Positions 1 to 64,000 of a stretch of DNA of 64,000 nt are shown here, one piece after another. Position 1 is the first letter of the stretch. Every line of letters begins with the position of its first letter. The DNA lies in NCBI RefSeq assembly GCF_025061645.1, contig NZ_JANYMP010000017.1:124001-188000 (forward strand). The letters are read 5' to 3'. The notes under the pieces were generated by a model, which searched no databases, was not told the DNA's origin, and saw nothing but the letters and a program-made list of their open reading frames with translations. The translations under genes and the position numbers were made by a program. The stretch comes from Umezawaea endophytica. Lineage in GTDB: Bacteria; Actinomycetota; Actinomycetes; Mycobacteriales; Pseudonocardiaceae.

Positions 1-960
1 GCCGATCCGCACGTGCGACAGGGATCCGTTGCGCTTGCCCGTCACGGCGAGCCGGATCTTGTCGACCATCCGCTGGCGCTGCCGGTCGTTGGTGTCGATC
101 GTCGCGCGCAGCAGCCGGAACTCGAAGTCCGCCGCGTCCGCCACCTGGAGCATCGCGTGCGTGTCCTTCGGCAGGCACGAACCGCCCCAGCCGGGACCGG
201 GCGAGAGGAACGACTGGCCGATGCGGCGGTCGTAGCCCATGCCCTCGGTCACGTCGGAGATGTTGGCGCCCAACCGCTCGCACAGCTCGGCGACCGCGTT
301 GACGTAGGACAGCTTCATCGCGAGGAAGCAGTTCGCCGCGTACTTCACCATCTCCGCGCTCGCCGCGTCGGTGAGCACGGTCGGCGCGCCGAGCCGCGAG
401 TACAGCGCCGCCACCCGCTCGGCCGCGTCCTGGTCGTCGCAGCCGACCACGATCCGGTCGGGGTTCAGGAAGTCCTTCACCGCGGAGCCCTCGCGGAGGA
501 ACTCGGGGTTCGAGACGACGGAGATGTCGGGCCGCCCCAGCAGCTCCGACGTGAGCACCGTGGTGCCGACCGGCACCGTCGACTTGTTGACGATCACGCA
601 GCCCTCGGCGAACAGGGAGCGGCACTCGTCCACAACGGACTCGACAGCCTTCAGGTCGGCCAGCCCACCGACCCCCATCGGCGTCGGCACGCACAGGAAC
701 ACGACCTCCGCACCACCGTCGTGCGCCCCGACCGCGGTGGCCGCACCCACGACGAACGAGAGCCGCCCGGACGCGATGCCCTCGGCCACCAGCTCGGGCA
801 GCCCAGGCTCCAGGATGTCGACCTCACCGCGCGTGAGCCGCTCGACCTTCTCCACGTCCACGTCGGCGCACACGACGCGGTGACCGAGGGAAGCCAGGCA
901 GGCACCCGTAGTCAGGCCGACATACCCGGTCCCGATCACTGCGATCCGTCGGATGAACAC
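1..960 (-). CDS. UDP-glucose/GDP-mannose 6-dehydrogenase family protein (3' end outside window)
   Basis: NAD-dependent oxidation of a nucleotide sugar (most likely UDP-glucose to UDP-glucuronate, possibly UDP-GlcNAc) to its uronic acid, in the cytoplasm. The 320 visible residues begin with the Rossmann motif IGTGYVGL and include NKSTVPVGT, SNPEFLREG, a conserved Lys in NCFLAMKLSYVN, and the catalytic Cys in GPGWGGSCLPKD. About 110 C-terminal residues are missing beyond the window edge. The GTG start at 960 is chosen because GGGGAG lies 8 nt upstream; an in-frame GTG at 969 sits too close to that site. A uronic-acid donor fits the polysaccharide locus that follows. Family assignment is firm; the exact substrate cannot be read from sequence. 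Confidence 0.9.
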   Translation of the reverse strand, partial: MFIRRIAVIGTGYVGLTTGACLASLGHRVVCADVDVEKVERLTRGEVDILEPGLPELVAEGIASGRLSFVVGAATAVGAHDGGAEVVFLCVPTPMGVGGLADLKAVESVVDECRSLFAEGCVIVNKSTVPVGTTVLTSELLGRPDISVVSNPEFLREGSAVKDFLNPDRIVVGCDDQDAAERVAALYSRLGAPTVLTDAASAEMVKYAANCFLAMKLSYVNAVAELCERLGANISDVTEGMGYDRRIGQSFLSPGPGWGGSCLPKDTHAMLQVADAADFEFRLLRATIDTNDRQRQRMVDKIRLAVTGKRNGSLSHVRIG

Positions 961-1079
961 CTGCGTCACTCCCCTGTTCCCGGCTCGCGCCCATGTGCCG
1001 TGGCACCTTTCGCGGCCTACGTCCTCTTGTCGTCCGGGGGCGCCGTCCCCGTTACACCGACCGCGCCCCCGACCCCTCC

Positions 1080-2393
1080 CTAGAGCAGCCCGATCCCACC
1101 GTGGGACACCGACGACGTGTAGTCGTCGTTGCCCGCGAAGCTCGCCGTGTAGCCCTGGAGCAGTGCGCCGACGCCCACCAGCAGCGGCACGTTCGCGTCG
1201 CACTTCGCGACACCGGAGGCGTTGGTGGTCGCCGTGCACAACGGCCCGCCGTTGACCAACCGGAAGACGACCTGGCGGCCCTGGACCGGCGCGCCGTCGT
1301 GCGTCCGCGTGAGCTTGGCGTCGACGCTGCGCACGGTGAAGCCGAGCACGCGCACCTGCAAGCTCGCCGCCCCCGCCGTCAGCGTGGTCTCGGCGGGAGG
1401 CACGCGGTGGATCGCCACGCCCACCGGCTGCGACCCCACGTCCACCGTCGCGGTGACGGCGAGCGAGGCGGTGTCGACGACGGAAACGGTGTTGCTGTTG
1501 AAGTTGGTCACGTAGGCGCTCGCGCCGTCCGGCGTGAACGCCACCCCGATCGGCCGGGCGCCGACCGGAACGGTGCCGACCACGGAGATCGACGCGATGT
1601 CCACAACGGACACCGACGCCGACTGGCTGTTGGTGACGAACGCGCGGGCCCCGTCCGCCGAGATGGCCACGCCGTGCGGCGTCGACCCGACGGTCACGGT
1701 ACCGAGCACCGCGTTCGTCGAGGTGTCCAGCACGGCAACGTTGTGCGAAAGCTTGTTGACGACCACGGCACGCGCGCCCGACGGCGTCACGGCCACCGCG
1801 GTCGGGGTGTTGCCGGTCGTCACGTCCGCGACGACCGCGTTGGTCGCCGTGTCCACGACGGACACGGTTCCGGGGCCCGCGACGTCGTGGGTGACGTAGA
1901 GGGACCTGCCGTCGGGGGCGATGGCGACCCCGTCCGGGTTGGGGCCGACCTGGATCGTGGCCCCGACCGCGAGGGTCGCGACGTCGACGACCGACACGGT
2001 GCCGTCGCCGTAGTTGGTCACGTACACGTGGCCGCCGTCGGGCGCCACCACGACTCCCGCCGGGCGCGAGCCCACCGGGATGCTGGCGTCCACGGTGTTC
2101 GTCGGCGCGTGGATCACCGTCAGCGTGTTGTCGCGGATGTTCGTGACGTACCCGCGCGTCCCGTCGAAGGCGACGTCCACCATGTAGGGCGAACTGCCGC
2201 CGCTGTCGGTGATGGTCGACGTGACCGCGTTGGTCGCCGTGTCGATCACGGAAACCCCACCGCCGTTGTTGGCGATGTAGCCGAACACCCGGCCCGCGGG
2301 CGCCGCCGAAGCGGGCGCCGCGGCCAACGCGGTGACGAGCGCCACCACGCCGACCAAGGTCGACTGAGTACGTAAACGATCGAGCACTGGCAT
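1080..2393 (-). CDS. secreted YVTN-type beta-propeller protein with C-terminal Ig-like domain
   Basis: The 437-residue product has an N-terminal signal peptide (basic start, then an alanine/valine-rich core ending near ASAAPA, residue about 32). About seven repeats of the YVTN beta-propeller class follow, each with cores such as VYVTN-GTVSVVD-T, spanning roughly residues 36-325. The last 110 residues look like an invasin/Big-type Ig-like domain (a DGAPVQGRQVVF segment and two Cys about 16 residues apart, in PLCTATT and AKCDAN). ATG at 2393 is preceded by AGGAGG with 6 nt spacing. It lies 59 bp downstream of a glycosyltransferase on the same strand, so it may be cotranscribed. Likely an exported surface or matrix protein; the ligand is unknown. 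Confidence 0.85.
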   Translation of the reverse strand: MPVLDRLRTQSTLVGVVALVTALAAAPASAAPAGRVFGYIANNGGGVSVIDTATNAVTSTITDSGGSSPYMVDVAFDGTRGYVTNIRDNTLTVIHAPTNTVDASIPVGSRPAGVVVAPDGGHVYVTNYGDGTVSVVDVATLAVGATIQVGPNPDGVAIAPDGRSLYVTHDVAGPGTVSVVDTATNAVVADVTTGNTPTAVAVTPSGARAVVVNKLSHNVAVLDTSTNAVLGTVTVGSTPHGVAISADGARAFVTNSQSASVSVVDIASISVVGTVPVGARPIGVAFTPDGASAYVTNFNSNTVSVVDTASLAVTATVDVGSQPVGVAIHRVPPAETTLTAGAASLQVRVLGFTVRSVDAKLTRTHDGAPVQGRQVVFRLVNGGPLCTATTNASGVAKCDANVPLLVGVGALLQGYTASFAGNDDYTSSVSHGGIGLL

Positions 2394-2452
2394 GTGGTGC
2401 CTCCTGGCGCTTACCCGACCCACTCGCGACATCGTCGGAAGATCGATGTGCG

Positions 2453-3829
2453 TTAGCCGATCCCCCGCTCGGGCGAATCGTCGCGGTGGGCGCCCACGCG
2501 CGAGGTCCGGTCGGCGGCGAACGCCAGCAGCGCCGCCTCGTCCTGGAGGTCGATCACGCGGTTGCCCCACTTGTCGACCAGCGCGCCGTCGAGGGCGGGC
2601 GGCCCCTCGGGGAACGGGCCCTTCGACGGGAAGCCGAGCAGCTCGTCGTAGACGCCGACGTAGTTCTCGGCCTGCGGGCGCCAGTCCAGCACCTGCTCGC
2701 ACCGCTGCCGACCGGCGACGCCGAGGGACGCCCGCCTCTCCGGGTCGTCGAGCAGGTCGAGCAGCGCGTCGGCGAACCCGTCGACGTCGCCGGGCTCCAC
2801 GAAGACGGCGCAGTCGGCGGCCGACACGACCGTCTCGGTGAGACGGTAGGCGACCACGGGAACGGCGTACGCCATGTACTCCATCGTCTTGTTCATCGTG
2901 GAGACGTCGTTGAGCGGGTTCAGCGGGTCCGGCCCGAGGCCCACCGACGCGGTCGACAGGTAGCGGGTGATCTGCTCCGGTCCGACCCGCCCGGTGAACT
3001 CGACGTAGTCGTCCAGCCCCATGGCGGTGCTCTGCTTCTTCAGGTCCTCCAGGCAGTCGCCGAAACCGAGCAGCGCGAACCTGACGTCCGTTCGGCCCTT
3101 GTCGAGCACGACCCGCTTGGCGATCTCCAGCACGCCGTCGACGCCGTCCTGCGGGCCCATGATGCCGAGGTAGGCCACGAGGTGCTTCCCGCCGCGGCGC
3201 AGGGCCTCCACGCCCTCGACCGGGCGCATGACCGTGGTGTCCGGGCCCGAACGGACCACCGTCGTGTGCTCCTTCGGCACGTCCCCGCGTTCCCACGCGA
3301 TGCGCTGGTACGAGGTGTTCGTGGAGATGACCCGTTGGGCGGTGCGGAACGTGCGGCGTTCGAGCCAGCGCAGGACCCGCAACTGCGCCTTGCCCGCGAG
3401 ACCGGTCGGCTCGCCGAAGCGGGACAGGAAGACCTCGGGGTTGAGGTCGTGGTGGTCGAAGACGAACTTCACCCCGGCCAGGCGCCACAGCAGCGCGAGC
3501 GCCCAGTAGGTGTCCGGCGGGTTGCACGCCTGGATCACGTGGAACCGCTCCCTGCGGCGAACCTTCACGCTCAGCAACGCCGTGCGCACCCAGCAGTACA
3601 GGAATTCCCACGCGTAGCCCAGCGCGCCGTCCGCCTGCGGTGGCGGTGCGTACTTGTAGATGTGCACTCCGTCGAGGAACTGGTGAGCGGGATCACCCGG
3701 TCCCTTGGGGCAGATCACCGAAACCCGGTAGCCCGCGGCGATGAGCGCGCGGCACTCCAGCCACACCCTCCGGTCCAGCGGGACCGGCAGGTTCTGCACG
3801 ATGATGAGCACGTGCGGCGAATGCGACAC
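2453..3829 (-). CDS. glycosyltransferase family 4 protein
   Basis: The 458-residue cytoplasmic, GT-B type glycosyltransferase probably transfers a sugar from a nucleotide donor during exopolysaccharide repeat-unit assembly. The N-terminal half has HVLIIVQNLPVPLDRRVW and FDHHDLNPEVF. The C-terminal half has the donor-binding region with AYLGIMGPQDGVD, LLGFGDC, and NKTMEYMAYAVPVVAY, the place of the usual E-x7-E motif. GTG at 3829 is selected because a GAGGA ribosome-binding site lies 6 nt upstream and the protein then begins directly with the GT4 N-terminal strand. A longer reading from about 4015 adds a basic low-complexity extension and is unlikely. It is divergent from the GT2-GT4 fusion, with about 150 bp between the starts. 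Acceptor and sugar are unknown. Confidence 0.9.
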   Translation of the reverse strand: MSHSPHVLIIVQNLPVPLDRRVWLECRALIAAGYRVSVICPKGPGDPAHQFLDGVHIYKYAPPPQADGALGYAWEFLYCWVRTALLSVKVRRRERFHVIQACNPPDTYWALALLWRLAGVKFVFDHHDLNPEVFLSRFGEPTGLAGKAQLRVLRWLERRTFRTAQRVISTNTSYQRIAWERGDVPKEHTTVVRSGPDTTVMRPVEGVEALRRGGKHLVAYLGIMGPQDGVDGVLEIAKRVVLDKGRTDVRFALLGFGDCLEDLKKQSTAMGLDDYVEFTGRVGPEQITRYLSTASVGLGPDPLNPLNDVSTMNKTMEYMAYAVPVVAYRLTETVVSAADCAVFVEPGDVDGFADALLDLLDDPERRASLGVAGRQRCEQVLDWRPQAENYVGVYDELLGFPSKGPFPEGPPALDGALVDKWGNRVIDLQDEAALLAFAADRTSRVGAHRDDSPERGIG

Positions 3830-3850
3830 CGGGGATCCTCTTCCTCGCGA

Positions 3851-3866
3851 ACAACGTCGACGTTGT
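3851..3866. promoter_or_regulatory. 16-bp perfect palindrome between divergent glycosyltransferase genes
   Basis: ACAACGTCGACGTTGT reads identically on both strands. It lies in the 151-bp gap between the minus-strand GT4 start (3829) and the plus-strand fusion glycosyltransferase start (3981). A symmetric site here could bind a dimeric regulator controlling both transcripts. No cognate regulator is identifiable in the immediate neighbourhood. The symmetry is seen; the operator role is inferred. Confidence 0.45.
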
Positions 3867-3980
3867 GTTCTCGTTCCGGAAGTCGAATCGGTTACACCTC
3901 GGGCCATCTCGTAACGGACGTCCCGACGCGCTCGATGTAGCGGGCGGAAGCGCAACCGAGTGGTTCGGCTAGGAGATGCG

Positions 3981-6050
3981 GTGGATCGGTCACCTGTCGC
4001 GGTGGTCATCGTCACTTACCAGAGCGAACGGGTGATCGTCGACTGCTTGAGGTCGCTCCCCGACGACGTGCTCGTGGTGGTGGTCGACAACGCTTCCACC
4101 GATCGGACCACGGCACTGGTCGAGGAGACGTCCCCGAACGCCGTGGTGGTGCGGAACCCGGTCAACGCGGGCTTCGCCGCGGGCGTGAACCTGGGCGTCG
4201 CGGCGGCCGAGGGCCACGACGTGCTCGTGCTCAACGCCGACATCCGGCTGCGCCCCGGAACCGTGGAGGCGTTGCGCGCCACCGGTGCCGACATCGCCGT
4301 GCCGCGACTGGTCGGCACGGACGGCGCGCTGCACCACTCGCTGCGCCGCGAGCCGACCGTGCTGCGCGCGCTGGGCGAGGCGGTGCTCGGCGGTGGCCGG
4401 GCGGGCCGGATCCCGCCGCTGGGCGAAACCGTCCTGCGCCCGGAGGACTACGAGCGCCCGCACGTGGTCGACTGGGCGACCGGCGCGGCCTGGCTGGTCT
4501 CGCGCCGGGTCCTCGACGCGCTGGGCCCGCTGGACGAGCGGTACTTCCTCTACTCCGAGGAGACCGAATACATGCTCCGCGCGGGGGAAGCCGGGTTCCC
4601 CGTGCGGTACGTGCCGAGCGCGGTGGCCGAGCACATCGGTGGCGAGGTGCAGACCTCACCGCGGCTGTGGTCGATCCTCACGGCGAACAGGGTGCGGATG
4701 CACCGGGAGCGCCACGGGCGCGTCGCCGCGGCGGCCATGTGGCTGGCCGTGGCGCTGAACGAAGGACTCCGGTCGCGGGACGGACGCCACCGCACCGCGT
4801 TGCGAGGACTGCTCACGATGGCCGAGTGGCCCGCCGAGGTGCCGAGGGCGACCGCCGCGGCCGAGGGGCCGAGCTACCTCTGCTTCTCCGCACAGGACTG
4901 GTGGTACCACAACCAGGCGCACTCCGACTTCCAGTTGCTGCGCCGGGTCGCCAAGCACCGCAAGGTGCTGCTGGTGAACAGCATCGGCCTGCGGATGCCG
5001 CTGCCGGGCCGCAGCACGCAGTTCGCGCGCCGGATCCTGCGCAAGGCCCGCAGCGTCGCGAAGCTCGTGCGCCGACCGCTGCCCGACACTCCCGGCTTCC
5101 ACGTGATGACCCCGCTCCCGCTGCCGTTCTACGGCAAACCGTGGCTGCGCAAGCTGAACTCCGTGCTCGTGCGCGCACAGGTGCGCGCCGTGTGCCTCGC
5201 GCTGCGGATGGGCACGCCCGCGGTCGTCGCGACCATCCCGACGGCGTGGGACGTCGTCGAGCCGATGAAGCGGCGCACGCTGCTGTTCAACCGGTCCGAC
5301 CGGCACTCGGCGTTCCCCGAGTCGGACCAGTCGACCATCCGCGCGTTGGAGGACAACCTGCTGTCCCGTTCGGACCGTGTCCTCTACGTGAGCCGCGCGC
5401 TCCAGGAGGAGGAGAGCGGCCTCACCGGCGACCGGGCCCACTTCCTCGACCACGGCGTCGACGTCGACCACTTCCGGCGCACCGAGGACCTGCCCGCCGA
5501 CCTCGCGTCGATCCCCGGCCCGCGCATCGGTTTCTTCGGCAGCCTGGACGACTACCTGGTCGACTTCGACCTGCTGGAGCGCGTCGCCGTCGAGTTCCCG
5601 AACGCCTCGCTGGTGATGATCGGCGACGCGACCTGCTCGATGGAGCGGTACGAGAAGTACCAGAACGCGCACTGGCTGGACTTCCGGTCCTACGCGCAGA
5701 TCCCCGCGTACGGCTCCGGCTTCGACGTCGCGCTGATGCCGTGGCTCGACAACGACTGGATCAAGCACGCGAACCCCATCAAGATGAAGGAGTACCTCGC
5801 GCTGGGACTCGCCGTGGTCAGCACGGACTTCCCGGAGGTGGCCCGGTACTCCGACGTCATCCGGGTCGCCCCGGACCACACGGCGTTCATCGAGATGATC
5901 CGCCGGACGCTCGCCGACGGCGGCCCCAAGACCCCCGAGGAGCGCCGCGCCGCGGTCCTCACGGCGTCGTGGGACTCGCGGGCGCTGGAGCTGATGGCGC
6001 TGGCCGAGGGGACCCACGTCGACGCGGAGGGCGAACCATGTGCGGAGTAG
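3981..6050 (+). CDS. bifunctional glycosyltransferase: N-terminal GT2 fused to C-terminal GT4-like domain
   Basis: The 689-residue protein carries two glycosyltransferase modules. Residues about 1-260 are a GT2 domain: VVIVTYQSE, VVDNASTD, VLNADIRL in the metal-binding position, and YFLYSEETEY, as in rhamnosyltransferase-like enzymes. Residues about 290-689 are GT-B-like: FSAQDWWYHNQAHSDFQLL, DHGVDVDHF, GFFGSLDDYLVDFDL, and NPIKMKEYLALGLAVVST. GTG at 3981 is preferred because AGGAG lies 5 nt upstream and the GT2 strand starts at once; a GTG at 3960 would overlap that site. The stop overlaps the asparagine synthase start by 13 bp, so translation is probably coupled. It may add two consecutive sugars to a lipid-linked intermediate; which sugars is unknown. 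Confidence 0.88.
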   Translation: MDRSPVAVVIVTYQSERVIVDCLRSLPDDVLVVVVDNASTDRTTALVEETSPNAVVVRNPVNAGFAAGVNLGVAAAEGHDVLVLNADIRLRPGTVEALRATGADIAVPRLVGTDGALHHSLRREPTVLRALGEAVLGGGRAGRIPPLGETVLRPEDYERPHVVDWATGAAWLVSRRVLDALGPLDERYFLYSEETEYMLRAGEAGFPVRYVPSAVAEHIGGEVQTSPRLWSILTANRVRMHRERHGRVAAAAMWLAVALNEGLRSRDGRHRTALRGLLTMAEWPAEVPRATAAAEGPSYLCFSAQDWWYHNQAHSDFQLLRRVAKHRKVLLVNSIGLRMPLPGRSTQFARRILRKARSVAKLVRRPLPDTPGFHVMTPLPLPFYGKPWLRKLNSVLVRAQVRAVCLALRMGTPAVVATIPTAWDVVEPMKRRTLLFNRSDRHSAFPESDQSTIRALEDNLLSRSDRVLYVSRALQEEESGLTGDRAHFLDHGVDVDHFRRTEDLPADLASIPGPRIGFFGSLDDYLVDFDLLERVAVEFPNASLVMIGDATCSMERYEKYQNAHWLDFRSYAQIPAYGSGFDVALMPWLDNDWIKHANPIKMKEYLALGLAVVSTDFPEVARYSDVIRVAPDHTAFIEMIRRTLADGGPKTPEERRAAVLTASWDSRALELMALAEGTHVDAEGEPCAE

Positions 6051-7864
6051 CGGGCATCCGCCGCTTCGACGGCGAACCGGTCGACGCCGAACTGCTGGCG
6101 GAGATGGCGAAGCGGCTGCACCACCGAGGTCCCGACGACAGCGGCTTCTGGTCCGACGGCCCGGTCGGCTTCGCGCACACCCGGCTGTCGATCATCGACC
6201 TCGCCGGGTCGCCGCAGCCGATGGAGGGCGCGAGCGGCCACACGCACATCACGTTCAACGGCGAGATCCTGAACTACCGGGAACTCCGCGCGGAGCTGTC
6301 CTACCCGTTCCGCACCAAGGGCGACACCGAGGTGCTGCTGGCGCTGTACGAGGAGCACGGCGTGCGGGGCGTCGCGAAGCTGCGCGGCCAGTTCGCCTAC
6401 GCGCTGCACGACTCGAAGACCGGCGAGACGCACCTGGTGCGCGACCGGCTCGGCATCCTGCCGCTGTACTACTACGCGACCGCCGACGTGTTCGCGTTCG
6501 CCTCGGAGATCAAGGCGCTGCTCCCGGTGATCGGGGCGCACCGGGTGGACGGGGCGAGCCTGCACGACTACCTGGCGCACCGCTCGGTGCCCGCTCCGTA
6601 CACGCTGATCGAGGGTGTGCGGAAGGTGCCGCAGGGTCACCACCTCGTGGTCACCGCCGACGGCGCGGTCCGCACCGAGCCGTACTGGGAGCTGCCCAAG
6701 GCGCCGGACGTCCTCGACGTCTCCCCAGAGGAGGCCGTGCGGCTCGTGGACGAGGCGCTCACCGCGTCCGTGCGCGACGCGCTCATCGCCGACGTGCCCG
6801 TGGGCGCGTACCTCTCCGGTGGCGTGGACAGCAGCCTCATCACCGCCCTGGTGGCCCGTGAGCGCGACGGAGCGGGCCTGCACACCTTCTCCGCGGGGTT
6901 CGGTGACGAGCGCGTGGACGAGACGACCTGGGCCCGCAAGGTGGCCGGGATCGTCGGCAGCGAGCACCACGAGGTCGTGGTGACGGCGGACGACTTCCGC
7001 GATAGCTGGGCGAAGCTGAGCTGGCACCGCGACGCGCCCCTGTCCGAGCCCGCGGACGTGGCCGTGTTCCGCCTCGCGGAGCTGGCTCGCCGCGACGTCA
7101 AGGTCGTCCTGTCCGGCGAGGGCAGCGACGAGCTGTTCGGCGGCTACCCCAAGTACCGCTTCGCCAAGGCGACCAAGCTCGCGGGCGCGTTGCCCGGTGC
7201 CGCCCTGCGCAGGCTCGAAGGCGCGCTGCCCGCGAGCAAGGCCCGCCTCGGCGTGGTCGTGCGCGCGCTCGGCGAGCCCAGCTACGCCGAGCGGATGCGC
7301 GGCTGGTTCGCGCCGTTCACGACGTCCGAGCGCGACGCGCTGCTCGGCGGTCCGGCCACCCGCTCCGTGCTCGGGCCGTACCAGGACGGCGGCGGCGACG
7401 CGCTGAGCCGGATGCTCTACGCCGACTCGCACACCTGGCTCGCCGACAACCTCCTGGAGCGCGGCGACCGCATGTCGATGGCGGCGTCGCTGGAGCTGCG
7501 GCCCCCGTTCCTCGACCACCGCGTGGCCGAGCTGGCGTTCAGCCTGCCGAGCGACGTCAAGGTGCGCGGCGGCAAGACCAAGTGGGTCGTCAAGGAGGTC
7601 GCGCGCAAGCACCTGCCCGCCGACGTCGTCGACCGGCCCAAGTCGGGCTTCAAGGTGCCGCTGGACGCGTGGTTCCGCGACGGCCTGCGGGACATGGCCT
7701 TCGACCTGCTGACCGGTCCGTCGTCGTTCGTCGGCGGGACGCTGGACCGGGCGGCCGTCGCGAAGCTGCTCGACGGGCACGCCACGGGCGCGCGCAACGA
7801 ACAACCGAGGATCTGGACGCTGCTCTCACTCGAGGTGTGGCACCGCGAGATGACAGGGCACTAG
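6038..7864 (+). CDS. asnB: asparagine synthase (glutamine-hydrolysing)
   Basis: Class B asparagine synthetase fold, 608 residues. Cys2 (start MCGVAGI) is the glutaminase nucleophile, with RGPDDSGFW and FNGEILNY in the same N-terminal Ntn domain. The C-terminal domain has the ATP pyrophosphatase loop SGGVDSS near residue 260 and SGEGSDELFGGYPKY. In exopolysaccharide loci such enzymes often amidate sugar uronates or peptide groups instead of free aspartate; that role here is inference from context. GGAGG upstream and a 13-bp overlap with the preceding glycosyltransferase support the start. The MFS gene follows after 2 bp, so this is one transcription unit. Confidence 0.9.
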   Translation: MCGVAGIRRFDGEPVDAELLAEMAKRLHHRGPDDSGFWSDGPVGFAHTRLSIIDLAGSPQPMEGASGHTHITFNGEILNYRELRAELSYPFRTKGDTEVLLALYEEHGVRGVAKLRGQFAYALHDSKTGETHLVRDRLGILPLYYYATADVFAFASEIKALLPVIGAHRVDGASLHDYLAHRSVPAPYTLIEGVRKVPQGHHLVVTADGAVRTEPYWELPKAPDVLDVSPEEAVRLVDEALTASVRDALIADVPVGAYLSGGVDSSLITALVARERDGAGLHTFSAGFGDERVDETTWARKVAGIVGSEHHEVVVTADDFRDSWAKLSWHRDAPLSEPADVAVFRLAELARRDVKVVLSGEGSDELFGGYPKYRFAKATKLAGALPGAALRRLEGALPASKARLGVVVRALGEPSYAERMRGWFAPFTTSERDALLGGPATRSVLGPYQDGGGDALSRMLYADSHTWLADNLLERGDRMSMAASLELRPPFLDHRVAELAFSLPSDVKVRGGKTKWVVKEVARKHLPADVVDRPKSGFKVPLDAWFRDGLRDMAFDLLTGPSSFVGGTLDRAAVAKLLDGHATGARNEQPRIWTLLSLEVWHREMTGH

Positions 7865-7866
7865 TC

Positions 7867-9090
7867 ATGTACGTCGCCACCAGCCGCCCCAAGGGCGGCG
7901 CGGAATTGCGGAAGCGGTTGCCCAGCACCGTTTTCGCCCTCGGCACGGTCAGCCTGCTGACCGACGTCTCCGCCGAGATGATCACCGCTTTCATGCCGGT
8001 GTACCTGCTCTTCAGCCTCCAGATGAGCTACCTCCAGTTCGGTCTGCTGGACGGGATCTACACCGGCGCCACCGCGGTCCTGCGCCTCGCGGGCGGGTAC
8101 GTCGCGGACCGGATGCGGCGGCACAAGGCCGTGGCCGTGGCCGGGTACGGCCTCTCCGCGGTCACCAAGCTCGCCTTCCCGGTGGTCGGCGCGTCCGCGT
8201 TCGGCATCGGCGGTGTGCTCGCGCTCGACCGGGCGGGCAAGGGGCTCCGCACGAGCCCGCGCGACGCGATGATCTCCCTGGCCACGCCGAAGGAATCGCT
8301 CGGCGTGGCGTTCGGCGTGCACCGCACCATGGACACCATCGGGGCGCTGATCGGGCCGCTCATGACGTTCGCGGTGCTGGCGTGGCTCACCACGAGCCCG
8401 GAGCCCATGTTCGTCATCAGCTTCTGCTTCGCGCTGCTGGGCCTGATCGTGCTGGTCTTCTTCGTGCGCCAGCCGCGGTCGGACGCCCCGAGCGGGCGGG
8501 TGTCGATCCGCCGGTCGCTCGGCCTGCTGCGCCACGCGGGCCTGCGGCGCACGACCGTCGCCGCGGGTCTGCTCGGCCTGGTCACGATGTCCGACGCGTT
8601 CCTCTTCGTGGTGCTGCAACGCGTTTCCGGCCTGAACCCGACGTGGCTGGCGCTCATGCCCGTCGGGACGGCGCTGGTGTTCCTGCTGACCGCCACCCCG
8701 ATCGGGTCGTTCGCCGACCGGGTCGGCCGCTGGACCGTGTTCTTCGCGGGCCACGTGGTCCTGCTCGCCGCCTACGTCCTGCTGCTCGGCCCGATCACCG
8801 GCTGGCCGCTGGTGATCCTCACCCTCGGGCTGCACGGCCTGTTCTACGCCGCCACCGACGGCGTGCTGATGGCCCACGGCGCCACGATGGTGCCCGAGGA
8901 GCTGCGGGCGAGCGGGCTGTCGATCGTCCAGACCGGCCAGGCCCTCGCCCGGCTCGTGTCCTCGATCGCGTTCGGCTTCTCCTTGCAGTACCTCGGTTTC
9001 ACCACGTCGGTCGCGCTCGGCGTCGGCGCGCTGCTGGTGGCGCTGGTGGCCGTGCGGGTCATCATGCTCCGCGCGGAGGTCGAGTCGTGA
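7867..9090 (+). CDS. MFS transporter
   Basis: Major facilitator superfamily membrane protein, 407 residues, with about 11-12 predicted hydrophobic segments. The loop after TM2 shows the MFS signature as GGYVADRMRRHK, and a second loop carries DRAGKGLRTSPRDAM, which is conserved in a subgroup of uncharacterised MFS proteins. It begins 2 bp after the asparagine synthase and overlaps the next gene by 4 bp (GTGA), so it belongs to the same operon. It could export a small building block or by-product of the polysaccharide pathway; the substrate is not evident. Confidence 0.85.
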   Translation: MYVATSRPKGGAELRKRLPSTVFALGTVSLLTDVSAEMITAFMPVYLLFSLQMSYLQFGLLDGIYTGATAVLRLAGGYVADRMRRHKAVAVAGYGLSAVTKLAFPVVGASAFGIGGVLALDRAGKGLRTSPRDAMISLATPKESLGVAFGVHRTMDTIGALIGPLMTFAVLAWLTTSPEPMFVISFCFALLGLIVLVFFVRQPRSDAPSGRVSIRRSLGLLRHAGLRRTTVAAGLLGLVTMSDAFLFVVLQRVSGLNPTWLALMPVGTALVFLLTATPIGSFADRVGRWTVFFAGHVVLLAAYVLLLGPITGWPLVILTLGLHGLFYAATDGVLMAHGATMVPEELRASGLSIVQTGQALARLVSSIAFGFSLQYLGFTTSVALGVGALLVALVAVRVIMLRAEVES

Positions 9091-10037
9091 CCCGGCGGCG
9101 CATGCTGTCCGGGGTCGCCGCGCTGGTCCTCGTGGTCCTGCTGGGCACCGGGTACGTCCTGTGGACCGTCACCAAGGAGGGTGCCGCGGCCGCGGGCGGG
9201 CAGAGCAGCACCGGGCTGCGGTTCGTCGACCAGACCGACGGGCGCAACCGGGTGGACGTGCTGGCCGCCGACGGGTCGAGGACGGCGGGTTCGCTGCGCT
9301 GCCAACGGGTCTACTCGGCGGGAGGCACGACCGTCTGCCTGCGGCTCGCGGGGTTGGGCCCGTCCTACGAGGTGGCGGTGCTGGACTCCTCCGGCGCCAC
9401 GGTGAAGACCGTCGGCCTGCCGGGTGTGCCCAGCCGGGCGCGCGTCTCCGCCTCGGGGAAGATCGTGTCCTGGACGGTGTTCGTGGTCGGCGACTCGTAC
9501 GCCGTGCCGGGCGGCTTCTCCACCCGCACGGGCTACATCGACCTGCGCGACGGCACCGTCGTGGAGTCGCTGGAGCACTTCACCTCGACGATCGAGGGCA
9601 AGGTCGAGCAGCGGGAGAACGTCAACTACTGGGGTGTCACCGTCGCCGAGGACGACAACACGTTCTACGCGACGCTCGGTTCCGGCAGTCAGAACTGGCT
9701 CGTCAAGGGCGATCTGCGCGCCAAGACCATGGAGACCGTCCGGCCGGGGGCCGAGTGCCCGTCGCTCTCGCCGGACGGCAAGCGGGTGGCGTACAAGAAG
9801 CGCGCCGGTTCCCTCGGGGCCTGGCAGTTGGCGGTGCTGGACCTGGCCTCCGGCAAGGAGACCCCGATCCCGAACAGCCACGGCATGGACGACCAGGCGG
9901 CCTGGCTGGACGACTCGACCCTCGCCTACGCGAAGGTCCCGCAGGGCGAGGCGCCCGCGATCTACTCCTCCGCCGCCGACGGCACCGGCGAAGCCGTGCT
10001 GCTCGCCGCGTCGGCCTCGTCCCCGTCCCCGCCGTGA
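9087..10037 (+). CDS. membrane-anchored TolB/PD40-like beta-propeller protein
   Basis: The 316-residue product has a basic start and one hydrophobic helix (residues about 8-26, a signal anchor). The extracytoplasmic domain includes WD40-like/PD40 repeat cores such as CPSLSPDGKRVAYKKR and LAVLDLASGKET. Two Cys (LRCQRVY and TTVCLRL) may form a disulphide. GTG at 9087 overlaps the MFS stop (GTGA) with GGAGG upstream, so it is the last gene of the 3981-10037 operon; a hairpin follows. Probably a surface sensor or assembly factor linked to polysaccharide export; function not assigned. Confidence 0.8.
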   Translation: MTRRRMLSGVAALVLVVLLGTGYVLWTVTKEGAAAAGGQSSTGLRFVDQTDGRNRVDVLAADGSRTAGSLRCQRVYSAGGTTVCLRLAGLGPSYEVAVLDSSGATVKTVGLPGVPSRARVSASGKIVSWTVFVVGDSYAVPGGFSTRTGYIDLRDGTVVESLEHFTSTIEGKVEQRENVNYWGVTVAEDDNTFYATLGSGSQNWLVKGDLRAKTMETVRPGAECPSLSPDGKRVAYKKRAGSLGAWQLAVLDLASGKETPIPNSHGMDDQAAWLDDSTLAYAKVPQGEAPAIYSSAADGTGEAVLLAASASSPSPP

Positions 10038-10121
10038 CGCCCTTCGCCTGAAGGGCTCGGTCCCGGCAACCGCCCCGGCAATCGGCTCGGTCCCGACCCG
10101 CGCCCTGTTCCCCACGAACAG

Positions 10122-10161
10122 CTCGTCCCCGTTCCCACCGCGAGGCGGGGACGGGGACGAG
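10122..10161. terminator. hairpin between convergent genes
   Basis: An 11-bp perfect stem (CTCGTCCCCGT at 10122-10132 with ACGGGGACGAG at 10151-10161) is extended by about four inner pairs around a loop of roughly 10 nt. There is no U-tract, as is common in actinomycetes. It lies between the stops at 10037 (plus) and 10170 (minus) and could serve both. Confidence 0.75.
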
Positions 10162-10169
10162 TCGTCAGG

Positions 10170-11315
10170 TCAGGGCTGGTCGACGGGCTTGCCGCTCGCG
10201 GCGAGGTTGCCGGACCACTGGGCGATGCCGACGCCCTTGTCCACCAGCACCTCGCCCCAGCCGCCCGTGGTGGGGCCGAACTTGTTGTCCGTCACGACCG
10301 CCCCGGACATGGGGCCCTCCAGCCGCACGATGTAGCCGCCGCCCGCGAGGAAGTTGCCGACGACCTGGAGGTTCTGCGAGCTGTTCCCGCTCGGCTGCAC
10401 GAAGACCGCGCCGTTCTGGTGCGTGCCGTCGTACGCGACGCCGTCCGGGCCCTCGATGTCGATCCGGTTGTACCTGATCGACAGGTCCGGCCCGCCGTAG
10501 CTCTGGATGCCGTCATTGTGAGTGTTGTTCGGGTATGACCCGATCCTGGCCAGGTCGTGGATGTAGTTCTGCTCGATCCTGCTCCGACCGGGCCCGTTCT
10601 GGATGCCGTCCGGAGTTCCGGAGATGTCGTTCCGCAGGATCGTCATCGTCGAATCGCCGTGAATCGCGCCGTTGCCCCACTGGTCCTGCGGGCCGCCTTC
10701 ACCAGCCTTCCACCGAATGGTGGAGTCCTGAATGTCGAGGTGGCCCTTCATTCCGAGGACCGCGGACTGGGCGCTGCGGTTGCCCTCGATGATCGAATCC
10801 TTGACGGTGAGGGTGCCGCTCCCCTGGAAGGTGACGCCGCCCTTCACGAAAACCTTGTCCAGCGTCACGTCATTTCCGGTGACCTGGAGCACACCGGAAT
10901 TCCACGTGGTGCCGCTCGGCCCCTTGCCGGGGCCGTCGATCACGGTGAGGGATCCCGGATCGCCGCGGAAGCCGACCTGGCCCGCCGACGGCACCGTGCC
11001 CGGCGCGACCGAGCCGCCGCCTGGAGGTGCCGGGGGCGCTGGTGGCCTGACCACGGGTGGGAGGGAGACGGGCGGCGCCGGTGGCGCGCTGCTCGCCGAA
11101 CTGGGCGGCGCGCTGGACGACGGCGGAGGACTTGCGGCCACGGCGGTTCCCGAAGAAATCGTGGAATCCGTTCCGGGCGAGGAGACCGGTCTGCCCGCGG
11201 CCGGGCCGCAGGCCGCGGTGAGCACGGCACCACCTGCCACGATCGCGAGCATGAATCTTTTTCTCGTTCTTCGCGACGCCGTTCTCTCCGCGGACAACTG
11301 AGGTCGTGCGGACAT
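10170..11315 (-). CDS. lipoprotein with right-handed parallel beta-helix domain
   Basis: The 381-residue product has a lipobox (LTAAC-G near residue 37), so it is probably anchored on the outer face of the membrane. A Ser/Pro/Ala-rich linker runs to about residue 105. The rest shows pectate-lyase-like beta-helix turns, such as VTGNDVTLDKVFVKGGV, GNGAIHGDSTMTILRNDISG, and IEQNYIHDL with a DGIQ turn. Such folds bind or cleave polysaccharide, so it may trim or organise the polymer made here; no catalytic set can be assigned. ATG at 11315 is preceded by GGAAGGA; the ATG at 11339 lacks a good ribosome-binding site. It is divergent from the Wzz-like gene across 386 bp. Confidence 0.82.
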   Translation of the reverse strand: MSARPQLSAERTASRRTRKRFMLAIVAGGAVLTAACGPAAGRPVSSPGTDSTISSGTAVAASPPPSSSAPPSSASSAPPAPPVSLPPVVRPPAPPAPPGGGSVAPGTVPSAGQVGFRGDPGSLTVIDGPGKGPSGTTWNSGVLQVTGNDVTLDKVFVKGGVTFQGSGTLTVKDSIIEGNRSAQSAVLGMKGHLDIQDSTIRWKAGEGGPQDQWGNGAIHGDSTMTILRNDISGTPDGIQNGPGRSRIEQNYIHDLARIGSYPNNTHNDGIQSYGGPDLSIRYNRIDIEGPDGVAYDGTHQNGAVFVQPSGNSSQNLQVVGNFLAGGGYIVRLEGPMSGAVVTDNKFGPTTGGWGEVLVDKGVGIAQWSGNLAASGKPVDQP

Positions 11316-11701
11316 GACATCCTTCCGAGCCGGAAACATTTCGCCCCCCGCAGCGACCGAGGAACGGGTTGCTGCCCCTTCGGCGCCGGTACCTTAGGCA
11401 GATCGGCCCGAAGATCACAATGCGATCACGGGAGAAGTCGTGCTCACAATGACGAATTCCACCCACAGGGATGAACAGAGAGTGGCGATCTTGTCCTGTT
11501 CACCCAAATCGCCCGTGACGGTACTCTCGGGACAGGCCGCCCGTCATGGTTCATCCGGACCATCTCTTGTAGGGGTTCGGGACTTCGCAGCAGTCGCGGG
11601 GGTCACGTCGAGTAACGACCGGGCTGACCGAGCCGATTCGTTATCTAGTAGGCCACTGCGCTGTCCGGCGCCGTGGGGCAACTGCCATCGTTGGGACGCG
11701 G
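11316..11701. other. 386-bp divergent intergenic region
   Basis: This separates the beta-helix lipoprotein (minus) from the chain-length/polymerase operon (plus), so it should hold promoters for both. No convincing ORF is seen. A direct repeat GATCAC starts at 11413 and 11424, an 11-bp spacing typical of OmpR-type regulator sites. No clear sigma70 boxes could be assigned. Confidence 0.4.
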
Positions 11702-12502
11702 ATGGACTTGTGGAAGACGATTGTCGTCTTGCTGCGGCGGTGGTACGTCGCGGTGCCCGTCTTCGTGGTGACGCTCGGTCTTGCCGCGGGCACGTACGCC
11801 GCTGTGCCGATGCGCTACGAGTCGACGGGCACCGTCGTCCTCACCTCGCCCGCCGAGGGCGCCAGCAGCGAGGCGACCAAGCAGCGGGGGCTCACGAACC
11901 CCTTCCTGGCGTTCGACATGAGCCTCGGGGTCTCGGCGGCCATCATCATCCAGAGCCTCAGCACCGAGAGCGTGCAGAAGTCGCTCGGCGCGGACGGCGA
12001 GGACACCACGTACGTGATCAGCGGCGCCGAGATCGGCGGACCGTTCATCAACGTCGTCGCGGAGAGCACCTCCGAGGCTGAGGCCAAGGCGACCGTGACG
12101 CGGGTGCTGGAACGGGTGCAGAAGGACCTGGCGGACCGCCAGGCGGCCCTGCAAGCCCCTCCCGGCACCTTCATCAAGGTCGAGACGGTGATCCAGCCGA
12201 CCAAGCCGGAACCCCAGCGGGGCGGGAAGCTGCGCGCGACGGGCGCCGCGGTCGTGCTCGGGTTCGCCGCGATGCTGACCGTGGTGTACGGCCTGGAGAG
12301 CCGGGCGCAGGCCAAGCGCAAGAAGAAGGGGAAGGACGACAAGGGCAAGGCGGACGGTCCCCCGCCTCCCCCGGACGACGATGACGACCAGGCCATCGGC
12401 TGGCCGAAGGCCGAGGCCCCGCAGAACGGCGACGCGGTGCCCTGGGCAGCTCCGACGCTGCGCATGAAGCCCGCCACCACCGGGTCCAAGCGCTCGGGGT
12501 GA
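11702..12502 (+). CDS. Wzz/CapA-like chain-length or polymer export regulator
   Basis: The 266-residue protein has a Wzz-like layout. A TM helix lies near residues 14-34 (RRWYVAVPVFVVTLGLAAG), followed by an extracytoplasmic segment. A second TM helix lies near 181-198 (AAVVLGFAAMLTVVYGL). The cytoplasmic tail is rich in Lys, Pro and Asp (KRKKKGKDDKGK, then PPPPPDDDDD) and has no tyrosine-kinase Walker motif. Polysaccharide co-polymerases of this type control polymer length together with the polymerase, and the next genes are polymerase-like and flippase-like. Only a weak GGGA site precedes the ATG. Confidence 0.75.
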   Translation: MDLWKTIVVLLRRWYVAVPVFVVTLGLAAGTYAAVPMRYESTGTVVLTSPAEGASSEATKQRGLTNPFLAFDMSLGVSAAIIIQSLSTESVQKSLGADGEDTTYVISGAEIGGPFINVVAESTSEAEAKATVTRVLERVQKDLADRQAALQAPPGTFIKVETVIQPTKPEPQRGGKLRATGAAVVLGFAAMLTVVYGLESRAQAKRKKKGKDDKGKADGPPPPPDDDDDQAIGWPKAEAPQNGDAVPWAAPTLRMKPATTGSKRSG

Positions 12503-13830
12503 GCGCCGTGCTCCCCGTCCGGGACGGCACCCGGTCGCCCGTGCGGGTCGACGGCGCCACGCTCGCGTGCCTGTTCGCGTTGGCGATGACGCTCATCCCG
12601 GCCCGGCTCATCTTCGCGAAGCTGCCGCTGGCGCTGACGCCCGCGATGCTCGTCGGTCTGCTCATGGGCGTGGTGTGGTTCTGCGCGCAGATGGTCGACA
12701 CCGTGGGCGTCGCCAAGGGCCGCAGCGCCGTGCGCACCGCCTTCTTCCTCTTCGCGCTGTCGCAGGTCGCCACCTACGGCTACGCCACGTACAGCTACCT
12801 CCCCGAGGACGAGCTGAAGGCCACCGACCGCACGTTCATCACGTTGATGGCGTTCGTGTGCGTGGGCCTGGCGGTGTGCGACGGCGTCCGCGGGCTCGTC
12901 CGGATCGACCGCGTGCTCAAGGTCCTCGTCGGCGGCTCGACGTTCATGGCCGTGGTCGGCATCCTCCAGTTCGCGCTGGGCTTCGACCTCACCAAGTACC
13001 TGATGCTGCCGGGTCTCCAGCTCGCGGGCGACATCTCGTTCGTGCTGGAGCGCTCGAACTTCCGCAGGCCCGCGGGCACGGCGGAGCACCCCATCGAGTT
13101 CGGGGTGGTCTGCGCCATGGCCGTGCCCCTCGCACTGCACTACGCGTTCCGGGCGAAGGACTACGGCGGCCCGCAACTGCGGTGGTGGCTGTCGCTGGGG
13201 CTGCTCGCGGTCGCGGCCATGCAGTCGCTGTCCCGCTCCGCCGTGCTGGGCCTGTTCGTGGCGGGGATGGTGCTGATCCCGCACATGCGCAAGGGTCGCA
13301 GGATCCGCGCGGTCATCGCCTGCGCGGTCTTCCTGGTCGCGCTGCGCGGGCTGGTCCCCGGTCTGGTCGGCACGCTCGTCGCCCTGTTCACCAACATCGC
13401 CATCGACCCGAGCACCGGCAGCCGCACCAGGGCGATCGACCGGGCGGGCGAGGAGATAGCCCACCACCTGTGGCTCGGCCGCGGCATGGGCACGTACCTG
13501 CCGACGAAGTACGGCTACCTGGACAACCAGTACCTGGGCACGATGGTGATGGCCGGGCTGATCGGCCTCGCCGCGCTGATCTTCCTGTTCCTCGCGGCGG
13601 GGTACGCGGCCATGCGCGCCAGGCTGTTGAGCGACGACCCCCAGACCCGCGAGCTCGGCATCACGCTCGCCGCCTGCCTCACCATCCCGGCGATCTCCGC
13701 CGCCACCTTCGACCTGCTCGCCTTCTCCGTCGCGAGCGGGTTCGCGTTCCTCCTCATGGGGTGCAGCGGGGCGCTGCTGCGCGCGGTGCGGGACGAGCGG
13801 GCCACCAGACCTGAAGAGGTGCTCAGATGA
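12499..13830 (+). CDS. O-antigen ligase/polymerase (Wzy-like) membrane protein
   Basis: The 443-residue protein has about 11-12 hydrophobic segments and the large loop typical of the O-antigen ligase/Wzy family, containing RPAGTAEHPIEFG and the conserved SRSAVLGL region. Near residue 320 the segment HLWLGRGMGTYLP is typical of this family. The role is probably linkage of lipid-carried repeat units into polymer, outside the membrane. GTG at 12499 overlaps the previous stop by 4 bp, and the stop overlaps the flippase start by 4 bp, so the three genes are translationally coupled. Confidence 0.83.
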   Translation: MSAVLPVRDGTRSPVRVDGATLACLFALAMTLIPARLIFAKLPLALTPAMLVGLLMGVVWFCAQMVDTVGVAKGRSAVRTAFFLFALSQVATYGYATYSYLPEDELKATDRTFITLMAFVCVGLAVCDGVRGLVRIDRVLKVLVGGSTFMAVVGILQFALGFDLTKYLMLPGLQLAGDISFVLERSNFRRPAGTAEHPIEFGVVCAMAVPLALHYAFRAKDYGGPQLRWWLSLGLLAVAAMQSLSRSAVLGLFVAGMVLIPHMRKGRRIRAVIACAVFLVALRGLVPGLVGTLVALFTNIAIDPSTGSRTRAIDRAGEEIAHHLWLGRGMGTYLPTKYGYLDNQYLGTMVMAGLIGLAALIFLFLAAGYAAMRARLLSDDPQTRELGITLAACLTIPAISAATFDLLAFSVASGFAFLLMGCSGALLRAVRDERATRPEEVLR

Positions 13831-15275
13831 CAGCCGGGCAGCAGGACCGCTCGATCGGCAGCAAGGTCGGTCGTGGAGCGTTGTGGAGCCTCCTGAACAA
13901 CGTCGTCCTGCGGCTCGGGGTGCTCGTGTCCGGGATCGTGCTGGCCCGGCTGCTGTCACCGTCCGACTACGGCGTGTTCGCCGTGGCGCTGGTCGCCATG
14001 ACGCTGCTCCAGGCGTTCAACGAGCTCGGCGTGAGCCTCGCGCTGGTCCGCTGGGAGCGCGACGTGCGCGAGTTCGCGCCGACCGCCATGACGATCGCCG
14101 TGACCACCAGCACCGCCCTGTACGCGGTGGTCTGGTTCGCCGCGCCCGCGTTCTGCGACGCGATGGGCAGCCCGTCCGCCGTCGGCGTCCTGCGGGTGCT
14201 GTGCTTCGCCGTGGTGCTGGACGGGATCGCGGTCGTGCCCGCGACCATCCTGAACCGCGAGTTCATGCAGGCGCGCCGGTTCTTCACCGACTTCAGCTCG
14301 TTCGCGGTCAGCACCTCGATCACCATCACCCTGGCGGTCGGCGGCTGGGGCGCGATGAGCTTCGCGATCGGCCAGATCGCGGGCAACGTCGTGTCGGTCA
14401 CCGTCTACCTGATCCTGTGCCCGGTGAGGGTCCGTCCTGGCTGGGACCCGACGATCGCCAAGGACCTGGTCAGGTTCGGCCTGCCGCTGGCGGCGTCGAG
14501 CCTGCTCGTCCTCTCGGTGACCAACCTCGACAAGATCGCCATCGGCGCGCTGACCGACGAGGTCACGCTCGGCCTGTACCTGATGGCGTTCAACCAGTCC
14601 AGCCTCCCGCTCCAGGTCTTCTCCGAAGCGGCCCGCCGGGTCTCGCTGGCCGGGTTCTCCCGGCTGCGCGACGACTCGGCGCAACTGGAGCAGTCGCTCG
14701 CCCGCGGGGTCGGCCTGCTGATGGCCGCCACGATCCCGGTGTGCGCGCTGCTGGCCTGCTACGCCCAGCCCGCGCTGTCGTTCGTCTACGGCGAGAAGTG
14801 GGTGCCCGCCGCCCAGGCGTTGCAGATCCTCGCCGTGCTCGGCCTCGTCCGGGTCGTGCTGTTCATCGGGTACGACCTGCTCGTCGCGCTCGACGGGAAC
14901 CGCGTCCTGCTCGGCCTGCAAGCGCTGTGGCTGGCGACGATGCTGCCCGCGCTGCTGATCGCGACCAAGCTGGACGGCATCCGGGGCGCGAGCCTCGCGC
15001 TGCTGGGGGTGGCGGCCCTGGTCGTGCTGCCCGCGTTCATCGTCGTGCTCGAACGCCGCGGCGTCCGGCTGTGGTCCACGTTCCTCGCCTGCCGCAGGCC
15101 GCTGCTCGGCGGCGCGCTCGTCGTGGCGTCCGCGTTCGTCGTCCGGTCCTTCGTGGACGGTTCCTTCGCCCAACTCGCCGTCGGCGGTCTCGTGGCCGTC
15201 GCGGTCTACCTCCCGGTGGTGTCCCCGATGCGTTCCCTCCTTCCCGGCCGGTCACCCGTGGCGGTGGCCGCGTGA
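13827..15275 (+). CDS. polysaccharide flippase (Wzx/MATE-like, MOP superfamily)
   Basis: The 482-residue integral membrane protein has about 12-14 hydrophobic segments. The family opening is present: KVGRGALWSLLNNVVLRLG, then ARLLSPSDYGVFA, typical of RfbX/Wzx-type lipopolysaccharide exporters. It likely flips the lipid-linked repeat unit across the membrane before polymerisation by the preceding gene's product. ATG overlaps the upstream stop (ATGA), and its TGA overlaps the next GTG. Family is clear; repeat-unit specificity is not. Confidence 0.87.
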   Translation: MTAGQQDRSIGSKVGRGALWSLLNNVVLRLGVLVSGIVLARLLSPSDYGVFAVALVAMTLLQAFNELGVSLALVRWERDVREFAPTAMTIAVTTSTALYAVVWFAAPAFCDAMGSPSAVGVLRVLCFAVVLDGIAVVPATILNREFMQARRFFTDFSSFAVSTSITITLAVGGWGAMSFAIGQIAGNVVSVTVYLILCPVRVRPGWDPTIAKDLVRFGLPLAASSLLVLSVTNLDKIAIGALTDEVTLGLYLMAFNQSSLPLQVFSEAARRVSLAGFSRLRDDSAQLEQSLARGVGLLMAATIPVCALLACYAQPALSFVYGEKWVPAAQALQILAVLGLVRVVLFIGYDLLVALDGNRVLLGLQALWLATMLPALLIATKLDGIRGASLALLGVAALVVLPAFIVVLERRGVRLWSTFLACRRPLLGGALVVASAFVVRSFVDGSFAQLAVGGLVAVAVYLPVVSPMRSLLPGRSPVAVAA

Positions 15276-16057
15276 ACCGCAACCCCGTGTCCGCGACCGC
15301 CCGCAAGGCCCTGCGCGACACCTTCGGCCTGTGGCCCATGCACGAGGCCCGCAACCACCTGGCGCTCGGCCGCCAGGTGCCCGCCCTGCGGCGCTTCGAG
15401 GACGCGGAGGTGGCCAGGCTGGGCCCCACGCCCGGCACCGCGCTGGTGGCGACGGTCATCCCGACCTACCGGCGTCCCGAACTGCTGGTGGACGCCGTCG
15501 AGTCCGCGCTCGCCCAGACGGTCGTCGACCAGACCGTCATCGTGGTCGACGACGGCGCCGGACTGCCCGCGCTGCCGGACGACCCCCGCCTGCGCGCCGT
15601 GAGCCTGTCCCGCAACACCGCCGTGCTGGGCCTGGTGCGCAACGTGGGCGTCCGCCTGACCCGGTCCCGGTTCCTGGCGTTCCTGGACGACGACAACACC
15701 TGGCGGTCGGACCACCTGGAACTCGCGCTGGCCGGGCTGTCCCGCGGGGCCGACGTGGTCTACACGGCGGTGGAACGGCGTCGTGCGGACGGATCCGTCC
15801 TCGACGTGCTGACCGAGGAGTTCGACCGCCGCACCTTCCGGGACGGCACCCCCTACGTGGACGCCAACTCGCTGGTCGTGCGCCGCTCCGACGACGTCGT
15901 GTTCAGCCTCCTGCCGCGCACGAAGTCCACGCTGCCCAAGGAGGACTGGGAGTTCGTGCACCGGCTGGCGAAGCGCCACGTCGTCGAGCACGTGCCCGAG
16001 CCGACGGTGCGCTACCTGGTGAACGAGGACAGCTACTACACCGCCTGGACCGGCTGA
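15272..16057 (+). CDS. glycosyltransferase family 2
   Basis: The 261-residue GT-A enzyme carries ATVIPTYRRPELL, IVVDDGAG, FLAFLDDDNTW (DDD metal site) and KEDWEFVHRLAK near the C-terminus. It probably adds one sugar of the polysaccharide repeat unit at the cytoplasmic face. GTG at 15272 overlaps the flippase stop (GTGA). The first 45 residues precede the GT fold and look helical. Its 3' end overlaps the convergent acyltransferase gene by 22 bp, so the two transcripts form antisense tails. Confidence 0.87.
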   Translation: MNRNPVSATARKALRDTFGLWPMHEARNHLALGRQVPALRRFEDAEVARLGPTPGTALVATVIPTYRRPELLVDAVESALAQTVVDQTVIVVDDGAGLPALPDDPRLRAVSLSRNTAVLGLVRNVGVRLTRSRFLAFLDDDNTWRSDHLELALAGLSRGADVVYTAVERRRADGSVLDVLTEEFDRRTFRDGTPYVDANSLVVRRSDDVVFSLLPRTKSTLPKEDWEFVHRLAKRHVVEHVPEPTVRYLVNEDSYYTAWTG

Positions 16058-17109
16058 CCGCGCCCGCGGGCGAGCAGCCGGTAGGCGGGCCGCTCGACGA
16101 ACCGGTGCAGCAGCCACGCGGCGCCCAGCGACACGAGGAGCATGACGCCCGCGGCCACCGCCGCGGGCGGCCCCCGGAAGCCGGTCTCCTCCAAGGCTTC
16201 CGCCAGCGTGCGGATCACCGCGTGGTGCACCAGGTAGAACGCGAACGACAGTTCGCCGAGGCGCACCGCGACCCGGCTGCTCCACACCGACCGGACCCCG
16301 TCGACGTCCGCCACGGCGGCGGCCGGGATGAGCAGGGCCAGCGGCACGATGGTCGCCGCGACGTAGCCGAACGTCCCCGGCAGGTGGGCGGACCCGAAGT
16401 AGGCCAGGAGGAACAGCCCGAACGCGGGCAGCGCCTTCACCCCGATCCACCGGCCCCGCTGGACGATCTTGGCCATCACCATGCCCAGCGCGAACTCCAG
16501 GACGCGCGTGAGCGGGCAGATGTACACCAGCCAGTAGGCCGCGCCGTCGGACAGCGGCATCGCGGCGACGGGGACGAGGAGCACCCCCAGCACGAGCGCG
16601 CAGGCGAGCGGCCACAGCCACCTGCTCCGCACGGCGTCGATCCCCTTCAGCAGCAGGGGGAACGCCGCGTAGAAGGCGACCTCGCAGGACAGCGACCACG
16701 CCGGGGTGTTCACGGCGAAGTACACGTCCGGCACAGGGATCCAGGCCTGCACCAGGAGGAGCCCGAGCACCACCGCGAGCGGTGACACGTCGTGCACCCC
16801 GAGCAGGAGCAGCCCGACGACGGCGAGGGACCACGTCACCACGTGGTTCGGGAAGACGCGGGCGGCGCGGCGGCGCCACGTCGACGCCGCGGTGTCGTCG
16901 GGGCGCGCCGACCACGTGAGGACGAACCCCGACAGCACGAAGAAGAAGCTGACCCCGATGGCGCCGGGACCGAACAGCAGTCCCACGACGGATTCGGCGG
17001 GCCCTCCGCCGAACAGCCCCAGCGCGTTGAGGTGGAATCCGAACACCGCAAGGGCGGCCAGGAAGCGCAGCCCTGTCAGTGACGGCAGACGGAGGTCAGA
17101 CCCCCGCAC
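16036..17109 (-). CDS. acyltransferase 3 family membrane protein
   Basis: The 357-residue protein has about 10 TM helices and opens with LPSLTGLRFLAALAVFGFH, the conserved Arg/His start of acyltransferase-3 (OafA/NodX-like) proteins. FFFVLSGFVLTW and a late FAFYLVHHAVIRTL segment are also present. Such enzymes O-acylate sugars on the outer face of the membrane, so it may decorate the polymer made by this locus. GTG at 17109 overlaps the upstream glycosyltransferase stop by 14 bp. The stop overlaps the convergent GT2 gene by 22 bp. Confidence 0.88.
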   Translation of the reverse strand: MRGSDLRLPSLTGLRFLAALAVFGFHLNALGLFGGGPAESVVGLLFGPGAIGVSFFFVLSGFVLTWSARPDDTAASTWRRRAARVFPNHVVTWSLAVVGLLLLGVHDVSPLAVVLGLLLVQAWIPVPDVYFAVNTPAWSLSCEVAFYAAFPLLLKGIDAVRSRWLWPLACALVLGVLLVPVAAMPLSDGAAYWLVYICPLTRVLEFALGMVMAKIVQRGRWIGVKALPAFGLFLLAYFGSAHLPGTFGYVAATIVPLALLIPAAAVADVDGVRSVWSSRVAVRLGELSFAFYLVHHAVIRTLAEALEETGFRGPPAAVAAGVMLLVSLGAAWLLHRFVERPAYRLLARGRGQPVQAV

Positions 17110-18142
17110 GCTTCCACTGCCTCACCCGGTACACCTGCCGCACGCGGCGAGCCGCGGCGGTGAGCACGAGTGGGCGCAGCGCTCTCGCGGCGCGGGCGCC
17201 GAGGCGTTGTCTGAGGCGGAGCGTGTGCCACTCCGGGAGCTTCTCCGCGTCGTCGTACGCCTCCTTGGCGAACGCGACGAGTTCCTCGACCGGCTCGACC
17301 TCGGCCTGCCCCTTGTCGTAGGCGCGGCCCGCGCGGCGCAGCGCGTCCTTGGCGAGCACGCGCCGCAGGCCGACCTCCAGGTGACGGCCCTCGGGGAACT
17401 CGCCGTTGGCGCGGTCGAGCAGCGCGGTGTAGGCGACCAGGCGCTGCCGCAGGTCGCCCACACCGGAGGCGGAGTAGTAGGACACCGACATGTTGTTGCC
17501 GTGCACCCGGTAGTACGCCTGGTCGACGCCCTTGAGGTAGCCGACGTCGGAGTGCAGCGCGAACCGCATCCACATCTCGATGTCACCGGAGTGCGGCAGC
17601 GCCGGGTCGTAGCCGCCGATCTTCTGCTGCAACGACGTGCGGACGACCACCTCGGGCGAGGTGATGCACCCGTCCCCGACCTCGAAGCGCCGCTTCAGCC
17701 AGGACCGGCCCTGGTAGACCTGCCAGCCCTTCGACTCGGTCCTGGCGGGCGGCAGCGGGTCGCTGCCGTCCCAGTGCAGCGGGCGGCCGTAGACGAACCC
17801 CACCTCGGGGTGGGCGTCCATCAGGTCGGCCGCCCGCTTGAGCGCACCGGGGGTGAGGGCGTCGTCCGCGGACAGCAGAGCGCAGTAGTCCGCGGACGCC
17901 CACCCCAGCAGGCCTTCGTTGTACGTGGCGATGTGACCCTTGTTGGTCTCGTGCTCCCAGACCTCGACCCGGCTGTCCGCCGCGGCGAGCTCCCTGGCGA
18001 CGTCCGCGCTCCCGTCACCGGAGGCGTCGTCGATCACCAGGACCCGGACGTCGACGCCCGGCTGGTCCAGCACGCTGCGCACCGCTGTCGGCAAGACCGC
18101 GCCGTACCGGTAGCACGGGATCACCACGTCAACTGAAGACAC
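17096..18142 (-). CDS. glycosyltransferase family 2
   Basis: The 348-residue protein has a GT2 fold: VDVVIPCYRYGAVLPTAV, VLVIDDASGDGS, ALLSADDALTPGAL (the DD metal site), and GDIEMWMRFAL. The C-terminal 100 residues are basic and helical (RRVRQVYRVRQWKR). Likely cytoplasmic addition of one repeat-unit sugar. It starts 15 bp after the DUF4082 protein stop and runs into the acyltransferase gene, so these three form one minus-strand unit. Confidence 0.88.
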   Translation of the reverse strand: MSSVDVVIPCYRYGAVLPTAVRSVLDQPGVDVRVLVIDDASGDGSADVARELAAADSRVEVWEHETNKGHIATYNEGLLGWASADYCALLSADDALTPGALKRAADLMDAHPEVGFVYGRPLHWDGSDPLPPARTESKGWQVYQGRSWLKRRFEVGDGCITSPEVVVRTSLQQKIGGYDPALPHSGDIEMWMRFALHSDVGYLKGVDQAYYRVHGNNMSVSYYSASGVGDLRQRLVAYTALLDRANGEFPEGRHLEVGLRRVLAKDALRRAGRAYDKGQAEVEPVEELVAFAKEAYDDAEKLPEWHTLRLRQRLGARAARALRPLVLTAAARRVRQVYRVRQWKRAGV

Positions 18143-18157
18143 TGCCCACTTCCTCCT

Positions 18158-21100
18158 CTAGTTGGTGAACACGGCGTCGACCCAGTAGTTGCTGCCACCG
18201 CCGTTGTCGCTCGGCATCGTTCCGCCTCCGCCGTACCGGTAGACGCCGTTCGGCGCGTTCTCGGTCGTGGCGGGCGCGGTGAGCGGCCCGTTCGTCCTGT
18301 CCGTCGTGAAGTACTGCGACGTGTAGCCGTACCTGCCCGCCGACGTGTGGTAGGAGACCACGTAGGTCGTGCCCGCGGTCACCGGGATCGGCGACGAGAA
18401 GGTGAGCGTCTGCCACCCGCTCGACGACTCGCCGGTGAACGTCCCGGTGGCCAACTGCTGGCCGGTGGTGGACCACAGCGACCCGGTGTGCGTGCCGATG
18501 TCGTTCACCGTCTTGTAGAACCGGATCCCGGTGATCGACCCGTTCTGCGATGGGGTGATCCGCATGCCCAGCTCCACCGGCGAGTCCATCGCCGTCACGG
18601 CCGGGGTGTCGACCGCTCGGAACAGCGTGCACGGGCACGCTCCGGCGGCACCGGTGGTGAACGACCACGTGTGCGGGGCGAGCATCGGGTTGCCCTGCAG
18701 GTCGGTCGCCGTGACGCTGACCGTGTACGTCGTGCTGCCCGCCAGGTTGGCGTTCGGCGCGAAGCTCACGGACGTGCCGTCCGGGGTGACCTGGGTCGTG
18801 CCCGCCACCTGGCCACCGCCGTTGGCGGTCACCGTGAGGCTGACCGACTCGGCGTCGACCGGCTCGTTGAACGTCGCCGTGACACCGGTCCCCGTGGAGA
18901 CACCCGTGGCGTTGGCCGCGGGGTTCCTGGCGGAGACGAGCGGACCGGTCACGTCGGCGCCGTCGGTCTCGACGGTCACGTCGACCCAGTAGTTGGTGTC
19001 GTTGTACGAGCTGGCCGGGAAACCGCCGCCGTACTGGAAGACGCCCTGCCCGTTGGCGGCGATCGAACTCGGCGCCGTCACGACGCCCCGTCCGGCCCCC
19101 TTGGTCGCGAAGTACCCGCCGTCCGCGGCGTAGTGCCCGGTCGGCGTGCGGTACGAGGCGATGTAGGTCTTGCCGGCCTGGATCTGCACCGGCTCGGAGA
19201 ACGTGAGCGTCTGCCAGCCGGTCGCGGTCTCGTTGCTGAAGTTGCCGTAGGCGAGCCGCTGGCCGGTGGACAGCCACAGGGACCCGACGTGGGTTCCGGT
19301 GTTCGCCGCCGACTTGTAGAACCGGACGCCGGTGACCACGGCGTTGGTGGAGCTGGTGAACTTCACGCCCAGCTCGACGTCGCTCGGGTCGTTCGTGTCC
19401 GCGCTGTTCGGCGTCGACTGCCCGAAGATCGTGCACGGGCACGGCGCCGGACCGGCCCCGGTGGTGAAGCTCCACGTCTTCGGCGTGGCCAGCACGTTGC
19501 CGAACCCGTCCGTCGCGTTGACGGTCGCCGTGTAGGCGGTGTTGGCCAGCAGCAGGTTCGTCGGCGTGAAGCGCGCCACGGCGTCGTTGACGCTGATCGT
19601 CCCCGGGACCGAGGTCTGGCCGGAGGTCACGGTGAAGGTCACGCTCGCCGGGTCGACCGCCTCGGAGAACGTGGTCGTCACGTCCTGGTCGGTGTGGTGC
19701 CCGGTCGAGTCGGCCGCCGGGCTGGTCGAGTTCACCGACGGGGGCGAGTTGTCCGCGCCCGCGGTGGTGATCACGACGTCGACCCAGTAGTTGCCGCCGT
19801 TGTACGACGAGTCGGGGAAACCCGATCCGTAGCGGAACACGCCGTTGCCGCCCGAGTCCGCGCTGGACGGCGCGGTCACCGGGACGACGCCCGCGCCCTT
19901 GCCGTTGAAATACCCGGCGCCGACCGCGTAGTGCCCGGACGTCGTCGAGTAGGACGTGATGTAGGTCTGCCCCGTCCTGATCTGCACGGGCTGGGCGAAG
20001 GTCAGCGTCTGCCACCCGGTCGCGGACTCACCGGAGTACGTCCCGGTGGCGAGGCGCTGGCCGCTCGAGGTCCACAGCGACCCGGTGTGCGACCCGGTGT
20101 TCGCGGCCGACTTGTAGAACCGGACACCGGTGACCATGGCGTTGACCGAGGTGCGGAACTTCATGCCGACCTCGATGGCCGCGGCGTCGCCGGAGTCCAC
20201 CACGGGCGGCGTCTGGTTGCCGAACACCGTGCAGGGGCACTGCTGCGCTCCCACGGTGACGTTCGCGTTGGCCGTGGCGCCGAGGTTGGCGCTGTCGTCG
20301 GAGGCGCGCACCCGGATCGACACCGGGCCGAGCGTGCTCGGGCTCCAGGCGTAGGTCCAGGTGTCCAGGCCCGCCGCGCGGCGCCAGGTCGTGCCGCCGT
20401 CGATCGACACCTCGACCGAGCCGACGCGCCCGCCACCGGAGTCGGTGGCCGTGCCGGAGATGGTGACCTGCGAGCCCGCCGGAACCGTCGAACCGGCCGC
20501 CGGGGACGTGATCACCGCGGTGGGACCGGTGGTGTCCGTGCTCTTGACCGCGAGGGACAGGCCGCCCATGAGGGTCTGCGGCTGCACGCTCATGTCGGCG
20601 AGCAGGTTGATCGTCGCCTGCTGCATCGCGACGCTGGTCGGGGTCGTGGTCGGCGCGCCGGACGGGTAGAGGTGGTCCCCGTCCAGGCCCCAGGACCACT
20701 GCACCGTGCCCGCGCCCCACACCAGCGCGCGGCTGGTCTGGTCGCGGTACAGCGTCATCTTGTGCGTGGCGGGACCGCCGCCGTAGAAGTGGCCGTTGTC
20801 CAGCAGGAGCTGGCCGTCGTCGACGGTGACCGTCGTCTCCGAGAGGGGGACAGCGCCCGCGGGGCGGAAGTTGTTGTCCGGGTCGACGTTCCACTCGTAC
20901 CCGAGGGTGCCCGCGGGGAAGGTGGTCTTCGTCGTGGCGTTGGCGACGGACGTGTTGCGCCAGAAGCGGTTGCGGCCGTAGACCGCGGGGACCTCGAGGG
21001 CGTCGGCGCGGTAGCCGTTGACCATGAACAGGGTCCCGGTGATGGCGTTCTCGGGCTTGCCCGCGTCGCTGGGCGGGGAGAACCTCGGGTCGCGCCAGGT

Positions 21101-22177
21101 GCCGGTCCACTCCGGACTCGGGTCGATCTTGGCGTTCGCCTTGGTCTCCTTGTAGCAGACCAGGGTGCGGTAGGCGGTGTTGGTGCCGTCGGTGCTGTTC
21201 TCGAAGCGGGTCTTCCAGAACCACTCGTTGCCCGACATGAACATCATGTTGACGCCCGCCGAACGGGCCTGCTCGATGCCGGTGCGCTGCGCGGCGTTCA
21301 CGTACTCGTCGTGCCCGGAGGACACGTAGACCTTGTGGTTGCGCACGAGCGCGGGGTTCCGGGTGACGTCCACACCGGACAGGTAGGACACGTCGTAGCC
21401 GTTGCGCTCCAGGAAGCGGATCAGCGGGTACTCGGCGTTGAGGAAGCTCGCGGTGCCGCCGTTGCGGTACGGGCGGTTGTAGCTGACCTTGTACGCGCGG
21501 CCGTCCTCGGACCCGGCGAAGCCGCCCTCGTAGAGGTTGAACTCGTTGACGCCGGGGCGGTCGCCGTACTTGTTGTAGGCCTGCCAGGTCTGGTCGGAGG
21601 TCTGCACGACGATGTCCGAGTGCGAGCTGTCGCTGCGCACCACGAAGGGGAACTGGCTCGCGCCGGAGTCGTCGTTGCGGACGAAGTTGGCGACGTAGAA
21701 GCCGGGGACGGCGGTGCTGGGCACCTGCCAGTTGGTGGAGACCTTCCAGTTGCCGCAGTCGACCAGGCCGAAGGCCGACTGGTAGCCGCACTGCGGCTGG
21801 CTCTGGGGCAGGGGCACGGTCGGGTTCAGCGTCGCGACCTTGCGCGCTCCCGTTCCGCCGTACCAACCGAGCCGGAGGATGTCGACCGTGTAGTCGGTGC
21901 TCGGAGTCTTGATCTTGAAGTCGAGTCGTTCGCCCGGCTGGACGCTCGCCTGCGTGCCGAAGCCCTCGATGTCGCCGTAGACCGTCTCGATGAACCAGTC
22001 CTCGCGCGGCGTACCGGCCTTCGAGTTCTCGCAGACGATGGCGTTGTTGGGGGGGTCGCAGGGACCGGCGACCGCCACCGGCGCCGTGACGACCGCGAGT
22101 GCGCCGACCAAGGAGCTGACGATCACACCGATCCTGGCTCTTCTGCCCCACCGCGCTCTGTGCGCCGGTCTATCCAT
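18158..22177 (-). CDS. large secreted protein: DMFase-beta-like domain, Ig-like domains and three DUF4082 units
   Basis: The 1339-residue product has a signal peptide (basic start, then VIVSSLVGALAVVTAPVAVAG). Residues about 40-490 resemble the beta-subunit/C-terminal domain of N,N-dimethylformamidase-like proteins (VSSGHDEYVNAAQR, GNEWFWKTRFE). An Ig-like domain follows (about 500-590, SVEVSIDGGTTWRRA). Three DUF4082 units come next, each starting with C-P-C and ending with YWVDV/YWVDA, separated by two Big_5-like Ig domains (TVSFxP/WSFTTGA pattern). ATG at 22177 has GGAGG 6 nt upstream; a longer reading to 22273 adds 32 residues before the signal peptide and is unlikely. Probably a surface polysaccharide-binding or modifying protein; the enzymatic role is unknown. 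Confidence 0.85.
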   Translation of the reverse strand: MDRPAHRARWGRRARIGVIVSSLVGALAVVTAPVAVAGPCDPPNNAIVCENSKAGTPREDWFIETVYGDIEGFGTQASVQPGERLDFKIKTPSTDYTVDILRLGWYGGTGARKVATLNPTVPLPQSQPQCGYQSAFGLVDCGNWKVSTNWQVPSTAVPGFYVANFVRNDDSGASQFPFVVRSDSSHSDIVVQTSDQTWQAYNKYGDRPGVNEFNLYEGGFAGSEDGRAYKVSYNRPYRNGGTASFLNAEYPLIRFLERNGYDVSYLSGVDVTRNPALVRNHKVYVSSGHDEYVNAAQRTGIEQARSAGVNMMFMSGNEWFWKTRFENSTDGTNTAYRTLVCYKETKANAKIDPSPEWTGTWRDPRFSPPSDAGKPENAITGTLFMVNGYRADALEVPAVYGRNRFWRNTSVANATTKTTFPAGTLGYEWNVDPDNNFRPAGAVPLSETTVTVDDGQLLLDNGHFYGGGPATHKMTLYRDQTSRALVWGAGTVQWSWGLDGDHLYPSGAPTTTPTSVAMQQATINLLADMSVQPQTLMGGLSLAVKSTDTTGPTAVITSPAAGSTVPAGSQVTISGTATDSGGGRVGSVEVSIDGGTTWRRAAGLDTWTYAWSPSTLGPVSIRVRASDDSANLGATANANVTVGAQQCPCTVFGNQTPPVVDSGDAAAIEVGMKFRTSVNAMVTGVRFYKSAANTGSHTGSLWTSSGQRLATGTYSGESATGWQTLTFAQPVQIRTGQTYITSYSTTSGHYAVGAGYFNGKGAGVVPVTAPSSADSGGNGVFRYGSGFPDSSYNGGNYWVDVVITTAGADNSPPSVNSTSPAADSTGHHTDQDVTTTFSEAVDPASVTFTVTSGQTSVPGTISVNDAVARFTPTNLLLANTAYTATVNATDGFGNVLATPKTWSFTTGAGPAPCPCTIFGQSTPNSADTNDPSDVELGVKFTSSTNAVVTGVRFYKSAANTGTHVGSLWLSTGQRLAYGNFSNETATGWQTLTFSEPVQIQAGKTYIASYRTPTGHYAADGGYFATKGAGRGVVTAPSSIAANGQGVFQYGGGFPASSYNDTNYWVDVTVETDGADVTGPLVSARNPAANATGVSTGTGVTATFNEPVDAESVSLTVTANGGGQVAGTTQVTPDGTSVSFAPNANLAGSTTYTVSVTATDLQGNPMLAPHTWSFTTGAAGACPCTLFRAVDTPAVTAMDSPVELGMRITPSQNGSITGIRFYKTVNDIGTHTGSLWSTTGQQLATGTFTGESSSGWQTLTFSSPIPVTAGTTYVVSYHTSAGRYGYTSQYFTTDRTNGPLTAPATTENAPNGVYRYGGGGTMPSDNGGGSNYWVDAVFTN

Positions 22178-22290
22178 TACGTGCCTCCATGGGCGCCATA
22201 CGATTGCTTGTCTTGTACTCGGCCATACACCTCGCATCGTTACTCGATTTGGCGTATCCCAAGGATCTTTCACTCATCGTGCTCGGACCG
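22178..22290. other. 113-bp gap within the minus-strand locus
   Basis: This lies between the acyltransferase stop at 22291 and the DUF4082 gene start at 22177. It is more A/T rich than its surroundings and could hold a promoter for the 22177-16036 unit. No hairpin or clear promoter boxes were found. Confidence 0.3.
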
Positions 22291-22878
22291 TCAGCTCTGA
22301 GCGATCGGTTCCCTTTCCAGTGCGCGCAAACCGCTACCGCTCGGTGACTTCTCGTGTGCGCGGCCGCAGTCCGGGCAGCGCAGCCCGGCGTCGAGCCGCA
22401 CCCCGCAGGAGCAGACCCATCCCTTGTGCAGAGCCGGATTCCCCGCGACGAACGAGTGCGCCGCGACGTCCCTCGTGACGACGGACCCGGCCGCGGCGAA
22501 GGCGTGCTCGCCGATCTCGGTGCCGCACACCACGACCGTGCCCGCGCCGAGCGTGGCACCGCGCCGGACCACTGTGGACAAGAGGTCCTCCGGCCCCTTG
22601 CGGATCGCCGCCCTGGGCCTCAGGTCGTTGGTGAAGAGCGTGTTGGGCCCCAGGAAGACCTCGTCCTCACAGGTGACGCCGTCGAACACCAGCGTCCCGT
22701 TCTTGACGGTGACCCGGTCGCCGAGGACGGCTCCGGACTCGACGAACGCCCCGTCGCAGATGTTGCAGTCCCGACCGATCCGGGCTCCGGGCAGGACGTG
22801 GGCGAAGGCCCACACCCGTGTGCCGTCGCCCACGTCGTCGCTCTCGCAGAGTCCTCTGGGGTGCACGAAGACCGTCAT
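22291..22878 (-). CDS. WbpD/QdtC-like sugar N-acyltransferase with C-terminal zinc ribbon
   Basis: The 195-residue left-handed beta-helix acyltransferase has an N-terminal two-thirds strongly like WbpD/FdtC/QdtC: FVHPRGLCESDDVGDG, TRVWAFAHVLPGA, CNICDGAFVESG, VTVKNGTLVFDGV, VFLGPNTLFTND. These enzymes acylate the 3-amino group of a nucleotide-linked amino sugar. Hexapeptide repeats end with AGSVVTRDV and VAGNPAL. Residues about 155-178 add a CxC...CxxC zinc-ribbon-like tail (VCSCGVR...RCPDCGR), an extension seen in some members. The start overlaps the aminotransferase stop (ATGA), so the two are probably coupled. Confidence 0.87.
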   Translation of the reverse strand: MTVFVHPRGLCESDDVGDGTRVWAFAHVLPGARIGRDCNICDGAFVESGAVLGDRVTVKNGTLVFDGVTCEDEVFLGPNTLFTNDLRPRAAIRKGPEDLLSTVVRRGATLGAGTVVVCGTEIGEHAFAAAGSVVTRDVAAHSFVAGNPALHKGWVCSCGVRLDAGLRCPDCGRAHEKSPSGSGLRALEREPIAQS

Positions 22879-23987
22879 CGGCCGACCGCCCGCGCCAGCA
22901 CGTCCACCACGCGCTCCTGCTGCGCGGGCGTGATCTCCGGGAACAGCGGCAGCGAGAGGATCTCGCCCGCGAGCAACTCCGACACGGGGAAGTCGCCCCT
23001 GGTGTGGCCGAGCGGGGCGAAGGAACCCGTGAGGTGCACGGGAACCGGGTAGTGCACGCCCGCGCCGATGCCCGCCGCGTTCAGCTCGGCCAGCACTCGG
23101 TCGCGGTCGGCGACCCGGACGACGTAGAGGTGCCACACGGGCTCGTTGCCCTCGGCCACCACGGGGGTGACGACACCGGGCAGCTCCTCCAACAGCTTGC
23201 CGTAGCGGAAAGCCGCCTGCCTGCGGGCGGAGTTCCCGTCCTCCAGCCTGCGGAGCTTGGCCGAGAGGACGACGGCCTGCACCGTGTCCAGCCTGCTGTT
23301 GAACCCGATCTCGGTGTGCACGTACTTGCTCGGCGACCCGTGCTCGCGCAGCAGGCGCACCCGCTCGGCCAGGCGCGCGTCCCCGGTGAGGACCGCGCCG
23401 GCGTCGCCGTAGGCGCCGAGGTTCTTGCCGGGGTAGAAGCTCGTGGCCGCGATGTGGCCGAGCGCTCCCGTGGTCACGCCGTTCCTGCGCGCGCCCTGGG
23501 ACTGCGCCGCGTCCTCGACGACGACCGCGCCCACGGACTCCGCGACGGGGTGGATCAGCTCGATCTGGGCGGCCTGGCCGTACAGGTGGACCGGGATGAT
23601 CGCCGCGGTCCTCTCGGACACCACGCCCGCGAGCGCGTCGACGTCGATGAGGCCGGTGTCGGCCACGCAGTCCACCAGCACCGGCACGGCACCGGCCCGC
23701 ACGACCGCCTCGGCGGTGGCGATGAAGGTGTTGGCGGGCAGGACGCACTCGTCGCCCGCGCCGACACCGGCCGCGCGCAGCGCGAACTCCAGGGCGTCCG
23801 TGCCGTTGCCGACGCCGACGCAGTGGTCGACGCCGACGTAGGACGCGAACTCCTGCTCGAAGGCGGCGACCTGCGGGCCGCCGATGAAGGCGGTCTTCGC
23901 CAACACCGCGGCCCAGCCCTCGGCGACCTCGTCGGCCACCGACGCGTGCTGCGCGGCGAGATCGACGAGCGGGATGGGGTTGTTCAC
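22875..23987 (-). CDS. DegT/DnrJ/EryC1/StrS aminotransferase (3-amino sugar type)
   Basis: PLP-dependent sugar aminotransferase, 370 residues. Visible features are LVDLAAQHASV, GNGTDALEFALRA, VLPANTFIATAEAV, VEDAAQSQGA, and the PLP-lysine segment TSFYPGKNLGAYGDAG, which resembles 3-aminotransferases such as WbpE, QdtB or DesV. It makes a 3-amino nucleotide sugar from the keto sugar; the partner acyltransferase immediately downstream is WbpD-like, which supports this. GTG at 23987 overlaps the upstream stop by 4 bp. The exact regiochemistry is inferred. Confidence 0.9.
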   Translation of the reverse strand: MNNPIPLVDLAAQHASVADEVAEGWAAVLAKTAFIGGPQVAAFEQEFASYVGVDHCVGVGNGTDALEFALRAAGVGAGDECVLPANTFIATAEAVVRAGAVPVLVDCVADTGLIDVDALAGVVSERTAAIIPVHLYGQAAQIELIHPVAESVGAVVVEDAAQSQGARRNGVTTGALGHIAATSFYPGKNLGAYGDAGAVLTGDARLAERVRLLREHGSPSKYVHTEIGFNSRLDTVQAVVLSAKLRRLEDGNSARRQAAFRYGKLLEELPGVVTPVVAEGNEPVWHLYVVRVADRDRVLAELNAAGIGAGVHYPVPVHLTGSFAPLGHTRGDFPVSELLAGEILSLPLFPEITPAQQERVVDVLARAVGR

Positions 23988-24649
23988 AAAGCCTCCAGAC
24001 GCGGAGTGGACACAGTGGACAGCGGGCGGGCGGGAACGCCCGCCCAGGTCTGCCCTGGGGGAACGTCGTTCAGGACCACGGCGCCCATGCCGATGACGGC
24101 TTCCGCGCCGACGCTCACGCCTTCGCGGATCAGGGCGCCGGAGCCGATGTAGGCGGCCTCGCCCACCCGCACGCCTCCGGCGAGGCTCGCCCGGCCCGCC
24201 ATCGTGACGAAGTCCGAGACCTCGTCGTCGTGGGTGAGCAGGACCTGGGGCATGGCCAGGACGTGGGAGCCGACGCGCAGCGGCGTGGTGATCACGACAC
24301 CGGCGAGCAGCACGGTGCCCGCGCCGAGTTCGACGCCCGGCGCCAGGGACGCGTGCGGGTGCACCACGGTGGCGTACCGCTCGGGCGGCAACCCGAGTCG
24401 GCGGACCAGGGAACGCCTGCCGTCCGGGCGGTGCGCGTTCGCGACGCAGACGACCACCTTCGTCGCGGGGTGGTCGTGCACGAGCGCGGTGCCGCCGAGC
24501 ACTCGGAGGCCGTCGACCTCGTCACCCGCCGCGGACGGCCGGTCGTCGAGGAGGCCCACCGGCTCCCAGCGGTCGCCGGACCGGATGGCCGCCAGCACCT
24601 CGCGGGCCAGCCCGCCCGCGCCGACCAGCAGCAAGGGCTCACGGGTCAC
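23984..24649 (-). CDS. NeuD/PglD-like sugar acyltransferase
   Basis: The 221-residue protein has an N-terminal Rossmann-like sugar-nucleotide-binding part (LLLVGAGGLAREVL, VVVCVANAHR). Left-handed beta-helix repeats follow, with a His in LTHDDEVSDFVTMA that corresponds to the catalytic base position of PglD-type enzymes, and GMGAVVLNDVPPGQTWAGVPARP at the end. Family members N-acylate 4-amino sugars on nucleotides. It sits directly after a PglE-like aminotransferase, which fits sequential amination and acylation. Start and stop overlap both neighbours by 4 bp. Confidence 0.88.
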   Translation of the reverse strand: MTREPLLLVGAGGLAREVLAAIRSGDRWEPVGLLDDRPSAAGDEVDGLRVLGGTALVHDHPATKVVVCVANAHRPDGRRSLVRRLGLPPERYATVVHPHASLAPGVELGAGTVLLAGVVITTPLRVGSHVLAMPQVLLTHDDEVSDFVTMAGRASLAGGVRVGEAAYIGSGALIREGVSVGAEAVIGMGAVVLNDVPPGQTWAGVPARPLSTVSTPRLEAL

Positions 24650-25785
24650 GACACCGCCACCCCCGAGAGGGCCGTGGTCAACGCCTCGGAAACCTGGTGC
24701 TGCTCGGCATCGGTCATGTCGTGGAACAGCGGGAGGATCAGGGTCCGACCGGTGAAGTCCTCGGTGGCGGGCAGTGGTGCGTGGGGGTGGCCCGCGTAGG
24801 CGGGTTCCAGGTGCGAGGCCATGATGCCGCGCCGCGCGGACACACCGCTGCTCGCGAGCGCCGCCAGCACCTCGTTGCGCGGGAGCGGGCAGTCGTCCGG
24901 CAGCCTGACCCAGAACGACTGGTAGTTCGTCGTGCCCCAGGCCGGGTCGCGCACCATCCGCAGCCCCGGCACGTCGGCCAGCATCTCGTGGTACTTCGCC
25001 GCCAGTTCACGGCGACGCGCGACGATGGAGTCCAACCTGGACAACTGCACGATCCCGACGGCGGCCTGGATGTCGGTCATCCGGTAGTTGAACGCGGTCT
25101 CCAGGTACTCCTCGACGACCGATCCCCCACCGCTGTGCCGGTCCGCGGCGCTCACGCTCATGCCGTGCTCGCGCAACCGGCGTCCCCGCACCGACCACTC
25201 GGGGTCGTCGGTGGTCAGCATCCCGCCCTCACCGGTGGTGAGCAGCTTGCGCGGGTGGAACGACCACGCGGCCAGCAGCGCGCCCGTCCCGACGGGAGCG
25301 CCGAGGTAGGTCGAGCCCGCGGCGCAGGCCGCGTCCTCGATCACCGGGATGCCGAGCGGGCCGCACAGCGCGCGGAGCGCCTTCACGTCCGCGGGCACAC
25401 CGGCCTGGTGCACGACGAGCACCGCGCGGGTGCGGTCGGTGATCACCGGCTCCACGGTCTCGGCCGTCAGGTTGCCGGTGGTGGCGTCCACGTCGGCGAA
25501 AACCGGTGTGGCGCCGCAGTAGCGGACCGCGTTGGCGGTGGCGATGAACGACAGCGACGGCACGACGACCTCGTCGCCGGGACCGATGTCGAGCAGGTGC
25601 ACGGCGAGGTGCAGCGCGGTGGTGCACGACGACACCGCCACGCCGTGGCGCGCGCCGACCCTGGCGCTGAAGGCCTCCTCGAAGCTCGCGACCCTCGGGC
25701 CCTGCGCGACCCAGCCGGACCGGACCGCCTCGGCGGCGGCCTGTGCCTCCTCCTCGCCGAGGACCGGGCGCATCACGGGGATCAT
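24646..25785 (-). CDS. DegT/DnrJ/EryC1/StrS aminotransferase (4-amino sugar type)
   Basis: The 379-residue PLP-dependent aminotransferase shows PVLGEEEAQAAAEAVRSGWVAQG, SSCTTALHLAVHLL, VVPSLSFIATANAV, VIEDAACAAG and the PLP-lysine segment WSFHPRKLLTTGEGG, similar to PglE, PseC or VioA enzymes acting on 4-keto sugars. ATG at 25785 overlaps the epimerase stop (ATGA); a GTG at 25806 would run 7 codons further and is less likely. Together with the downstream NeuD/PglD-like acyltransferase it should give an N-acylated 4-amino sugar. Confidence 0.9.
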   Translation of the reverse strand: MIPVMRPVLGEEEAQAAAEAVRSGWVAQGPRVASFEEAFSARVGARHGVAVSSCTTALHLAVHLLDIGPGDEVVVPSLSFIATANAVRYCGATPVFADVDATTGNLTAETVEPVITDRTRAVLVVHQAGVPADVKALRALCGPLGIPVIEDAACAAGSTYLGAPVGTGALLAAWSFHPRKLLTTGEGGMLTTDDPEWSVRGRRLREHGMSVSAADRHSGGGSVVEEYLETAFNYRMTDIQAAVGIVQLSRLDSIVARRRELAAKYHEMLADVPGLRMVRDPAWGTTNYQSFWVRLPDDCPLPRNEVLAALASSGVSARRGIMASHLEPAYAGHPHAPLPATEDFTGRTLILPLFHDMTDAEQHQVSEALTTALSGVAVS

Positions 25786-26759
25786 CGGCCGGTCTCCGCG
25801 CGCCACCAGGACACCAGCTCGCGCAGGCCGTCGTCCATGCCGATCTCCGGCTTCCAGCCGAGGTCCCGCGCGGCGGCGGAGATGTCCGCCAGCCGTCGGG
25901 TCACGCCGTTGACCTTGCGCTCGGGCCCGTGCTCCAGCGGCAGCTCGGAGTCCATGGCGCCCAGCAGCGCGAGCGCGAGACCCGCGAGGCTGGTCTCGTG
26001 CGAGCTGGCGATGTTGTAGACGGTGTCGGTGACGTCCGCCCGCGCCGCCAGGACGTTGGCGCGCGCGATGTCGTGCACGTGGACGAAGTCCATCGTCTGG
26101 GCGCCGTCACCGAAGATCAGCGGCGACTCGCCGTCGGAGATGCGCTCCATCCACCGGATGAGGACCTCGGTGTAGAGGCCGTGCGCGTCCATCCTCGGCC
26201 CGTACACGTTGAAGTACCGCAGCGCCACGTAGTCCAGGCCGTTCATGGCGTGGAAGCTGCGCAGCATCCCCTCGTTGAACGCCTTCGCGGCGCCGTAGAA
26301 GGTGTCGTTGTTGTACGGGTGGTGCCGCTCCGTGGTCGGGAACGTCTCGGCGAGGCCGTAGACGGACGCCGACGAGGAGGCGATGAGCTTCTTCACGCCC
26401 GCCGCCGCGGCGGCCTCGACGACGGTGAAGGTGCCGTCCACCAAGCACTCCAGCGCGAGCCGCGGTTCCTCGGCGCACTGGGTGATGCGGATGGCCGCGA
26501 GGTGGAACACGAGGTCGATGCCCTCGGTCAGCTCCCCGACCAGCTTCCGGTCGTTGATGTCGCCCTCGACGATCGTCACCCGGTCGTCCGCGGCGGCGAC
26601 GGCGTCGGCCAGGTTCTCCCTGCGGCCGCGCACGAAGTTGTCCAGCACGACCACTTCGGCCGCCCCGGCGGCGACGAGCTGGTCGACCACCGCGGAGCCG
26701 ATGGTGCCCGCTCCGCCGGTGACCAGCGCTCGCTGGCCGGCAATGGGCTGTGCGGTCAT
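25782..26759 (-). CDS. NAD-dependent epimerase/dehydratase (extended SDR)
   Basis: The 325-residue nucleotide-sugar SDR has the NAD-binding motif ALVTGGAGTIGSAV, then FHLAAIRITQCAEEP, the Ser of SSSASVYG, and the catalytic YGAAK (Tyr-x3-Lys). YFNVYGPRMD is typical of UDP-glucose or GlcNAc 4-epimerase and dehydratase relatives. It probably sets the C4 configuration or supplies the keto sugar for the two aminotransferases. ATG at 26759 overlaps the upstream stop by 4 bp. Epimerase and dehydratase cannot be distinguished from sequence alone here. Confidence 0.88.
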   Translation of the reverse strand: MTAQPIAGQRALVTGGAGTIGSAVVDQLVAAGAAEVVVLDNFVRGRRENLADAVAAADDRVTIVEGDINDRKLVGELTEGIDLVFHLAAIRITQCAEEPRLALECLVDGTFTVVEAAAAAGVKKLIASSSASVYGLAETFPTTERHHPYNNDTFYGAAKAFNEGMLRSFHAMNGLDYVALRYFNVYGPRMDAHGLYTEVLIRWMERISDGESPLIFGDGAQTMDFVHVHDIARANVLAARADVTDTVYNIASSHETSLAGLALALLGAMDSELPLEHGPERKVNGVTRRLADISAAARDLGWKPEIGMDDGLRELVSWWRAETGR

Positions 26760-27817
26760 GAGGTCGTGCCTCCAGTGCTGATCGGTGCGCCAACCTGCTG
26801 GACGGGGACGAAGGAGCCGCCGTTGGCCAGGCTCTCCGACGCGGCTTCGAGGATCGCGAGCACGCGCAGGCCCGCGCGGCCGTCGGTCAGCGGCGGGCGG
26901 CCCTCGGTGATCGAGGCCGCGAACTCCGCCATGACGCCGCGGAGCGCTTCGCGCTCGGGCAGCGCGGGCGCGACCATGTCGCCGGAGCGGTAGGAGATGA
27001 TCTTGTGCTCGCGCTCGCGCTCGACACCCCTGTCGTAGACGGACAGGCGCTGCGTCGGGTTGAGGTCGTCCCAGACCACCGTGCGGGCCGAGCCGCCGAC
27101 TACCATCGTGCGGATCTTGGTGGGGGACAACCAGTTCACGTGCACGTGGCTGATGGAACCGTTGGACAGCTTCATCGTCAGGTGCGCGACGCACGCGTGG
27201 CCCGCGCCGATCGGGTCGGAGCCGTGCGCGGACACCTCCACCGGGCGGACGTCGTCCGGCAGGATCGCCTCGAAGATCGACAGGTCGTGCGGAGCCAGGT
27301 CCCACAGGACGTCGACGTCCGGCTGCACCAGGCCGAGGTTGATCCGCACCGAGTCGATGTACTGGATCTCGCCGAGTTCGCCGCCGCGCACGAGCTCGCG
27401 CAGGTGGCTCACGGCCGGGGTGTAGCAGAACGTGTGGTCGAGCATGAGGGTCAGGCCGCGGCTCTCCGCGGCCTCGACCAGCTTGCGGCCGTCGGAGAAG
27501 TTCGCCGCGAGCGGCTTCTCCACGAGCACGTGCTTCCCCGCCTCCAGCGCGGCCATCGCCACCGGCAGGTGGGTGGCCGCGGGGGTGGCGATGGCGACGG
27601 CGGAGACCGAGGGGTCGGCCAGCACGTCGTCGAGCGAGCCGGACACGGCGACCGTCGAGTACTCGCCGAGCACGCGGCGGGCGCGCTCCACGTCGAGGTC
27701 GCACAGGTAGCGCAGGTTGAGTCCGGGGGTCGCCTGGGCGTTGCGCACCAGGTTCGGGCCCCAATAACCCGCGCCGATCACGGCGATGCCGATCGGCGTC
27801 ACGTCTTCCCTTTCCAT
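26756..27817 (-). CDS. Gfo/Idh/MocA-family sugar dehydrogenase
   Basis: The 353-residue NAD(P)-dependent oxidoreductase has AVIGAGYWGPNLVRN at the N-terminus, AIATPAATHLPVAMAALEAGKHVLVEKPLA (the EKP motif), and LWDLAPHDLSIFEAI, the substrate-site segment of the WbpB/WlbA branch. WbpB-type enzymes oxidise C3 of UDP-GlcNAc uronate, generating the 3-keto substrate for a WbpE-type aminotransferase, which is present downstream. GGAG lies 7 nt before the ATG, which overlaps the sugar transferase stop (TGATG). Confidence 0.88.
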   Translation of the reverse strand: MEREDVTPIGIAVIGAGYWGPNLVRNAQATPGLNLRYLCDLDVERARRVLGEYSTVAVSGSLDDVLADPSVSAVAIATPAATHLPVAMAALEAGKHVLVEKPLAANFSDGRKLVEAAESRGLTLMLDHTFCYTPAVSHLRELVRGGELGEIQYIDSVRINLGLVQPDVDVLWDLAPHDLSIFEAILPDDVRPVEVSAHGSDPIGAGHACVAHLTMKLSNGSISHVHVNWLSPTKIRTMVVGGSARTVVWDDLNPTQRLSVYDRGVEREREHKIISYRSGDMVAPALPEREALRGVMAEFAASITEGRPPLTDGRAGLRVLAILEAASESLANGGSFVPVQQVGAPISTGGTTS

Positions 27818-29313
27818 CAGTAAGCTCCTTGGCCGCCGAAGACGGCGCGGAAGGTCTTCCACAAGATGAGCGCGTCGAGGGCGAGGGACCAGTCCTCGAC
27901 ATAGCGCAGGTCGAGTCGGACCGACTCTTCCCACGAGAGGTCGCTTCGGCCGCTGACCTGCCACAAACCGGTCAGTCCCGGCTTCACCAGCAGGCGGCGG
28001 CGCACTTCGGGGGCGTACTTCGCGCTCTCCTCCGGCAGCGGCGGCCTGGGGCCGACCAGCGACATGGTTCCGGTGAGCACGTTCAGGAGCTGCGGCAGCT
28101 CGTCGATCGAGTAGCGGCGCAGCAACCTGCCGACCTTGGTCACGCGCGGGTCCTTGCGCATCTTGAACAGCACGCCGGAGCCCTCGTTGACGGCCGCCAG
28201 CTTGGTGCGCAGCGCGTCGGCGTTCGTGACCATGGTGCGGAACTTGATGATGGTGAACTCGGCGCCGTCCTTGCCGACGCGGCGCTGCCGGTAGAACACC
28301 GGGCCCCTGCTGTCGATCATGACGGCGGCGGACACGAGGAGCAGGAGGGGCGCGAACGCCAGCACGAGCCCGATGGCGCCGATCCGGTCGACGCTGGCCT
28401 TGATCGCCCGGCGGAAGCCGGTGAACGCGGGCTCGCTGACCCGCAGCAGCGGCATGCCGAGCACGCCGGTCACGTGCAGCCGCGGTCCGGCGAAGTCCAT
28501 CAGCGCGGGCGCGACGACCATCTCGGTGCCGGTGCCCTCCAGGTCCCACGCGAGCTGCTGGAGCCTGCGCGGCGTCCAGTAGGCGTCCGGGGTCACGGCG
28601 ACGATGCGGTAGCCGCCGCGGCGGACCTGGTCGGCGAGGTCGCGGAAGCGGCCGACGACCGGCACGCCCTCCAGGTCGATGCCGAGCGCGGCCCGGCCGT
28701 CCAGGGTGCAGATGGCGTCGACGCGCCAGCCGAGGTGCGGAGCCTTGCGCGTGCGGGTGATCAGGTCCCCTACCGTGGCCACGTTCCCCGCGGCGAGCAC
28801 CGGCAGCAGGCAGCGTCCTTCGGAGCGCGCGCGGTGCAGAGGCCTGCGGAGCAGGTAGCGGAGGGGGAAGACGACGAGGGCGATGGCCGGTCCGACCACG
28901 AACACCCAGAGGCGGGCGCCGGGGATGTCCACCGCGAGCGCACCGAAACCGAGGACGACGACGGACGCGAACAGACCGCGTCCGAGGCGGCGGAACTCCT
29001 CCGCGCCCTGACCGAGGACGTTGGCGTTCCAGACCCGGCTCAGGTAGAGCGAGCCGAGCACCACGGCGACCGTCAGCAGTTCGAGGGTGGCGATCGACAT
29101 CGGCACGAACGCGCTGTGCCGCGCCGCCATCAGCCCGCCGAACGCCACGATGACCAGCACCGTGGCCAGGATGTCCCCGAGGATGACGCCCTTGCGGTAC
29201 CGCGACTCCCAGGCGGCCACCGGCGGGTGCGTCTGCCTCGACGACTCCATCGTGTTGGTAGGAGTGATCCCCACGACGGGTCTCCGTCGTGTGGGCTGGA
29301 CCTGCTCGCTCAT
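27817..29313 (-). CDS. initiating polyprenyl glycosylphosphotransferase (WbaP/WcaJ-like)
   Basis: The 498-residue protein has five hydrophobic segments in all. Four N-terminal TM helices lie at about residues 30-150. A soluble CoA-binding-like region with LEGVPVVGRFRDL comes next, then a fifth segment near 310. The catalytic bacterial sugar-transferase domain follows: FYRQRRVGKDGAEFTIIKFRTM, RYSIDELPQLLNVL, MSLVGPRPPLPEE, KPGLTGLWQVSGR, DLRYVEDWSL. It transfers a sugar-1-phosphate to undecaprenyl phosphate, the first step of repeat-unit assembly. ATG at 29313 has GGGGGAG 7 nt upstream. First gene of the 29313-22291 operon. Confidence 0.92.
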   Translation of the reverse strand: MSEQVQPTRRRPVVGITPTNTMESSRQTHPPVAAWESRYRKGVILGDILATVLVIVAFGGLMAARHSAFVPMSIATLELLTVAVVLGSLYLSRVWNANVLGQGAEEFRRLGRGLFASVVVLGFGALAVDIPGARLWVFVVGPAIALVVFPLRYLLRRPLHRARSEGRCLLPVLAAGNVATVGDLITRTRKAPHLGWRVDAICTLDGRAALGIDLEGVPVVGRFRDLADQVRRGGYRIVAVTPDAYWTPRRLQQLAWDLEGTGTEMVVAPALMDFAGPRLHVTGVLGMPLLRVSEPAFTGFRRAIKASVDRIGAIGLVLAFAPLLLLVSAAVMIDSRGPVFYRQRRVGKDGAEFTIIKFRTMVTNADALRTKLAAVNEGSGVLFKMRKDPRVTKVGRLLRRYSIDELPQLLNVLTGTMSLVGPRPPLPEESAKYAPEVRRRLLVKPGLTGLWQVSGRSDLSWEESVRLDLRYVEDWSLALDALILWKTFRAVFGGQGAY

Positions 29314-30466
29314 CGTGGTTCTCCCCCGGTTCAGCCGGTTCGGACGTGCACGTTCGCAGGGCATCCCCGAGGACCCGCGTGGTACGGCAATTGGTTGACC
29401 GACACTTCGCACATCGCCAGGGCACCTTTTCCCTTGATGAACCGGCGCTTGCAAACCATCATTCGTTCGGCCGCCCGTGGGCGTTACACACGAAGTTTGG
29501 TCACACCGAAGAAATGTTCGGAAGTGACCGGGCCGGTCCGCCGAGTGACGACGGGTGACGATCCAATACCAGTTGAACGCACGTTAGACCAAACCGACGC
29601 CAAGGCCTAGTCGTCACGTACGAAATGTGTCCGCAGAAGCCAAGTCGCACGACATATCGTTCACACCCGACGGCCCGTTACAGCCACTGTGAGTAGAGTT
29701 CACCCTGCTGGCGTACGGGGGCAGGGAATGGGCCAAAAGACCCTTGTCCTATCCGGACACCTCCTCCGCGTGGTCACCCATTCACGCAGCGGAGGCAGCT
29801 ATTCAGACCAGTCGGTCATAGCGTTCTCGTTACCTTCGAAGAAACGTCGACGCCCGGTTGGCGCAACGCTTGGTACGCGGACGATCACCGGAAAGGCCGT
29901 GGATGTGGCGTACGTCATCCTTCGTTCCGCGTTCGTTCCGCGTTCCTCGCGGTGAATCCGACCGGTTTGCGCGGGATGTTTCGCGTCACCGCGGTGATCG
30001 GGGTGTGATCTTGATCGTTCCGCGCGGGGGTGATCGGGATGGGCGCGAAGTCGAGCACGGCTCGCATTGGTCTGGTGCATTCGCGCGCGGGGATGAATGG
30101 GAACGGTGTTGCGGGGTCGAGTGTGAACGGCGCGGGGAGCGGGAAGTGGACGCCGAGTCGATCGGCCGATCCGCCCCCATGACGATCCTCCCCCTGGCGC
30201 AATGTGAACTTCGCTCGCTTTAAGCGTAGCGGCGGGGATGGGGACGGGGGATCCGCCGGGAGTACGAATGTTGATCACGCTTGGGGTGGAATTGGGGATT
30301 GGTAATGCGTGGTCTAGACGAGTGGCGGAGTGGAGATGTAGGGGGTCGGCGAGAATTGATCTTGATGACGTTCAGGGCCGCGGGCACGCGGGGGCCAGGC
30401 GGCCGGGCGGCCGCGAGCACGGGCTTGCGCCCTGGCGCGGTGAGGCGGTGAGGCGGTGAGGCGGTC
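29314..30466. other. 1.15-kb region without a supportable gene
   Basis: Open frames here are short, lack family features and show no codon bias like their neighbours. Base composition is lower in G+C than the flanking genes. It must contain the promoter of the sugar operon starting at 29313. Its end (30437-30465) holds three copies of an 8-mer. No tRNA-like or known riboswitch pattern was recognised. Confidence 0.5.
30437..30465. repeat. 8-bp tandem repeat, three and a half copies
   Basis: GCGGTGAG is repeated at 30437, 30445 and 30453, followed by a partial fourth copy (GCGGT). It ends 2 bp from the S4-protein stop codon (30467). Possibly a slippage-prone tract with no obvious function. Confidence 0.8.
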
Positions 30467-30700
30467 CTAGCGCGCGGTCGCGTGGAGGCGGGCGCGGTTG
30501 TCGCCCACGGCCACCACGTCGCCGTTGTGCAACTGGGCGCCTCGGCGGGTTTCCGAGCGGCCGTTGACGGTGACCTCGTCGGCCTCGATCAGTTCCTTGG
30601 CGTGCGAGCCGTCCTCCGCCAGGCCCGCCAGCTTGAGGAACTGGCCCAGCCTGATCATGTCGTCGGCGATCTGCACGTCTCGGATGGGCGGCTTGGTCAT
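30467..30700 (-). CDS. small S4-domain RNA-binding protein (YbcJ/RlbA-like)
   Basis: The 77-residue single S4-domain protein contains IRLGQFLKLAGLAEDGSHAK, then LIEADEVTVNGRSETRRGAQLHNGDVVAV, the alphaL RNA-binding motif found in YbcJ/YaaA-type proteins. Probably a ribosome- or RNA-associated housekeeping protein. The ATG at 30700 starts the family match, but no ribosome-binding site is visible. The opposite gene starts only 22 bp away, so both transcripts may be leaderless. Confidence 0.85.
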   Translation of the reverse strand: MTKPPIRDVQIADDMIRLGQFLKLAGLAEDGSHAKELIEADEVTVNGRSETRRGAQLHNGDVVAVGDNRARLHATAR

Positions 30701-30705
30701 CCGCA

Positions 30706-30725
30706 CATGGTACGACTTGACCATG
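30706..30725. promoter_or_regulatory. inverted repeat in a 22-bp divergent gap
   Basis: Arms CATGGT (30706-30711) and ACCATG (30720-30725) are separated by 8 nt between the S4-protein start and the small membrane-protein start; the right arm includes the latter's ATG. It could be a regulator site or simply mirror-image start regions. Confidence 0.25.
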
Positions 30726-30917
30726 AACAAGTGGGTGTCCGTGGTGGTCGGCGTGCTGCTCGTCCTGTTCGGCTCGGTGTGGACGTTGCAGGGGTTGAAC
30801 GTGATCAAGGGCAGCTTCATGACCGGCCAGCAGTTGTGGACGGCCATCGGGTTGCTGGCGGTCATCGGTGGGGTGACGTTGGCGGTGAGCGGGTTGCGGA
30901 AGAAGTCTTCGCGGTAA
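30723..30917 (+). CDS. small two-helix membrane protein
   Basis: The 64-residue product has two hydrophobic helices, VSVVVGVLLVLFGSVWTLQG and LWTAIGLLAVIGGVTLAVSGL, separated by a short polar loop (NVIKGSFMTGQ) and followed by a basic tail (RKKSSR). The pattern is common in conserved actinobacterial membrane proteins of unknown function. There is no ribosome-binding site upstream, consistent with leaderless translation. Confidence 0.7.
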   Translation: MNKWVSVVVGVLLVLFGSVWTLQGLNVIKGSFMTGQQLWTAIGLLAVIGGVTLAVSGLRKKSSR

Positions 30918-31018
30918 CGAGGAAAACACCGAGTCGAAACCTGTTCGCAACGAGCCGGATCGGGTTGCGTCTACCGTTACGTGACGGACGAAGCACTCTG
31001 GGTGGCGACGTGGTGGTC

Positions 31019-31744
31019 ATGGTTGACGGCGCGGAGTTGGGTTCGACCGGTGGTGGGCGCAGGCGGCGCCGGTCGTTGCGCGGTGAGGTCGGGCGGACCG
31101 GGGCGCGCTTCGGGTCGGCCGCCGTGCGGCGTGATCTCGAAGAGGACGACGAGGTCGGGTACGTCCCCGCGCACCTGGAGGTTCCCGAGCCGCCGAAGCC
31201 GCGCAGGGCCCGGCGGTCGTTGCGCGGTGAGGTCGGGCAGACCGGGGCGCGGTTCGGGTCAGCCGCCGTGCGGCGGGCCATCGAGGAGGACGAGCCCGCG
31301 CCGGAACCGGTCGAGGTGACGACGCCGATGCCCGCGCCCGTCCAGTACCGGGAGCCGATCCCGGAGCCTCACTACGACGAGCCGTACTACGAGGAGACGG
31401 GCAAGTCCTTAGTCCGACCGTACGCGTGGACCGGCGGGCGGACGACGGCGAACGTCGACCTGCGGCTGGAGACGTTGATCTCGGTCGACGAGACCCGCGC
31501 GCATTCGGCGGCGTCGGCCACGAGTCCCGAGCAGCGGTCGATCGTGGAGATGTGCGCCAACCCCAGGTCGGTGGCCGAGGTGTCGGCCGTCCTGTCGATC
31601 CCGCTGGGTGTGGCGCGAGTGCTGTTGAGCGACCTGATCGAGTTGGGCGTCGTGTCGGTGCACGAGACCAACGGCGGCTCGGCCGGTGGACGCGCCGACC
31701 TGGCGCTGCTGGAACGGGTTCTGAACGGCCTCCGTCGCCTGTGA
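31019..31744 (+). CDS. DUF742 family protein with duplicated N-terminal motif
   Basis: The 241-residue protein has a C-terminal 110 residues that match DUF742: LVRPYAWTGGRT, LRLETLISV, CANPRSVAEVSAVLSIPLGVARVLLSDL, LGVVSVHE, a winged-helix-like unit. DUF742 proteins usually sit in conservons with a histidine kinase, a roadblock protein and a small GTPase; none of these is adjacent here. The N-terminal half is basic and acidic low complexity containing two near-identical copies of SLRGEVG-TGARFGSAAVRR. The start is uncertain: ATG at 31019 or GTGs at 31010/31013, with no strong ribosome-binding site. Confidence 0.8.
   Translation: MVDGAELGSTGGGRRRRRSLRGEVGRTGARFGSAAVRRDLEEDDEVGYVPAHLEVPEPPKPRRARRSLRGEVGQTGARFGSAAVRRAIEEDEPAPEPVEVTTPMPAPVQYREPIPEPHYDEPYYEETGKSLVRPYAWTGGRTTANVDLRLETLISVDETRAHSAASATSPEQRSIVEMCANPRSVAEVSAVLSIPLGVARVLLSDLIELGVVSVHETNGGSAGGRADLALLERVLNGLRRL
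31070..31293 (+). repeat. 80-bp direct duplication inside the DUF742 gene
   Basis: Copies at about 31070-31149 and 31214-31293 (144 bp apart) are nearly identical in DNA and encode the repeated SLRGEVG/GARFGSAAVRR motif. The in-frame spacing and high identity suggest a recent internal duplication or ongoing conversion. Confidence 0.8.
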
Positions 31745-31790
31745 CGGCCTATGATTCGCCTCCGGAAGAGGTAATGCCCAGCTACCGGCG

Positions 31791-32639
31791 GTGATCATCG
31801 TGAGCGACGGCGCCCGCTGGAGCGCGGGGGCGGTGGCGCGCACGCTCGGCATCTCGCCCACGACGCTGCGGACCTGGGACCGGCGTTACGGATTGGGCCC
31901 GCGCACCCGCGAAGAGGGCAAGCACCGGCGTTACGACGACGGTGACGTGGCGACGCTGCGGCGGATGCTGGAGCTGACCGGGCAGGGCGTGTCGCCCGCC
32001 GCCGCGGCGACCATGGCCCGCGGTGGGGCGGGGCCCGTTCCCGACGTGCACGACTTCATCCGCGCCGCGACGCAGCTCGACTCGCCGAGGCTGGGCAGGC
32101 TCACGACCGAGCTGGTCAGCGCGCTGGGCGTCATCGACGCGTGGGAGTCCGTGCTGGTGCCGTTCCTCGTCGAACTCGGTGAGCGCGCCGTCGAGGAGGG
32201 TGGTGGCATCGGGGTCGAGCACGTCGCCAGCAACGCCCTCCTGACGGTGCTGCGCCGGGTCGGCGACCCCTTGGAGGGCGGCCGGTTGCCCGCGCTGCTG
32301 GCCGCCGCGCCGGACGAGCAGCACACCCTGCCGTTGGAGGCGCTCGCCGCCGCGCTGGCCGAACGCGGGTGCGCGTCGCGGAACCTGGGCGCGCGCGTTC
32401 CGTCACCGGCGCTGCTGGCCGCGCTGGACGTCCTCGCGCCGCGGTGCGTGGTGCTGTGGGCGCACGACCACGCGTACGCGCGCCTCGCGCCGTTGGCGAC
32501 GATCGCCGCCACCAGCACGACCCTGCTGCTCGGAGGCCCCGGCTGGGGTCGGATCGCGCTGCCCAGCGGCGTGCGCCGGGTTCAAACCCTGCGGGGGTGT
32601 GTCGAAGAAGTCCTCACCCGTTCCGGTCGGTCAGCTTGA
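31791..32639 (+). CDS. MerR-family regulator with cobalamin-binding-like C-terminal region
   Basis: The 282-residue protein has an N-terminal MerR HTH: SAGAVARTLGISPTTLRTWDRRYGLGP, then HRRYDDGDVATLRRM. The remainder resembles the B12-binding region of CarH/LitR-type light regulators: a helical bundle (residues 90-160), then DEQHTLPLEALAAALAERG and LGARVPSPALLAAL in a Rossmann-like order. The DxHxxG lower-ligand motif is degenerate, so cobalamin binding is doubtful. GTG at 31791 is taken as the start; GTG at 31800 is equally possible and neither has a good ribosome-binding site. A 6-codon ORF (31774-31794) ends over the 31791 start. Confidence 0.78.
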   Translation: MIIVSDGARWSAGAVARTLGISPTTLRTWDRRYGLGPRTREEGKHRRYDDGDVATLRRMLELTGQGVSPAAAATMARGGAGPVPDVHDFIRAATQLDSPRLGRLTTELVSALGVIDAWESVLVPFLVELGERAVEEGGGIGVEHVASNALLTVLRRVGDPLEGGRLPALLAAAPDEQHTLPLEALAAALAERGCASRNLGARVPSPALLAALDVLAPRCVVLWAHDHAYARLAPLATIAATSTTLLLGGPGWGRIALPSGVRRVQTLRGCVEEVLTRSGRSA

Positions 32640-32696
32640 AACGATTTTGAATCGAATTTACTGTGGTGACCACCAGCCGAGCGAGGATGTGGTCAC

Positions 32697-32984
32697 ATGC
32701 CCGAATTGTCCCGACTGCCAACGCCGGTCGCCGAGTCCTGGGACTGGCAGTTGCGGGGTCTCTGCCGCGGCGTCGACAGCTCCTTCTTCTTCCACACGCC
32801 GAACGAGCGCGGCTCAGCCCGTGAACGCCGGGAGACGAGGGCCAAGCAGATCTGCGACCGCTGCCCGGTGCGGCGCGAGTGCCGGGAGCACGCCCTGACC
32901 GTCGAGGAGACCTACGGCGTGTGGGGAGGTCTCGGCGAGAGCGAGCTGCGCAGGCTGATCTCGTTGAACCACAAGCGCGCCTGA
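32697..32984 (+). CDS. whiB3: WhiB-family iron-sulphur regulator, WhiB3/WhiD-like
   Basis: The 95-residue protein has the four cluster cysteines in LCRGVDSS, ICDRCPVRREC (CxxC plus Cys), and the WhiB turn GVWGG at about residues 75-79. The stretch WDWQLRGLCRGVDSSFFF and ERGSARERRETRAK match the WhiB3 (Mycobacterium)/WhiD (Streptomyces) branch as I recall it. Binds a [4Fe-4S] cluster and works with the principal sigma factor; in streptomycetes this branch acts in spore maturation. A GAGG lies about 10 nt upstream of the ATG. Subfamily from recollection, not alignment. Confidence 0.88.
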   Translation: MPELSRLPTPVAESWDWQLRGLCRGVDSSFFFHTPNERGSARERRETRAKQICDRCPVRRECREHALTVEETYGVWGGLGESELRRLISLNHKRA

Positions 32985-32993
32985 CCGCACGCC

Positions 32994-33527
32994 CTACCGG
33001 TCGATGGCCGAGCGGAGTTCCGCGAACGCGTCCCCGAGAGCGGGGAGTTGGTAGTGCGCGTTGAGCCCGCTCGGGTTCGGCAGGACCCACAGCCCGCTGT
33101 CGGCGATCAGGTCAGCCTGCTCGCCGATCGCCGCCTTCTTGCGGTCGAACGCCGTGCGGTACGCGGTGACGCCGACGACCGCGATCACCTTCGGCCGGTA
33201 CTCCTCGGCGATCCCGGTCAACCGCACCGCACCTGCCCGCAGTTCGGCGTCGGTCAGCTCGTCCGCGCGGGCCGTGGCGCGCGGGACCAGGTTCGTGAGG
33301 CCCAGGCCGTGCAGCAGGAGCTGGTCCTGCTCGGCCGGGGCCAGTCGGGTCGGCGTGAAGCCACCGAGGTGCAGCGCGGGCCAGAAGCGGTTGCCGGGCC
33401 TGGCGAAGTGGTGGCCGGTGGCCGCCGAGTACAGGCCGGGGTTGATGCCGCAGAACACGACGTCCAGACCGGGGGCGAGCACGTCCGGGAGCGTTTTCTC
33501 CCGTGCGGCGGCCAAGTCGTGGCGCAT
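32994..33527 (-). CDS. mug: G/U mismatch-specific DNA glycosylase
   Basis: The 177-residue member of the uracil-DNA glycosylase superfamily, MUG/TDG branch, has VVFCGINPGLYSAATGHHFARPGNRFW with the catalytic-site GINPG motif and the second motif NPSGLNAHY. It removes uracil or related bases opposite guanine during base excision repair. ATG at 33527 begins the family-like N-terminus; GTGs at 33542-33545 would add six residues. Convergent with whiB3 across only 9 bp. Confidence 0.9.
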   Translation of the reverse strand: MRHDLAAAREKTLPDVLAPGLDVVFCGINPGLYSAATGHHFARPGNRFWPALHLGGFTPTRLAPAEQDQLLLHGLGLTNLVPRATARADELTDAELRAGAVRLTGIAEEYRPKVIAVVGVTAYRTAFDRKKAAIGEQADLIADSGLWVLPNPSGLNAHYQLPALGDAFAELRSAIDR

Positions 33528-33632
33528 GGGTCCATCATCCACCACCCCTAGTCCGGCCGGGACGATCAGGGGTTGTCGGGACCGCCGGACCGGGCCAGCC
33601 TGGGTTCCGACGCCGAACTAGGAGTGGTGGAC

Positions 33633-34085
33633 ATGAGCTGGATCCCCCGAGTGCTCGGGGCGGCGACCGCCGCCTACAGCGCCGCCGTCGTCGCCAGGCC
33701 CGAGGTTCTGACGACTCCGACGGGACTCGGCGACACCCAGGCCACCCACGCGTTGAGCCGTGCCGTCGGCGCGCGCGACCTCGTGTCCGGGCTGGCGGTC
33801 GCGCTGGCGCCCGCCGGGACCCCGCTCCGGCTCGCGCTGCTGGCGCGCGTGGCGATGGACCTCGGTGACGCGGCGCTCGGCCTGGCCGCGCCGGACAAGG
33901 CGACCCGCACCAAGGTCGTCGCGGTCGCGCTCGGCTGGGCCGCGGTCAACGCGCTGGCGCTGCTCGCCACGCGGGAGAAGGCCTCGGACGAGAGCCACTG
34001 GGAGTGGAACCCGCAGTGGTCGGACCCGAACTACTGGGCCGACCCGGCGAGCTGGGAACGCGAGCGCGGCGACCAGGCGGTGTAA
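33633..34085 (+). CDS. small membrane protein of unknown function (four hydrophobic segments)
   Basis: The 150-residue product has hydrophobic segments near residues 5-20, 45-62, 67-85 and 100-115, with a polar tail ending SHWEWNPQWSDPNYWADPASWERE that is rich in Trp and acidic residues. The pattern resembles DUF4267-like membrane proteins. ATG at 33633 has AGGAG with 8 nt spacing; an upstream GTG at 33573 is less likely. Its 3' end overlaps the convergent arfC-like gene by 55 bp. Confidence 0.75.
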   Translation: MSWIPRVLGAATAAYSAAVVARPEVLTTPTGLGDTQATHALSRAVGARDLVSGLAVALAPAGTPLRLALLARVAMDLGDAALGLAAPDKATRTKVVAVALGWAAVNALALLATREKASDESHWEWNPQWSDPNYWADPASWERERGDQAV

Positions 34086-34429
34086 CCCGCGCGCTCCGCG
34101 TCCTCGACCGAGCGGAACCGCACGTCGCCCTTCATCCGCCGGTAGTACGGCGAGGTCTCCGTGTGGAAGATCCGCGATTTCGAGTTGCCCTTCACGGGGA
34201 GGTCCACTTCGGACCTCTCACCGTCCTCATCGGACTCGAAGACCTCGGCGCGCGGCTCCGGGACCACGACGACCGACTGGGACGGCAGGGCGACGACCGG
34301 CCGCCGCGCGGTGATCAGGTCGGCGCGCAGCCTGCGGTTGACGGCGCGCATGGGCAGCCACACGAGCAGCGACCCGGCGAGGAAGGCCCCCGCGCACAGC
34401 ACGAAAATCTGGGTGAACAACCAGAGCAC
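34031..34429 (-). CDS. arfC: ArfC-like channel accessory protein (sunset-domain type)
   Basis: The 132-residue protein has one N-terminal TM helix (LFTQIFVLCAGAFLAGSLLVWL), a variable acidic linker, and a C-terminal module KGNSKSRIFHTETSPYYRRMKG followed by VRFRSVEDAERAGYTAW, the pattern I associate with ArfC/sunset domains. It follows the arfA-like gene after 9 bp with AGGAG 6 nt before its GTG start. In mycobacteria arfABC supports the ArfA (OmpATb) envelope protein and acid adaptation by ammonia secretion. An arfB-like gene is not present between them. Confidence 0.8.
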   Translation of the reverse strand: MLWLFTQIFVLCAGAFLAGSLLVWLPMRAVNRRLRADLITARRPVVALPSQSVVVVPEPRAEVFESDEDGERSEVDLPVKGNSKSRIFHTETSPYYRRMKGDVRFRSVEDAERAGYTAWSPRSRSQLAGSAQ

Positions 34430-34438
34430 AGCGAACTC

Positions 34439-35443
34439 CTAGCGAACGAGGATGTCTACCTGACGGGAGGTGTCGGTCAGCTCGGGCGCGTTGTCGACGC
34501 TGATGGCGGTCTCCACCATGGCGGGCCGCACGCCCTGCGCCAGCACCACGTCGCGGACCAGCCGCGCACGGGTCTCGGCGAGTTCGCGGGCGTCCGGCGA
34601 GTCCGCCGACGCGTGGCCGCGCACCGTCACCGTCGCGCGCGGAGCGACCAGCAGCATCCGCGCCACGCGGTCGATCAGCACGGGCCCGTGGCCCTGCCAC
34701 GCGGTCGTCCCCGGTTGGAACCGGATGCCGCCGTTGCCGCCGACGAGGCGGTTGATCGAGTCGCCGAGCGCGACCAGGTCGAGTTCGCGGTCGTGGTTCG
34801 ACGACCCGACGACGATCGTGGGCTCCACGCGCAACTCCCCCGCCGCCGCTTGGAGCAACCGCCCGAACGCCGTGGCCTTCTCCTGGTCCACGACCGTCGC
34901 GCGCGCGGTCAGCGCACCGCCCCGGACGACGCCGCTGAAGTCGTGCACGCCGTTCTCCACCACCGCGGCGACGATCGCCGCGGCCTCCGCCGCCGAGATC
35001 GGCGACCGGGTCCCGGTCCTGGGCGCCATCACGTCGGTGATCCGGTAGCCGACGGCGCGGGCGCGCACCGCGTCCACCAGCGCCCGCTGCTCCTCGGCGT
35101 CGGCGGTCGTGCCCGCGAGCACGACCTCGTCGGCGCGCACGAAGACCGACAACTCGCCCGGTTCGGCGTCGCGGAGCGTCACCGCCGTGACGCCGGGGAC
35201 GGAGGCCACCAGCTTCTGGACGGTGGTCGCTTCGCGGGGCACGACGCCGGTGACCGTGACGCCGCGGCCGTTGACCGTGACGCCGTTCTCGGCGTGGCCG
35301 GATTCGTCGATGGCGTGCGCGACCCGGTCGGCCAGGTCCTGCTCGATGCGGTCGCCCTGGACCACCACGCCGGTCGCCGCCAGTAGCGCGGGCACGAGGA
35401 CGGCGCCGAGCAGCCAGAGCCGTTGGGGTCGGGGATTCAACAC
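34439..35443 (-). CDS. arfA: ArfA/OmpATb-like protein with BON and OmpA C-terminal domains
   Basis: The 334-residue protein has a TM helix near residues 8-27 (LWLLGAVLVPALLAATGVVV). A BON-like region follows (about 60-215, with VTVNGRGVTVTGVVP and a second TAVTLRDA/FVRADEVVLAGTT pass). The C-terminal OmpA-like peptidoglycan-binding domain has GIRFQPGTTAW and VTVRGHASADSPDARELAETRARLVRDVV. This is the domain order of mycobacterial ArfA/OmpATb. First gene of an arfA-arfC pair. GTG at 35443 has no visible ribosome-binding site, so it may be leaderless. Confidence 0.83.
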   Translation of the reverse strand: MLNPRPQRLWLLGAVLVPALLAATGVVVQGDRIEQDLADRVAHAIDESGHAENGVTVNGRGVTVTGVVPREATTVQKLVASVPGVTAVTLRDAEPGELSVFVRADEVVLAGTTADAEEQRALVDAVRARAVGYRITDVMAPRTGTRSPISAAEAAAIVAAVVENGVHDFSGVVRGGALTARATVVDQEKATAFGRLLQAAAGELRVEPTIVVGSSNHDRELDLVALGDSINRLVGGNGGIRFQPGTTAWQGHGPVLIDRVARMLLVAPRATVTVRGHASADSPDARELAETRARLVRDVVLAQGVRPAMVETAISVDNAPELTDTSRQVDILVR

Positions 35444-35538
35444 CGGGCGTTAGTACCCGATGCCGACGTCCGATTGCGAACCGCGAGCACCGAAAACGCG
35501 GGATATGGCCGTGAATTCACTCGTCAAGGTGACAGGAA

Positions 35539-36180
35539 TCAGCCAGGTTGATGATCAACATCAGGTGGCGGGGTGGAACGGCCTGTGCGCCGCCCGTCCT
35601 GGCCCGCCGTCGACTTCGCCCGCAGGTGCGCGCGTTCGCCCTGCCTGCCGAAGAGGCTGAGGACCTCGACCGGCGTGGGGTCCGCGCTGCCGAACCAGTG
35701 CGGGACGCGGGTGTCGAACTCCGCGGCCTCGCCGGGGGTCAGCACCAGGTCCTGGTCGCCGAGGACGAGGCGCAGCCTGCCGCTGAGAACGTAGATCCAC
35801 TCGTAGCCCTCGTGGGTCTTCTGGTCCGGCTCCGCCGACCCGTGCGACGGGATGAGGAGCTTGTAGGCCTGCACGCCGCCCGCCCTGCGGGTCAGCGGGA
35901 CCATGGTCATGCGCCCCATCTTCACCGGGCGCAGGTGGATCCGCGGGTCGCCCGTCGGCGGGGCGCCCACCAGCTCGTCGATCTGGACCCCGTAGGCCTT
36001 GGCCAGCGGCAGCAGGAGTTCCAGGGTCGGCTTGCGCTGGCCGGACTCCAGGCGGGACAGGGTGGAGACCGAGATGCCGGTCGACTCGGAGAGGTCCGTC
36101 AGGGTGGTCTCGCGCCGCTTGCGCAGGGAGCGCAGCCGGGGGCCGACCGCGCTCAGCACGGCGTCCAGTTCGTCGTCCAT
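35539..36180 (-). CDS. XRE-family regulator with cupin domain
   Basis: The 213-residue protein has an HTH_3 domain at about residues 10-65 (LRSLRKRRETTLTDLSESTGISVSTLSRLESGQRKPTLELLL) followed by a cupin_2 fold (HEGYEWIYVLSGRLRLVLGDQDLVLTPGEAAEFDTRVPHWFGS). Such regulators sense small metabolites and often repress a divergent oxidoreductase gene. It faces the flavoprotein gene at 36247 across 66 bp containing a perfect TTGCCA/TGGCAA palindrome. The C-terminal 20 residues are basic low complexity. Confidence 0.88.
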   Translation of the reverse strand: MDDELDAVLSAVGPRLRSLRKRRETTLTDLSESTGISVSTLSRLESGQRKPTLELLLPLAKAYGVQIDELVGAPPTGDPRIHLRPVKMGRMTMVPLTRRAGGVQAYKLLIPSHGSAEPDQKTHEGYEWIYVLSGRLRLVLGDQDLVLTPGEAAEFDTRVPHWFGSADPTPVEVLSLFGRQGERAHLRAKSTAGQDGRRTGRSTPPPDVDHQPG

Positions 36181-36189
36181 CCCCCGATG

Positions 36190-36204
36190 TTGCCATAGTG
36201 GCAA
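36190..36204. promoter_or_regulatory. palindromic operator candidate for the XRE-cupin/flavoprotein pair
   Basis: TTGCCATAGTGGCAA forms a 6-bp perfect inverted repeat with a 3-bp centre. It starts 10 bp upstream of the regulator's start codon and lies 42 bp before the flavoprotein ATG. The position and symmetry suit autoregulation and control of both genes. Confidence 0.55.
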
Positions 36205-36246
36205 GTTACTTTGCGATATTTCTCCGCTCCGGGGACAGTCGGGACC

Positions 36247-37206
36247 ATGAGCGAGAACGTGGTCGACGTAGTGGTGATCGGTGGTGGGGCGGCGGGCCTG
36301 AGCGCCGCCGTGGTGTTGGGGCGCGCGCGGCGCGAGGTGGTCGTGGTGGACGCGGGCTCGCCCCGCAACGCGCCCGCCGAAGGCGTGCACGGGTTCCTCA
36401 CGCGGGACGGCATCAGTCCCGGCGAACTCGTGGCGATCGGGCGGGCCGAGGCGGAGAAGTACGGCGCGCGGATCGTGGACGGCGTGGTGACGGGCGTGTC
36501 GAACGGCGACGGCGGGTTCGTCGTCGACCTGGCGGACGGCGGAACGCTGCGGTCGCGGCGCGTGCTGGTCGCGACCGGCCTGGTGGACGAACTGCCCGAC
36601 GTGGCGGGTCTGGCCGAGCGCTGGGGCCGCGACGTGATCCACTGCCCGTACTGCCACGGCTGGGAGGTGCGGGACCGGCCCATCGGCATCCTCGCGACCG
36701 GGCCGATGGCGACGCACAGCGCCCTGCTGTTCCGGCAGCTCAGCGACGACGTCGTGGTGTTCCGGCACACCGCGCCCGCCCTGTCCGACGAGCAGGCCGA
36801 GCAGTTGGCCGCGCGCGGGATCACCGTGGTGGAGGGCGAGGTCGTGGCGGTGGAGGTCGAGGACGACCGGCTCACCGGCGTGCGGCTGGCGTCGGGTGAG
36901 GTCGTGGCGCGCGAGGCCGTCGTCGTCATGCCGCACGTAGCCGCCCGCGCGGACGTGCTGGCAGCGCTGGGGGTGAAGGCGACCGACTGGGAGATGGCCG
37001 GTCAGGTCTTGGGCAGCCACGTCACGGCGGACGCCGGTGGCGCGACGGAGGTCCCCGGCGTGTGGGTCGCGGGCAACGTGACCGACCCGCGCGCGCAGGT
37101 CGTCACCTCCGCCGCCGCGGGCGTCATGGCCGGGGCGGGCGTGAACGCCGACCTGATCGCGGAGGAGACGGCCGCCGCCGTGGCCGCGCTGCGGGCGGCG
37201 CGATGA
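36247..37206 (+). CDS. thioredoxin-reductase-like NAD(P)/FAD-dependent oxidoreductase
   Basis: The 319-residue flavoprotein has an FAD motif VVVIGGGAAGLSAAVVLGRA, the redox pair in HCPYCHGWE, LFRQLSDDVVVF in the NAD(P)-binding region, and GVWVAGNVTDPRAQV near the C-terminus. It is the short TrxB-like type often annotated as a thioredoxin reductase or FAD-dependent pyridine nucleotide-disulphide oxidoreductase; the electron acceptor is not determinable. The methyltransferase start overlaps its stop by 4 bp (ATGA), so they are probably cotranscribed and controlled by the divergent XRE-cupin protein. Confidence 0.88.
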   Translation: MSENVVDVVVIGGGAAGLSAAVVLGRARREVVVVDAGSPRNAPAEGVHGFLTRDGISPGELVAIGRAEAEKYGARIVDGVVTGVSNGDGGFVVDLADGGTLRSRRVLVATGLVDELPDVAGLAERWGRDVIHCPYCHGWEVRDRPIGILATGPMATHSALLFRQLSDDVVVFRHTAPALSDEQAEQLAARGITVVEGEVVAVEVEDDRLTGVRLASGEVVAREAVVVMPHVAARADVLAALGVKATDWEMAGQVLGSHVTADAGGATEVPGVWVAGNVTDPRAQVVTSAAAGVMAGAGVNADLIAEETAAAVAALRAAR

Positions 37207-37802
37207 GCGAGGAGTTCTGGGACGCCCACTACCGGGCCCGCGCGGGGGTGTGGTTGGGGCGCGCCAACGCGGTGCTGGTCGACGTGGTCGCGTCGCTGCC
37301 GCCGGGGACGGCGCTGGACCTCGGCTGCGCCGAGGGCGCCGACGCCGTCTGGCTGGCCGCTCGGGGCTGGCGGGTCACCGCCGCCGACGTCTCCCCCACC
37401 GCGCTGGCACGTGCCGCGGCACACGCGGTGGACGCGGGCGTCGAGGTCGACCTGCAACACCACGACCTGGCACGAACCTTCCCCGAGGGCACGTTCGACC
37501 TGGTGTCCGCGCAGTACCTCCAGTCACCGCTGGACTTCCCGCGCGCCGAGGTCCTGCGCAAGGCGGCGAACGCCGTGACGCCGGGCGGTCTCCTGCTGGT
37601 CGTGGAGCACGGCTCCGTCGCCCCGTGGTCGTGGAACCAGGACGCCGAGTTCCCGACGCCGGAGGAGTCGCTGGCCGAGATCGGCCTGGACCGGACGGCG
37701 TGGCGGGTCGAGCGACTCGGTGCGCCGCAACGGGAAGCGATCGGCCCGAATAGACAGACGGCGACGGTGGCGGACATCGTGATCGCGCTCAGGCGGGTCT
37801 GA
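37203..37802 (+). CDS. class I SAM-dependent methyltransferase
   Basis: The 199-residue protein contains ALDLGCAEGADAVWLAARGWRVTAADVSPTAL (motif I and post-I acid), DLVSAQYLQSP and TPGGLLLVVEHGS. A small-molecule or thiopurine-type methyltransferase is plausible (start EEFWDAHYRARAGVWLG resembles tellurite/TehB-like members). The start overlaps the flavoprotein stop (ATGA), which suggests a shared detoxification or redox role. Confidence 0.87.
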   Translation: MSEEFWDAHYRARAGVWLGRANAVLVDVVASLPPGTALDLGCAEGADAVWLAARGWRVTAADVSPTALARAAAHAVDAGVEVDLQHHDLARTFPEGTFDLVSAQYLQSPLDFPRAEVLRKAANAVTPGGLLLVVEHGSVAPWSWNQDAEFPTPEESLAEIGLDRTAWRVERLGAPQREAIGPNRQTATVADIVIALRRV

Positions 37803-37962
37803 CGGCGGTCGGCGGGTTCGTGGGTCCCGCTGGACCGAGCTGACGGCCCACCACCGCGTCGGCGAGCAAGTCCGCAGGCCCAGTCAGACAGGGCTGGTGG
37901 GGCATCGGCGAGCGCACCCGCATATCCAGCCCGGCCACCCGCGCGTCGGCGAGCGGATTTCG
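37803..37962. other. 160-bp convergent gap with short repeats
   Basis: This lies between the methyltransferase stop and the LysR-type stop. The 12-mer GCGTCGGCGAGC occurs twice (near 37857 and 37945). No clean terminator hairpin is evident, and no gene fits. Confidence 0.35.
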
Positions 37963-38868
37963 TCAGGCCGGGCCGACGGCTGACAGGGCGTTGGCGAGCA
38001 GGGTCGCGGGTTTTGTCAGTTTTCCCGGTAGCCAGGCCAGCAGGATGCGGCGCTGTTCGCTCGGACCGCCGCGCACCGTCACGACTCGCACGCCGGGCGG
38101 GACCACGGGCAGCAGGGACGGTGGCAGTGTGGTCAGGCCGCACCCGGCCGCCACCAGGTGCAGCTTGGCCAGCCAGTCGCGGGCGGTGTGGGCGATCTCC
38201 TGCCGCTCGTCCAGGCCCGGCCACACGCCCATCAGCTTGTCGTCGCCGGAGTGGCCCGCGATCCACCGCTGGCCGCGCAGGTCGGCGACGTCGACGGAGT
38301 CCTCCGCGGCCAGCGGGTGGGTCGCGGGGACGGCGAGGAGCAGGCCCCGTTCGGACAGGGTGCGCAGTTCCAGTGGTGGCGAGCCGGTGTCCGGCGGGCG
38401 GAACGGCGGCGCGGACGCGACCACGACCAGGTCGAGCGTGCCCGCCCGCAGCGCGCGGACCAGCACGGGGGTGCTGCCCTCGCGGCTGGTCACGGTGATG
38501 CCGGGGTGGGTGCGGCGCAGCGCGGCGACGGCCGCGGGCACCAGCGCCCCGCCCGCGCTGGCGAACCAGCCGAGCCGCACGGCCCCCGCGTCGGCGGGCA
38601 GGCCCGCGAGTTCCCGGCCCGCCGCGTCGATCTGCTCCAGCACGACCGCCGCCCGCCGCAGCAGGACGTGCCCGGCGGCGGTCAGCCGGACGCCGTCACG
38701 GCGGCGCTCCAGCAGTGGCCCACCCGCCGCGCGTTCGAGCGACGCGATCTGGCGGGACACGGCCGACTGCGTGTAGCCGAGCGAGGCGGCGGCCGACGTG
38801 AGCGTGCCCCGCTCGGCGACCTCCTGGAACACCCGCAGCGCGACCAGCGAGACGTCGGTGAAGTCCAT
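37963..38868 (-). CDS. LysR-family transcriptional regulator
   Basis: The 301-residue protein has an N-terminal winged HTH (LVALRVFQEVAERGTLTSAAASLGYTQSAVSRQIASLE) and a periplasmic-binding-like effector domain (VRLGWFASAGGALVPAAVAAL, LLLAVPATHPLA). It is divergent from the SDR gene starting at 38940, which it presumably regulates; a short dyad CCAAC-N4-GTTGG lies at 38893-38906. ATG at 38868 is used; GTG at 38877 adds three residues and is also possible. Confidence 0.9.
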   Translation of the reverse strand: MDFTDVSLVALRVFQEVAERGTLTSAAASLGYTQSAVSRQIASLERAAGGPLLERRRDGVRLTAAGHVLLRRAAVVLEQIDAAGRELAGLPADAGAVRLGWFASAGGALVPAAVAALRRTHPGITVTSREGSTPVLVRALRAGTLDLVVVASAPPFRPPDTGSPPLELRTLSERGLLLAVPATHPLAAEDSVDVADLRGQRWIAGHSGDDKLMGVWPGLDERQEIAHTARDWLAKLHLVAAGCGLTTLPPSLLPVVPPGVRVVTVRGGPSEQRRILLAWLPGKLTKPATLLANALSAVGPA

Positions 38869-38939
38869 GACGTCCACGCATACCAGACATGACCAACTCT
38901 CGTTGGACGCATGGGTTCGCCGCTCCTAGCGTGGATCCC

Positions 38940-39839
38940 ATGAGAACCGCACTGGTGACCGGCGCGAACCAGAACATCGGGTTCGCGCTCGTCGAAGAAC
39001 TCGCCGCCCGCTGGGAACCCGCCGACCTGGTCCTGCTCACCGGTCGAGATCCGGACCGGGTCGCGGACGCCGCGGCACGAGCCGCCCGCAACCCCGCCAC
39101 GCGCGGCCGGGTCGAGGGCCGAGTGCTGGACGTGACCGACTCCGAGGCCGTGGCGAAGCTCGCCGCGGAGTTCACCGACGGTATCGACGTGGTCGTGTCC
39201 AACGCGGTCACCCGGATCACGCCGGACCGGCACGCGGAGCAGACCGACGAGTTCATCGCCGTCGCCAACGGCGGCGCGCACGCCGTGCTGCGCTCCTTCG
39301 GCCCGGTCCTGCGCCCCGGTGGGCGGCTGGTCATCGTGGCCAGTTCGCTCGGCACGCTCGACCACCTGCCCGCCCCGCTGCACCACCTGTTCGACGAGGT
39401 GTCGCTGGACGAGGTGGAGGCGGCCGTCGAGTCGTGGCGGGCCGCCGTCCACGACGGCACCGCCGCCCGGCAGGGCTGGCCGGAGTGGGTCAACCTGCCG
39501 TCGAAGGTCGCGCAGGTCGCCGCCGTGCGCGCCGTCGCGACCGAACGCCGTGCCCGCGACCTGACCAACGGCACCCTGATCGCCGCGGTCTGCCCCGGCC
39601 TGGTCGACACCCCCACGTCCCGCCCCTGGTTCGACGACTTCAGCCACGCCCTCACCAGCGCCGAAGCCGCCCGGCGCGTGCTCGACTTCGTGCTGGCGGA
39701 TCCGGTCGACCCGGCGCTGTACGGCGAACTCGTCCGCTTCGGGCGCGCACTGCCCTGGAGGGGAAAGGGCTTGCGGACGCCCTCCACCGACCCCGGTCCG
39801 CATTCCTGCGGAGGACGGAATTCCCGCTCGCCCGGATGA
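38940..39839 (+). CDS. SDR-family protein lacking the catalytic tyrosine
   Basis: The 299-residue protein resembles carbonyl reductase-type SDRs. NAD(P) motif ALVTGANQNIGFALVEEL, VVVSNAVTRITPD, and the Ser region VIVASSLGTL are in place, but at the Tyr-x3-Lys site the sequence is WPEWVNLPSK, so Tyr is replaced by Asn while Lys remains. It may be an inactive paralogue, use another residue, or have a binding role. ATG at 38940 matches the fold start; the frame is open to 38889. The regulator LysR is divergent. The last 20 residues are Pro/Gly/Ser rich. Confidence 0.8.
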   Translation: MRTALVTGANQNIGFALVEELAARWEPADLVLLTGRDPDRVADAAARAARNPATRGRVEGRVLDVTDSEAVAKLAAEFTDGIDVVVSNAVTRITPDRHAEQTDEFIAVANGGAHAVLRSFGPVLRPGGRLVIVASSLGTLDHLPAPLHHLFDEVSLDEVEAAVESWRAAVHDGTAARQGWPEWVNLPSKVAQVAAVRAVATERRARDLTNGTLIAAVCPGLVDTPTSRPWFDDFSHALTSAEAARRVLDFVLADPVDPALYGELVRFGRALPWRGKGLRTPSTDPGPHSCGGRNSRSPG

Positions 39840-40042
39840 GCGAAGATCCGCGAAAATTCGGAGTAGCGAAGCGGATCCGGTGTCACCATCGGCGCACGGT
39901 CGGGAGTCGTCCACCTGGTCTGGAGGCCGCGTTGAACCCAGCGAGAACGCCGAACCCACCGCACGCGTCCGGCACACGCGACAACCGGTTCGACGGCACC
40001 CTGTTCGCGGTGCTGTTCCAGGCGAACGTGGTCGAGGGCGAC

Positions 40043-40648
40043 GTGCCGGTGACGCCTTCCCCGGCGCTGGACCAAATCCTCACGTTCGTGACCGACCTGG
40101 ACGCCTGCCTGGAACACATCGGCGACCTGGAAGCCGTGCTGCGGTTCATCCCCGACGGGCTCTTCCCGATCATCGAGGTCATGGCGGACACGTCCAGCAC
40201 GCGCTTCATCCTGGAACACGACCTGTCCGGCCCGCCCCTGTTCCAGGAGTCACTCGCGTTCCTGCTGAAGGTCGCCTGGCAACGCGGCTACCTCATGCAG
40301 AAGTTCCACACGCTGAACCGCATCCCCCACCCATCCGGCCCGGTCGACCCGGTGGCCGTGATGGACAAGATCATCGGCCTGGGCGGCTCCGACCTGTCGA
40401 CGGAGATCGAGGTGGTCTTGCAGAAGGCCGTGTCGCTCTGCACGGACGAGAAACAGCTCACGCGCTGCTTGAACGCCATCCAAGGGCTGGCTCCGATCGT
40501 TCAGCCGGTCATGCGGGAATGGGGAGCGGTCACGCGCTCCGCGTACGGGTGGGGACTGCTCGTGGCGAAGACCGAACACGCCCTGCGCCAAGACGCACAC
40601 GGGGCACCTGCGGAACACGACCGCGCAGGGGGAACTCCGGTGTCGTAG
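40043..40648 (+). CDS. hypothetical protein
   Basis: The roughly 201-residue product is not recognised. It is mostly helical in appearance, with hydrophobic and acidic helices: ALDQILTFVTDLDACLEHIGDLEAV, FIPDGLFPIIEVMAD, ESLAFLLKVAWQRGYLMQKFHTLNR, LCTDEKQLTRCLNAIQGLAPIV. Three Cys are present. GTG at 40043 is picked because GAGGG lies 4 nt upstream; GTG at 40049 or 40028 could serve. No signal peptide. It stands alone between the SDR gene and a repeat-rich stretch. Confidence 0.55.
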   Translation: MPVTPSPALDQILTFVTDLDACLEHIGDLEAVLRFIPDGLFPIIEVMADTSSTRFILEHDLSGPPLFQESLAFLLKVAWQRGYLMQKFHTLNRIPHPSGPVDPVAVMDKIIGLGGSDLSTEIEVVLQKAVSLCTDEKQLTRCLNAIQGLAPIVQPVMREWGAVTRSAYGWGLLVAKTEHALRQDAHGAPAEHDRAGGTPVS

Positions 40649-41193
40649 GACCTCCTTGTGGGGGCACGCTTGGGCGGTGGGGTGGCTGGGACGCGACCGG
40701 GGTCGGGGCGGGAAGGATGGAGCGGCCGGGGTCGGGGCGGGGTCGCCGGGACGCGATCGGGGTCGGGGCAGGACGGATAGAGCGGCCGAAGTCTTTTAGC
40801 GGTCAGGCTGTCGGAACAGCCGGAAGCACCAGGACAACCGGGGTCGCCTGGGTCCTCAGGACAGCCAGAGTCGCCAAAGGAACCCGAGTCGCCGAGAGCG
40901 CTGATCCCAATCCGCGCGGGTGCAGGACTCATCGTGGCCGGACACCGGGTCCGCCACAGCGAGGCCGAAGCCGACCGCCACCATGACCGCCGCGGTGCTG
41001 TGCCGGTTGCCGGGACCCTGCTACCGCCCGGCAACGGCCCCGTGCCGGACCATCGCCAACCCGGCGTCGAACCAACGCCAACCTCGCCGGTCCAACGTCA
41101 GCCCGGCGCCGGCCGGGTGGGGTCAGGTGGGCACCTGGCACCTCCAAAGTCGGACGCCGGGCCGCGTTGGTGACGTGGTGGTGTGGTTGGGGG
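40649..41193. other. 545-bp region without a supportable gene, G-rich repeats
   Basis: Open frames are proline/arginine-rich low complexity without family features. The first part contains a 60-bp tandem repeat (40681-40795); the rest is GC-rich unique sequence. No terminator or promoter could be assigned with confidence. Confidence 0.45.
40681..40795 (+). repeat. 60-bp tandem duplication, about two copies
   Basis: Sequence at 40681-40740 recurs at 40741-40795 with about 80% identity over the shared part (for instance ACGCGACCGGGGTCGGGGC against ACGCGATCGGGGTCGGGGC). It is non-coding and G-rich on this strand. Confidence 0.8.
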
Positions 41194-43014
41194 TTATGGC
41201 TGGATGGTCACTGGGGTGCCGTTGGCGGTTAGGCGCCAGTCGACCTTGGCGAAGACTGCTGGGTCGATTTCGCCTGTTTCCTTCACCCAGTCGATCATGA
41301 GTTGGCGGATTTCCTGCTGCTGGTTGAGCAGCACGGGTGCGGTGGAGATGTGGGGGAAGCCGCCGCCGCCCGACTGGCGGTAGTTGTTGACGGCCACGGC
41401 GAATTCCTGGGTCGGGGTGATTGCCGTGCCCGCGTAGGCGAGGGTGGTGATGCGGTTGCCCACGGGCTTGGTGATGTCGATGTCGTAGGTGAGCGGGGCG
41501 TCCAGGCCCGCGGCGATGTCGTAGTTGTAGTCGGGGGTGCCGTTCGGGGCCGTCGAGGTCGGGGCGTTGGTGATCGAGTCGGCCGGGAACGGGCCCGCTG
41601 AGGTGACCTGCTTGAAGTACCTGGCGCAGAACTCCAGGTAGTCCTTGAGCTGGGCGCCGGTCAGGCGGACCGCCAGCAGGGTGTTGTCGAAGATGTACAG
41701 GCCCGCCACGTCGCGCACCGAGACGTCGCCCGCCGGGATGGCCGCGGCGCGGTTGAACGGGGCCGCCAGCGCCAAAATCGGCAGGGTGTTGGCGGGCAGT
41801 GCCTTCTTGACCTCGACGGCCTGGACGTAGTTGATGAAGTCGAGCGCCGCGACGTCCTCGTACCGCGCGGTGGCGGCGGACATCGCCTGCTTGTTCGTGC
41901 CCACCTTCGAGTTCACGTAGGTGACGACCTTGGCGTGGTCCTCGGTCAGCAGGCGGACGATCTTCGGGTCCTCGGGGACGGTGTTGGAGTTCAGCACCTG
42001 CGAGCGGGACGCCTTCAGCGTCCAGCCGCCGCGGGGGGCCCAGGACAGGTCGAAGTCCATCAGGCTCAGGCGCTTGCCCCAGAACAGCGGCTCGGTGATG
42101 AGGACCTGCTTGCCGGTGCTCTTGTTCGCCACCAGGCGCTGCGGGATCTCGACGTGGGCGTGCCCGACGAGGATCGCGTCGATGCCCGGCACCTGCTCGG
42201 CCACCAGGGTCGCCGCGTTCTCCGGGTACGGCAGGGCGTCGCCGTACGACGAGGACGTGTCCGCGCCCGAGTGAGCCGACACGATCACCAGGTCGACACC
42301 GGCGCGGCGCATCCTCGGCACCCACACCGCCGCCTGCTCCACCAGGCCGGGGAACGTCATCTTCCCCTCGACGTTCGCCTTGTCCCAGATCGCGATGCCA
42401 GGGTTGGTCAGCCCGAGGATGCCCACCCGCAGCGGGGCCGTGCCGGTGCGCCACACCGTCTTCACCACGTACGGCTTGAACGCGGGCTGCCCGGTGCGCG
42501 AGTCGATCGCGTTCGCGCCGAGCAGCGGGAACCGCAACTGCCGCTCGAACGTCCGCAGCAGCGGGATGCCGTAGTTGAACTCGTGGTTGCCCAGCGCCGC
42601 GGCGTCGTAGCCGATCGCGTTCATCGCGGCGGCCATCGGGTGCACGCGGCGGCGGGTGATCGGCTCGACCTTGGCGTAGTAGTACGCCAGCGGGGTGCCC
42701 TGGATCGTGTCGCCCGCGTCCAGCAGCAGCGTGCGGTGCTCGCCGCGCTCCTGGCGGACCGCCGTCACCAGCGAAGACACCTTCGCCAGGCCGATGTCGT
42801 TGTGGCCGGAGTCGTCGAACTCCTTGTTCGCGAAGTAGTCCCAGTTGAACACGTTGCCGTGCAGGTCGGTGGTGCCCATGACGGTCAGGGTGAACGCCCT
42901 GTCCACGCCACGCGTCTCCGCTTGGGCGGCGGCCGGGCGGAAGCCCGCGGCGGCGAGGACGCCCGCGGCGGTGCCCGCGAGCACGGCGCGACGCCGAACT
43001 GGATTCTCGGTCAT
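41194..43014 (-). CDS. secreted bifunctional metallophosphatase/5'-nucleotidase
   Basis: The 606-residue protein starts with a twin-arginine-like signal (PVRRRAVLAGTAAGVLAAAGF). It carries the calcineurin-type motifs: VMGTTDLHGN, DAGDTIQGTPLAYYY, GNHEFNYG, VSAHSGAD and VGHAHVEIPQ. The C-terminal 5'-nucleotidase domain (about 340-600) has NTLLAVRLTGAQLKDYLE and AVAVNNYRQSGGGGFP. Such CpdB/UshA-like enzymes hydrolyse nucleotides or cyclic nucleotides outside the cell to supply phosphate and nucleosides. No partner genes nearby. Confidence 0.92.
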   Translation of the reverse strand: MTENPVRRRAVLAGTAAGVLAAAGFRPAAAQAETRGVDRAFTLTVMGTTDLHGNVFNWDYFANKEFDDSGHNDIGLAKVSSLVTAVRQERGEHRTLLLDAGDTIQGTPLAYYYAKVEPITRRRVHPMAAAMNAIGYDAAALGNHEFNYGIPLLRTFERQLRFPLLGANAIDSRTGQPAFKPYVVKTVWRTGTAPLRVGILGLTNPGIAIWDKANVEGKMTFPGLVEQAAVWVPRMRRAGVDLVIVSAHSGADTSSSYGDALPYPENAATLVAEQVPGIDAILVGHAHVEIPQRLVANKSTGKQVLITEPLFWGKRLSLMDFDLSWAPRGGWTLKASRSQVLNSNTVPEDPKIVRLLTEDHAKVVTYVNSKVGTNKQAMSAATARYEDVAALDFINYVQAVEVKKALPANTLPILALAAPFNRAAAIPAGDVSVRDVAGLYIFDNTLLAVRLTGAQLKDYLEFCARYFKQVTSAGPFPADSITNAPTSTAPNGTPDYNYDIAAGLDAPLTYDIDITKPVGNRITTLAYAGTAITPTQEFAVAVNNYRQSGGGGFPHISTAPVLLNQQQEIRQLMIDWVKETGEIDPAVFAKVDWRLTANGTPVTIQP

Positions 43015-43248
43015 CGGGGCACCGTACGTCTTGACCGTTGACCGCAGTACCTACGTTCGACCTGGGGTTTCGAATTCGCATGGGTCCAGTAGAGCGGGGA
43101 GCACCGACAAAAACCGGCCTCCACCCGGTCGCTGAACCGGGTGATTCGCGGGCACTCGAGCCGTCGCTCGCAGTGACGAATGGGACGACTGGGACGTTGC
43201 CCCGCCAGGACCTCGGCGGACGGGCCGGGTGCGGCTAGCCTGCCGCCC

Positions 43249-44109
43249 ATGCCCCGACGCTCCCTGCCGGTCCTGCTCGCGGCCGTGCTCGCGCTCTCGG
43301 CGTGCGGCTCCGCCCGACCCGAGGCCGCGACCGGCGTCTCGGCCGCCAAGGCCGGGGCGGACTGCCCCGACACCGGGTTCGACTGCGACTTCCAGGACCG
43401 GTTCGCGAAGGTCGAGGAGTACGTGAAGACCCGGCCGGGCACGGTCGGCATCGTGGTGCGCGACCGGCAGACCGGCGCGGTGTGGCACAACGACCACTCC
43501 GCCGACCTGGTGTGGACCGCGTCCACGATCAAGCTGGCGATGGTCGTGGACCTGTTCCGCCGCGACCGCGAGGGCGACATCGCGCTGACCGACGACGACC
43601 AGGCGCTCGTCAAGGCCATGCTGCACAGCTCGGACGACGCCGCCGCGGACGAGCTGTGGCGGCTCTACTCCGGCGACGACCACCGGGCGTTCAACGACTC
43701 GTTCGCCTCCTACGGCCTCACGTCGCTGGCGCCGCAGGAGGGCTACTCCTCCACGTTCCCGTACTGGGGCTTCCAGAAGTGCACCACCGAGGACCTCGAC
43801 CGGCTGATGAGCCACGTGCTGACCGCCGTGCCCGCCGAGGACCGCGCCCTGCTGGTGCGGGAGATGCGCGCGGTCGGTCCCGAGCAGCAGTGGGGCGTCT
43901 GGGGTGCCGGTCCCGCCGCGCGGCCCGGCAACAAGGACGGCTGGTCCGAAGAGGACTCGGGCTGGGTGATGAACAGCGTCGGCTTCGTCGGCCCCGACGA
44001 GCGGTTCACCCTGGCGGTGATGAACGACCTGCACCGCCAGGGTGGCTACCAGGAGGGCCGCGACACCGACACCGAGGTCGCGGAACTGCTGTTCGGCGGC
44101 CGCTTCTAG
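43249..44109 (+). CDS. LppW-like lipoprotein with beta-lactamase/serine-hydrolase-type fold
   Basis: The 286-residue protein has a lipobox (ALSACGS, Cys near residue 19). The remaining domain has SxxK in TASTIKLAMV and SSDDAAADELW in the SxN position, as in class A beta-lactamase-like and mycobacterial LppW proteins. A KTG equivalent is not clear, so enzymatic activity is uncertain. Likely attached to the membrane outer face. ATG at 43249 begins the signal peptide; an upstream GTG would add 23 residues. Confidence 0.75.
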   Translation: MPRRSLPVLLAAVLALSACGSARPEAATGVSAAKAGADCPDTGFDCDFQDRFAKVEEYVKTRPGTVGIVVRDRQTGAVWHNDHSADLVWTASTIKLAMVVDLFRRDREGDIALTDDDQALVKAMLHSSDDAAADELWRLYSGDDHRAFNDSFASYGLTSLAPQEGYSSTFPYWGFQKCTTEDLDRLMSHVLTAVPAEDRALLVREMRAVGPEQQWGVWGAGPAARPGNKDGWSEEDSGWVMNSVGFVGPDERFTLAVMNDLHRQGGYQEGRDTDTEVAELLFGGRF

Positions 44110-44867
44110 ACCTGCCGGGTGGGCATGACGACGATCTGCCGCAGGTTCACGTGCCGCGCGCGGCTCGCCGCGTAGGCGACCACGTCGGCCAGTTCCTCGG
44201 ACGACAGCAGGCCCACGGTGTCGATCCACGACGCCAGTCCCTCGGCTTGGACGTCGTCCAGGTGGGTACGCAGTTCGGACCGGACGACGCCGGGCTCGAT
44301 GTTGGTCACCCGCACGTCCGCGGGCCCGAACTCGGCCCGCAGGTTCGCGGACAGGTGCGTAATGGCGGCCTTGGTGGCGCAGTAGACCGCGTAGTCCGGG
44401 AACAACTGGTGCGCGGCGACGGACGAGATGTCCACCAGGTCCGCGGTACCGCCGTCGGCCGCGGCGCCCAGCAGGTCCGGGGTGAACTCGCCGATCACGC
44501 GCAGCGCGCCGGTGACGTTGAGGTCGATCATCCGGGCCCAGTGGTCGACGCGGACGTCGGCCATCGGCGCCGCGAGCATCACGCCGGCGTTGTTCACCAC
44601 CAGGTCGACCCGGCCGAACGCCTCGCGCACAGCGGCTCCACCAGCGGCGACGGACTCCTCGGAGGTCACGTCGACCTCAACGGCGAGCGCGCGCCCACCG
44701 TCGGCGACGATCTTGGCGGCGACGTCGGAGAGCTTGTCGGCGCGCCGGGCGAACAGGGCGACCTTCGCGCCGCTCGCGGCCAGGGCTCGGGCGGTCGCCT
44801 CGCCGATGCCGCTGGAGGCCCCGGTGACGACGGCGGTGCGGTCGGTGAGGGTGTCGTAGTTGGTCAT
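44106..44867 (-). CDS. short-chain dehydrogenase/reductase (classical SDR)
   Basis: The 253-residue protein has AVVTGASSGIGEATARALA, VVNNAGVML, DISSVAAH and the intact catalytic YCATK, so a classical NAD(P)-dependent alcohol/ketone oxidoreductase. The substrate is unknown. It is divergent from an XRE-type regulator starting at 44969, which probably controls it. Its stop overlaps the convergent lipoprotein stop within CTAG. Confidence 0.9.
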   Translation of the reverse strand: MTNYDTLTDRTAVVTGASSGIGEATARALAASGAKVALFARRADKLSDVAAKIVADGGRALAVEVDVTSEESVAAGGAAVREAFGRVDLVVNNAGVMLAAPMADVRVDHWARMIDLNVTGALRVIGEFTPDLLGAAADGGTADLVDISSVAAHQLFPDYAVYCATKAAITHLSANLRAEFGPADVRVTNIEPGVVRSELRTHLDDVQAEGLASWIDTVGLLSSEELADVVAYAASRARHVNLRQIVVMPTRQV

Positions 44868-44968
44868 GGGACCGAAACTGGCAGCGCGGACGGCCCCGAG
44901 GGAGGCCCGCTCAAGGGTGGTAACCGGAGAACCACCCATCGACCGGGTCGAAGGTGCAGACTGTCCAC

Positions 44969-45808
44969 ATGAGTCGCGAACTCGGGGAGTTCCTCCGCTC
45001 CCGCCGCGCCCGCATCAAACCGACCGACGTAGGCCTGCCCGCCGGACTCCGCCGCCGCGTGCCGGGGCTGCGGCGCGACGAGGTCGCGAGCCTCGCCGGC
45101 GTGAGCGTCGAGTACTACGTGCGCTTGGAGCAGGGGCGCACGGCCGGTGTGTCCGACTCGGTGCTGGACGCCGTCGGCCGCGCGCTGCGCCTGTCGGCCG
45201 TCGAGCGCACGCACCTGGGGAACCTGGTGCGGCCCGCCGACGGGGACGCCGGTCCGAACCGGGTGCCGCCGACCGTCCAGCGACTGCTGGACCTGATGGA
45301 CACCGTGCCCGCCGCGGTGCTGGGCAAGCACCTGGACGTGCTCGCCTACAACCGGCTGGCGGACGCGGTGTGCGGGTTCTCCGCGCACCCCGCGGCCGAG
45401 CGGAACATGGCCCGGCAGACGTTCCTGAACCCCACCGCGCACCTGTTCTACCCGGAGTGGGACCGGGTGGCCGCCGAAACCGTCGCCTACCTGCGGCTGG
45501 AGGCCGGCCGGTGGCCGGACGACGCCGGGCTGGCGGCGCTGGTCGGCGAGCTGTCGATCAAGAACGAGGTGTTCCGGCGGCTCTGGGCGCGGCACGACGT
45601 GAAGGACAAGGTCTTCGGCCGCAAGGTGATGAACCACGACCTGGTGGGCGAGCTGGAGGTCGAGTGGCAGATGTTCGCGCTGCCCGGTGACGTCGGCCAG
45701 CACCTGCTGACCTACATCCCGGTGGCGGGCTCGGGGACGGCGGACAAGCTCGCCGTGCTGGCGAGCTGGACCGCTTCCACTCCGAGGTCCGCTCAGTTGA
45801 CGAGCTGA
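44969..45808 (+). CDS. XRE-family regulator with MmyB-like ligand-binding domain
   Basis: The 279-residue protein has an N-terminal HTH (RVPGLRRDEVASLAGVSVEYYVRLEQGR) and a C-terminal MmyB/PAS-like domain (VLAYNRLADAVCGF, NMARQTFLNPTAHLFYPEWD). This class commonly represses an adjacent SDR gene and responds to small ligands such as fatty-acid-like molecules. The gene is divergent from the SDR at 44867. Its 3' end overlaps the next minus-strand gene by 16 bp. Confidence 0.88.
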   Translation: MSRELGEFLRSRRARIKPTDVGLPAGLRRRVPGLRRDEVASLAGVSVEYYVRLEQGRTAGVSDSVLDAVGRALRLSAVERTHLGNLVRPADGDAGPNRVPPTVQRLLDLMDTVPAAVLGKHLDVLAYNRLADAVCGFSAHPAAERNMARQTFLNPTAHLFYPEWDRVAAETVAYLRLEAGRWPDDAGLAALVGELSIKNEVFRRLWARHDVKDKVFGRKVMNHDLVGELEVEWQMFALPGDVGQHLLTYIPVAGSGTADKLAVLASWTASTPRSAQLTS

Positions 45809-46215
45809 GCGAGCCGGACGAACTCCGCGGCCTCGTGGACGACGTCACCGGGCCGTTCGTGCTGCTCGACGACGACCCGCACCGGGTCGCCGCGGCGGGA
45901 CAGGGCCCGGCGGACGGCGACCGAGCCGATGCCGGGCGGGGTGCGCAGGTACACGCGGTGGGCGCCGACGGCGTGCGCCACCGTCAGCAGGCCGTCGACG
46001 ACGAGGTCGGGCGTCGCGGTGAGCACGGCGATCTGCACGGTGCTCACCGCGACGCACACGACCACCGGTCGGTCGACGGTCACGCTCGCGGCCAGTGAAC
46101 GCCACAGCGGCGTCCTGGCCTCCAGGAGCACGGCTATCAGCCTGCCGAGTTCGGGCGCCGCGGCGGAGGCGCTCCGGTCAAGAGGTCGGCGGTTGACCAC
46201 TGCCCTGGTCCTCAC
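45793..46215 (-). CDS. small protein with weak NuoF-like segment
   Basis: The 140-residue product is not confidently recognised. The segment VVDGLLTVAHAVGAHRVYLRTPPG resembles the EGM-x-AYA-GA-x-YLR stretch in the FMN-binding 51-kDa subunit of complex I (NuoF/HoxF family), but the rest of that domain is absent, so it may be a fragment or a distinct small protein. The reading overlaps the DUF5666 gene by 38 bp at its start and the XRE gene by 16 bp at its end. GTG start without a clear ribosome-binding site. Confidence 0.5.
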   Translation of the reverse strand: MRTRAVVNRRPLDRSASAAAPELGRLIAVLLEARTPLWRSLAASVTVDRPVVVCVAVSTVQIAVLTATPDLVVDGLLTVAHAVGAHRVYLRTPPGIGSVAVRRALSRRGDPVRVVVEQHERPGDVVHEAAEFVRLAQLVN

Positions 46216-46831
46216 GGCGTGGCGGCACGCCCTGCGGCTGCCCGTCGAGCTGCTGGCCGTTGCGGACGAGCACGCGCTCGACGATCGACTTGGCGGTGGT
46301 CTTGCCGTCGGTGGTCTCGCCGATGACGGTGACCGTGTCGCCGTTCGCGATGCTGCTGAGGTCGCCCTTGGTCTGCTGGTTCGGGCCTCCCCCGCCGCCG
46401 ACCACGGTGTTGCTGTCGATCGTGTAGGTCTTCGTGTAGCCGTCGGTGCTCTTGACCCCGATGGACGTGCTGGACACCTCGGTCACGGTGCCCACCTGGA
46501 ACTCGCCGTGCAGGGCCGTGCCGAAGCCGGGGCCACCGCTCAGGCCGCCCATGCCGGGTCCGCCCATGCGGCCGTAGCCGCCGGGTCCGCCTCGGCCGCC
46601 GGGGCCCATCTCGGTCGCGCCGACGGCGCCGTTGGCCGCGTAGATGGCCGTGCCGCCCGCGGCGGCGATGCCCACGGCGATGGCGACGGCGGCGATGGTC
46701 TTGCGGCCGGACCACGAGACCTTGGAGCCCTGCGGTTGCTCGGCGCCCCAGGCGGGTTCCTGGGGCGGCACGGCCTGCGGTGGCACGGCCGAACCCGGCT
46801 GCTCCGCCGGCGCGTTCTGGTCGGTGCTCAT
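46178..46831 (-). CDS. membrane-anchored DUF5666 protein
   Basis: The 217-residue protein has a Gln/Pro-rich cytoplasmic start, one TM helix near residues 45-65 (TIAAVAIAVGIAAAGGTAIYA), a Gly/Met-rich stretch (MGPGGRGGPGGYGRMGG), and an OB-like DUF5666 domain (VGTVTEVSSTSIGVKSTDGYTKTYTIDSNTVV, ANGDTVTVIGETTDGKTTAKSIV). GGAGGAAAG precedes the ATG. It is divergent from a two-component system, and the intergenic region holds the regulator's repeated half-sites, so it is a likely target gene. Confidence 0.8.
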   Translation of the reverse strand: MSTDQNAPAEQPGSAVPPQAVPPQEPAWGAEQPQGSKVSWSGRKTIAAVAIAVGIAAAGGTAIYAANGAVGATEMGPGGRGGPGGYGRMGGPGMGGLSGGPGFGTALHGEFQVGTVTEVSSTSIGVKSTDGYTKTYTIDSNTVVGGGGGPNQQTKGDLSSIANGDTVTVIGETTDGKTTAKSIVERVLVRNGQQLDGQPQGVPPRREDQGSGQPPTS

Positions 46832-46896
46832 CGTCTTTCCTCCTGCGGTCCTCCACCGGGCGTTCGCCCGCTGTGGAGACCACGGTCACTCCTCAG

Positions 46897-46980
46897 CCTG
46901 TGCGTGCGCTGTGCGTCGGATGGGCGACCGCTGTGGGCCTGCCGCTCCCGGTCACAGGTGGTACACAGGATTCGCACAGC
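46897..46980. promoter_or_regulatory. array of 11-bp-phased CACAGG half-sites upstream of the response regulator
   Basis: On the plus strand, CACAGG, CACAGG and CACAGC begin at 46953, 46964 and 46975, exactly 11 bp apart. On the minus strand, CACAGG and CACAGC matches end at 46897 and 46908, also 11 bp apart, with a further GCTGTG at 46930. Spacing of one helical turn is typical of OmpR/PhoB regulators. It lies between the DUF5666 gene and the response regulator, so both may be controlled. Confidence 0.65.
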
Positions 46981-47012
46981 AGCGGCCCAAGGCGGCGACC
47001 CACGATGAGGAC

Positions 47013-47753
47013 ATGCGCGCAGTGACGACCAGCAAGAAGCACGCCGAACTCCGCCGTCCGGACGGTCAGGCGGTGCGGGTGCTCGTGGTGGACGACGAGT
47101 CCACCTTGGCCGAGTTGATGTCGATGGCGCTGCGGATGGAGACGTGGGAGGTCCGCACCGCGCTGGACGGCGCCTCGGCCGTGCGCACCGCGCGGGAGTT
47201 CCGGCCGGACGCCGTCGTGCTGGACGTCATGCTGCCCGACTTCGACGGGCTGGAGGTGCTGCGGCGGCTGCGCGCCGAGCAGCCGAACCTGCCGGTGCTG
47301 TTCCTGACCGCGAAGGACGCCGTGGAGGACCGCATCGCCGGGCTCACGGCGGGCGGCGACGACTACGTGACGAAGCCGTTCAGCCTGGAGGAGGTCGTGC
47401 TGCGGCTGCGCGCGCTGATGCGCCGCACGGGCGTGACCGAGGCGACGGCGGGCGCGGAGCTGGTGGTCGGCGACCTGCGGTTGGACGAGGACACGCGCGA
47501 GGTGCACCGCGGCGGCCGGTCCGTCGAGCTGACGGCGACCGAGTTCGAGCTGCTGCGGTACCTGATGCGCAACCCGAAGCGGGTGCTGAGCAAGGCCCAG
47601 ATCCTGGACCGGGTGTGGAGCTACGACTTCGGTGGTCAGGCGAACATCGTCGAGCTGTACATCTCCTACCTGCGCAAGAAGATCGACGTCGGCCACGAGC
47701 CGATGATCCACACGATGCGGGGCGCGGGCTATGTCCTCAAGCCGGCACCCTAG
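47013..47753 (+). CDS. OmpR/PhoB-family response regulator
   Basis: The 246-residue protein has a receiver domain with VLVVDDES (acid pair), phosphoacceptor Asp in VVLDVMLPDFDG, LTAKD and the Lys of VTKPFSLEEV. The C-terminal winged helix is of OmpR type (LTATEFELLRYLMRNPKRVLSKAQILDRVW, YISYLRKKI, RGAGYVL). It is cotranscribed with the histidine kinase, whose start overlaps it by 23 bp. Start uncertain: ATG 47013 is close to a GAGG; GTG 47022 is possible. Confidence 0.9.
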   Translation: MRAVTTSKKHAELRRPDGQAVRVLVVDDESTLAELMSMALRMETWEVRTALDGASAVRTAREFRPDAVVLDVMLPDFDGLEVLRRLRAEQPNLPVLFLTAKDAVEDRIAGLTAGGDDYVTKPFSLEEVVLRLRALMRRTGVTEATAGAELVVGDLRLDEDTREVHRGGRSVELTATEFELLRYLMRNPKRVLSKAQILDRVWSYDFGGQANIVELYISYLRKKIDVGHEPMIHTMRGAGYVLKPAP

Positions 47754-49212
47754 GTCCTGGTCGCTGCGGACGCGGATCATCGCGGAGCAGATGGCGCTGC
47801 TGACGGCGGTCTGCCTGATCATCGGCGTGGTGACGATGGTGGCGCTGCGGGACTTCCAGATCGGGAAGCTGGACGAGCAGTTGAAGTTCGCCTCGGACCG
47901 GGCGTCGGAGTTCCGCGGGGACCAGTCACCGCCCGGCGGGCTCCCGAGGTTCCCCAGCACGGTGATCAAGGACCGCAACCCGCTGCTGGGGCCCGGTCAG
48001 GCACCGGGGACGCTCACGGCGCTGATCCACGACAAGACGATCACCCAGGCGTTGAGGTTGACCCCCGACCGGGGTGACCAGGAGGTCCTGCCCGACGCGG
48101 CGCGCCCGCAGCTCATCGCCCTCGAACCCGGCGCCGCTCCGCAGTCGGTGACCTTGGAGGGGCTCGGCGAGTACCGGTTGGTCGTCACCACGACGCCGTC
48201 GCGGGACCTGCTGGTGACGGGGTTGCCGCTGGCGTCGGTGAACGCGACGGTACTGCAACTGGGGTTCGTGCTGGGCGGGGTGGCGCTGGCGGGGCTGCTC
48301 ATCGCCGGGCTGGCCGGGGCTTTCATCGTGCGGCGGACGTTGACGCCGTTGCAGCGGGTGGCGGGGATCGCCACCAGGGTGTCTGAGCTGCCGCTGCACG
48401 AGGGTGAGGTGGCGCTCGCCGTTCGGGTGCCCGAGCAGGACGCCAACCCGCGGACCGAGGTGGGGCAGGTCGGCCTCGCGCTGAACCGGATGCTGGGGCA
48501 CATCGGGGCCGCGTTGACGGCTCGGCACGCCACCGAGACCAGGGTTCGGCAGTTCGTGGCGGACGCCTCGCACGAGTTGCGGACGCCGTTGGCCGCGATC
48601 CGGGGGTACGCGGAGCTGACCAGGCGCAGCAAGGCCGAGGTGCCCGCGGAGATCGCGCACGCGATGAGCCGGGTGGAGTCCGAGGCCGATCGGATGACGG
48701 TGCTGGTGCAGGACCTCCTGCTGCTGGCCCGACTGGACGCCGGTCGACCGCTGGACGACGCCGAGGTGGACCTGACCCGGTTGGTGCTCGACGCCGTCGG
48801 TGACGCCCGGATCGCCGGGAACGGGCACAACTGGCAGTTGGAGCTGCCCGCCGAGCCCGTGACGGTCCGGGGTGACGGTGACCGGCTGCACCAGGTGCTG
48901 GCGAACCTGCTGTCCAACGCCCGCACGCACACGCCGCCGGGGACGACCGTGACCACCGGGCTGTCGGCGTCGCCCGGTCGCGGGGTGGAGCTGACCGTGA
49001 CCGATGACGGGCCCGGCATCCCCGCGACGCTGCTGCCGGACGTCTTCGAGCGGTTCGCCCGCGGCGACGGGTCGCGCTCGCGGGCGGCCGGGAGCACCGG
49101 TCTGGGGTTGTCGATCGTGTCGGCCGTGGTCGAGGCGCACGGCGGGACCGTCGGGGTGGCCAGCGAGCCGGGGAAGACCCGGTTCACGGTTCGGCTGCCC
49201 GCGCGCCGGTAG
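47731..49212 (+). CDS. membrane sensor histidine kinase
   Basis: The 493-residue protein has TM1 near residues 18-38, an extracytoplasmic sensor domain of about 130 residues, TM2 near 175-197 and a HAMP domain. The H-box is FVADASHELRTPLAAIRGYAEL (HisKA), with N-box NLLSNARTHTP, TDDGPGIP and GLGLSIV. It phosphorylates the response regulator encoded just upstream. The signal is unknown; the sensor domain has no recognised family. A direct operon with the regulator (overlap 23 bp). Confidence 0.9.
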   Translation: MSSSRHPRSWSLRTRIIAEQMALLTAVCLIIGVVTMVALRDFQIGKLDEQLKFASDRASEFRGDQSPPGGLPRFPSTVIKDRNPLLGPGQAPGTLTALIHDKTITQALRLTPDRGDQEVLPDAARPQLIALEPGAAPQSVTLEGLGEYRLVVTTTPSRDLLVTGLPLASVNATVLQLGFVLGGVALAGLLIAGLAGAFIVRRTLTPLQRVAGIATRVSELPLHEGEVALAVRVPEQDANPRTEVGQVGLALNRMLGHIGAALTARHATETRVRQFVADASHELRTPLAAIRGYAELTRRSKAEVPAEIAHAMSRVESEADRMTVLVQDLLLLARLDAGRPLDDAEVDLTRLVLDAVGDARIAGNGHNWQLELPAEPVTVRGDGDRLHQVLANLLSNARTHTPPGTTVTTGLSASPGRGVELTVTDDGPGIPATLLPDVFERFARGDGSRSRAAGSTGLGLSIVSAVVEAHGGTVGVASEPGKTRFTVRLPARR

Positions 49213-49226
49213 GGCCGCGCGGCCCA

Positions 49227-49254
49227 CACAGGTGGCGCACAGGCAAGGCACAAG
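49227..49254. promoter_or_regulatory. three 11-bp-phased CACAGG-type half-sites upstream of the GT39 operon
   Basis: CACAGG, CACAGG and CACAAG begin at 49227, 49238 and 49249. The first 17 bases match the array before the response regulator at 15 positions. It lies between the kinase stop (49212) and the glycosyltransferase start (49288), so the two-component system probably controls this operon. Confidence 0.65.
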
Positions 49255-49287
49255 TCGTGCTTAGCCGGGAGCACGAACCTCGGTCGC

Positions 49288-51120
49288 ATGACGGTTGTCG
49301 ACACGCACGCTCCAGCACCGGCCGCGACGCCCGCTCCTCCCCCGCCGGTGGCCGGGGACCCCCGCTGGGCTCGGCCCGCGCTGATCGGGTTGCTGGCCGC
49401 GACCGCGGTGCTCTACCTGTGGCAGCTCGGGGATTCCGAGTGGGCCAACGCGTACTACTCGGCCGCCGCCCAGGCCGGGGCGCAGAGCTGGGAGGCCTGG
49501 TTCTTCGGGTCCACCGACTGGGCCAACTCGATCACGGTTGACAAGACGCCTGCCGCGCTGTGGTTCATGGGGCTGTCGGCGCGGGTCTTCGGGGTCAACG
49601 CCTGGAGCATCCTGGTGCCGCAGGCGCTGATGGGCGTCGCCAGTGTCGGGCTCCTCCACGCCGCGGTGAAGCGGACATCCGGGGCGGCGGCCGGGCTGAT
49701 CGCGGGCGCGGTGCTGGCGTTGACGCCCGTCGCGGTGCTGATGTTCCGGTTCAACAACCCGGACGCGCTGCTGGTGCTGCTGCTGGTGGCGGGCGCGTAC
49801 TGCACGGTGCGGGCGACCGAGAAGGCGAGCGCCAGGTGGTTGGCACTCGCGGGCGCAGCCGTCGGGTTCGCCTTCCTGGCGAAGATGTTGCAGGCGTTCC
49901 TGGTGCTGCCCGCGTTCGGTTCGGCGTACCTGGTGTTCGCCCGCGCGACGCTGGGGCAGCGGATCGCGCACCTGGCCGCGGCCCTCGGGGCGATGGTGGT
50001 CGCGGGCGGCTGGTGGATCGCGGTCGTCGAACTGGTGCCCGCGGCCTCCCGACCGTTCATCGGCGGGTCGCAGACGAACAGCGTGCTCGAACTGACGTTG
50101 GGCTACAACGGTTTCGGCAGGCTCACCGGTGACGAGGTCGGCAGCGTCGGCGGCGGCGCGGGCGGCGGGTGGGGTACCACCGGGTGGTCCCGGCTGTTCG
50201 GCGGTGAGATGGGCTCCCAGATCGCCTGGCTGCTGCCCGCCGCCGTCGTGCTGCTCGTCGCGGGCTGGTGGGCCGGTGACCGCGCCTCCCGTGCGGGGCT
50301 GCTGGTGTGGGGCGGGTGGCTGCTGGTCACCGCCGCCGTCTTCAGCTACATGAACGGGATCATCCACGGCTACTACACCGTGGCGTTGGCGCCCGCCATC
50401 GGCGCGGTCATCGGGATCGGCGCCGCGGCCCTGTGGCGCAAGCGGGACGATCCGATGGCGCTCGCCGGGTTGTCCGGCGCGGTGGCACTGGCCGCGTTGC
50501 AGTCCTACCTCCTGCTGACCTCGTGGTCCAGCACGTTCGCCGTCGTCGTGCTGGTGCTCGGGTTCCTCGGTGCCGCGGGCTTCTTCTTCAGCCCCAAGCT
50601 GTTCGTGCCGGTCGCCCTCGTCGCCGCGCTGCTCGGGCCCGGCGCCTACTCGGTCGCGACAGCGGCCACGCCGCACTCGGGGGCCATCCCCTCCGCCGGT
50701 CCGGCGGGCACGGGCGGGTTCCGCGGCGGCGGTGGTGGCGGGATGGGCGGGGGCATGGGCGGCCTGCTGAGCGCTCCCACGCCCGGCGCCGAGCTGGTCT
50801 CCCTGCTGCGGAGCGGGTCCCAGACCTGGGCCGCCGCCGCGGTGGGGTCGAACAACGCCGCCGGTTACCAGTTGGGCAGCGGCAGGCCGGTCATGGCCGT
50901 CGGCGGCTTCAACGGCACCGATCCGGCTCCCACGCTCGTCGAGTTCCAGCAGCTCGTGGCGGACGGGCGGATCCACTACTTCCTCGGTGGCGCCGGGATG
51001 TCCGGGTCGACCGGGAGCGACGCGGCGCAGGAGATCGCCGCCTGGGTGCAGGAGAACTTCACCGAGTCCACAGTGGACGGCGTCGCCGTCTACGACCTCA
51101 CAGTCGGCGCACAGCGATGA
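49288..51120 (+). CDS. GT39-family membrane glycosyltransferase (ArnT/PMT-like)
   Basis: The 610-residue protein has about 11-12 TM helices. The first extracytoplasmic loop is acidic (WQLGDSEWANAYYSAAAQAG, then SITVDKTPAALW), typical of lipid-phosphate-sugar-dependent GT-C enzymes. A Gly/Met-rich low-complexity segment (GGGGMGGGMGG) precedes a C-terminal soluble domain. Such enzymes attach sugars from polyprenyl phosphate donors to cell-envelope acceptors. ATG at 49288; the GT2-GtrA gene start overlaps its stop (ATGA). Confidence 0.85.
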   Translation: MTVVDTHAPAPAATPAPPPPVAGDPRWARPALIGLLAATAVLYLWQLGDSEWANAYYSAAAQAGAQSWEAWFFGSTDWANSITVDKTPAALWFMGLSARVFGVNAWSILVPQALMGVASVGLLHAAVKRTSGAAAGLIAGAVLALTPVAVLMFRFNNPDALLVLLLVAGAYCTVRATEKASARWLALAGAAVGFAFLAKMLQAFLVLPAFGSAYLVFARATLGQRIAHLAAALGAMVVAGGWWIAVVELVPAASRPFIGGSQTNSVLELTLGYNGFGRLTGDEVGSVGGGAGGGWGTTGWSRLFGGEMGSQIAWLLPAAVVLLVAGWWAGDRASRAGLLVWGGWLLVTAAVFSYMNGIIHGYYTVALAPAIGAVIGIGAAALWRKRDDPMALAGLSGAVALAALQSYLLLTSWSSTFAVVVLVLGFLGAAGFFFSPKLFVPVALVAALLGPGAYSVATAATPHSGAIPSAGPAGTGGFRGGGGGGMGGGMGGLLSAPTPGAELVSLLRSGSQTWAAAAVGSNNAAGYQLGSGRPVMAVGGFNGTDPAPTLVEFQQLVADGRIHYFLGGAGMSGSTGSDAAQEIAAWVQENFTESTVDGVAVYDLTVGAQR

Positions 51121-52412
51121 CACACGAAGCACCCAGCCCCGCGCCCGAGGTTGGGCTCATGACACTCACGACGCTGCGGCCCGGTGCGACTCCCATCGCG
51201 ACGAACACCAAGACCCCCGTCCTGGACGTGGTGGTACCGGTGTTCAACGAGGAGGCGGACCTCGGTCCCTGCGTGCGCAGGCTGCACGCCGAACTGGTCC
51301 GGACCTCGTCGTACCCCTTCCGGATCACCATCGCGAACAACGCCAGCACGGACGGGACCGCCGCGGTCGCCGAGGCGCTCGTGGACGAGCTGCCCGAGGT
51401 CGCCGTGGTGCACCTGGAGCAGAAGGGCCGCGGTCGGGCGCTGCACCAGGTCTGGCTCGCCTCCGACGCGCCGGTGCTGGCGTACATGGACGTCGACCTG
51501 TCGACCGACCTGGCCGCGCTGCCGCCGCTGATCGCGCCGCTCATCTCCGGGCACTCCGACATCGCGATCGGCAGCAGACTGGCCCGCGGCGCCCGTGTCG
51601 TGCGCGGCCCGAAGCGGGAGTTCATCTCGCGCTGCTACAATCTGCTGCTGCGCGGCACGCTGGCCACCCGGTTCTCCGACGCGCAGTGCGGGTTCAAGGC
51701 GATCCGCGCCGACGTCGCCCAGCGGCTGCTGCCGCACGTCGTGGACACCGGCTGGTTCTTCGACACCGAACTGCTGGTGCTGGGCGAACGCGCGGGCCTG
51801 CGGATCCACGAGGTCCCGGTGGACTGGGTGGACGACCCGGACAGCCGGGTCGACATCGTGTCCACGGCGATGGCGGACCTCAAGGGCGTCGCCCGGCTCG
51901 GGCGGGCGCTCGCGACCGGCAAGCTGCCGATCACCGAACTCCGCCAGCAGCTCGGCCGGGAACCGCTGGAGAGCCGAACCCCCGGCGTGCCAACGGGTCT
52001 GCTGCGCCAGCTCGTCCGGTTCGCGGCGATCGGCGTGACCAGCACGCTCGCCTACCTGCTGCTGTTCCTGATGCTGCGCGGCGGCCTCGGCGCCCAGGGC
52101 GCGAACCTGGTCGCGCTGCTGCTCACCGCCGTCGCGAACACCGCCGCGAACCGCCGCTTCACCTTCGGCGTGCGCGGTCGGCACGGCGCGGGCAGGCACC
52201 AGTTCGAGGGGCTGATCGTGTTCGGCCTCGGGCTGGCGCTGACCAGCGGGTCGCTCGCGCTGCTGCACAGCTCCACCGATCCCGGCCAGGTCGCCGAGGT
52301 CGCCGCCGTCGTCGGCGCCAACCTGATCGCCACCGTGTTGCGCTTCCTGCTGCTGCGCAACTGGGTGTTCCGCTCCCGTCCCACCCCCACTCCTCTGGAG
52401 AGCAACTCATGA
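51117..52412 (+). CDS. GT2 (dolichol-phosphate-mannose-synthase-like) fused to GtrA-like membrane domain
   Basis: The 431-residue protein has a GT2 domain at about 35-250 (LDVVVPVFNEEADLG, ITIANNASTDGTAA, LAYMDVDLSTDL, SDAQCGFKAIRAD, WFFDTELLVLGERAGL) and a GtrA-like four-helix membrane domain at about 295-425 (LVRFAAIGVTSTLAYLLLFL, NTAANRRFTFG, RFLLLRNWVFR). It likely makes a polyprenyl-phosphate sugar and moves it outward, supplying the two GT39 enzymes that flank it. ATG at 51117 overlaps the preceding stop; an internal ATG at 51159 is an alternative. Confidence 0.9.
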   Translation: MTHEAPSPAPEVGLMTLTTLRPGATPIATNTKTPVLDVVVPVFNEEADLGPCVRRLHAELVRTSSYPFRITIANNASTDGTAAVAEALVDELPEVAVVHLEQKGRGRALHQVWLASDAPVLAYMDVDLSTDLAALPPLIAPLISGHSDIAIGSRLARGARVVRGPKREFISRCYNLLLRGTLATRFSDAQCGFKAIRADVAQRLLPHVVDTGWFFDTELLVLGERAGLRIHEVPVDWVDDPDSRVDIVSTAMADLKGVARLGRALATGKLPITELRQQLGREPLESRTPGVPTGLLRQLVRFAAIGVTSTLAYLLLFLMLRGGLGAQGANLVALLLTAVANTAANRRFTFGVRGRHGAGRHQFEGLIVFGLGLALTSGSLALLHSSTDPGQVAEVAAVVGANLIATVLRFLLLRNWVFRSRPTPTPLESNS

Positions 52413-54244
52413 CCACGACGTTGGCGCCGAGCGCGACTACCGTCGCCCCTGCCGTTCCGGAACCCCGGCGCGATCCCCGGTGGGTCCGGCCCGCGTTCCT
52501 CGCGCTCCTCGCGGCTTCAGCGGTGCTGTTCCTGTGGAACCTGTCGGCGTCGGGCTTCGGCAACGGCTTCTACGCCGCCGCGACCCAGTCCGCCACGCAG
52601 AGCTGGAAGGCGTGGCTGTTCGGGTCGCTCGACTCCGGCAACGTGCTGACGGTGGACAAGCCGCCCGCGTTCCTGTGGGTCAGCGGGCTGTTCGCCCGGA
52701 TCTTCGGGTTCTCTAGCTGGACGGTGCTGGCGCCGCAGGCGCTGGAGGGCGTCGCGGCCGTGGGGTTGCTGTACGCCACGGTGAAGCGCACGTCGGGGCC
52801 GGTGGCCGGGCTGTTCGCCGGTGCGGCGCTGGCGTTGACGCCGGTCGCCACGCTGATGTTCCGGTTCAACCTGCCGGACGCGCTGCTGGTGCTGCTGATG
52901 GTCGCCGCCGCGTACTGCACGGTCCGCTCGCTGGAGAAGGCGAGTCCTCGGTGGATCGCGCTCGCGGGTGTGGCGATCGGGTTCGCGTTCCTGACGAAGA
53001 TGGGTCAGGCGCTGCTCGTGCTGCCCGCGCTGGGGCTCGTGTACCTCATCGCGGCTCCGACGGGGATCGGCAAGCGGCTGCTGCACCTGCTGGGCGCGGC
53101 CGTCGCGATGGTCGTGTCCGCGGGCTGGTTCATCGTGCTGGTCGAGCTGTGGCCCGCCGACTCGCGGCCGTACATCGGTGGTTCCACCAACGACAGCCTG
53201 TGGGAGTTGGCGGTCGGCTACAACGGTCTCGGTCGGCTGTTCGGCCAGGGCGGCGGTGGGGGCGGTGTCATGACCGGTGGCGGCGGGAACACCGGGTTCG
53301 GCGGCGCGTCGGGGATCGGCCGGATGTTCGGTGCGAGCTTCGGCAACGAGGTGTCATGGCTGCTGCCCGCCGCGCTGATCGGCCTGGTCGCCGGGTTGTG
53401 GTTCACCCGCCGCGCGCCGCGCACCAGCCGGACGCGGGCCGCGCTGGTCCTGTGGGGCGGCTGGATGGTCGTCACGGCGCTGGTGTTCAGCTTCATGAGC
53501 GGCATCATCCACCCGTACTACGCCGTCGCGCTGGCGCCGGGGATCGTCGGCACGGTCGCGATCTCCGGCCGTGAGCTGTGGCGCGGCCGGGCCCACGCGC
53601 CCGCGCGGATCGCGTTGGCGGCGATGGTCGCGGCGACCGGGTTCTGGAGCTTCGCGCTGCTGAACCGGGTGCCGGAGTGGCTGCCGTTCGTGCGGTGGAC
53701 CATCGCGGTGGTGACGGTCGTCGTGGCCACGGTGATCGTCCTGGGTGTCACGCAGGCCAAGAAGGTCGTGCTGACCGGGGTGCTGGTGGCCGGTCTGCTC
53801 GGCACCGTCTCGTACTCGGTCGCCACGGCGGCGTCCTCGCACAACGGGTCAATCCCGGTGTCGGGCCCGGCGGGCTACGTCTCCGGCGGCATGGGCGGGG
53901 GCATGGGCGGTCCAGGCGAGGAGTCGACCGGGAGCGCGTTGACCGAGCTGCTGAAGAGCACGGACACGCTGTGGGCCGCGGCGACCGTCAGCTCGCAGAG
54001 CGCCGCGAGCCTGGAACTGGCCACCGGCAAGGCCGTGATCGGCATCGGCGGCTGGAGCGGATCCGACCCGGCGCCGACGCTCGCCGAGTTCCAGCAGTAC
54101 GTCGCCGACGGGAAGATCGGGTACTACGTGCCCGGCGGCCGCATGGGTGGCGGCGGCGGGAGCGGTGAGATCGCCACTTGGGTGGAGGCCAACTTCACCG
54201 CGGTGGAGGTCGACGGGACGACCGTCTACGACCTGAGCGAGTAG
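52409..54244 (+). CDS. second GT39-family membrane glycosyltransferase, paralogue of the 49288 gene
   Basis: The 611-residue protein is closely similar to the protein at 49288 throughout: WNLSASGFGNGFYAAATQSATQ, VDKPPAFLWVSGLFARIFG, LTPVATLMFRFNLPDALLVLLM, SFMSGIIHPYYAVALAPGI, SDPAPTLAEFQQYVADGKIGYYV. It has about 12 TM helices and a C-terminal soluble domain after a Gly/Met-rich stretch. It begins inside the end of the GT2-GtrA gene (4-bp overlap) and is the last gene of the operon, followed by a hairpin. The two paralogues may glycosylate different acceptors. Confidence 0.87.
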   Translation: MTTTLAPSATTVAPAVPEPRRDPRWVRPAFLALLAASAVLFLWNLSASGFGNGFYAAATQSATQSWKAWLFGSLDSGNVLTVDKPPAFLWVSGLFARIFGFSSWTVLAPQALEGVAAVGLLYATVKRTSGPVAGLFAGAALALTPVATLMFRFNLPDALLVLLMVAAAYCTVRSLEKASPRWIALAGVAIGFAFLTKMGQALLVLPALGLVYLIAAPTGIGKRLLHLLGAAVAMVVSAGWFIVLVELWPADSRPYIGGSTNDSLWELAVGYNGLGRLFGQGGGGGGVMTGGGGNTGFGGASGIGRMFGASFGNEVSWLLPAALIGLVAGLWFTRRAPRTSRTRAALVLWGGWMVVTALVFSFMSGIIHPYYAVALAPGIVGTVAISGRELWRGRAHAPARIALAAMVAATGFWSFALLNRVPEWLPFVRWTIAVVTVVVATVIVLGVTQAKKVVLTGVLVAGLLGTVSYSVATAASSHNGSIPVSGPAGYVSGGMGGGMGGPGEESTGSALTELLKSTDTLWAAATVSSQSAASLELATGKAVIGIGGWSGSDPAPTLAEFQQYVADGKIGYYVPGGRMGGGGGSGEIATWVEANFTAVEVDGTTVYDLSE

Positions 54245-54254
54245 CTCACCGGAG

Positions 54255-54290
54255 GAACGCGCGCGCGGCCACCGGGCCACGCGCGCGTTC
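54255..54290. terminator. long hairpin after the GT39 operon
   Basis: GAACGCGCGCG (54255-54265) pairs with CGCGCGCGTTC (54280-54290), with an inner GGCC/GGCC pairing and a 4-nt loop. The right arm lies in the 50-bp repeat shared with 55837-55886. It would end the GT39 operon and, before the insertion described below, probably also the convergent lacI-type gene. Confidence 0.7.
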
Positions 54291-54328
54291 TCACGTCCGG
54301 GGTCGGGTGGTGGAGGCGCGTTCGACCA
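54279..54328. repeat. left copy of 50-bp perfect direct repeat flanking a low-G+C islet
   Basis: This is identical to 55837-55886. The copy contains the last 37 nt of the lacI-type coding sequence including its stop, plus adjoining terminator sequence. Together the copies bound about 1.5 kb of distinct composition. Confidence 0.9.
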
Positions 54329-54338
54329 CCCGACCGTG

Positions 54339-55706
54339 TTAGGCGAACAACGCCGCGATCTTGCCAGCCGCATCGCCGAGCTGGGCGACATCGGGCAGAG
54401 ACACGACCAGACCTTGCCAGAACGATTTGAGGCGGGCCTTTCGAGGCTCAGCCAGCTCTAATTCTTCCGTGAAAGCGTTCAAGTTCTCCACGGCTTCTTC
54501 ATTTCCTGAACGTTCGACCAAATCGGCCACATCGCGCAAAGCTTTGCGTACGTCATCACCTCTGCTATCAATCGAATTAAGAGCATTAGACAGCGAAGAT
54601 CGGTTGACGATAACAGCTCCGGTACCGATATTCTCGAATCGATCACCCATGACAACCTCCATGAAATTGTTCATCTGCACGATCAGTGGCGGCGAATTTT
54701 TGCGCTCATCGTAGCGAAGCCCTTCAGAAAGATCCTCGACATCTCGCCAGTCGATACGACCATTGAAGACCCTGCCCAGCGAAAAAGCCGCCCCTTCAAA
54801 GTGACCCGCCTGCTCGTCAAAGTCGGTGACTACTCGGCCATCATGAAGGTCCTCGACATATCTCTCCAGCCATTCGACACGGGTACCCAAAGTACCCCTG
54901 GAGCCCGCAACAAACTCAATATAAGCTGTAAAAAATTTAGGGTATCCATCATCTATCGACTTGCGAAATACCACCGCCCCGCTGGCAACCGGCAAACCGC
55001 CGATAATTTCCCTCGGAGTACGAGCCGGCAATATCTCCTCGACCAGGAGGTAGACCCTCGGAACTCCGACCGAAGTATCATACAGAGACATCATCGATTT
55101 CGGAAGAAACTTCAGCCTACCGATCAAGGTGCAGGGAAGCACGCCATAATCAGAAATATAGTTGATGTAGCGCTGATAAAGATCCATAGACACCCCGACC
55201 GGCACACCTTCATGTGCCGCCAGAGTGGAAGATGCCGACATGAACCACAGTCGACCCTGATCCGTCTCCTTGTCAGTCAGCCGAACACAACCCAATCCCC
55301 CGTATAACATTTTCGCTTTGCCATGCAGATCGTAAACACGACCATCTACCGGCAGATCCCGAAGATGCTCACCCTTCCGCACAGGACTCACGTGGAAGAG
55401 GTATCTTTGCGCCGCGACACGGGATCTTCTCGCCGATTCGGTATGAAACAGCCCCGGCGACCTGGGAAACCATTCGAAAAGATAGAATTCCTCAAGCGTG
55501 ACCATGCTCCCGGATCGCAAACGCTCCGATCCGACGTCTTCCCAAAATTCCTCGTTCGCACTGAAACTCTTGTCGCGACCGCGAGCAGACTCGACCGGCG
55601 GCAGGATCAAGCTGCTTAACTCCAGTTGATCCTCAATCGCGGCTATTGCATCAATACGACTTGTATTCAGCCACAATTGCGATGATTCAACACCTTCCCT
55701 ACGCAT
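54339..55706 (-). CDS. unrecognised 455-residue protein in a low-G+C islet
   Basis: The protein is not recognised. It is acidic, has no signal peptide and no TM helix. Its N-terminal two-thirds (about 1-300) mixes strand-like segments, such as GRLKFLPKSMMSLYDTSVGV and VYLLVEEILPARTP, and then RVEWLERYVEDLHDGRVVTDFDEQ. Its C-terminal 110 residues start with GDRFENIGTGAVIVNRSS and continue as amphipathic helices (VRKALRDVADLVERSGNEEAVENL, KSFWQGLVVSLPDVAQLG). This two-part layout recalls modular actinobacterial conflict proteins, but that is recollection only. GGGAGG lies 6 nt before the ATG. G+C in sampled 60-nt lines was 38-52%, far below its neighbours. Confidence 0.75.
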   Translation of the reverse strand: MRREGVESSQLWLNTSRIDAIAAIEDQLELSSLILPPVESARGRDKSFSANEEFWEDVGSERLRSGSMVTLEEFYLFEWFPRSPGLFHTESARRSRVAAQRYLFHVSPVRKGEHLRDLPVDGRVYDLHGKAKMLYGGLGCVRLTDKETDQGRLWFMSASSTLAAHEGVPVGVSMDLYQRYINYISDYGVLPCTLIGRLKFLPKSMMSLYDTSVGVPRVYLLVEEILPARTPREIIGGLPVASGAVVFRKSIDDGYPKFFTAYIEFVAGSRGTLGTRVEWLERYVEDLHDGRVVTDFDEQAGHFEGAAFSLGRVFNGRIDWRDVEDLSEGLRYDERKNSPPLIVQMNNFMEVVMGDRFENIGTGAVIVNRSSLSNALNSIDSRGDDVRKALRDVADLVERSGNEEAVENLNAFTEELELAEPRKARLKSFWQGLVVSLPDVAQLGDAAGKIAALFA

Positions 55707-55801
55707 AATCCGCCTCCCGGAAGGGCTCGCAACACGAGATCATCACCTCAACACTACAAGGTCGCCGACCGCACGAACCTTCCTAAACCCCCACCGGAGA
55801 T

Positions 55802-55820
55802 GTGGCCATCTTTTGGCCAC
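55802..55820. other. hairpin-forming inverted repeat at the right edge of the islet
   Basis: GTGGCCA (55802-55808) and TGGCCAC (55814-55820) form a 7-bp perfect stem with a 5-nt loop between the islet gene and the right repeat copy. It may be a terminator for the lacI-type gene or an end structure of the inserted segment. Confidence 0.45.
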
Positions 55821-55836
55821 GACTTGTCGAAGAGGA

Positions 55837-55886
55837 ACGCGCGCGTTCTCACGTCCGGGGTCGGGTGGTGGAGGCGCGTTCGACCA
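55837..55886. repeat. right copy of 50-bp perfect direct repeat
   Basis: Identical to 54279-54328, it lies across the 3' end of the intact lacI-type gene (stop at 55849). An extended 14-base match (GAGGAACGCGCGCG) begins 5 bp before it and also occurs before the left copy at 54252-54265, which suggests that an ancestral longer repeat lost a hairpin loop in this copy. Confidence 0.9.
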
Positions 55887-56871
55887 GGTCGACGCCTATG
55901 GTGACCGGTTTGCGGGGCTGTTTGCCGCCCTCGATGGAGCTGATCAGCATCCGCACGGCCGTCGCTGCCTTCTCGCCGATGTCCTGGGCGATGGTCGTCA
56001 GCTTGGGCGTGACGTACGCGCACAGGTCCAGGTTGTCGAAGCCGATCACCGACAGGTCGTCCGGCACGGTCGCGCCGCTGTCCGCGACCCCTTCCATGAT
56101 GCCGATCGCGAGGATGTCCGCGGTCGCGAAGACGGCGGTCGCGGCCGGGTGCGCCGCGAGCAGCCGCCGTCCGACCTCCAGGCCTTCGGCGTGGGTGGTG
56201 TTGACCGTCTCGATGAGGTCGTCCGCCCAGGTCAGGCCCGCGTCGGTGAACGCCTGGAGGAAACCCTCGAACCGCTGGTGCACCACGCCGACGTCGGAGA
56301 ACGCCGGGCCCGCGAACAGGATCCGCCGGTGGCCGAGCCCGATCAGGTGTTCGGCGGCGAGCCGGGCGCCCGCGAAGTCGTCGGCGCGGACGCCCGTGGT
56401 GATCCGGTTCTTGGAGTAGCTGTCGACGGCCAGCACGCGGACCGCGCCGATCGTCGCCTTGGTGAGCCGGTCCAGCTCCTCGTCCAGGAAACCCAGCAGC
56501 ACGGCGCCGTCCAGGCTCCACGACTGGAGCGCCTCGGTCACCTCGTCCGGGTGCGCGATGCCGCGCAGCAGCAGGTGGTAGCCGCGCTTGCGCAGTTCGC
56601 GCTCGATCTGGCCCGCGATGGCGACGTTGTGCGGGCTGATCATCATGCTGTCCTCGTCGGCCGCCGGCACCAGCAGCCCGATCAGCCGCGACGACTTGGC
56701 CGCAAGGCTCCGCGCGGACGCGCTGGGCACGTAGCCGCGCTCGGCCACGATGCGCCGCACGCGCTCGATCGTCTCCGGTGAGACGCGGGCCTTGTTGCCG
56801 TTGACGACGTTCGACACGGTCATCATGCTCACGCCCGCCTCGTCGGCGATGTCCCGCAGGGTGACCCGCAC
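55849..56871 (-). CDS. LacI-family transcriptional regulator
   Basis: The 340-residue protein has an N-terminal LacI HTH (VTLRDIADEAGVSMMTVSNVVNGNKARVSPETIERVRRIVAERGYVPS) and a periplasmic-binding-like effector domain (LIGLLVPA, LIGLGHRRILFAGPA, DDLSVIGFDNLDLCAYVTPKLTTIAQDI). GTG at 56871 has GAGGAG 8 nt upstream. It is divergent from the GH13/ABC operon and probably represses it through the palindrome at 56974-56995. Its 3' end is duplicated beyond the islet at 54279. Confidence 0.92.
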   Translation of the reverse strand: MRVTLRDIADEAGVSMMTVSNVVNGNKARVSPETIERVRRIVAERGYVPSASARSLAAKSSRLIGLLVPAADEDSMMISPHNVAIAGQIERELRKRGYHLLLRGIAHPDEVTEALQSWSLDGAVLLGFLDEELDRLTKATIGAVRVLAVDSYSKNRITTGVRADDFAGARLAAEHLIGLGHRRILFAGPAFSDVGVVHQRFEGFLQAFTDAGLTWADDLIETVNTTHAEGLEVGRRLLAAHPAATAVFATADILAIGIMEGVADSGATVPDDLSVIGFDNLDLCAYVTPKLTTIAQDIGEKAATAVRMLISSIEGGKQPRKPVTIGVDLVERASTTRPRT

Positions 56872-56939
56872 CTGTCGAACTCCTCTCGTCCGGCACCCAG
56901 GATACGACGCCCCTCAAGGGCCCGAGGCCGGTTCGACCG

Positions 56940-56969
56940 TTGACAGGGTGCCGGGGGTCACATTACCGT
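56940..56969 (+). promoter_or_regulatory. sigma70-type promoter of the alpha-glucan operon
   Basis: TTGACA (56940-56945) and TACCGT (56964-56969) are separated by 18 bp; both match the -35 and -10 consensus well for an actinomycete. The palindromic operator begins 5 bp downstream, near the expected start of transcription. Confidence 0.6.
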
Positions 56970-56973
56970 CCCT

Positions 56974-56995
56974 CTAGGTGGAGCGCTAAACCTAG
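56974..56995. promoter_or_regulatory. LacI-type operator palindrome
   Basis: A 22-bp site has outer arms CTAGGT (56974-56979) and ACCTAG (56990-56995) around a symmetric centre AGCGCT, with two unpaired bases on each side. The AGCGCT core recalls CebR-type boxes of streptomycetes. It sits just after the -10 box, so binding by the divergent LacI protein would block transcription of the GH13-ABC genes. Confidence 0.7.
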
Positions 56996-57052
56996 TCGGC
57001 GGATCGAGCGGCTGGAGCGTCCACAGTGACCAGTCGTTCAGGATGGAGCCAA

Positions 57053-58705
57053 GTGAGCACCAGCACCTCGACCTTCGCGCGCAACGCTTCCACCGAGTCG
57101 ACCGGGTGGTGGCGCAACGCCGTCATCTACCAGGTGTACCCGCGCAGCTTCGCCGACGGGAACGGTGACGGCACCGGCGACCTGGCCGGGGTGCGCTCCC
57201 GGTTGCCCTACCTGGCCTCGCTCGGCGTGGACGCGATCTGGTTCACGCCCTGGTACTCCTCGCCGCTGGCCGACGGCGGCTACGACGTGGCCGACTACCG
57301 GGCGATCGACCCGGCGTTCGGCACGCTGGAGGAGGCCGAGTCGCTGATCGCCGAGGCGGCGGCGCTGGGCATCCGCACCATCGTCGACATCGTGCCCAAC
57401 CACGTGTCCGACCGGCACGAGTGGTTCAGGGCCGCGCTGGCGGCGGAGCCGGGATCGCCTGAGCGGCAACGGTTCTGGTTCCACCCCGGCCGCGGCGAGG
57501 ACGGTGCGGAACCGCCGACGGAGTGGGTGTCGAGCTTCTCCGGCGGCACCTGGACGCGGACCGCGAACGCCGACGGCACTCCGGGCGAGTGGTACCTGCA
57601 CCTCTTCGCGCCGCAGCAGCCGGACCTGAACTGGAACCACCCGGACGTCCGACGGGAGCACGAGGACGTGCTGCGGTTCTGGTTCGACCGCGGGGTCGCG
57701 GGGATCCGAATCGACTCGGCCACCATGCCGGTCAAGGACCCCTCGTTCCCCGCGCTGGTCGGCGAGCAGCGGCCCGGCGAGCACCCGTTCGTCGACCGCG
57801 ACGAGCTGCACGACATCTACCGGGGCTGGCGCGCGGTCGCGGACTCCTACGACGAGCCGCGGATGCTGGTCGGCGAGATCTGGCTGGCCGACCAGCAGCG
57901 GTTCGCGCGGTACCTGCGGCCCGACGAGATGCACACCGCGTTCAACTTCGACTTCATGATGCGGCCGTGGGAACCGGCCCAGTTGCGCGCTTCCATCCAG
58001 TCCACTGTGGAGGCGCACCGGCCGGTCGGGGCGCCGCCGACGTGGACGCTGTCGAACCACGACGTCACCCGCCCGGTCACCCGCTTCGGCCGGGAGGACA
58101 GCTCGTTCGGCTTCGCCGCGCGCCGGTTCGGCATCCCGACGGACCTGGCCACGGGCAGGCGCCGGGCTCGGGCGGCGGCGTTGCTGACCGGCGCGCTACC
58201 GGGTTCGCTCTACCTGTACCAGGGTGACGAACTCGGCCTGCCCGAGGTGGAGGACCTGCCGCTCGGCGCGCTCCAGGACCCGATGCACTTCCGGTCCGAG
58301 GGCGTCGACCCCGGCCGCGACGGCTGCCGCGTGCCGCTGCCGTGGACCGCCGACGGGTCCTCGTTCGGGTTCGGCGACGGCGGCTCCTGGCTGCCGCAGC
58401 CCGCGGGCTGGGGCGAGTACTCCGTGTCGTCGCAGGAGGACGACCCCGGTTCGATGCTCTCGCTGTACCGCGCGATGCTGTCGCTCCGCCGGGTCGAGCC
58501 CGCGCTGCGCGGCGAGGCGTTCGACTGGCTCGACTCCGCCGACGGCGTCCTCGCCTTCCGCCGCGGCGAAGACCTGGTCTGCCTGGTGAACCTGGGTCCG
58601 ACCCCGATCCCGTTGCCCCCGCACACCTCCGTCCTGCTCGCCAGCGGCGACCTCGACGGCGAACTCCTGCCCACCGACACAGCCGTCTGGCTGCGTTCCC
58701 GATGA
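57053..58705 (+). CDS. GH13 alpha-glucosidase
   Basis: The 550-residue cytoplasmic protein starts with WWRNAVIYQVYPRSFADGNGDGTGDL and has DIVPNHVS, GVAGIRIDSA (nucleophile Asp), MLVGEIWLA (acid/base Glu) and LSNHDVTRPVTRFG, the oligo-1,6-glucosidase/alpha-glucosidase set. It would hydrolyse alpha-linked glucose oligosaccharides imported by the ABC system encoded next. GTG at 57053 (GGAG, 4 nt) or GTG at 57026 (GGAG, 8 nt) could be the start; the latter adds nine residues. The ABC gene follows after 19 bp. Confidence 0.92.
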   Translation: MSTSTSTFARNASTESTGWWRNAVIYQVYPRSFADGNGDGTGDLAGVRSRLPYLASLGVDAIWFTPWYSSPLADGGYDVADYRAIDPAFGTLEEAESLIAEAAALGIRTIVDIVPNHVSDRHEWFRAALAAEPGSPERQRFWFHPGRGEDGAEPPTEWVSSFSGGTWTRTANADGTPGEWYLHLFAPQQPDLNWNHPDVRREHEDVLRFWFDRGVAGIRIDSATMPVKDPSFPALVGEQRPGEHPFVDRDELHDIYRGWRAVADSYDEPRMLVGEIWLADQQRFARYLRPDEMHTAFNFDFMMRPWEPAQLRASIQSTVEAHRPVGAPPTWTLSNHDVTRPVTRFGREDSSFGFAARRFGIPTDLATGRRRARAAALLTGALPGSLYLYQGDELGLPEVEDLPLGALQDPMHFRSEGVDPGRDGCRVPLPWTADGSSFGFGDGGSWLPQPAGWGEYSVSSQEDDPGSMLSLYRAMLSLRRVEPALRGEAFDWLDSADGVLAFRRGEDLVCLVNLGPTPIPLPPHTSVLLASGDLDGELLPTDTAVWLRSR

Positions 58706-58724
58706 ATCCGCCCCTGGAGGGACG

Positions 58725-60071
58725 ATGAAGTCCATCGCTGTTCTGGCGGTCGCCACCGCCGTGCTGGCCGCGTGTTCCGGCGGTGGCGCGCAGAGCGCCG
58801 ACGGGAAGACCGTCGTGAACGTGTCACTCGACCCCGGCCTCGAGCAGGGGGCGATCGACGCGTTCAACGCCCGCGTGGCGCAGTTCGAGTCGGCGAACCC
58901 GTCGATCGACCTGGTGCCGCGCGAGTACAAGTGGGACGCGACCACGTTCACCACGCAGCTCGCGGGCGGAACGCTCCCGGACGTGTTCACGGTGCCGTTC
59001 ACCGACGGGCGCGGGCTCATCGAGCGGAAGCAGATCGCGGACATCAGCGGTCAGGTGGCCGGGTTGCCGTACGCCGGGAAGTTCAACAAGGAGATCGCCA
59101 AGGCCGGGTCGGCCGACGACGGGAAGATGTGGGCGGTGCCGATCGCCGCGCACGGGCAGGCGCTGCACTACAACCGGACGCTCTTCACCCAGGCCGGGCT
59201 GGACCCGGACAAGCCGCCGACGTCGTGGGAGGAGATCCGGTCGGCCGCGAAGCAGATCTCGGAGAAGACCGGACAGGCCGGGTTCGCGATGATGACCAGC
59301 GGCAACACCGGCGGCTGGATCGCGACCACGCTCGCCTACGCGTTCGGCGGGCGCACGGAGAAGCTCGAAGGCGACACCGCGAAGTCCACCGTGGACAGTC
59401 CGGAGATGGTCAAGGCGCTCCAGGCGGTGAAGGCCATGCGGTGGGACGACAACAGCATGGGCGCGAACTTCCTGTACGAGTGGGGCACCATCAACCAGGA
59501 CTTCGCCGCGGGCCGGATCGGCATGTACGTCTCCGGTGGCGGCAACTACGGGTCGCTCAAGGCGCAGAACGCGATGAAGCCCGAGGACTACGGCGTCGCG
59601 GCCCTGCCGCTGACCGGCGGCGCGAACGCCGGGGTGCTCGGCGGCGGCACGCTCGCCGCCGTCAGCGCCAAGGCGGAAGAGCCGGTCAAGGCCGCCGCCG
59701 TCAAGTGGATCGACTTCTACTACCTGGAGAAGCTGACCAACAAGGACGCGGCTGTAGCCGACGCGAAGACCACCGCCGACTCGGGCCAGGCCGTCGGGTC
59801 GCCGGAGCTGCCGGTGTTCGACAAGGCCGCGTTCGACGAGCGGATGACGTGGATCGCGCAGTACGTCAACGTCCCCGTCAAGCAGATGACGCCGTACACG
59901 GACAAGATGTTCGGCCAGCCGCTGGTGCCCGAGCCGACGCGCTCCACCCAGCAGGTGTACGCGCTGCTCGACCCGGTCGTGCAGTCGGTGCTCACCGACC
60001 GCGGCGCCGACATCGGCTCGCTGCTGAACGGAGTCCGGACCCAGGCGCAAGCCCTGCTGGACAAGAAGTGA
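58725..60071 (+). CDS. sugar ABC transporter substrate-binding lipoprotein
   Basis: The 448-residue protein has a lipobox (AVLAACSGG, Cys near residue 17) and a family-1 extracellular binding domain (TTFTTQLAGGTLPDVFTV, AVPIAAHGQALHYNRTLFTQAGLDPDKPPTSWEE, FAAGRIGMYVSGGGN). GGAGGGACG precedes the ATG. It binds the oligosaccharide outside and delivers it to the two permeases encoded next; a ligand from alpha-glucan is inferred from the GH13 and GH87 genes around it. Confidence 0.92.
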   Translation: MKSIAVLAVATAVLAACSGGGAQSADGKTVVNVSLDPGLEQGAIDAFNARVAQFESANPSIDLVPREYKWDATTFTTQLAGGTLPDVFTVPFTDGRGLIERKQIADISGQVAGLPYAGKFNKEIAKAGSADDGKMWAVPIAAHGQALHYNRTLFTQAGLDPDKPPTSWEEIRSAAKQISEKTGQAGFAMMTSGNTGGWIATTLAYAFGGRTEKLEGDTAKSTVDSPEMVKALQAVKAMRWDDNSMGANFLYEWGTINQDFAAGRIGMYVSGGGNYGSLKAQNAMKPEDYGVAALPLTGGANAGVLGGGTLAAVSAKAEEPVKAAAVKWIDFYYLEKLTNKDAAVADAKTTADSGQAVGSPELPVFDKAAFDERMTWIAQYVNVPVKQMTPYTDKMFGQPLVPEPTRSTQQVYALLDPVVQSVLTDRGADIGSLLNGVRTQAQALLDKK

Positions 60072-61045
60072 CCGCGCCGCCGTCGCTGCGTCCGGGGCCG
60101 TCCACGACCGCCGCTCCCCCGCCCGCCGTGCCCGTCCGCCGTCGTGTTCGACGGTCGCCGGTCACCTGGGTGCGGGGCGGCGGGCCGGCCACGGTGGTGT
60201 TCCTGCTGCCGATGCTGGTGGTGTTCGGGCTGTTCTCCTGGGCGCCGATCGTGCAGTCGGTCGTGATGAGCTTCCAGGAGACGAACCTGGTCACCGCGCC
60301 GACGTTCGCGGGGCTGGAGAACTTCCGGACCGTGCTGGCCGATCCGCTGCTGTGGACGGCCGTGCGGAACACCCTGTGGTTCGCGGTGCTGGCCCTGCTG
60401 CTGGGCTACCCGATCCCGCTGGTGGCGGCGGTGCTGATGAGCGAGGTGCGGCGGTTCAAGGGCCTCTACAGCACGCTGGCGTACCTGCCGGTGGTCATCC
60501 CGCCGGTGGTCGCGGTGCTGCTGTGGAAGTTCTTCTACGACGCGAGCCCCAGCGGCGTGTTCAACACGCTGCTGGGGGCCGTGGGGATCGGCCCGGTGCC
60601 GTGGTTGCAGGACGCGAGCACGGCGATGGTGTCGCTGGTCATTGAGGCGACATGGGCGGCGGCCGGTGGCACGGTCATCATCTACCTCGCCGCGCTGACC
60701 AGCGTGCCGCCGGAGCAGTACGAGGCGGCCGAGATCGACGGCGCGTCGGTGTGGGGCAAGGTCTGGCACGTGACCATCCCGCGGCTGCGGGGCGTCCTGC
60801 TGATCACGTTCATCCTCCAGATCGTGGGCACCGCCCAGGTGTTCCTGGAGCCGTTCCTGTTCACCGGCGGCGGTCCGGCCAACTCCACGACGACGGTCCT
60901 GCTGCTGATCTACAACTACGCGTTCGCCAACAGCCTCGGCGGTGACTACGGCTCCGCGACCGCGCTGAGCCTGATGCTCGCCGTGGTGCTGGGCGTCCTG
61001 TCGGCGATCTACTTCCGCCTCACCCGTTCCTGGAGCGCGTCATGA
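60068..61045 (+). CDS. sugar ABC transporter permease (MalF-type)
   Basis: The 325-residue protein has six TM helices and the EAA loop EQYEAAEIDGASVWGKVWHVTIPRLRGVLL typical of binding-protein-dependent permeases. GTG at 60068 overlaps the upstream stop by 4 bp. The first 40 residues are Pro/Arg-rich and cytoplasmic. No ATPase gene is in this operon, so a shared MsiK-type ATPase elsewhere in the genome is expected. Confidence 0.92.
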   Translation: MTAPPSLRPGPSTTAAPPPAVPVRRRVRRSPVTWVRGGGPATVVFLLPMLVVFGLFSWAPIVQSVVMSFQETNLVTAPTFAGLENFRTVLADPLLWTAVRNTLWFAVLALLLGYPIPLVAAVLMSEVRRFKGLYSTLAYLPVVIPPVVAVLLWKFFYDASPSGVFNTLLGAVGIGPVPWLQDASTAMVSLVIEATWAAAGGTVIIYLAALTSVPPEQYEAAEIDGASVWGKVWHVTIPRLRGVLLITFILQIVGTAQVFLEPFLFTGGGPANSTTTVLLLIYNYAFANSLGGDYGSATALSLMLAVVLGVLSAIYFRLTRSWSAS

Positions 61046-61905
61046 CCGACCGCGGAGTGCTCTCGTCGTTCGACTGGCGGAGGGGACGGGTGCGCGGCGC
61101 GGCCCGCCTCGCGCACACCGTCCTGCTGGTGCTGCTGTTCCTGGCCGGTCTCGGTCCGGTGCTGTGGCTGGCGAAGTCGGCGATCACGCCGACGCAGGAC
61201 ACGCTGCGCGACCCGCTCGCGCTGTGGCCCAACGGGTTCGACTTCGCGAACCTGGCCACGGCGTGGACCCGCGTGAAGATCGACGAGTACTTCCTCAACA
61301 CGGTGTGGATCGCGGCGGGCGCGTGGCTCGTGCAGCTCCTCGTCGCGACGACCGCGGGGTTCGCGCTGTCCGTGCTGCGCCCGCGCTACCGCAAGGCGCT
61401 CACGGGTGTGGTGCTGGCGACGCTGTTCGTGCCCGCGGTCGTGCTGCTGGTGCCGCTGTACCTGACTGTGGTCGACCTGTCGATGATCAACACGTTCTGG
61501 GCGGTCTGGCTCCCGGCGGGCGCGAACGCGTTCAACATCCTGCTGGTGCAGCGGTTCTTCGACAACCTCCCGCGCGAGGTGTTCGAGGCCGCGCGGGTCG
61601 ACGGCGCGGGTCCCTTCCGCCTGTTCTGGTCGATCGTGCTCCCCCTGTCCCGGCCGATCCTCGGGGTGGTGTCGGTGTTCGCCGTCATCGCCGCGTGGAA
61701 GGACTTCCTCTGGCCGATGCTCGTCCTGCCCGACCCGGCCGTCCAGCCGCTGTCGGTGCGGCTGCCCGCGTTGCAGCGCTTCATCGAGCTCGACGTGTTC
61801 CTCGCCGCGCTCGCCATCTCGACGGTGATCCCTGTCGCCCTGTTCCTCGCCTTCCAGCGCCTCTTCCTCAACGGTGGCGCGCTGTCGGGCGCGGTCAAGG
61901 GCTGA
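61042..61905 (+). CDS. sugar ABC transporter permease (MalG-type)
   Basis: The 287-residue protein has six TM helices and an EAA loop (LPREVFEAARVDGAGPFRLFWSIVLPLSRP). Its ATG overlaps the first permease stop (ATGA). With the proteins encoded at 58725 and 60068 it forms the membrane part of a carbohydrate importer. Confidence 0.92.
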   Translation: MTDRGVLSSFDWRRGRVRGAARLAHTVLLVLLFLAGLGPVLWLAKSAITPTQDTLRDPLALWPNGFDFANLATAWTRVKIDEYFLNTVWIAAGAWLVQLLVATTAGFALSVLRPRYRKALTGVVLATLFVPAVVLLVPLYLTVVDLSMINTFWAVWLPAGANAFNILLVQRFFDNLPREVFEAARVDGAGPFRLFWSIVLPLSRPILGVVSVFAVIAAWKDFLWPMLVLPDPAVQPLSVRLPALQRFIELDVFLAALAISTVIPVALFLAFQRLFLNGGALSGAVKG

Positions 61906-61921
61906 GCCCCCAACGGAACGG

Positions 61922-64000
61922 ATGCGAAAAGTGAAAACACCAAGGCGCCGCGGACGTCGCCTCGTCACCCTGCTGGCACTGACCGCACTGGCCCTCTCCC
62001 CCGTGGTCGACGCGTCCGCGGCGACCACCCGCGTCGAGGCCGAGCGCGCCGCGCTGTCGGGCGGCGCGGTCACCGCGACCGACCACCCCGGCTACAGCGG
62101 CACCGGTTTCGTCGGCGGTTTCACCGACGGCAACAGGGGCAACGCCAGGGCCACCTTCCAGACCACCGTCACCGCGGGCACGTACTCGCTGGTCCTTGGC
62201 TACGCCAACGGAACCGGCTCGACCAGGACGTTGACGCTGACCGTCGACGGCGGCGCGGCCCGCCAGATCTCCCTGCCCGCCACCGCGAACTGGGACACGT
62301 GGGGCACTTCCGGCACGAGCGTGGCGCTGGGTGCGGGCTCCCACTCCATCGCGTACACCTTCGGCACGGCCGACAACGGCAACGTGAACATCGACTACCT
62401 GGACCTCGTCCCGGCCACCCCCGACAGCGGTTCGCTGAAGGAGGCCGAGAACGCCGCCCTGTCCGGCGGCGCGGTCGTCGCGACCGACCACCCCGGCTAC
62501 ACCGGGTCCGGGTTCGTCGGCGGCTACACCGACGCGAACAAGGGCAGCGCCCGCACCACGTTCCAGGTGACCACCAGGTCCGGCGACCAGTCGCTGGACC
62601 TGCGGTACGCCAACGGGACCGGAACGGCGATGACGCTCTCGCTGCACGTCGACGGCACCAGGCTGCGGCAGGTGTCCCTGCCCGCCACGGCGAACTGGGA
62701 CACCTGGGGCACCGCGTCCGAGACCGTGGCGCTGTCGGCGGGGTCCCACTCGGTCGCCTACGCGTTCGACGCCACCGACTCCGGCAACGTCAACCTGGAC
62801 AGCCTCGCGGTGAACCCGGTCGTCGTCGCACCGCCCGCCGGACCGGGTGAGGCCGAGTCGGCCTTCCTCTCCGGCGGCGCGACCGTGGCCACCTCGACGT
62901 CCGGGTTCAGCGGCTCCGGCTACGTCACCGGCTTCGGCACGAACGGCGCCCGCGTCGTCCGCACGGTCGCGATGCCCGCCGCGGGCACGGCGACCGCCAC
63001 GATCCGCTTCGCCAACAGCAGTGGGGCTTCGCGGACGCTCGCCGTGTCGGCCAACGGCCGGGACGCGGGCACCGCGACGCTCACCTCGGGCACGGGCTGG
63101 CGCACCACCGCGGTCTCCGTGCCGCTGCGCGCGGGGGTGAACACCCTGGCGCTGACCGGGAACGGTGGGGACGTGCTCGTCGACAGCGTCCTGGTCGCGA
63201 ACGAGACCGCGCTCGCGAACCGCGGCGCGACCGTGCCGTACACGCAGTACGAGGCGGAAGCGGGCAGCACCACCGGAACCGTGCTCGCGGCCGACCGCAC
63301 GTTCAAGACCGTGCAGTCGGAGTCCAGCGGCAGGCGCGCGGTGCGCTTGACCACCGGCCAATCCGTCAGCGTCACGCTCACCAAGCCCGCCAACGCGATC
63401 GTCGTGCGCTACTCGATCCCGGACAGCGCCGACGGCGCCGGGCAGACCGCCCCGCTGGCCGTGTACGCGAACGGGACCAAGAAGCAGGACCTCACCCTCA
63501 CGTCGGCCTATAGCTGGGTCTACGGCGCGTACCCGTACACGAACAACCCCGGCGAGGGCAACGCCCACCACTTCTACGACGAGACCCGCGCGATCGTCGG
63601 GGACCTGCCAGCGGGCACGGTCCTCAAGCTCCAGAAGGACTCCGGCTCGGCCGCGTACGTCGACGTCGACCTGATCGACGCCGAGGTCGCCCCGGCCGCG
63701 GCCACCGCTCCCGCGGGCGCGCTGAACGTCACCGCCTACGGCGCCGTCCCGAACAACGGGTCCGACGCCACCGCGGCGATCAGGTCCGCCGTCTCGGCGG
63801 CGTCGGCGCAGAACAAGCCGCTGTTCATCCCGGCGGGCACGTTCCGGATCACCGCGGCGATCAGCGTCGCCAACGTGAAGATCTTCGGCGCGGGCCCGTG
63901 GCACACGGTCGTCCAGGGCACGGCCAACCGCGGCGGCTTCTTCGCCAACGGCGGCAACGTCACCATCGCCGACCTGGCGATCCACGGCGACGTCCGCTCC
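61922..64000 (+). CDS. secreted GH87-like alpha-1,3-glucanase/mycodextranase with CBM repeats (3' end outside window)
   Basis: The 693 visible residues begin with a signal peptide (RLVTLLALTALALSPVVDASA). Two close repeats (about 34-155 and 168-290; each with ALSGGAV-ATDHPGYSGTGFVGG, FQTTV, LPATANWDTWGT) and a third, diverged unit resemble CBM6/35 carbohydrate-binding modules. A further carbohydrate-binding-like domain has YTQYEAEAGSTTGTVL. The catalytic beta-helix region starts near residue 600 with YGAVPNNGSDATAAIRSAVSA and PLFIPAGTFRITAAI, typical of GH87 mycodextranase or related glucanases. It likely cuts alpha-1,3-glucan outside, giving oligosaccharides for the importer. ATG 61922 or GTG 61931 as start. 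Confidence 0.82.
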   Translation, partial: MRKVKTPRRRGRRLVTLLALTALALSPVVDASAATTRVEAERAALSGGAVTATDHPGYSGTGFVGGFTDGNRGNARATFQTTVTAGTYSLVLGYANGTGSTRTLTLTVDGGAARQISLPATANWDTWGTSGTSVALGAGSHSIAYTFGTADNGNVNIDYLDLVPATPDSGSLKEAENAALSGGAVVATDHPGYTGSGFVGGYTDANKGSARTTFQVTTRSGDQSLDLRYANGTGTAMTLSLHVDGTRLRQVSLPATANWDTWGTASETVALSAGSHSVAYAFDATDSGNVNLDSLAVNPVVVAPPAGPGEAESAFLSGGATVATSTSGFSGSGYVTGFGTNGARVVRTVAMPAAGTATATIRFANSSGASRTLAVSANGRDAGTATLTSGTGWRTTAVSVPLRAGVNTLALTGNGGDVLVDSVLVANETALANRGATVPYTQYEAEAGSTTGTVLAADRTFKTVQSESSGRRAVRLTTGQSVSVTLTKPANAIVVRYSIPDSADGAGQTAPLAVYANGTKKQDLTLTSAYSWVYGAYPYTNNPGEGNAHHFYDETRAIVGDLPAGTVLKLQKDSGSAAYVDVDLIDAEVAPAAATAPAGALNVTAYGAVPNNGSDATAAIRSAVSAASAQNKPLFIPAGTFRITAAISVANVKIFGAGPWHTVVQGTANRGGFFANGGNVTIADLAIHGDVRS

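Follow-up and report, generated by a model that had tools for sequence, protein, structure and literature searches.

A one-gene, low-G+C islet between identical 50-bp repeats at a lacI gene end in Umezawaea endophytica: possibly an integrase-less mobilizable element

Introduction

Decayed integrative elements that keep attL and attR and have lost their genes for integration and transfer are described as CIMEs (PMC5704250). Integrons, in turn, are described as stores of phage defence genes, and one account of a Vibrio integron gives anti-phage activity for at least 16 of 179 cassettes (PMC12409362). The locus studied here shares features with both. It is a single-gene islet in a 64-kb stretch (the window) of a 225-kb contig of Umezawaea endophytica; since mobile-element searches usually start from integrases, one-gene islets without a recombinase are easily missed. 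We suggest, with a probability of roughly 45%, that the islet resembles an integrase-less, cis-mobilizable element with att-like ends, inserted at the end of a lacI-type gene.

Results

The islet and its repeats

The islet lies between two convergent genes, and its main features are as follows.

52409..54244, plus strand: convergent membrane mannosyltransferase-type gene (PMT_2 and YkcB_C domains)
54279..54328: left 50-bp copy, the displaced lacI 3' end plus 12 bp (0/50 mismatches relative to the right copy)
54329..55836: inserted DNA, 1508 bp, 53.4% G+C (missing from both other genus genomes; deviating composition)
54339..55706, minus strand: islet gene, 455 aa, intact open reading frame
55837..55886: right 50-bp copy, the native lacI 3' end (by sequence identity)
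55849..56871, minus strand: lacI-type regulator, 340 aa, intact (LacI and Peripla_BP_3 domains)

A sequence-only reading of this DNA had proposed a 50-bp direct repeat here, and we found that 54279-54328 and 55837-55886 agree at 50 of 50 bases with an offset of 1558 bp. Each copy comprises the final lacI codons, the stop codon and 12 bp downstream; the LacI and Peripla_BP_3 domains bear out the claim that the right copy is the genuine 3' end of a lacI gene. This pair is the longest direct repeat in the window (runners-up, 24-25 nt, in a search for exact repeats of at least 24 nt) and the longest in the whole contig among pairs spaced 0.3-12 kb apart.

The DNA between the copies has 53.4% G+C vs. 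71.1% in the remaining window. The low-G+C interior described from the letters is thus real, although it amounts to 50-55% per 300-bp window and not 38-52%; likewise, the islet is framed by the repeat as described, but the islet proper is 54329-55836 rather than 54252-55886. Beyond the islet, the lowest 600-bp G+C within the window is 59.5%, and across the whole contig only the islet falls below 57% in 600-bp windows (next lowest, 58.2%). The islet holds a single gene, as had been stated; this gene has 455 codons, and its GC3 is 56% vs. 96% for lacI.

Empty site in a sister species

We compared three genomes of the genus, one per species: the source genome, that of a sister species (G001) and a third (G002). 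Both flanks are found in all three, and the islet gene only in the source. In the sister species, the two neighbours are adjacent with one repeat copy and the full terminator hairpin between them, and the two BLAST flanks overlap by 49 bases; its single copy differs from the left copy at 3/50 bases. The third genome is also without the islet gene, and its intergenic stretch is longer and diverged, with 15 of the 50 repeat bases different. Allowing up to three mismatches, the repeat core occurs twice in the source genome (at both islet ends) and once in each of the others. At E <= 1e-90, lacI orthologues were found in 2 of 60 family genomes drawn, namely the source and the third genus genome. 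Hence, with an empty site in the sister species and the gene missing from the third, the islet was most likely gained recently in the source lineage, as judged from these alignments. The comparison with relatives that had been suggested therefore gave the expected empty site with one repeat copy, and no other cargo was seen between the same repeats among the three genus genomes.

Two further stretches of the window (21919-25790 and 37798-41234) do not align to either of the other genomes, and lengths differ there. In the source genome, neither is flanked by direct repeats of at least 20 bp.

The gene is rare: with the source genome counted, it is present in 2/200 relatives and 3/394 genomes of the class, and a profile search found it in 1/396 genomes of the phylum, the source itself (these draws of 200, 394 and 396 genomes overlap). 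It is improbable, then, that this is an old resident gene precisely lost from both other species by recombination between the repeats. The 50-bp repeats could permit precise loss and the gene is intact; however, two losses would be required, and the foreign composition, the identical repeats and the rarity of the gene all argue against it. An assembly or contamination artefact deserves hardly any credence: the genome is a draft of 65 contigs with a contamination estimate of 4.78%, but native sequence continues on either side of the islet within a 225-kb contig, and a chimeric join would not have duplicated 50 bases of native DNA.

Junction structure

The junctions hold the following additional features.

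54252..54328: possible full-length 77-bp original repeat, hairpin intact (equal to 55832-55886 once 22 bp are removed)
54255..54290: terminator-like hairpin, 16-bp arms, 4-nt loop, common to the two convergent genes in the empty site
54301..54335: left-junction dyad, 14-bp arms (13/14 paired), 7-bp spacer; its last 7 bp (54329-54335) are islet DNA
55802..55820: perfect inverted repeat GTGGCCA-N5-TGGCCAC upstream of the islet gene, seen in the sequence
55832..55886: right copy of the longer repeat (55 bp), 22-bp hairpin loop missing, by sequence comparison

The sequence GAGGAACGCGCGCG is common to 54252 and 55832, and taking 22 bp of hairpin loop out of the 77 bp of 54252-54328 gives exactly the 55 bp of 55832-55886. 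The loop loss from a longer ancestral repeat that had been supposed fits this precisely. The 22 bp missing on the right are flanked by two 9-bp direct repeats, ACGCGCGCG. The left copy runs on from the terminator hairpin of the neighbouring gene (called GT39 in the sequence-only reading), and this hairpin is retained only on the left side of the islet; a similar one is present in the sister species.

At its left junction, the islet opens with seven bases exactly reverse-complementary to positions 54301-54307 of the repeat, and these lengthen a native 7-bp dyad. The extended dyad sits at the gene-side edge of the repeat, whose end is 7 bp beyond the dyad spacer, and it is matched by 1/5000 randomly drawn islet 30-mers and 3/5000 such 30-mers from the remaining window. 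If a circle formed, its junction would place the dyad 3 nt past the islet gene stop codon.

For RNA of the gene strand, the dyad and hairpin on the left side jointly fold strongly (z -6.3), and the right side has only a small stem and the separate GTGGCCA repeat (z -1.9). Hence, because the right side keeps only this small stem, the islet gene is downstream of lacI on the same strand without the main terminator between them, and transcriptional read-through from lacI into the islet gene may be possible given this layout.

These junctions could also have come from break repair with capture of foreign DNA, a competing reading that we regard as tentative and somewhat less likely than att-type integration. 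A staggered break of 50-77 nt, with the terminator hairpin on one side and the second dyad on the other, would take up a foreign fragment, and filling of the overhangs would duplicate the target. The hairpin loop would be skipped in one copy, and the other end would fold back, copy seven bases and be joined. Such repair predicts 0/50 mismatches, including at the three bases that differ in the sister species. In its favour, too, the duplicated stretch stops at the outermost bases of one hairpin and of the weaker dyad. The reading also fits a right copy equal to the left minus exactly the 22 bp between two 9-bp direct repeats, and foldback synthesis accounts for the seven templated islet bases. 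On the other hand, the captured fragment would have to stop 3 nt beyond a stop codon and contain a single complete gene, which this reading explains less well. Enzyme-free duplications of this length are not known to us from bacteria, and none appeared in the literature searched, judged by titles among the papers listed.

Recombinases and other elements in the genome

Neither tyrosine (PF00589) nor serine (PF00239) recombinase matches occur on the islet's contig, in line with the earlier statement that no integrase is present. Elsewhere in the genome, 15 PF00589 matches exceed the cut-off, and there are 3 PF00239 matches.

Two other elements were seen in a survey for similar islets that covered 1,785,002 of 11,023,148 bases (~16%), with slightly different settings for the islet's own contig. 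The first (contig C4, 372042-386502; L063-L064) is 14.4 kb long and framed by 69-bp repeats that differ at 2/69 bases, one of them next to a Phage_integrase gene; in this element, the integrase alone was scanned against families. The second (contig C2, 333756-337707; L129) is a 3.9-kb low-G+C element at a tRNA-Gly gene between 36-bp repeats. It holds a gene with a PIN_8 domain (475 aa, 47% G+C), a Schlafen AlbA_2-like fragment just below the Pfam cut-off and a short tyrosine-integrase frame (314 aa) whose N-terminal part is seemingly in another frame. Apart from these two and the lacI islet, the repeat pairs listed by the survey were near-tandem or had no low-G+C DNA inside. The lacI islet could be the last stage of the decay seen in elements of these two types.

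Integration at an att-type site would proceed as follows. A foreign one-gene segment would have been inserted recently between the two convergent genes, with a tyrosine-type recombinase, supplied from elsewhere or later lost, joining a site on the element with the last lacI bases. Integration would restore lacI and displace a copy of 50-77 bp to the far side, and the crossover would fall in the 7-bp spacer at 54315-54321. What we observed directly is an empty site, a repeat, DNA of foreign composition between intact neighbours, and a contig free of PF00589 and PF00239 matches; that a recombinase acted, where it crossed over and in which order losses came are inferences.

Gene-end integrases usually leave an identity segment that covers the 3' end of a gene and has a dyad at its gene-side edge, and at this locus the repeat spans the lacI 3' end with the dyad placed in this way. 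Also in favour of att-type integration are the single repeat copy at the empty site in the sister species, the gene's absence from the third genome, the completion of the dyad by islet bases (an arrangement matched by 1/5000 islet and 3/5000 window 30-mers), the integrase-bearing elements between repeats on C4 and C2, and the 15 PF00589 and 3 PF00239 matches of the same genome. As for cargo, a very probable integron cassette is among the gene's relatives, and others are beside NACHT genes.

Several points stand against att-type integration. A foreign element should bring a slightly different site, so 0/50 mismatches, when three of those bases differ in the sister species, count against it; the repeats of the C4 element differ at two positions. 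The islet and its surroundings are free of known recombinase types, loss of the hairpin loop in one copy is not predicted, and the dyad could instead be the terminator of the gene or a foldback product. Viral contigs (exact 20-mer), phages and plasmids yielded no full element carrying this site: the repeat or its core was absent from the viral contigs and phages, and plasmids gave seven weak 27-30-base matches at E 0.2, which we do not count as evidence. Of the interpretation first offered from the letters, recent insertion at a gene end is supported, and a passively moving or decayed site-specific element is plausible. The agreement of the two copies at three bases that differ in the sister species also fits local duplication during break repair.

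We also considered an undescribed class of one-gene, defence-type cassettes in which the dyad right after the gene would serve as both terminator and recombination site; we think this unlikely. If true, gene ends with hairpins would receive such cassettes by mobilization in trans, with the target copied between two hairpins. They would be like integron cassettes without an integron, in a gene family able to ride real integrons too.

Separately, we rejected an insertion sequence or DDE transposon: the gene matches no Pfam transposase, and no inverted repeat pairs the islet ends.

The islet protein and its relatives

The islet protein has an N-terminal domain (~46-330), then a MGDRFENIGTGAVIVNRS-type motif and a C-terminal domain (~353-453) with predicted helices. 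It matched no family in Pfam, NCBIfam or PHROGs, and no relative of solved structure was found. AlphaFold gave no reliable whole fold for the protein alone (pLDDT 31.8) or with six sequences (pLDDT 51.6), and Foldseek with the model found nothing in the PDB at E <= 0.001. Among PADLOC profiles, the candidate PDC-M14B was matched weakly (E 0.0029; islet residues 343-439 on profile positions 154-247 of 275), and P0006 and a Motilibacter protein match it as well. Assignment of the islet to PDC-M14 was rejected: the match is to the tail only and the islet, with its one gene, has no gene partners.

Of the three other genomes in the counts of relatives and class genomes above, two (G161 and G468) match in the tail only and one (G274) in both domains. 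A three-row profile scan of genome contigs gave five loci from several phyla: a Zymogenus (Deltaproteobacteria) MAG, Chitinophaga (Bacteroidota), Motilibacter (Actinomycetota; the G274 contig), Nostoc (Cyanobacteriota) and an unclassified MAG (L024). No relative was found in viral contigs by a three-row profile, or in phages with the Zymogenus relative as query. Among plasmids, the window protein hit a single record; with the L024 relative as query there were two, the second being a tail-only match in Nitrosomonas. When six relatives were scanned for flanking repeats, long repeats were found in L024 only, with the scan limited by contig ends in L024 and in L022 (359 bp upstream).

The L024 relative sits between 122-nt repeats that are 90% alike, the second being cut by the contig end. 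It starts at GTTAGCAGG and ends at CCTGCTAAC, both at repeat edges. The complete repeat folds into paired outer boxes, an internal loop and single bulges (z -2.1, equalled by 6/200 shuffles), and this fold resembles those of attC sites. Judged by its sequence, the L024 relative is thus very probably an integron cassette, and the 4889-bp contig (L024:1-4889, from an unclassified bacterial MAG) is a probable cassette array with two families of ~120-nt intergenic repeats. Against this, two further 9-mer pairs occur in the contig, presumably by chance, GTTAGCA deviates from GTTRRRY, the second repeat is incomplete, and we noticed no integron integrase in any frame of this 4.9-kb contig. Rfam at the gathering threshold gave nothing in L024, L016 or L017.

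In an integron cassette, the R'' box after the gene is complementary to the cassette's first bases (GTTRRRY). RYYYAAC is a box motif of attC sites, and we estimate that ~1 in 32 TAA stops fit it by chance. The islet gene ends in GCCTAAC, which fits this motif, and its L024 relative is very probably a cassette; however, read by eye, neither islet junction has a GTTRRRY partner, which largely refutes insertion of an integron cassette at a secondary site, and cassette insertion makes no 50-bp target copy. This origin is therefore very improbable.

The relative in Nostoc calcicola (L026) has NINTNGGNYNETILGNYIEA at its C-terminal end, and the adjoining NACHT protein begins NINTGGGNYNERIEGDYIQG. 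On a Nostoc plasmid, the relative adjoins two NACHT proteins, one of which begins likewise, its N-terminus resembling the relative's C-terminus. Motilibacter has separate, adjacent genes for the N-terminal and tail domains, each with a GD-x-x-x-N...NRS motif; the window has both domains in one protein. In this analysis, the Nostoc and Motilibacter facts would fit an effector triggered via self-assembling motifs, as described for bacterial NLR effectors in PMC8086366.

The same contigs hold other features. L026:1-9942 encodes several proteins with a NINTGGGNYNExIxGDYIxG-like motif and NACHT-type proteins, and a tyrosine recombinase gene is located 530 bp after the relative. The separate-domain gene pair of Motilibacter is at L019:2-2421, and the frames beside it look like a putative IS3-type transposase pair.

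From the PADLOC match (E 0.0029) and the neighbours of distant relatives, our best guess is that the islet cargo may act as an effector in anti-phage defence or cell suicide, in a pathway of the nucleotide-binding (NACHT/NLR) type, a role read from distant relatives only. Against this defence role, the source genome yielded no NACHT partner that carries the motif. A search of that genome for a second copy of the C-terminal domain or a motif partner gave nothing convincing; the best match (E 0.048, contig C28) looks like chance, and we rejected it as a partner.

Discussion

The islet links a gene family that is unknown to Pfam with a probable integron cassette and with NACHT-type loci, and the clean empty site in the sister species makes its movement directly testable.

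We compared the islet with three described systems. Effectors of NLR-associated amyloid signalling (BASS) are described in PMC8086366. The resemblance lies in the Nostoc relatives (in L026 and on the plasmid), where glycine/asparagine-rich motifs at the C-terminus of the relative and at the N-terminus of an adjoining NACHT protein are alike. The islet protein, in contrast, has a different motif and no NACHT neighbour. As a BASS-type NLR effector, the islet protein was rejected: its neighbours are PMT_2 and LacI proteins, and a shared motif was seen for the Nostoc relatives only.

With an integron cassette, the islet shares its layout of one gene with a hairpin-forming stretch directly after the stop codon, and the gene's L024 relative very probably is one. 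Unlike the islet, L024 has the box pair GTTAGCAGG and CCTGCTAAC at its repeat edges. The islet was rejected as a cassette since it has no R'/R'' box pair and no array, and its target is copied over 50 bp.

The CIMEs differ from the islet in three ways: the islet is only 1.5 kb with one gene, no related integrase-bearing element is known for it, and its repeats are perfectly identical, including at bases that differ in the sister species. Like a CIME, the islet is bounded by direct repeats, here candidate recombination sites, at the 3' end of a gene that one of the copies completes, and it is without integrase or transfer genes, its one gene being free of any family match.
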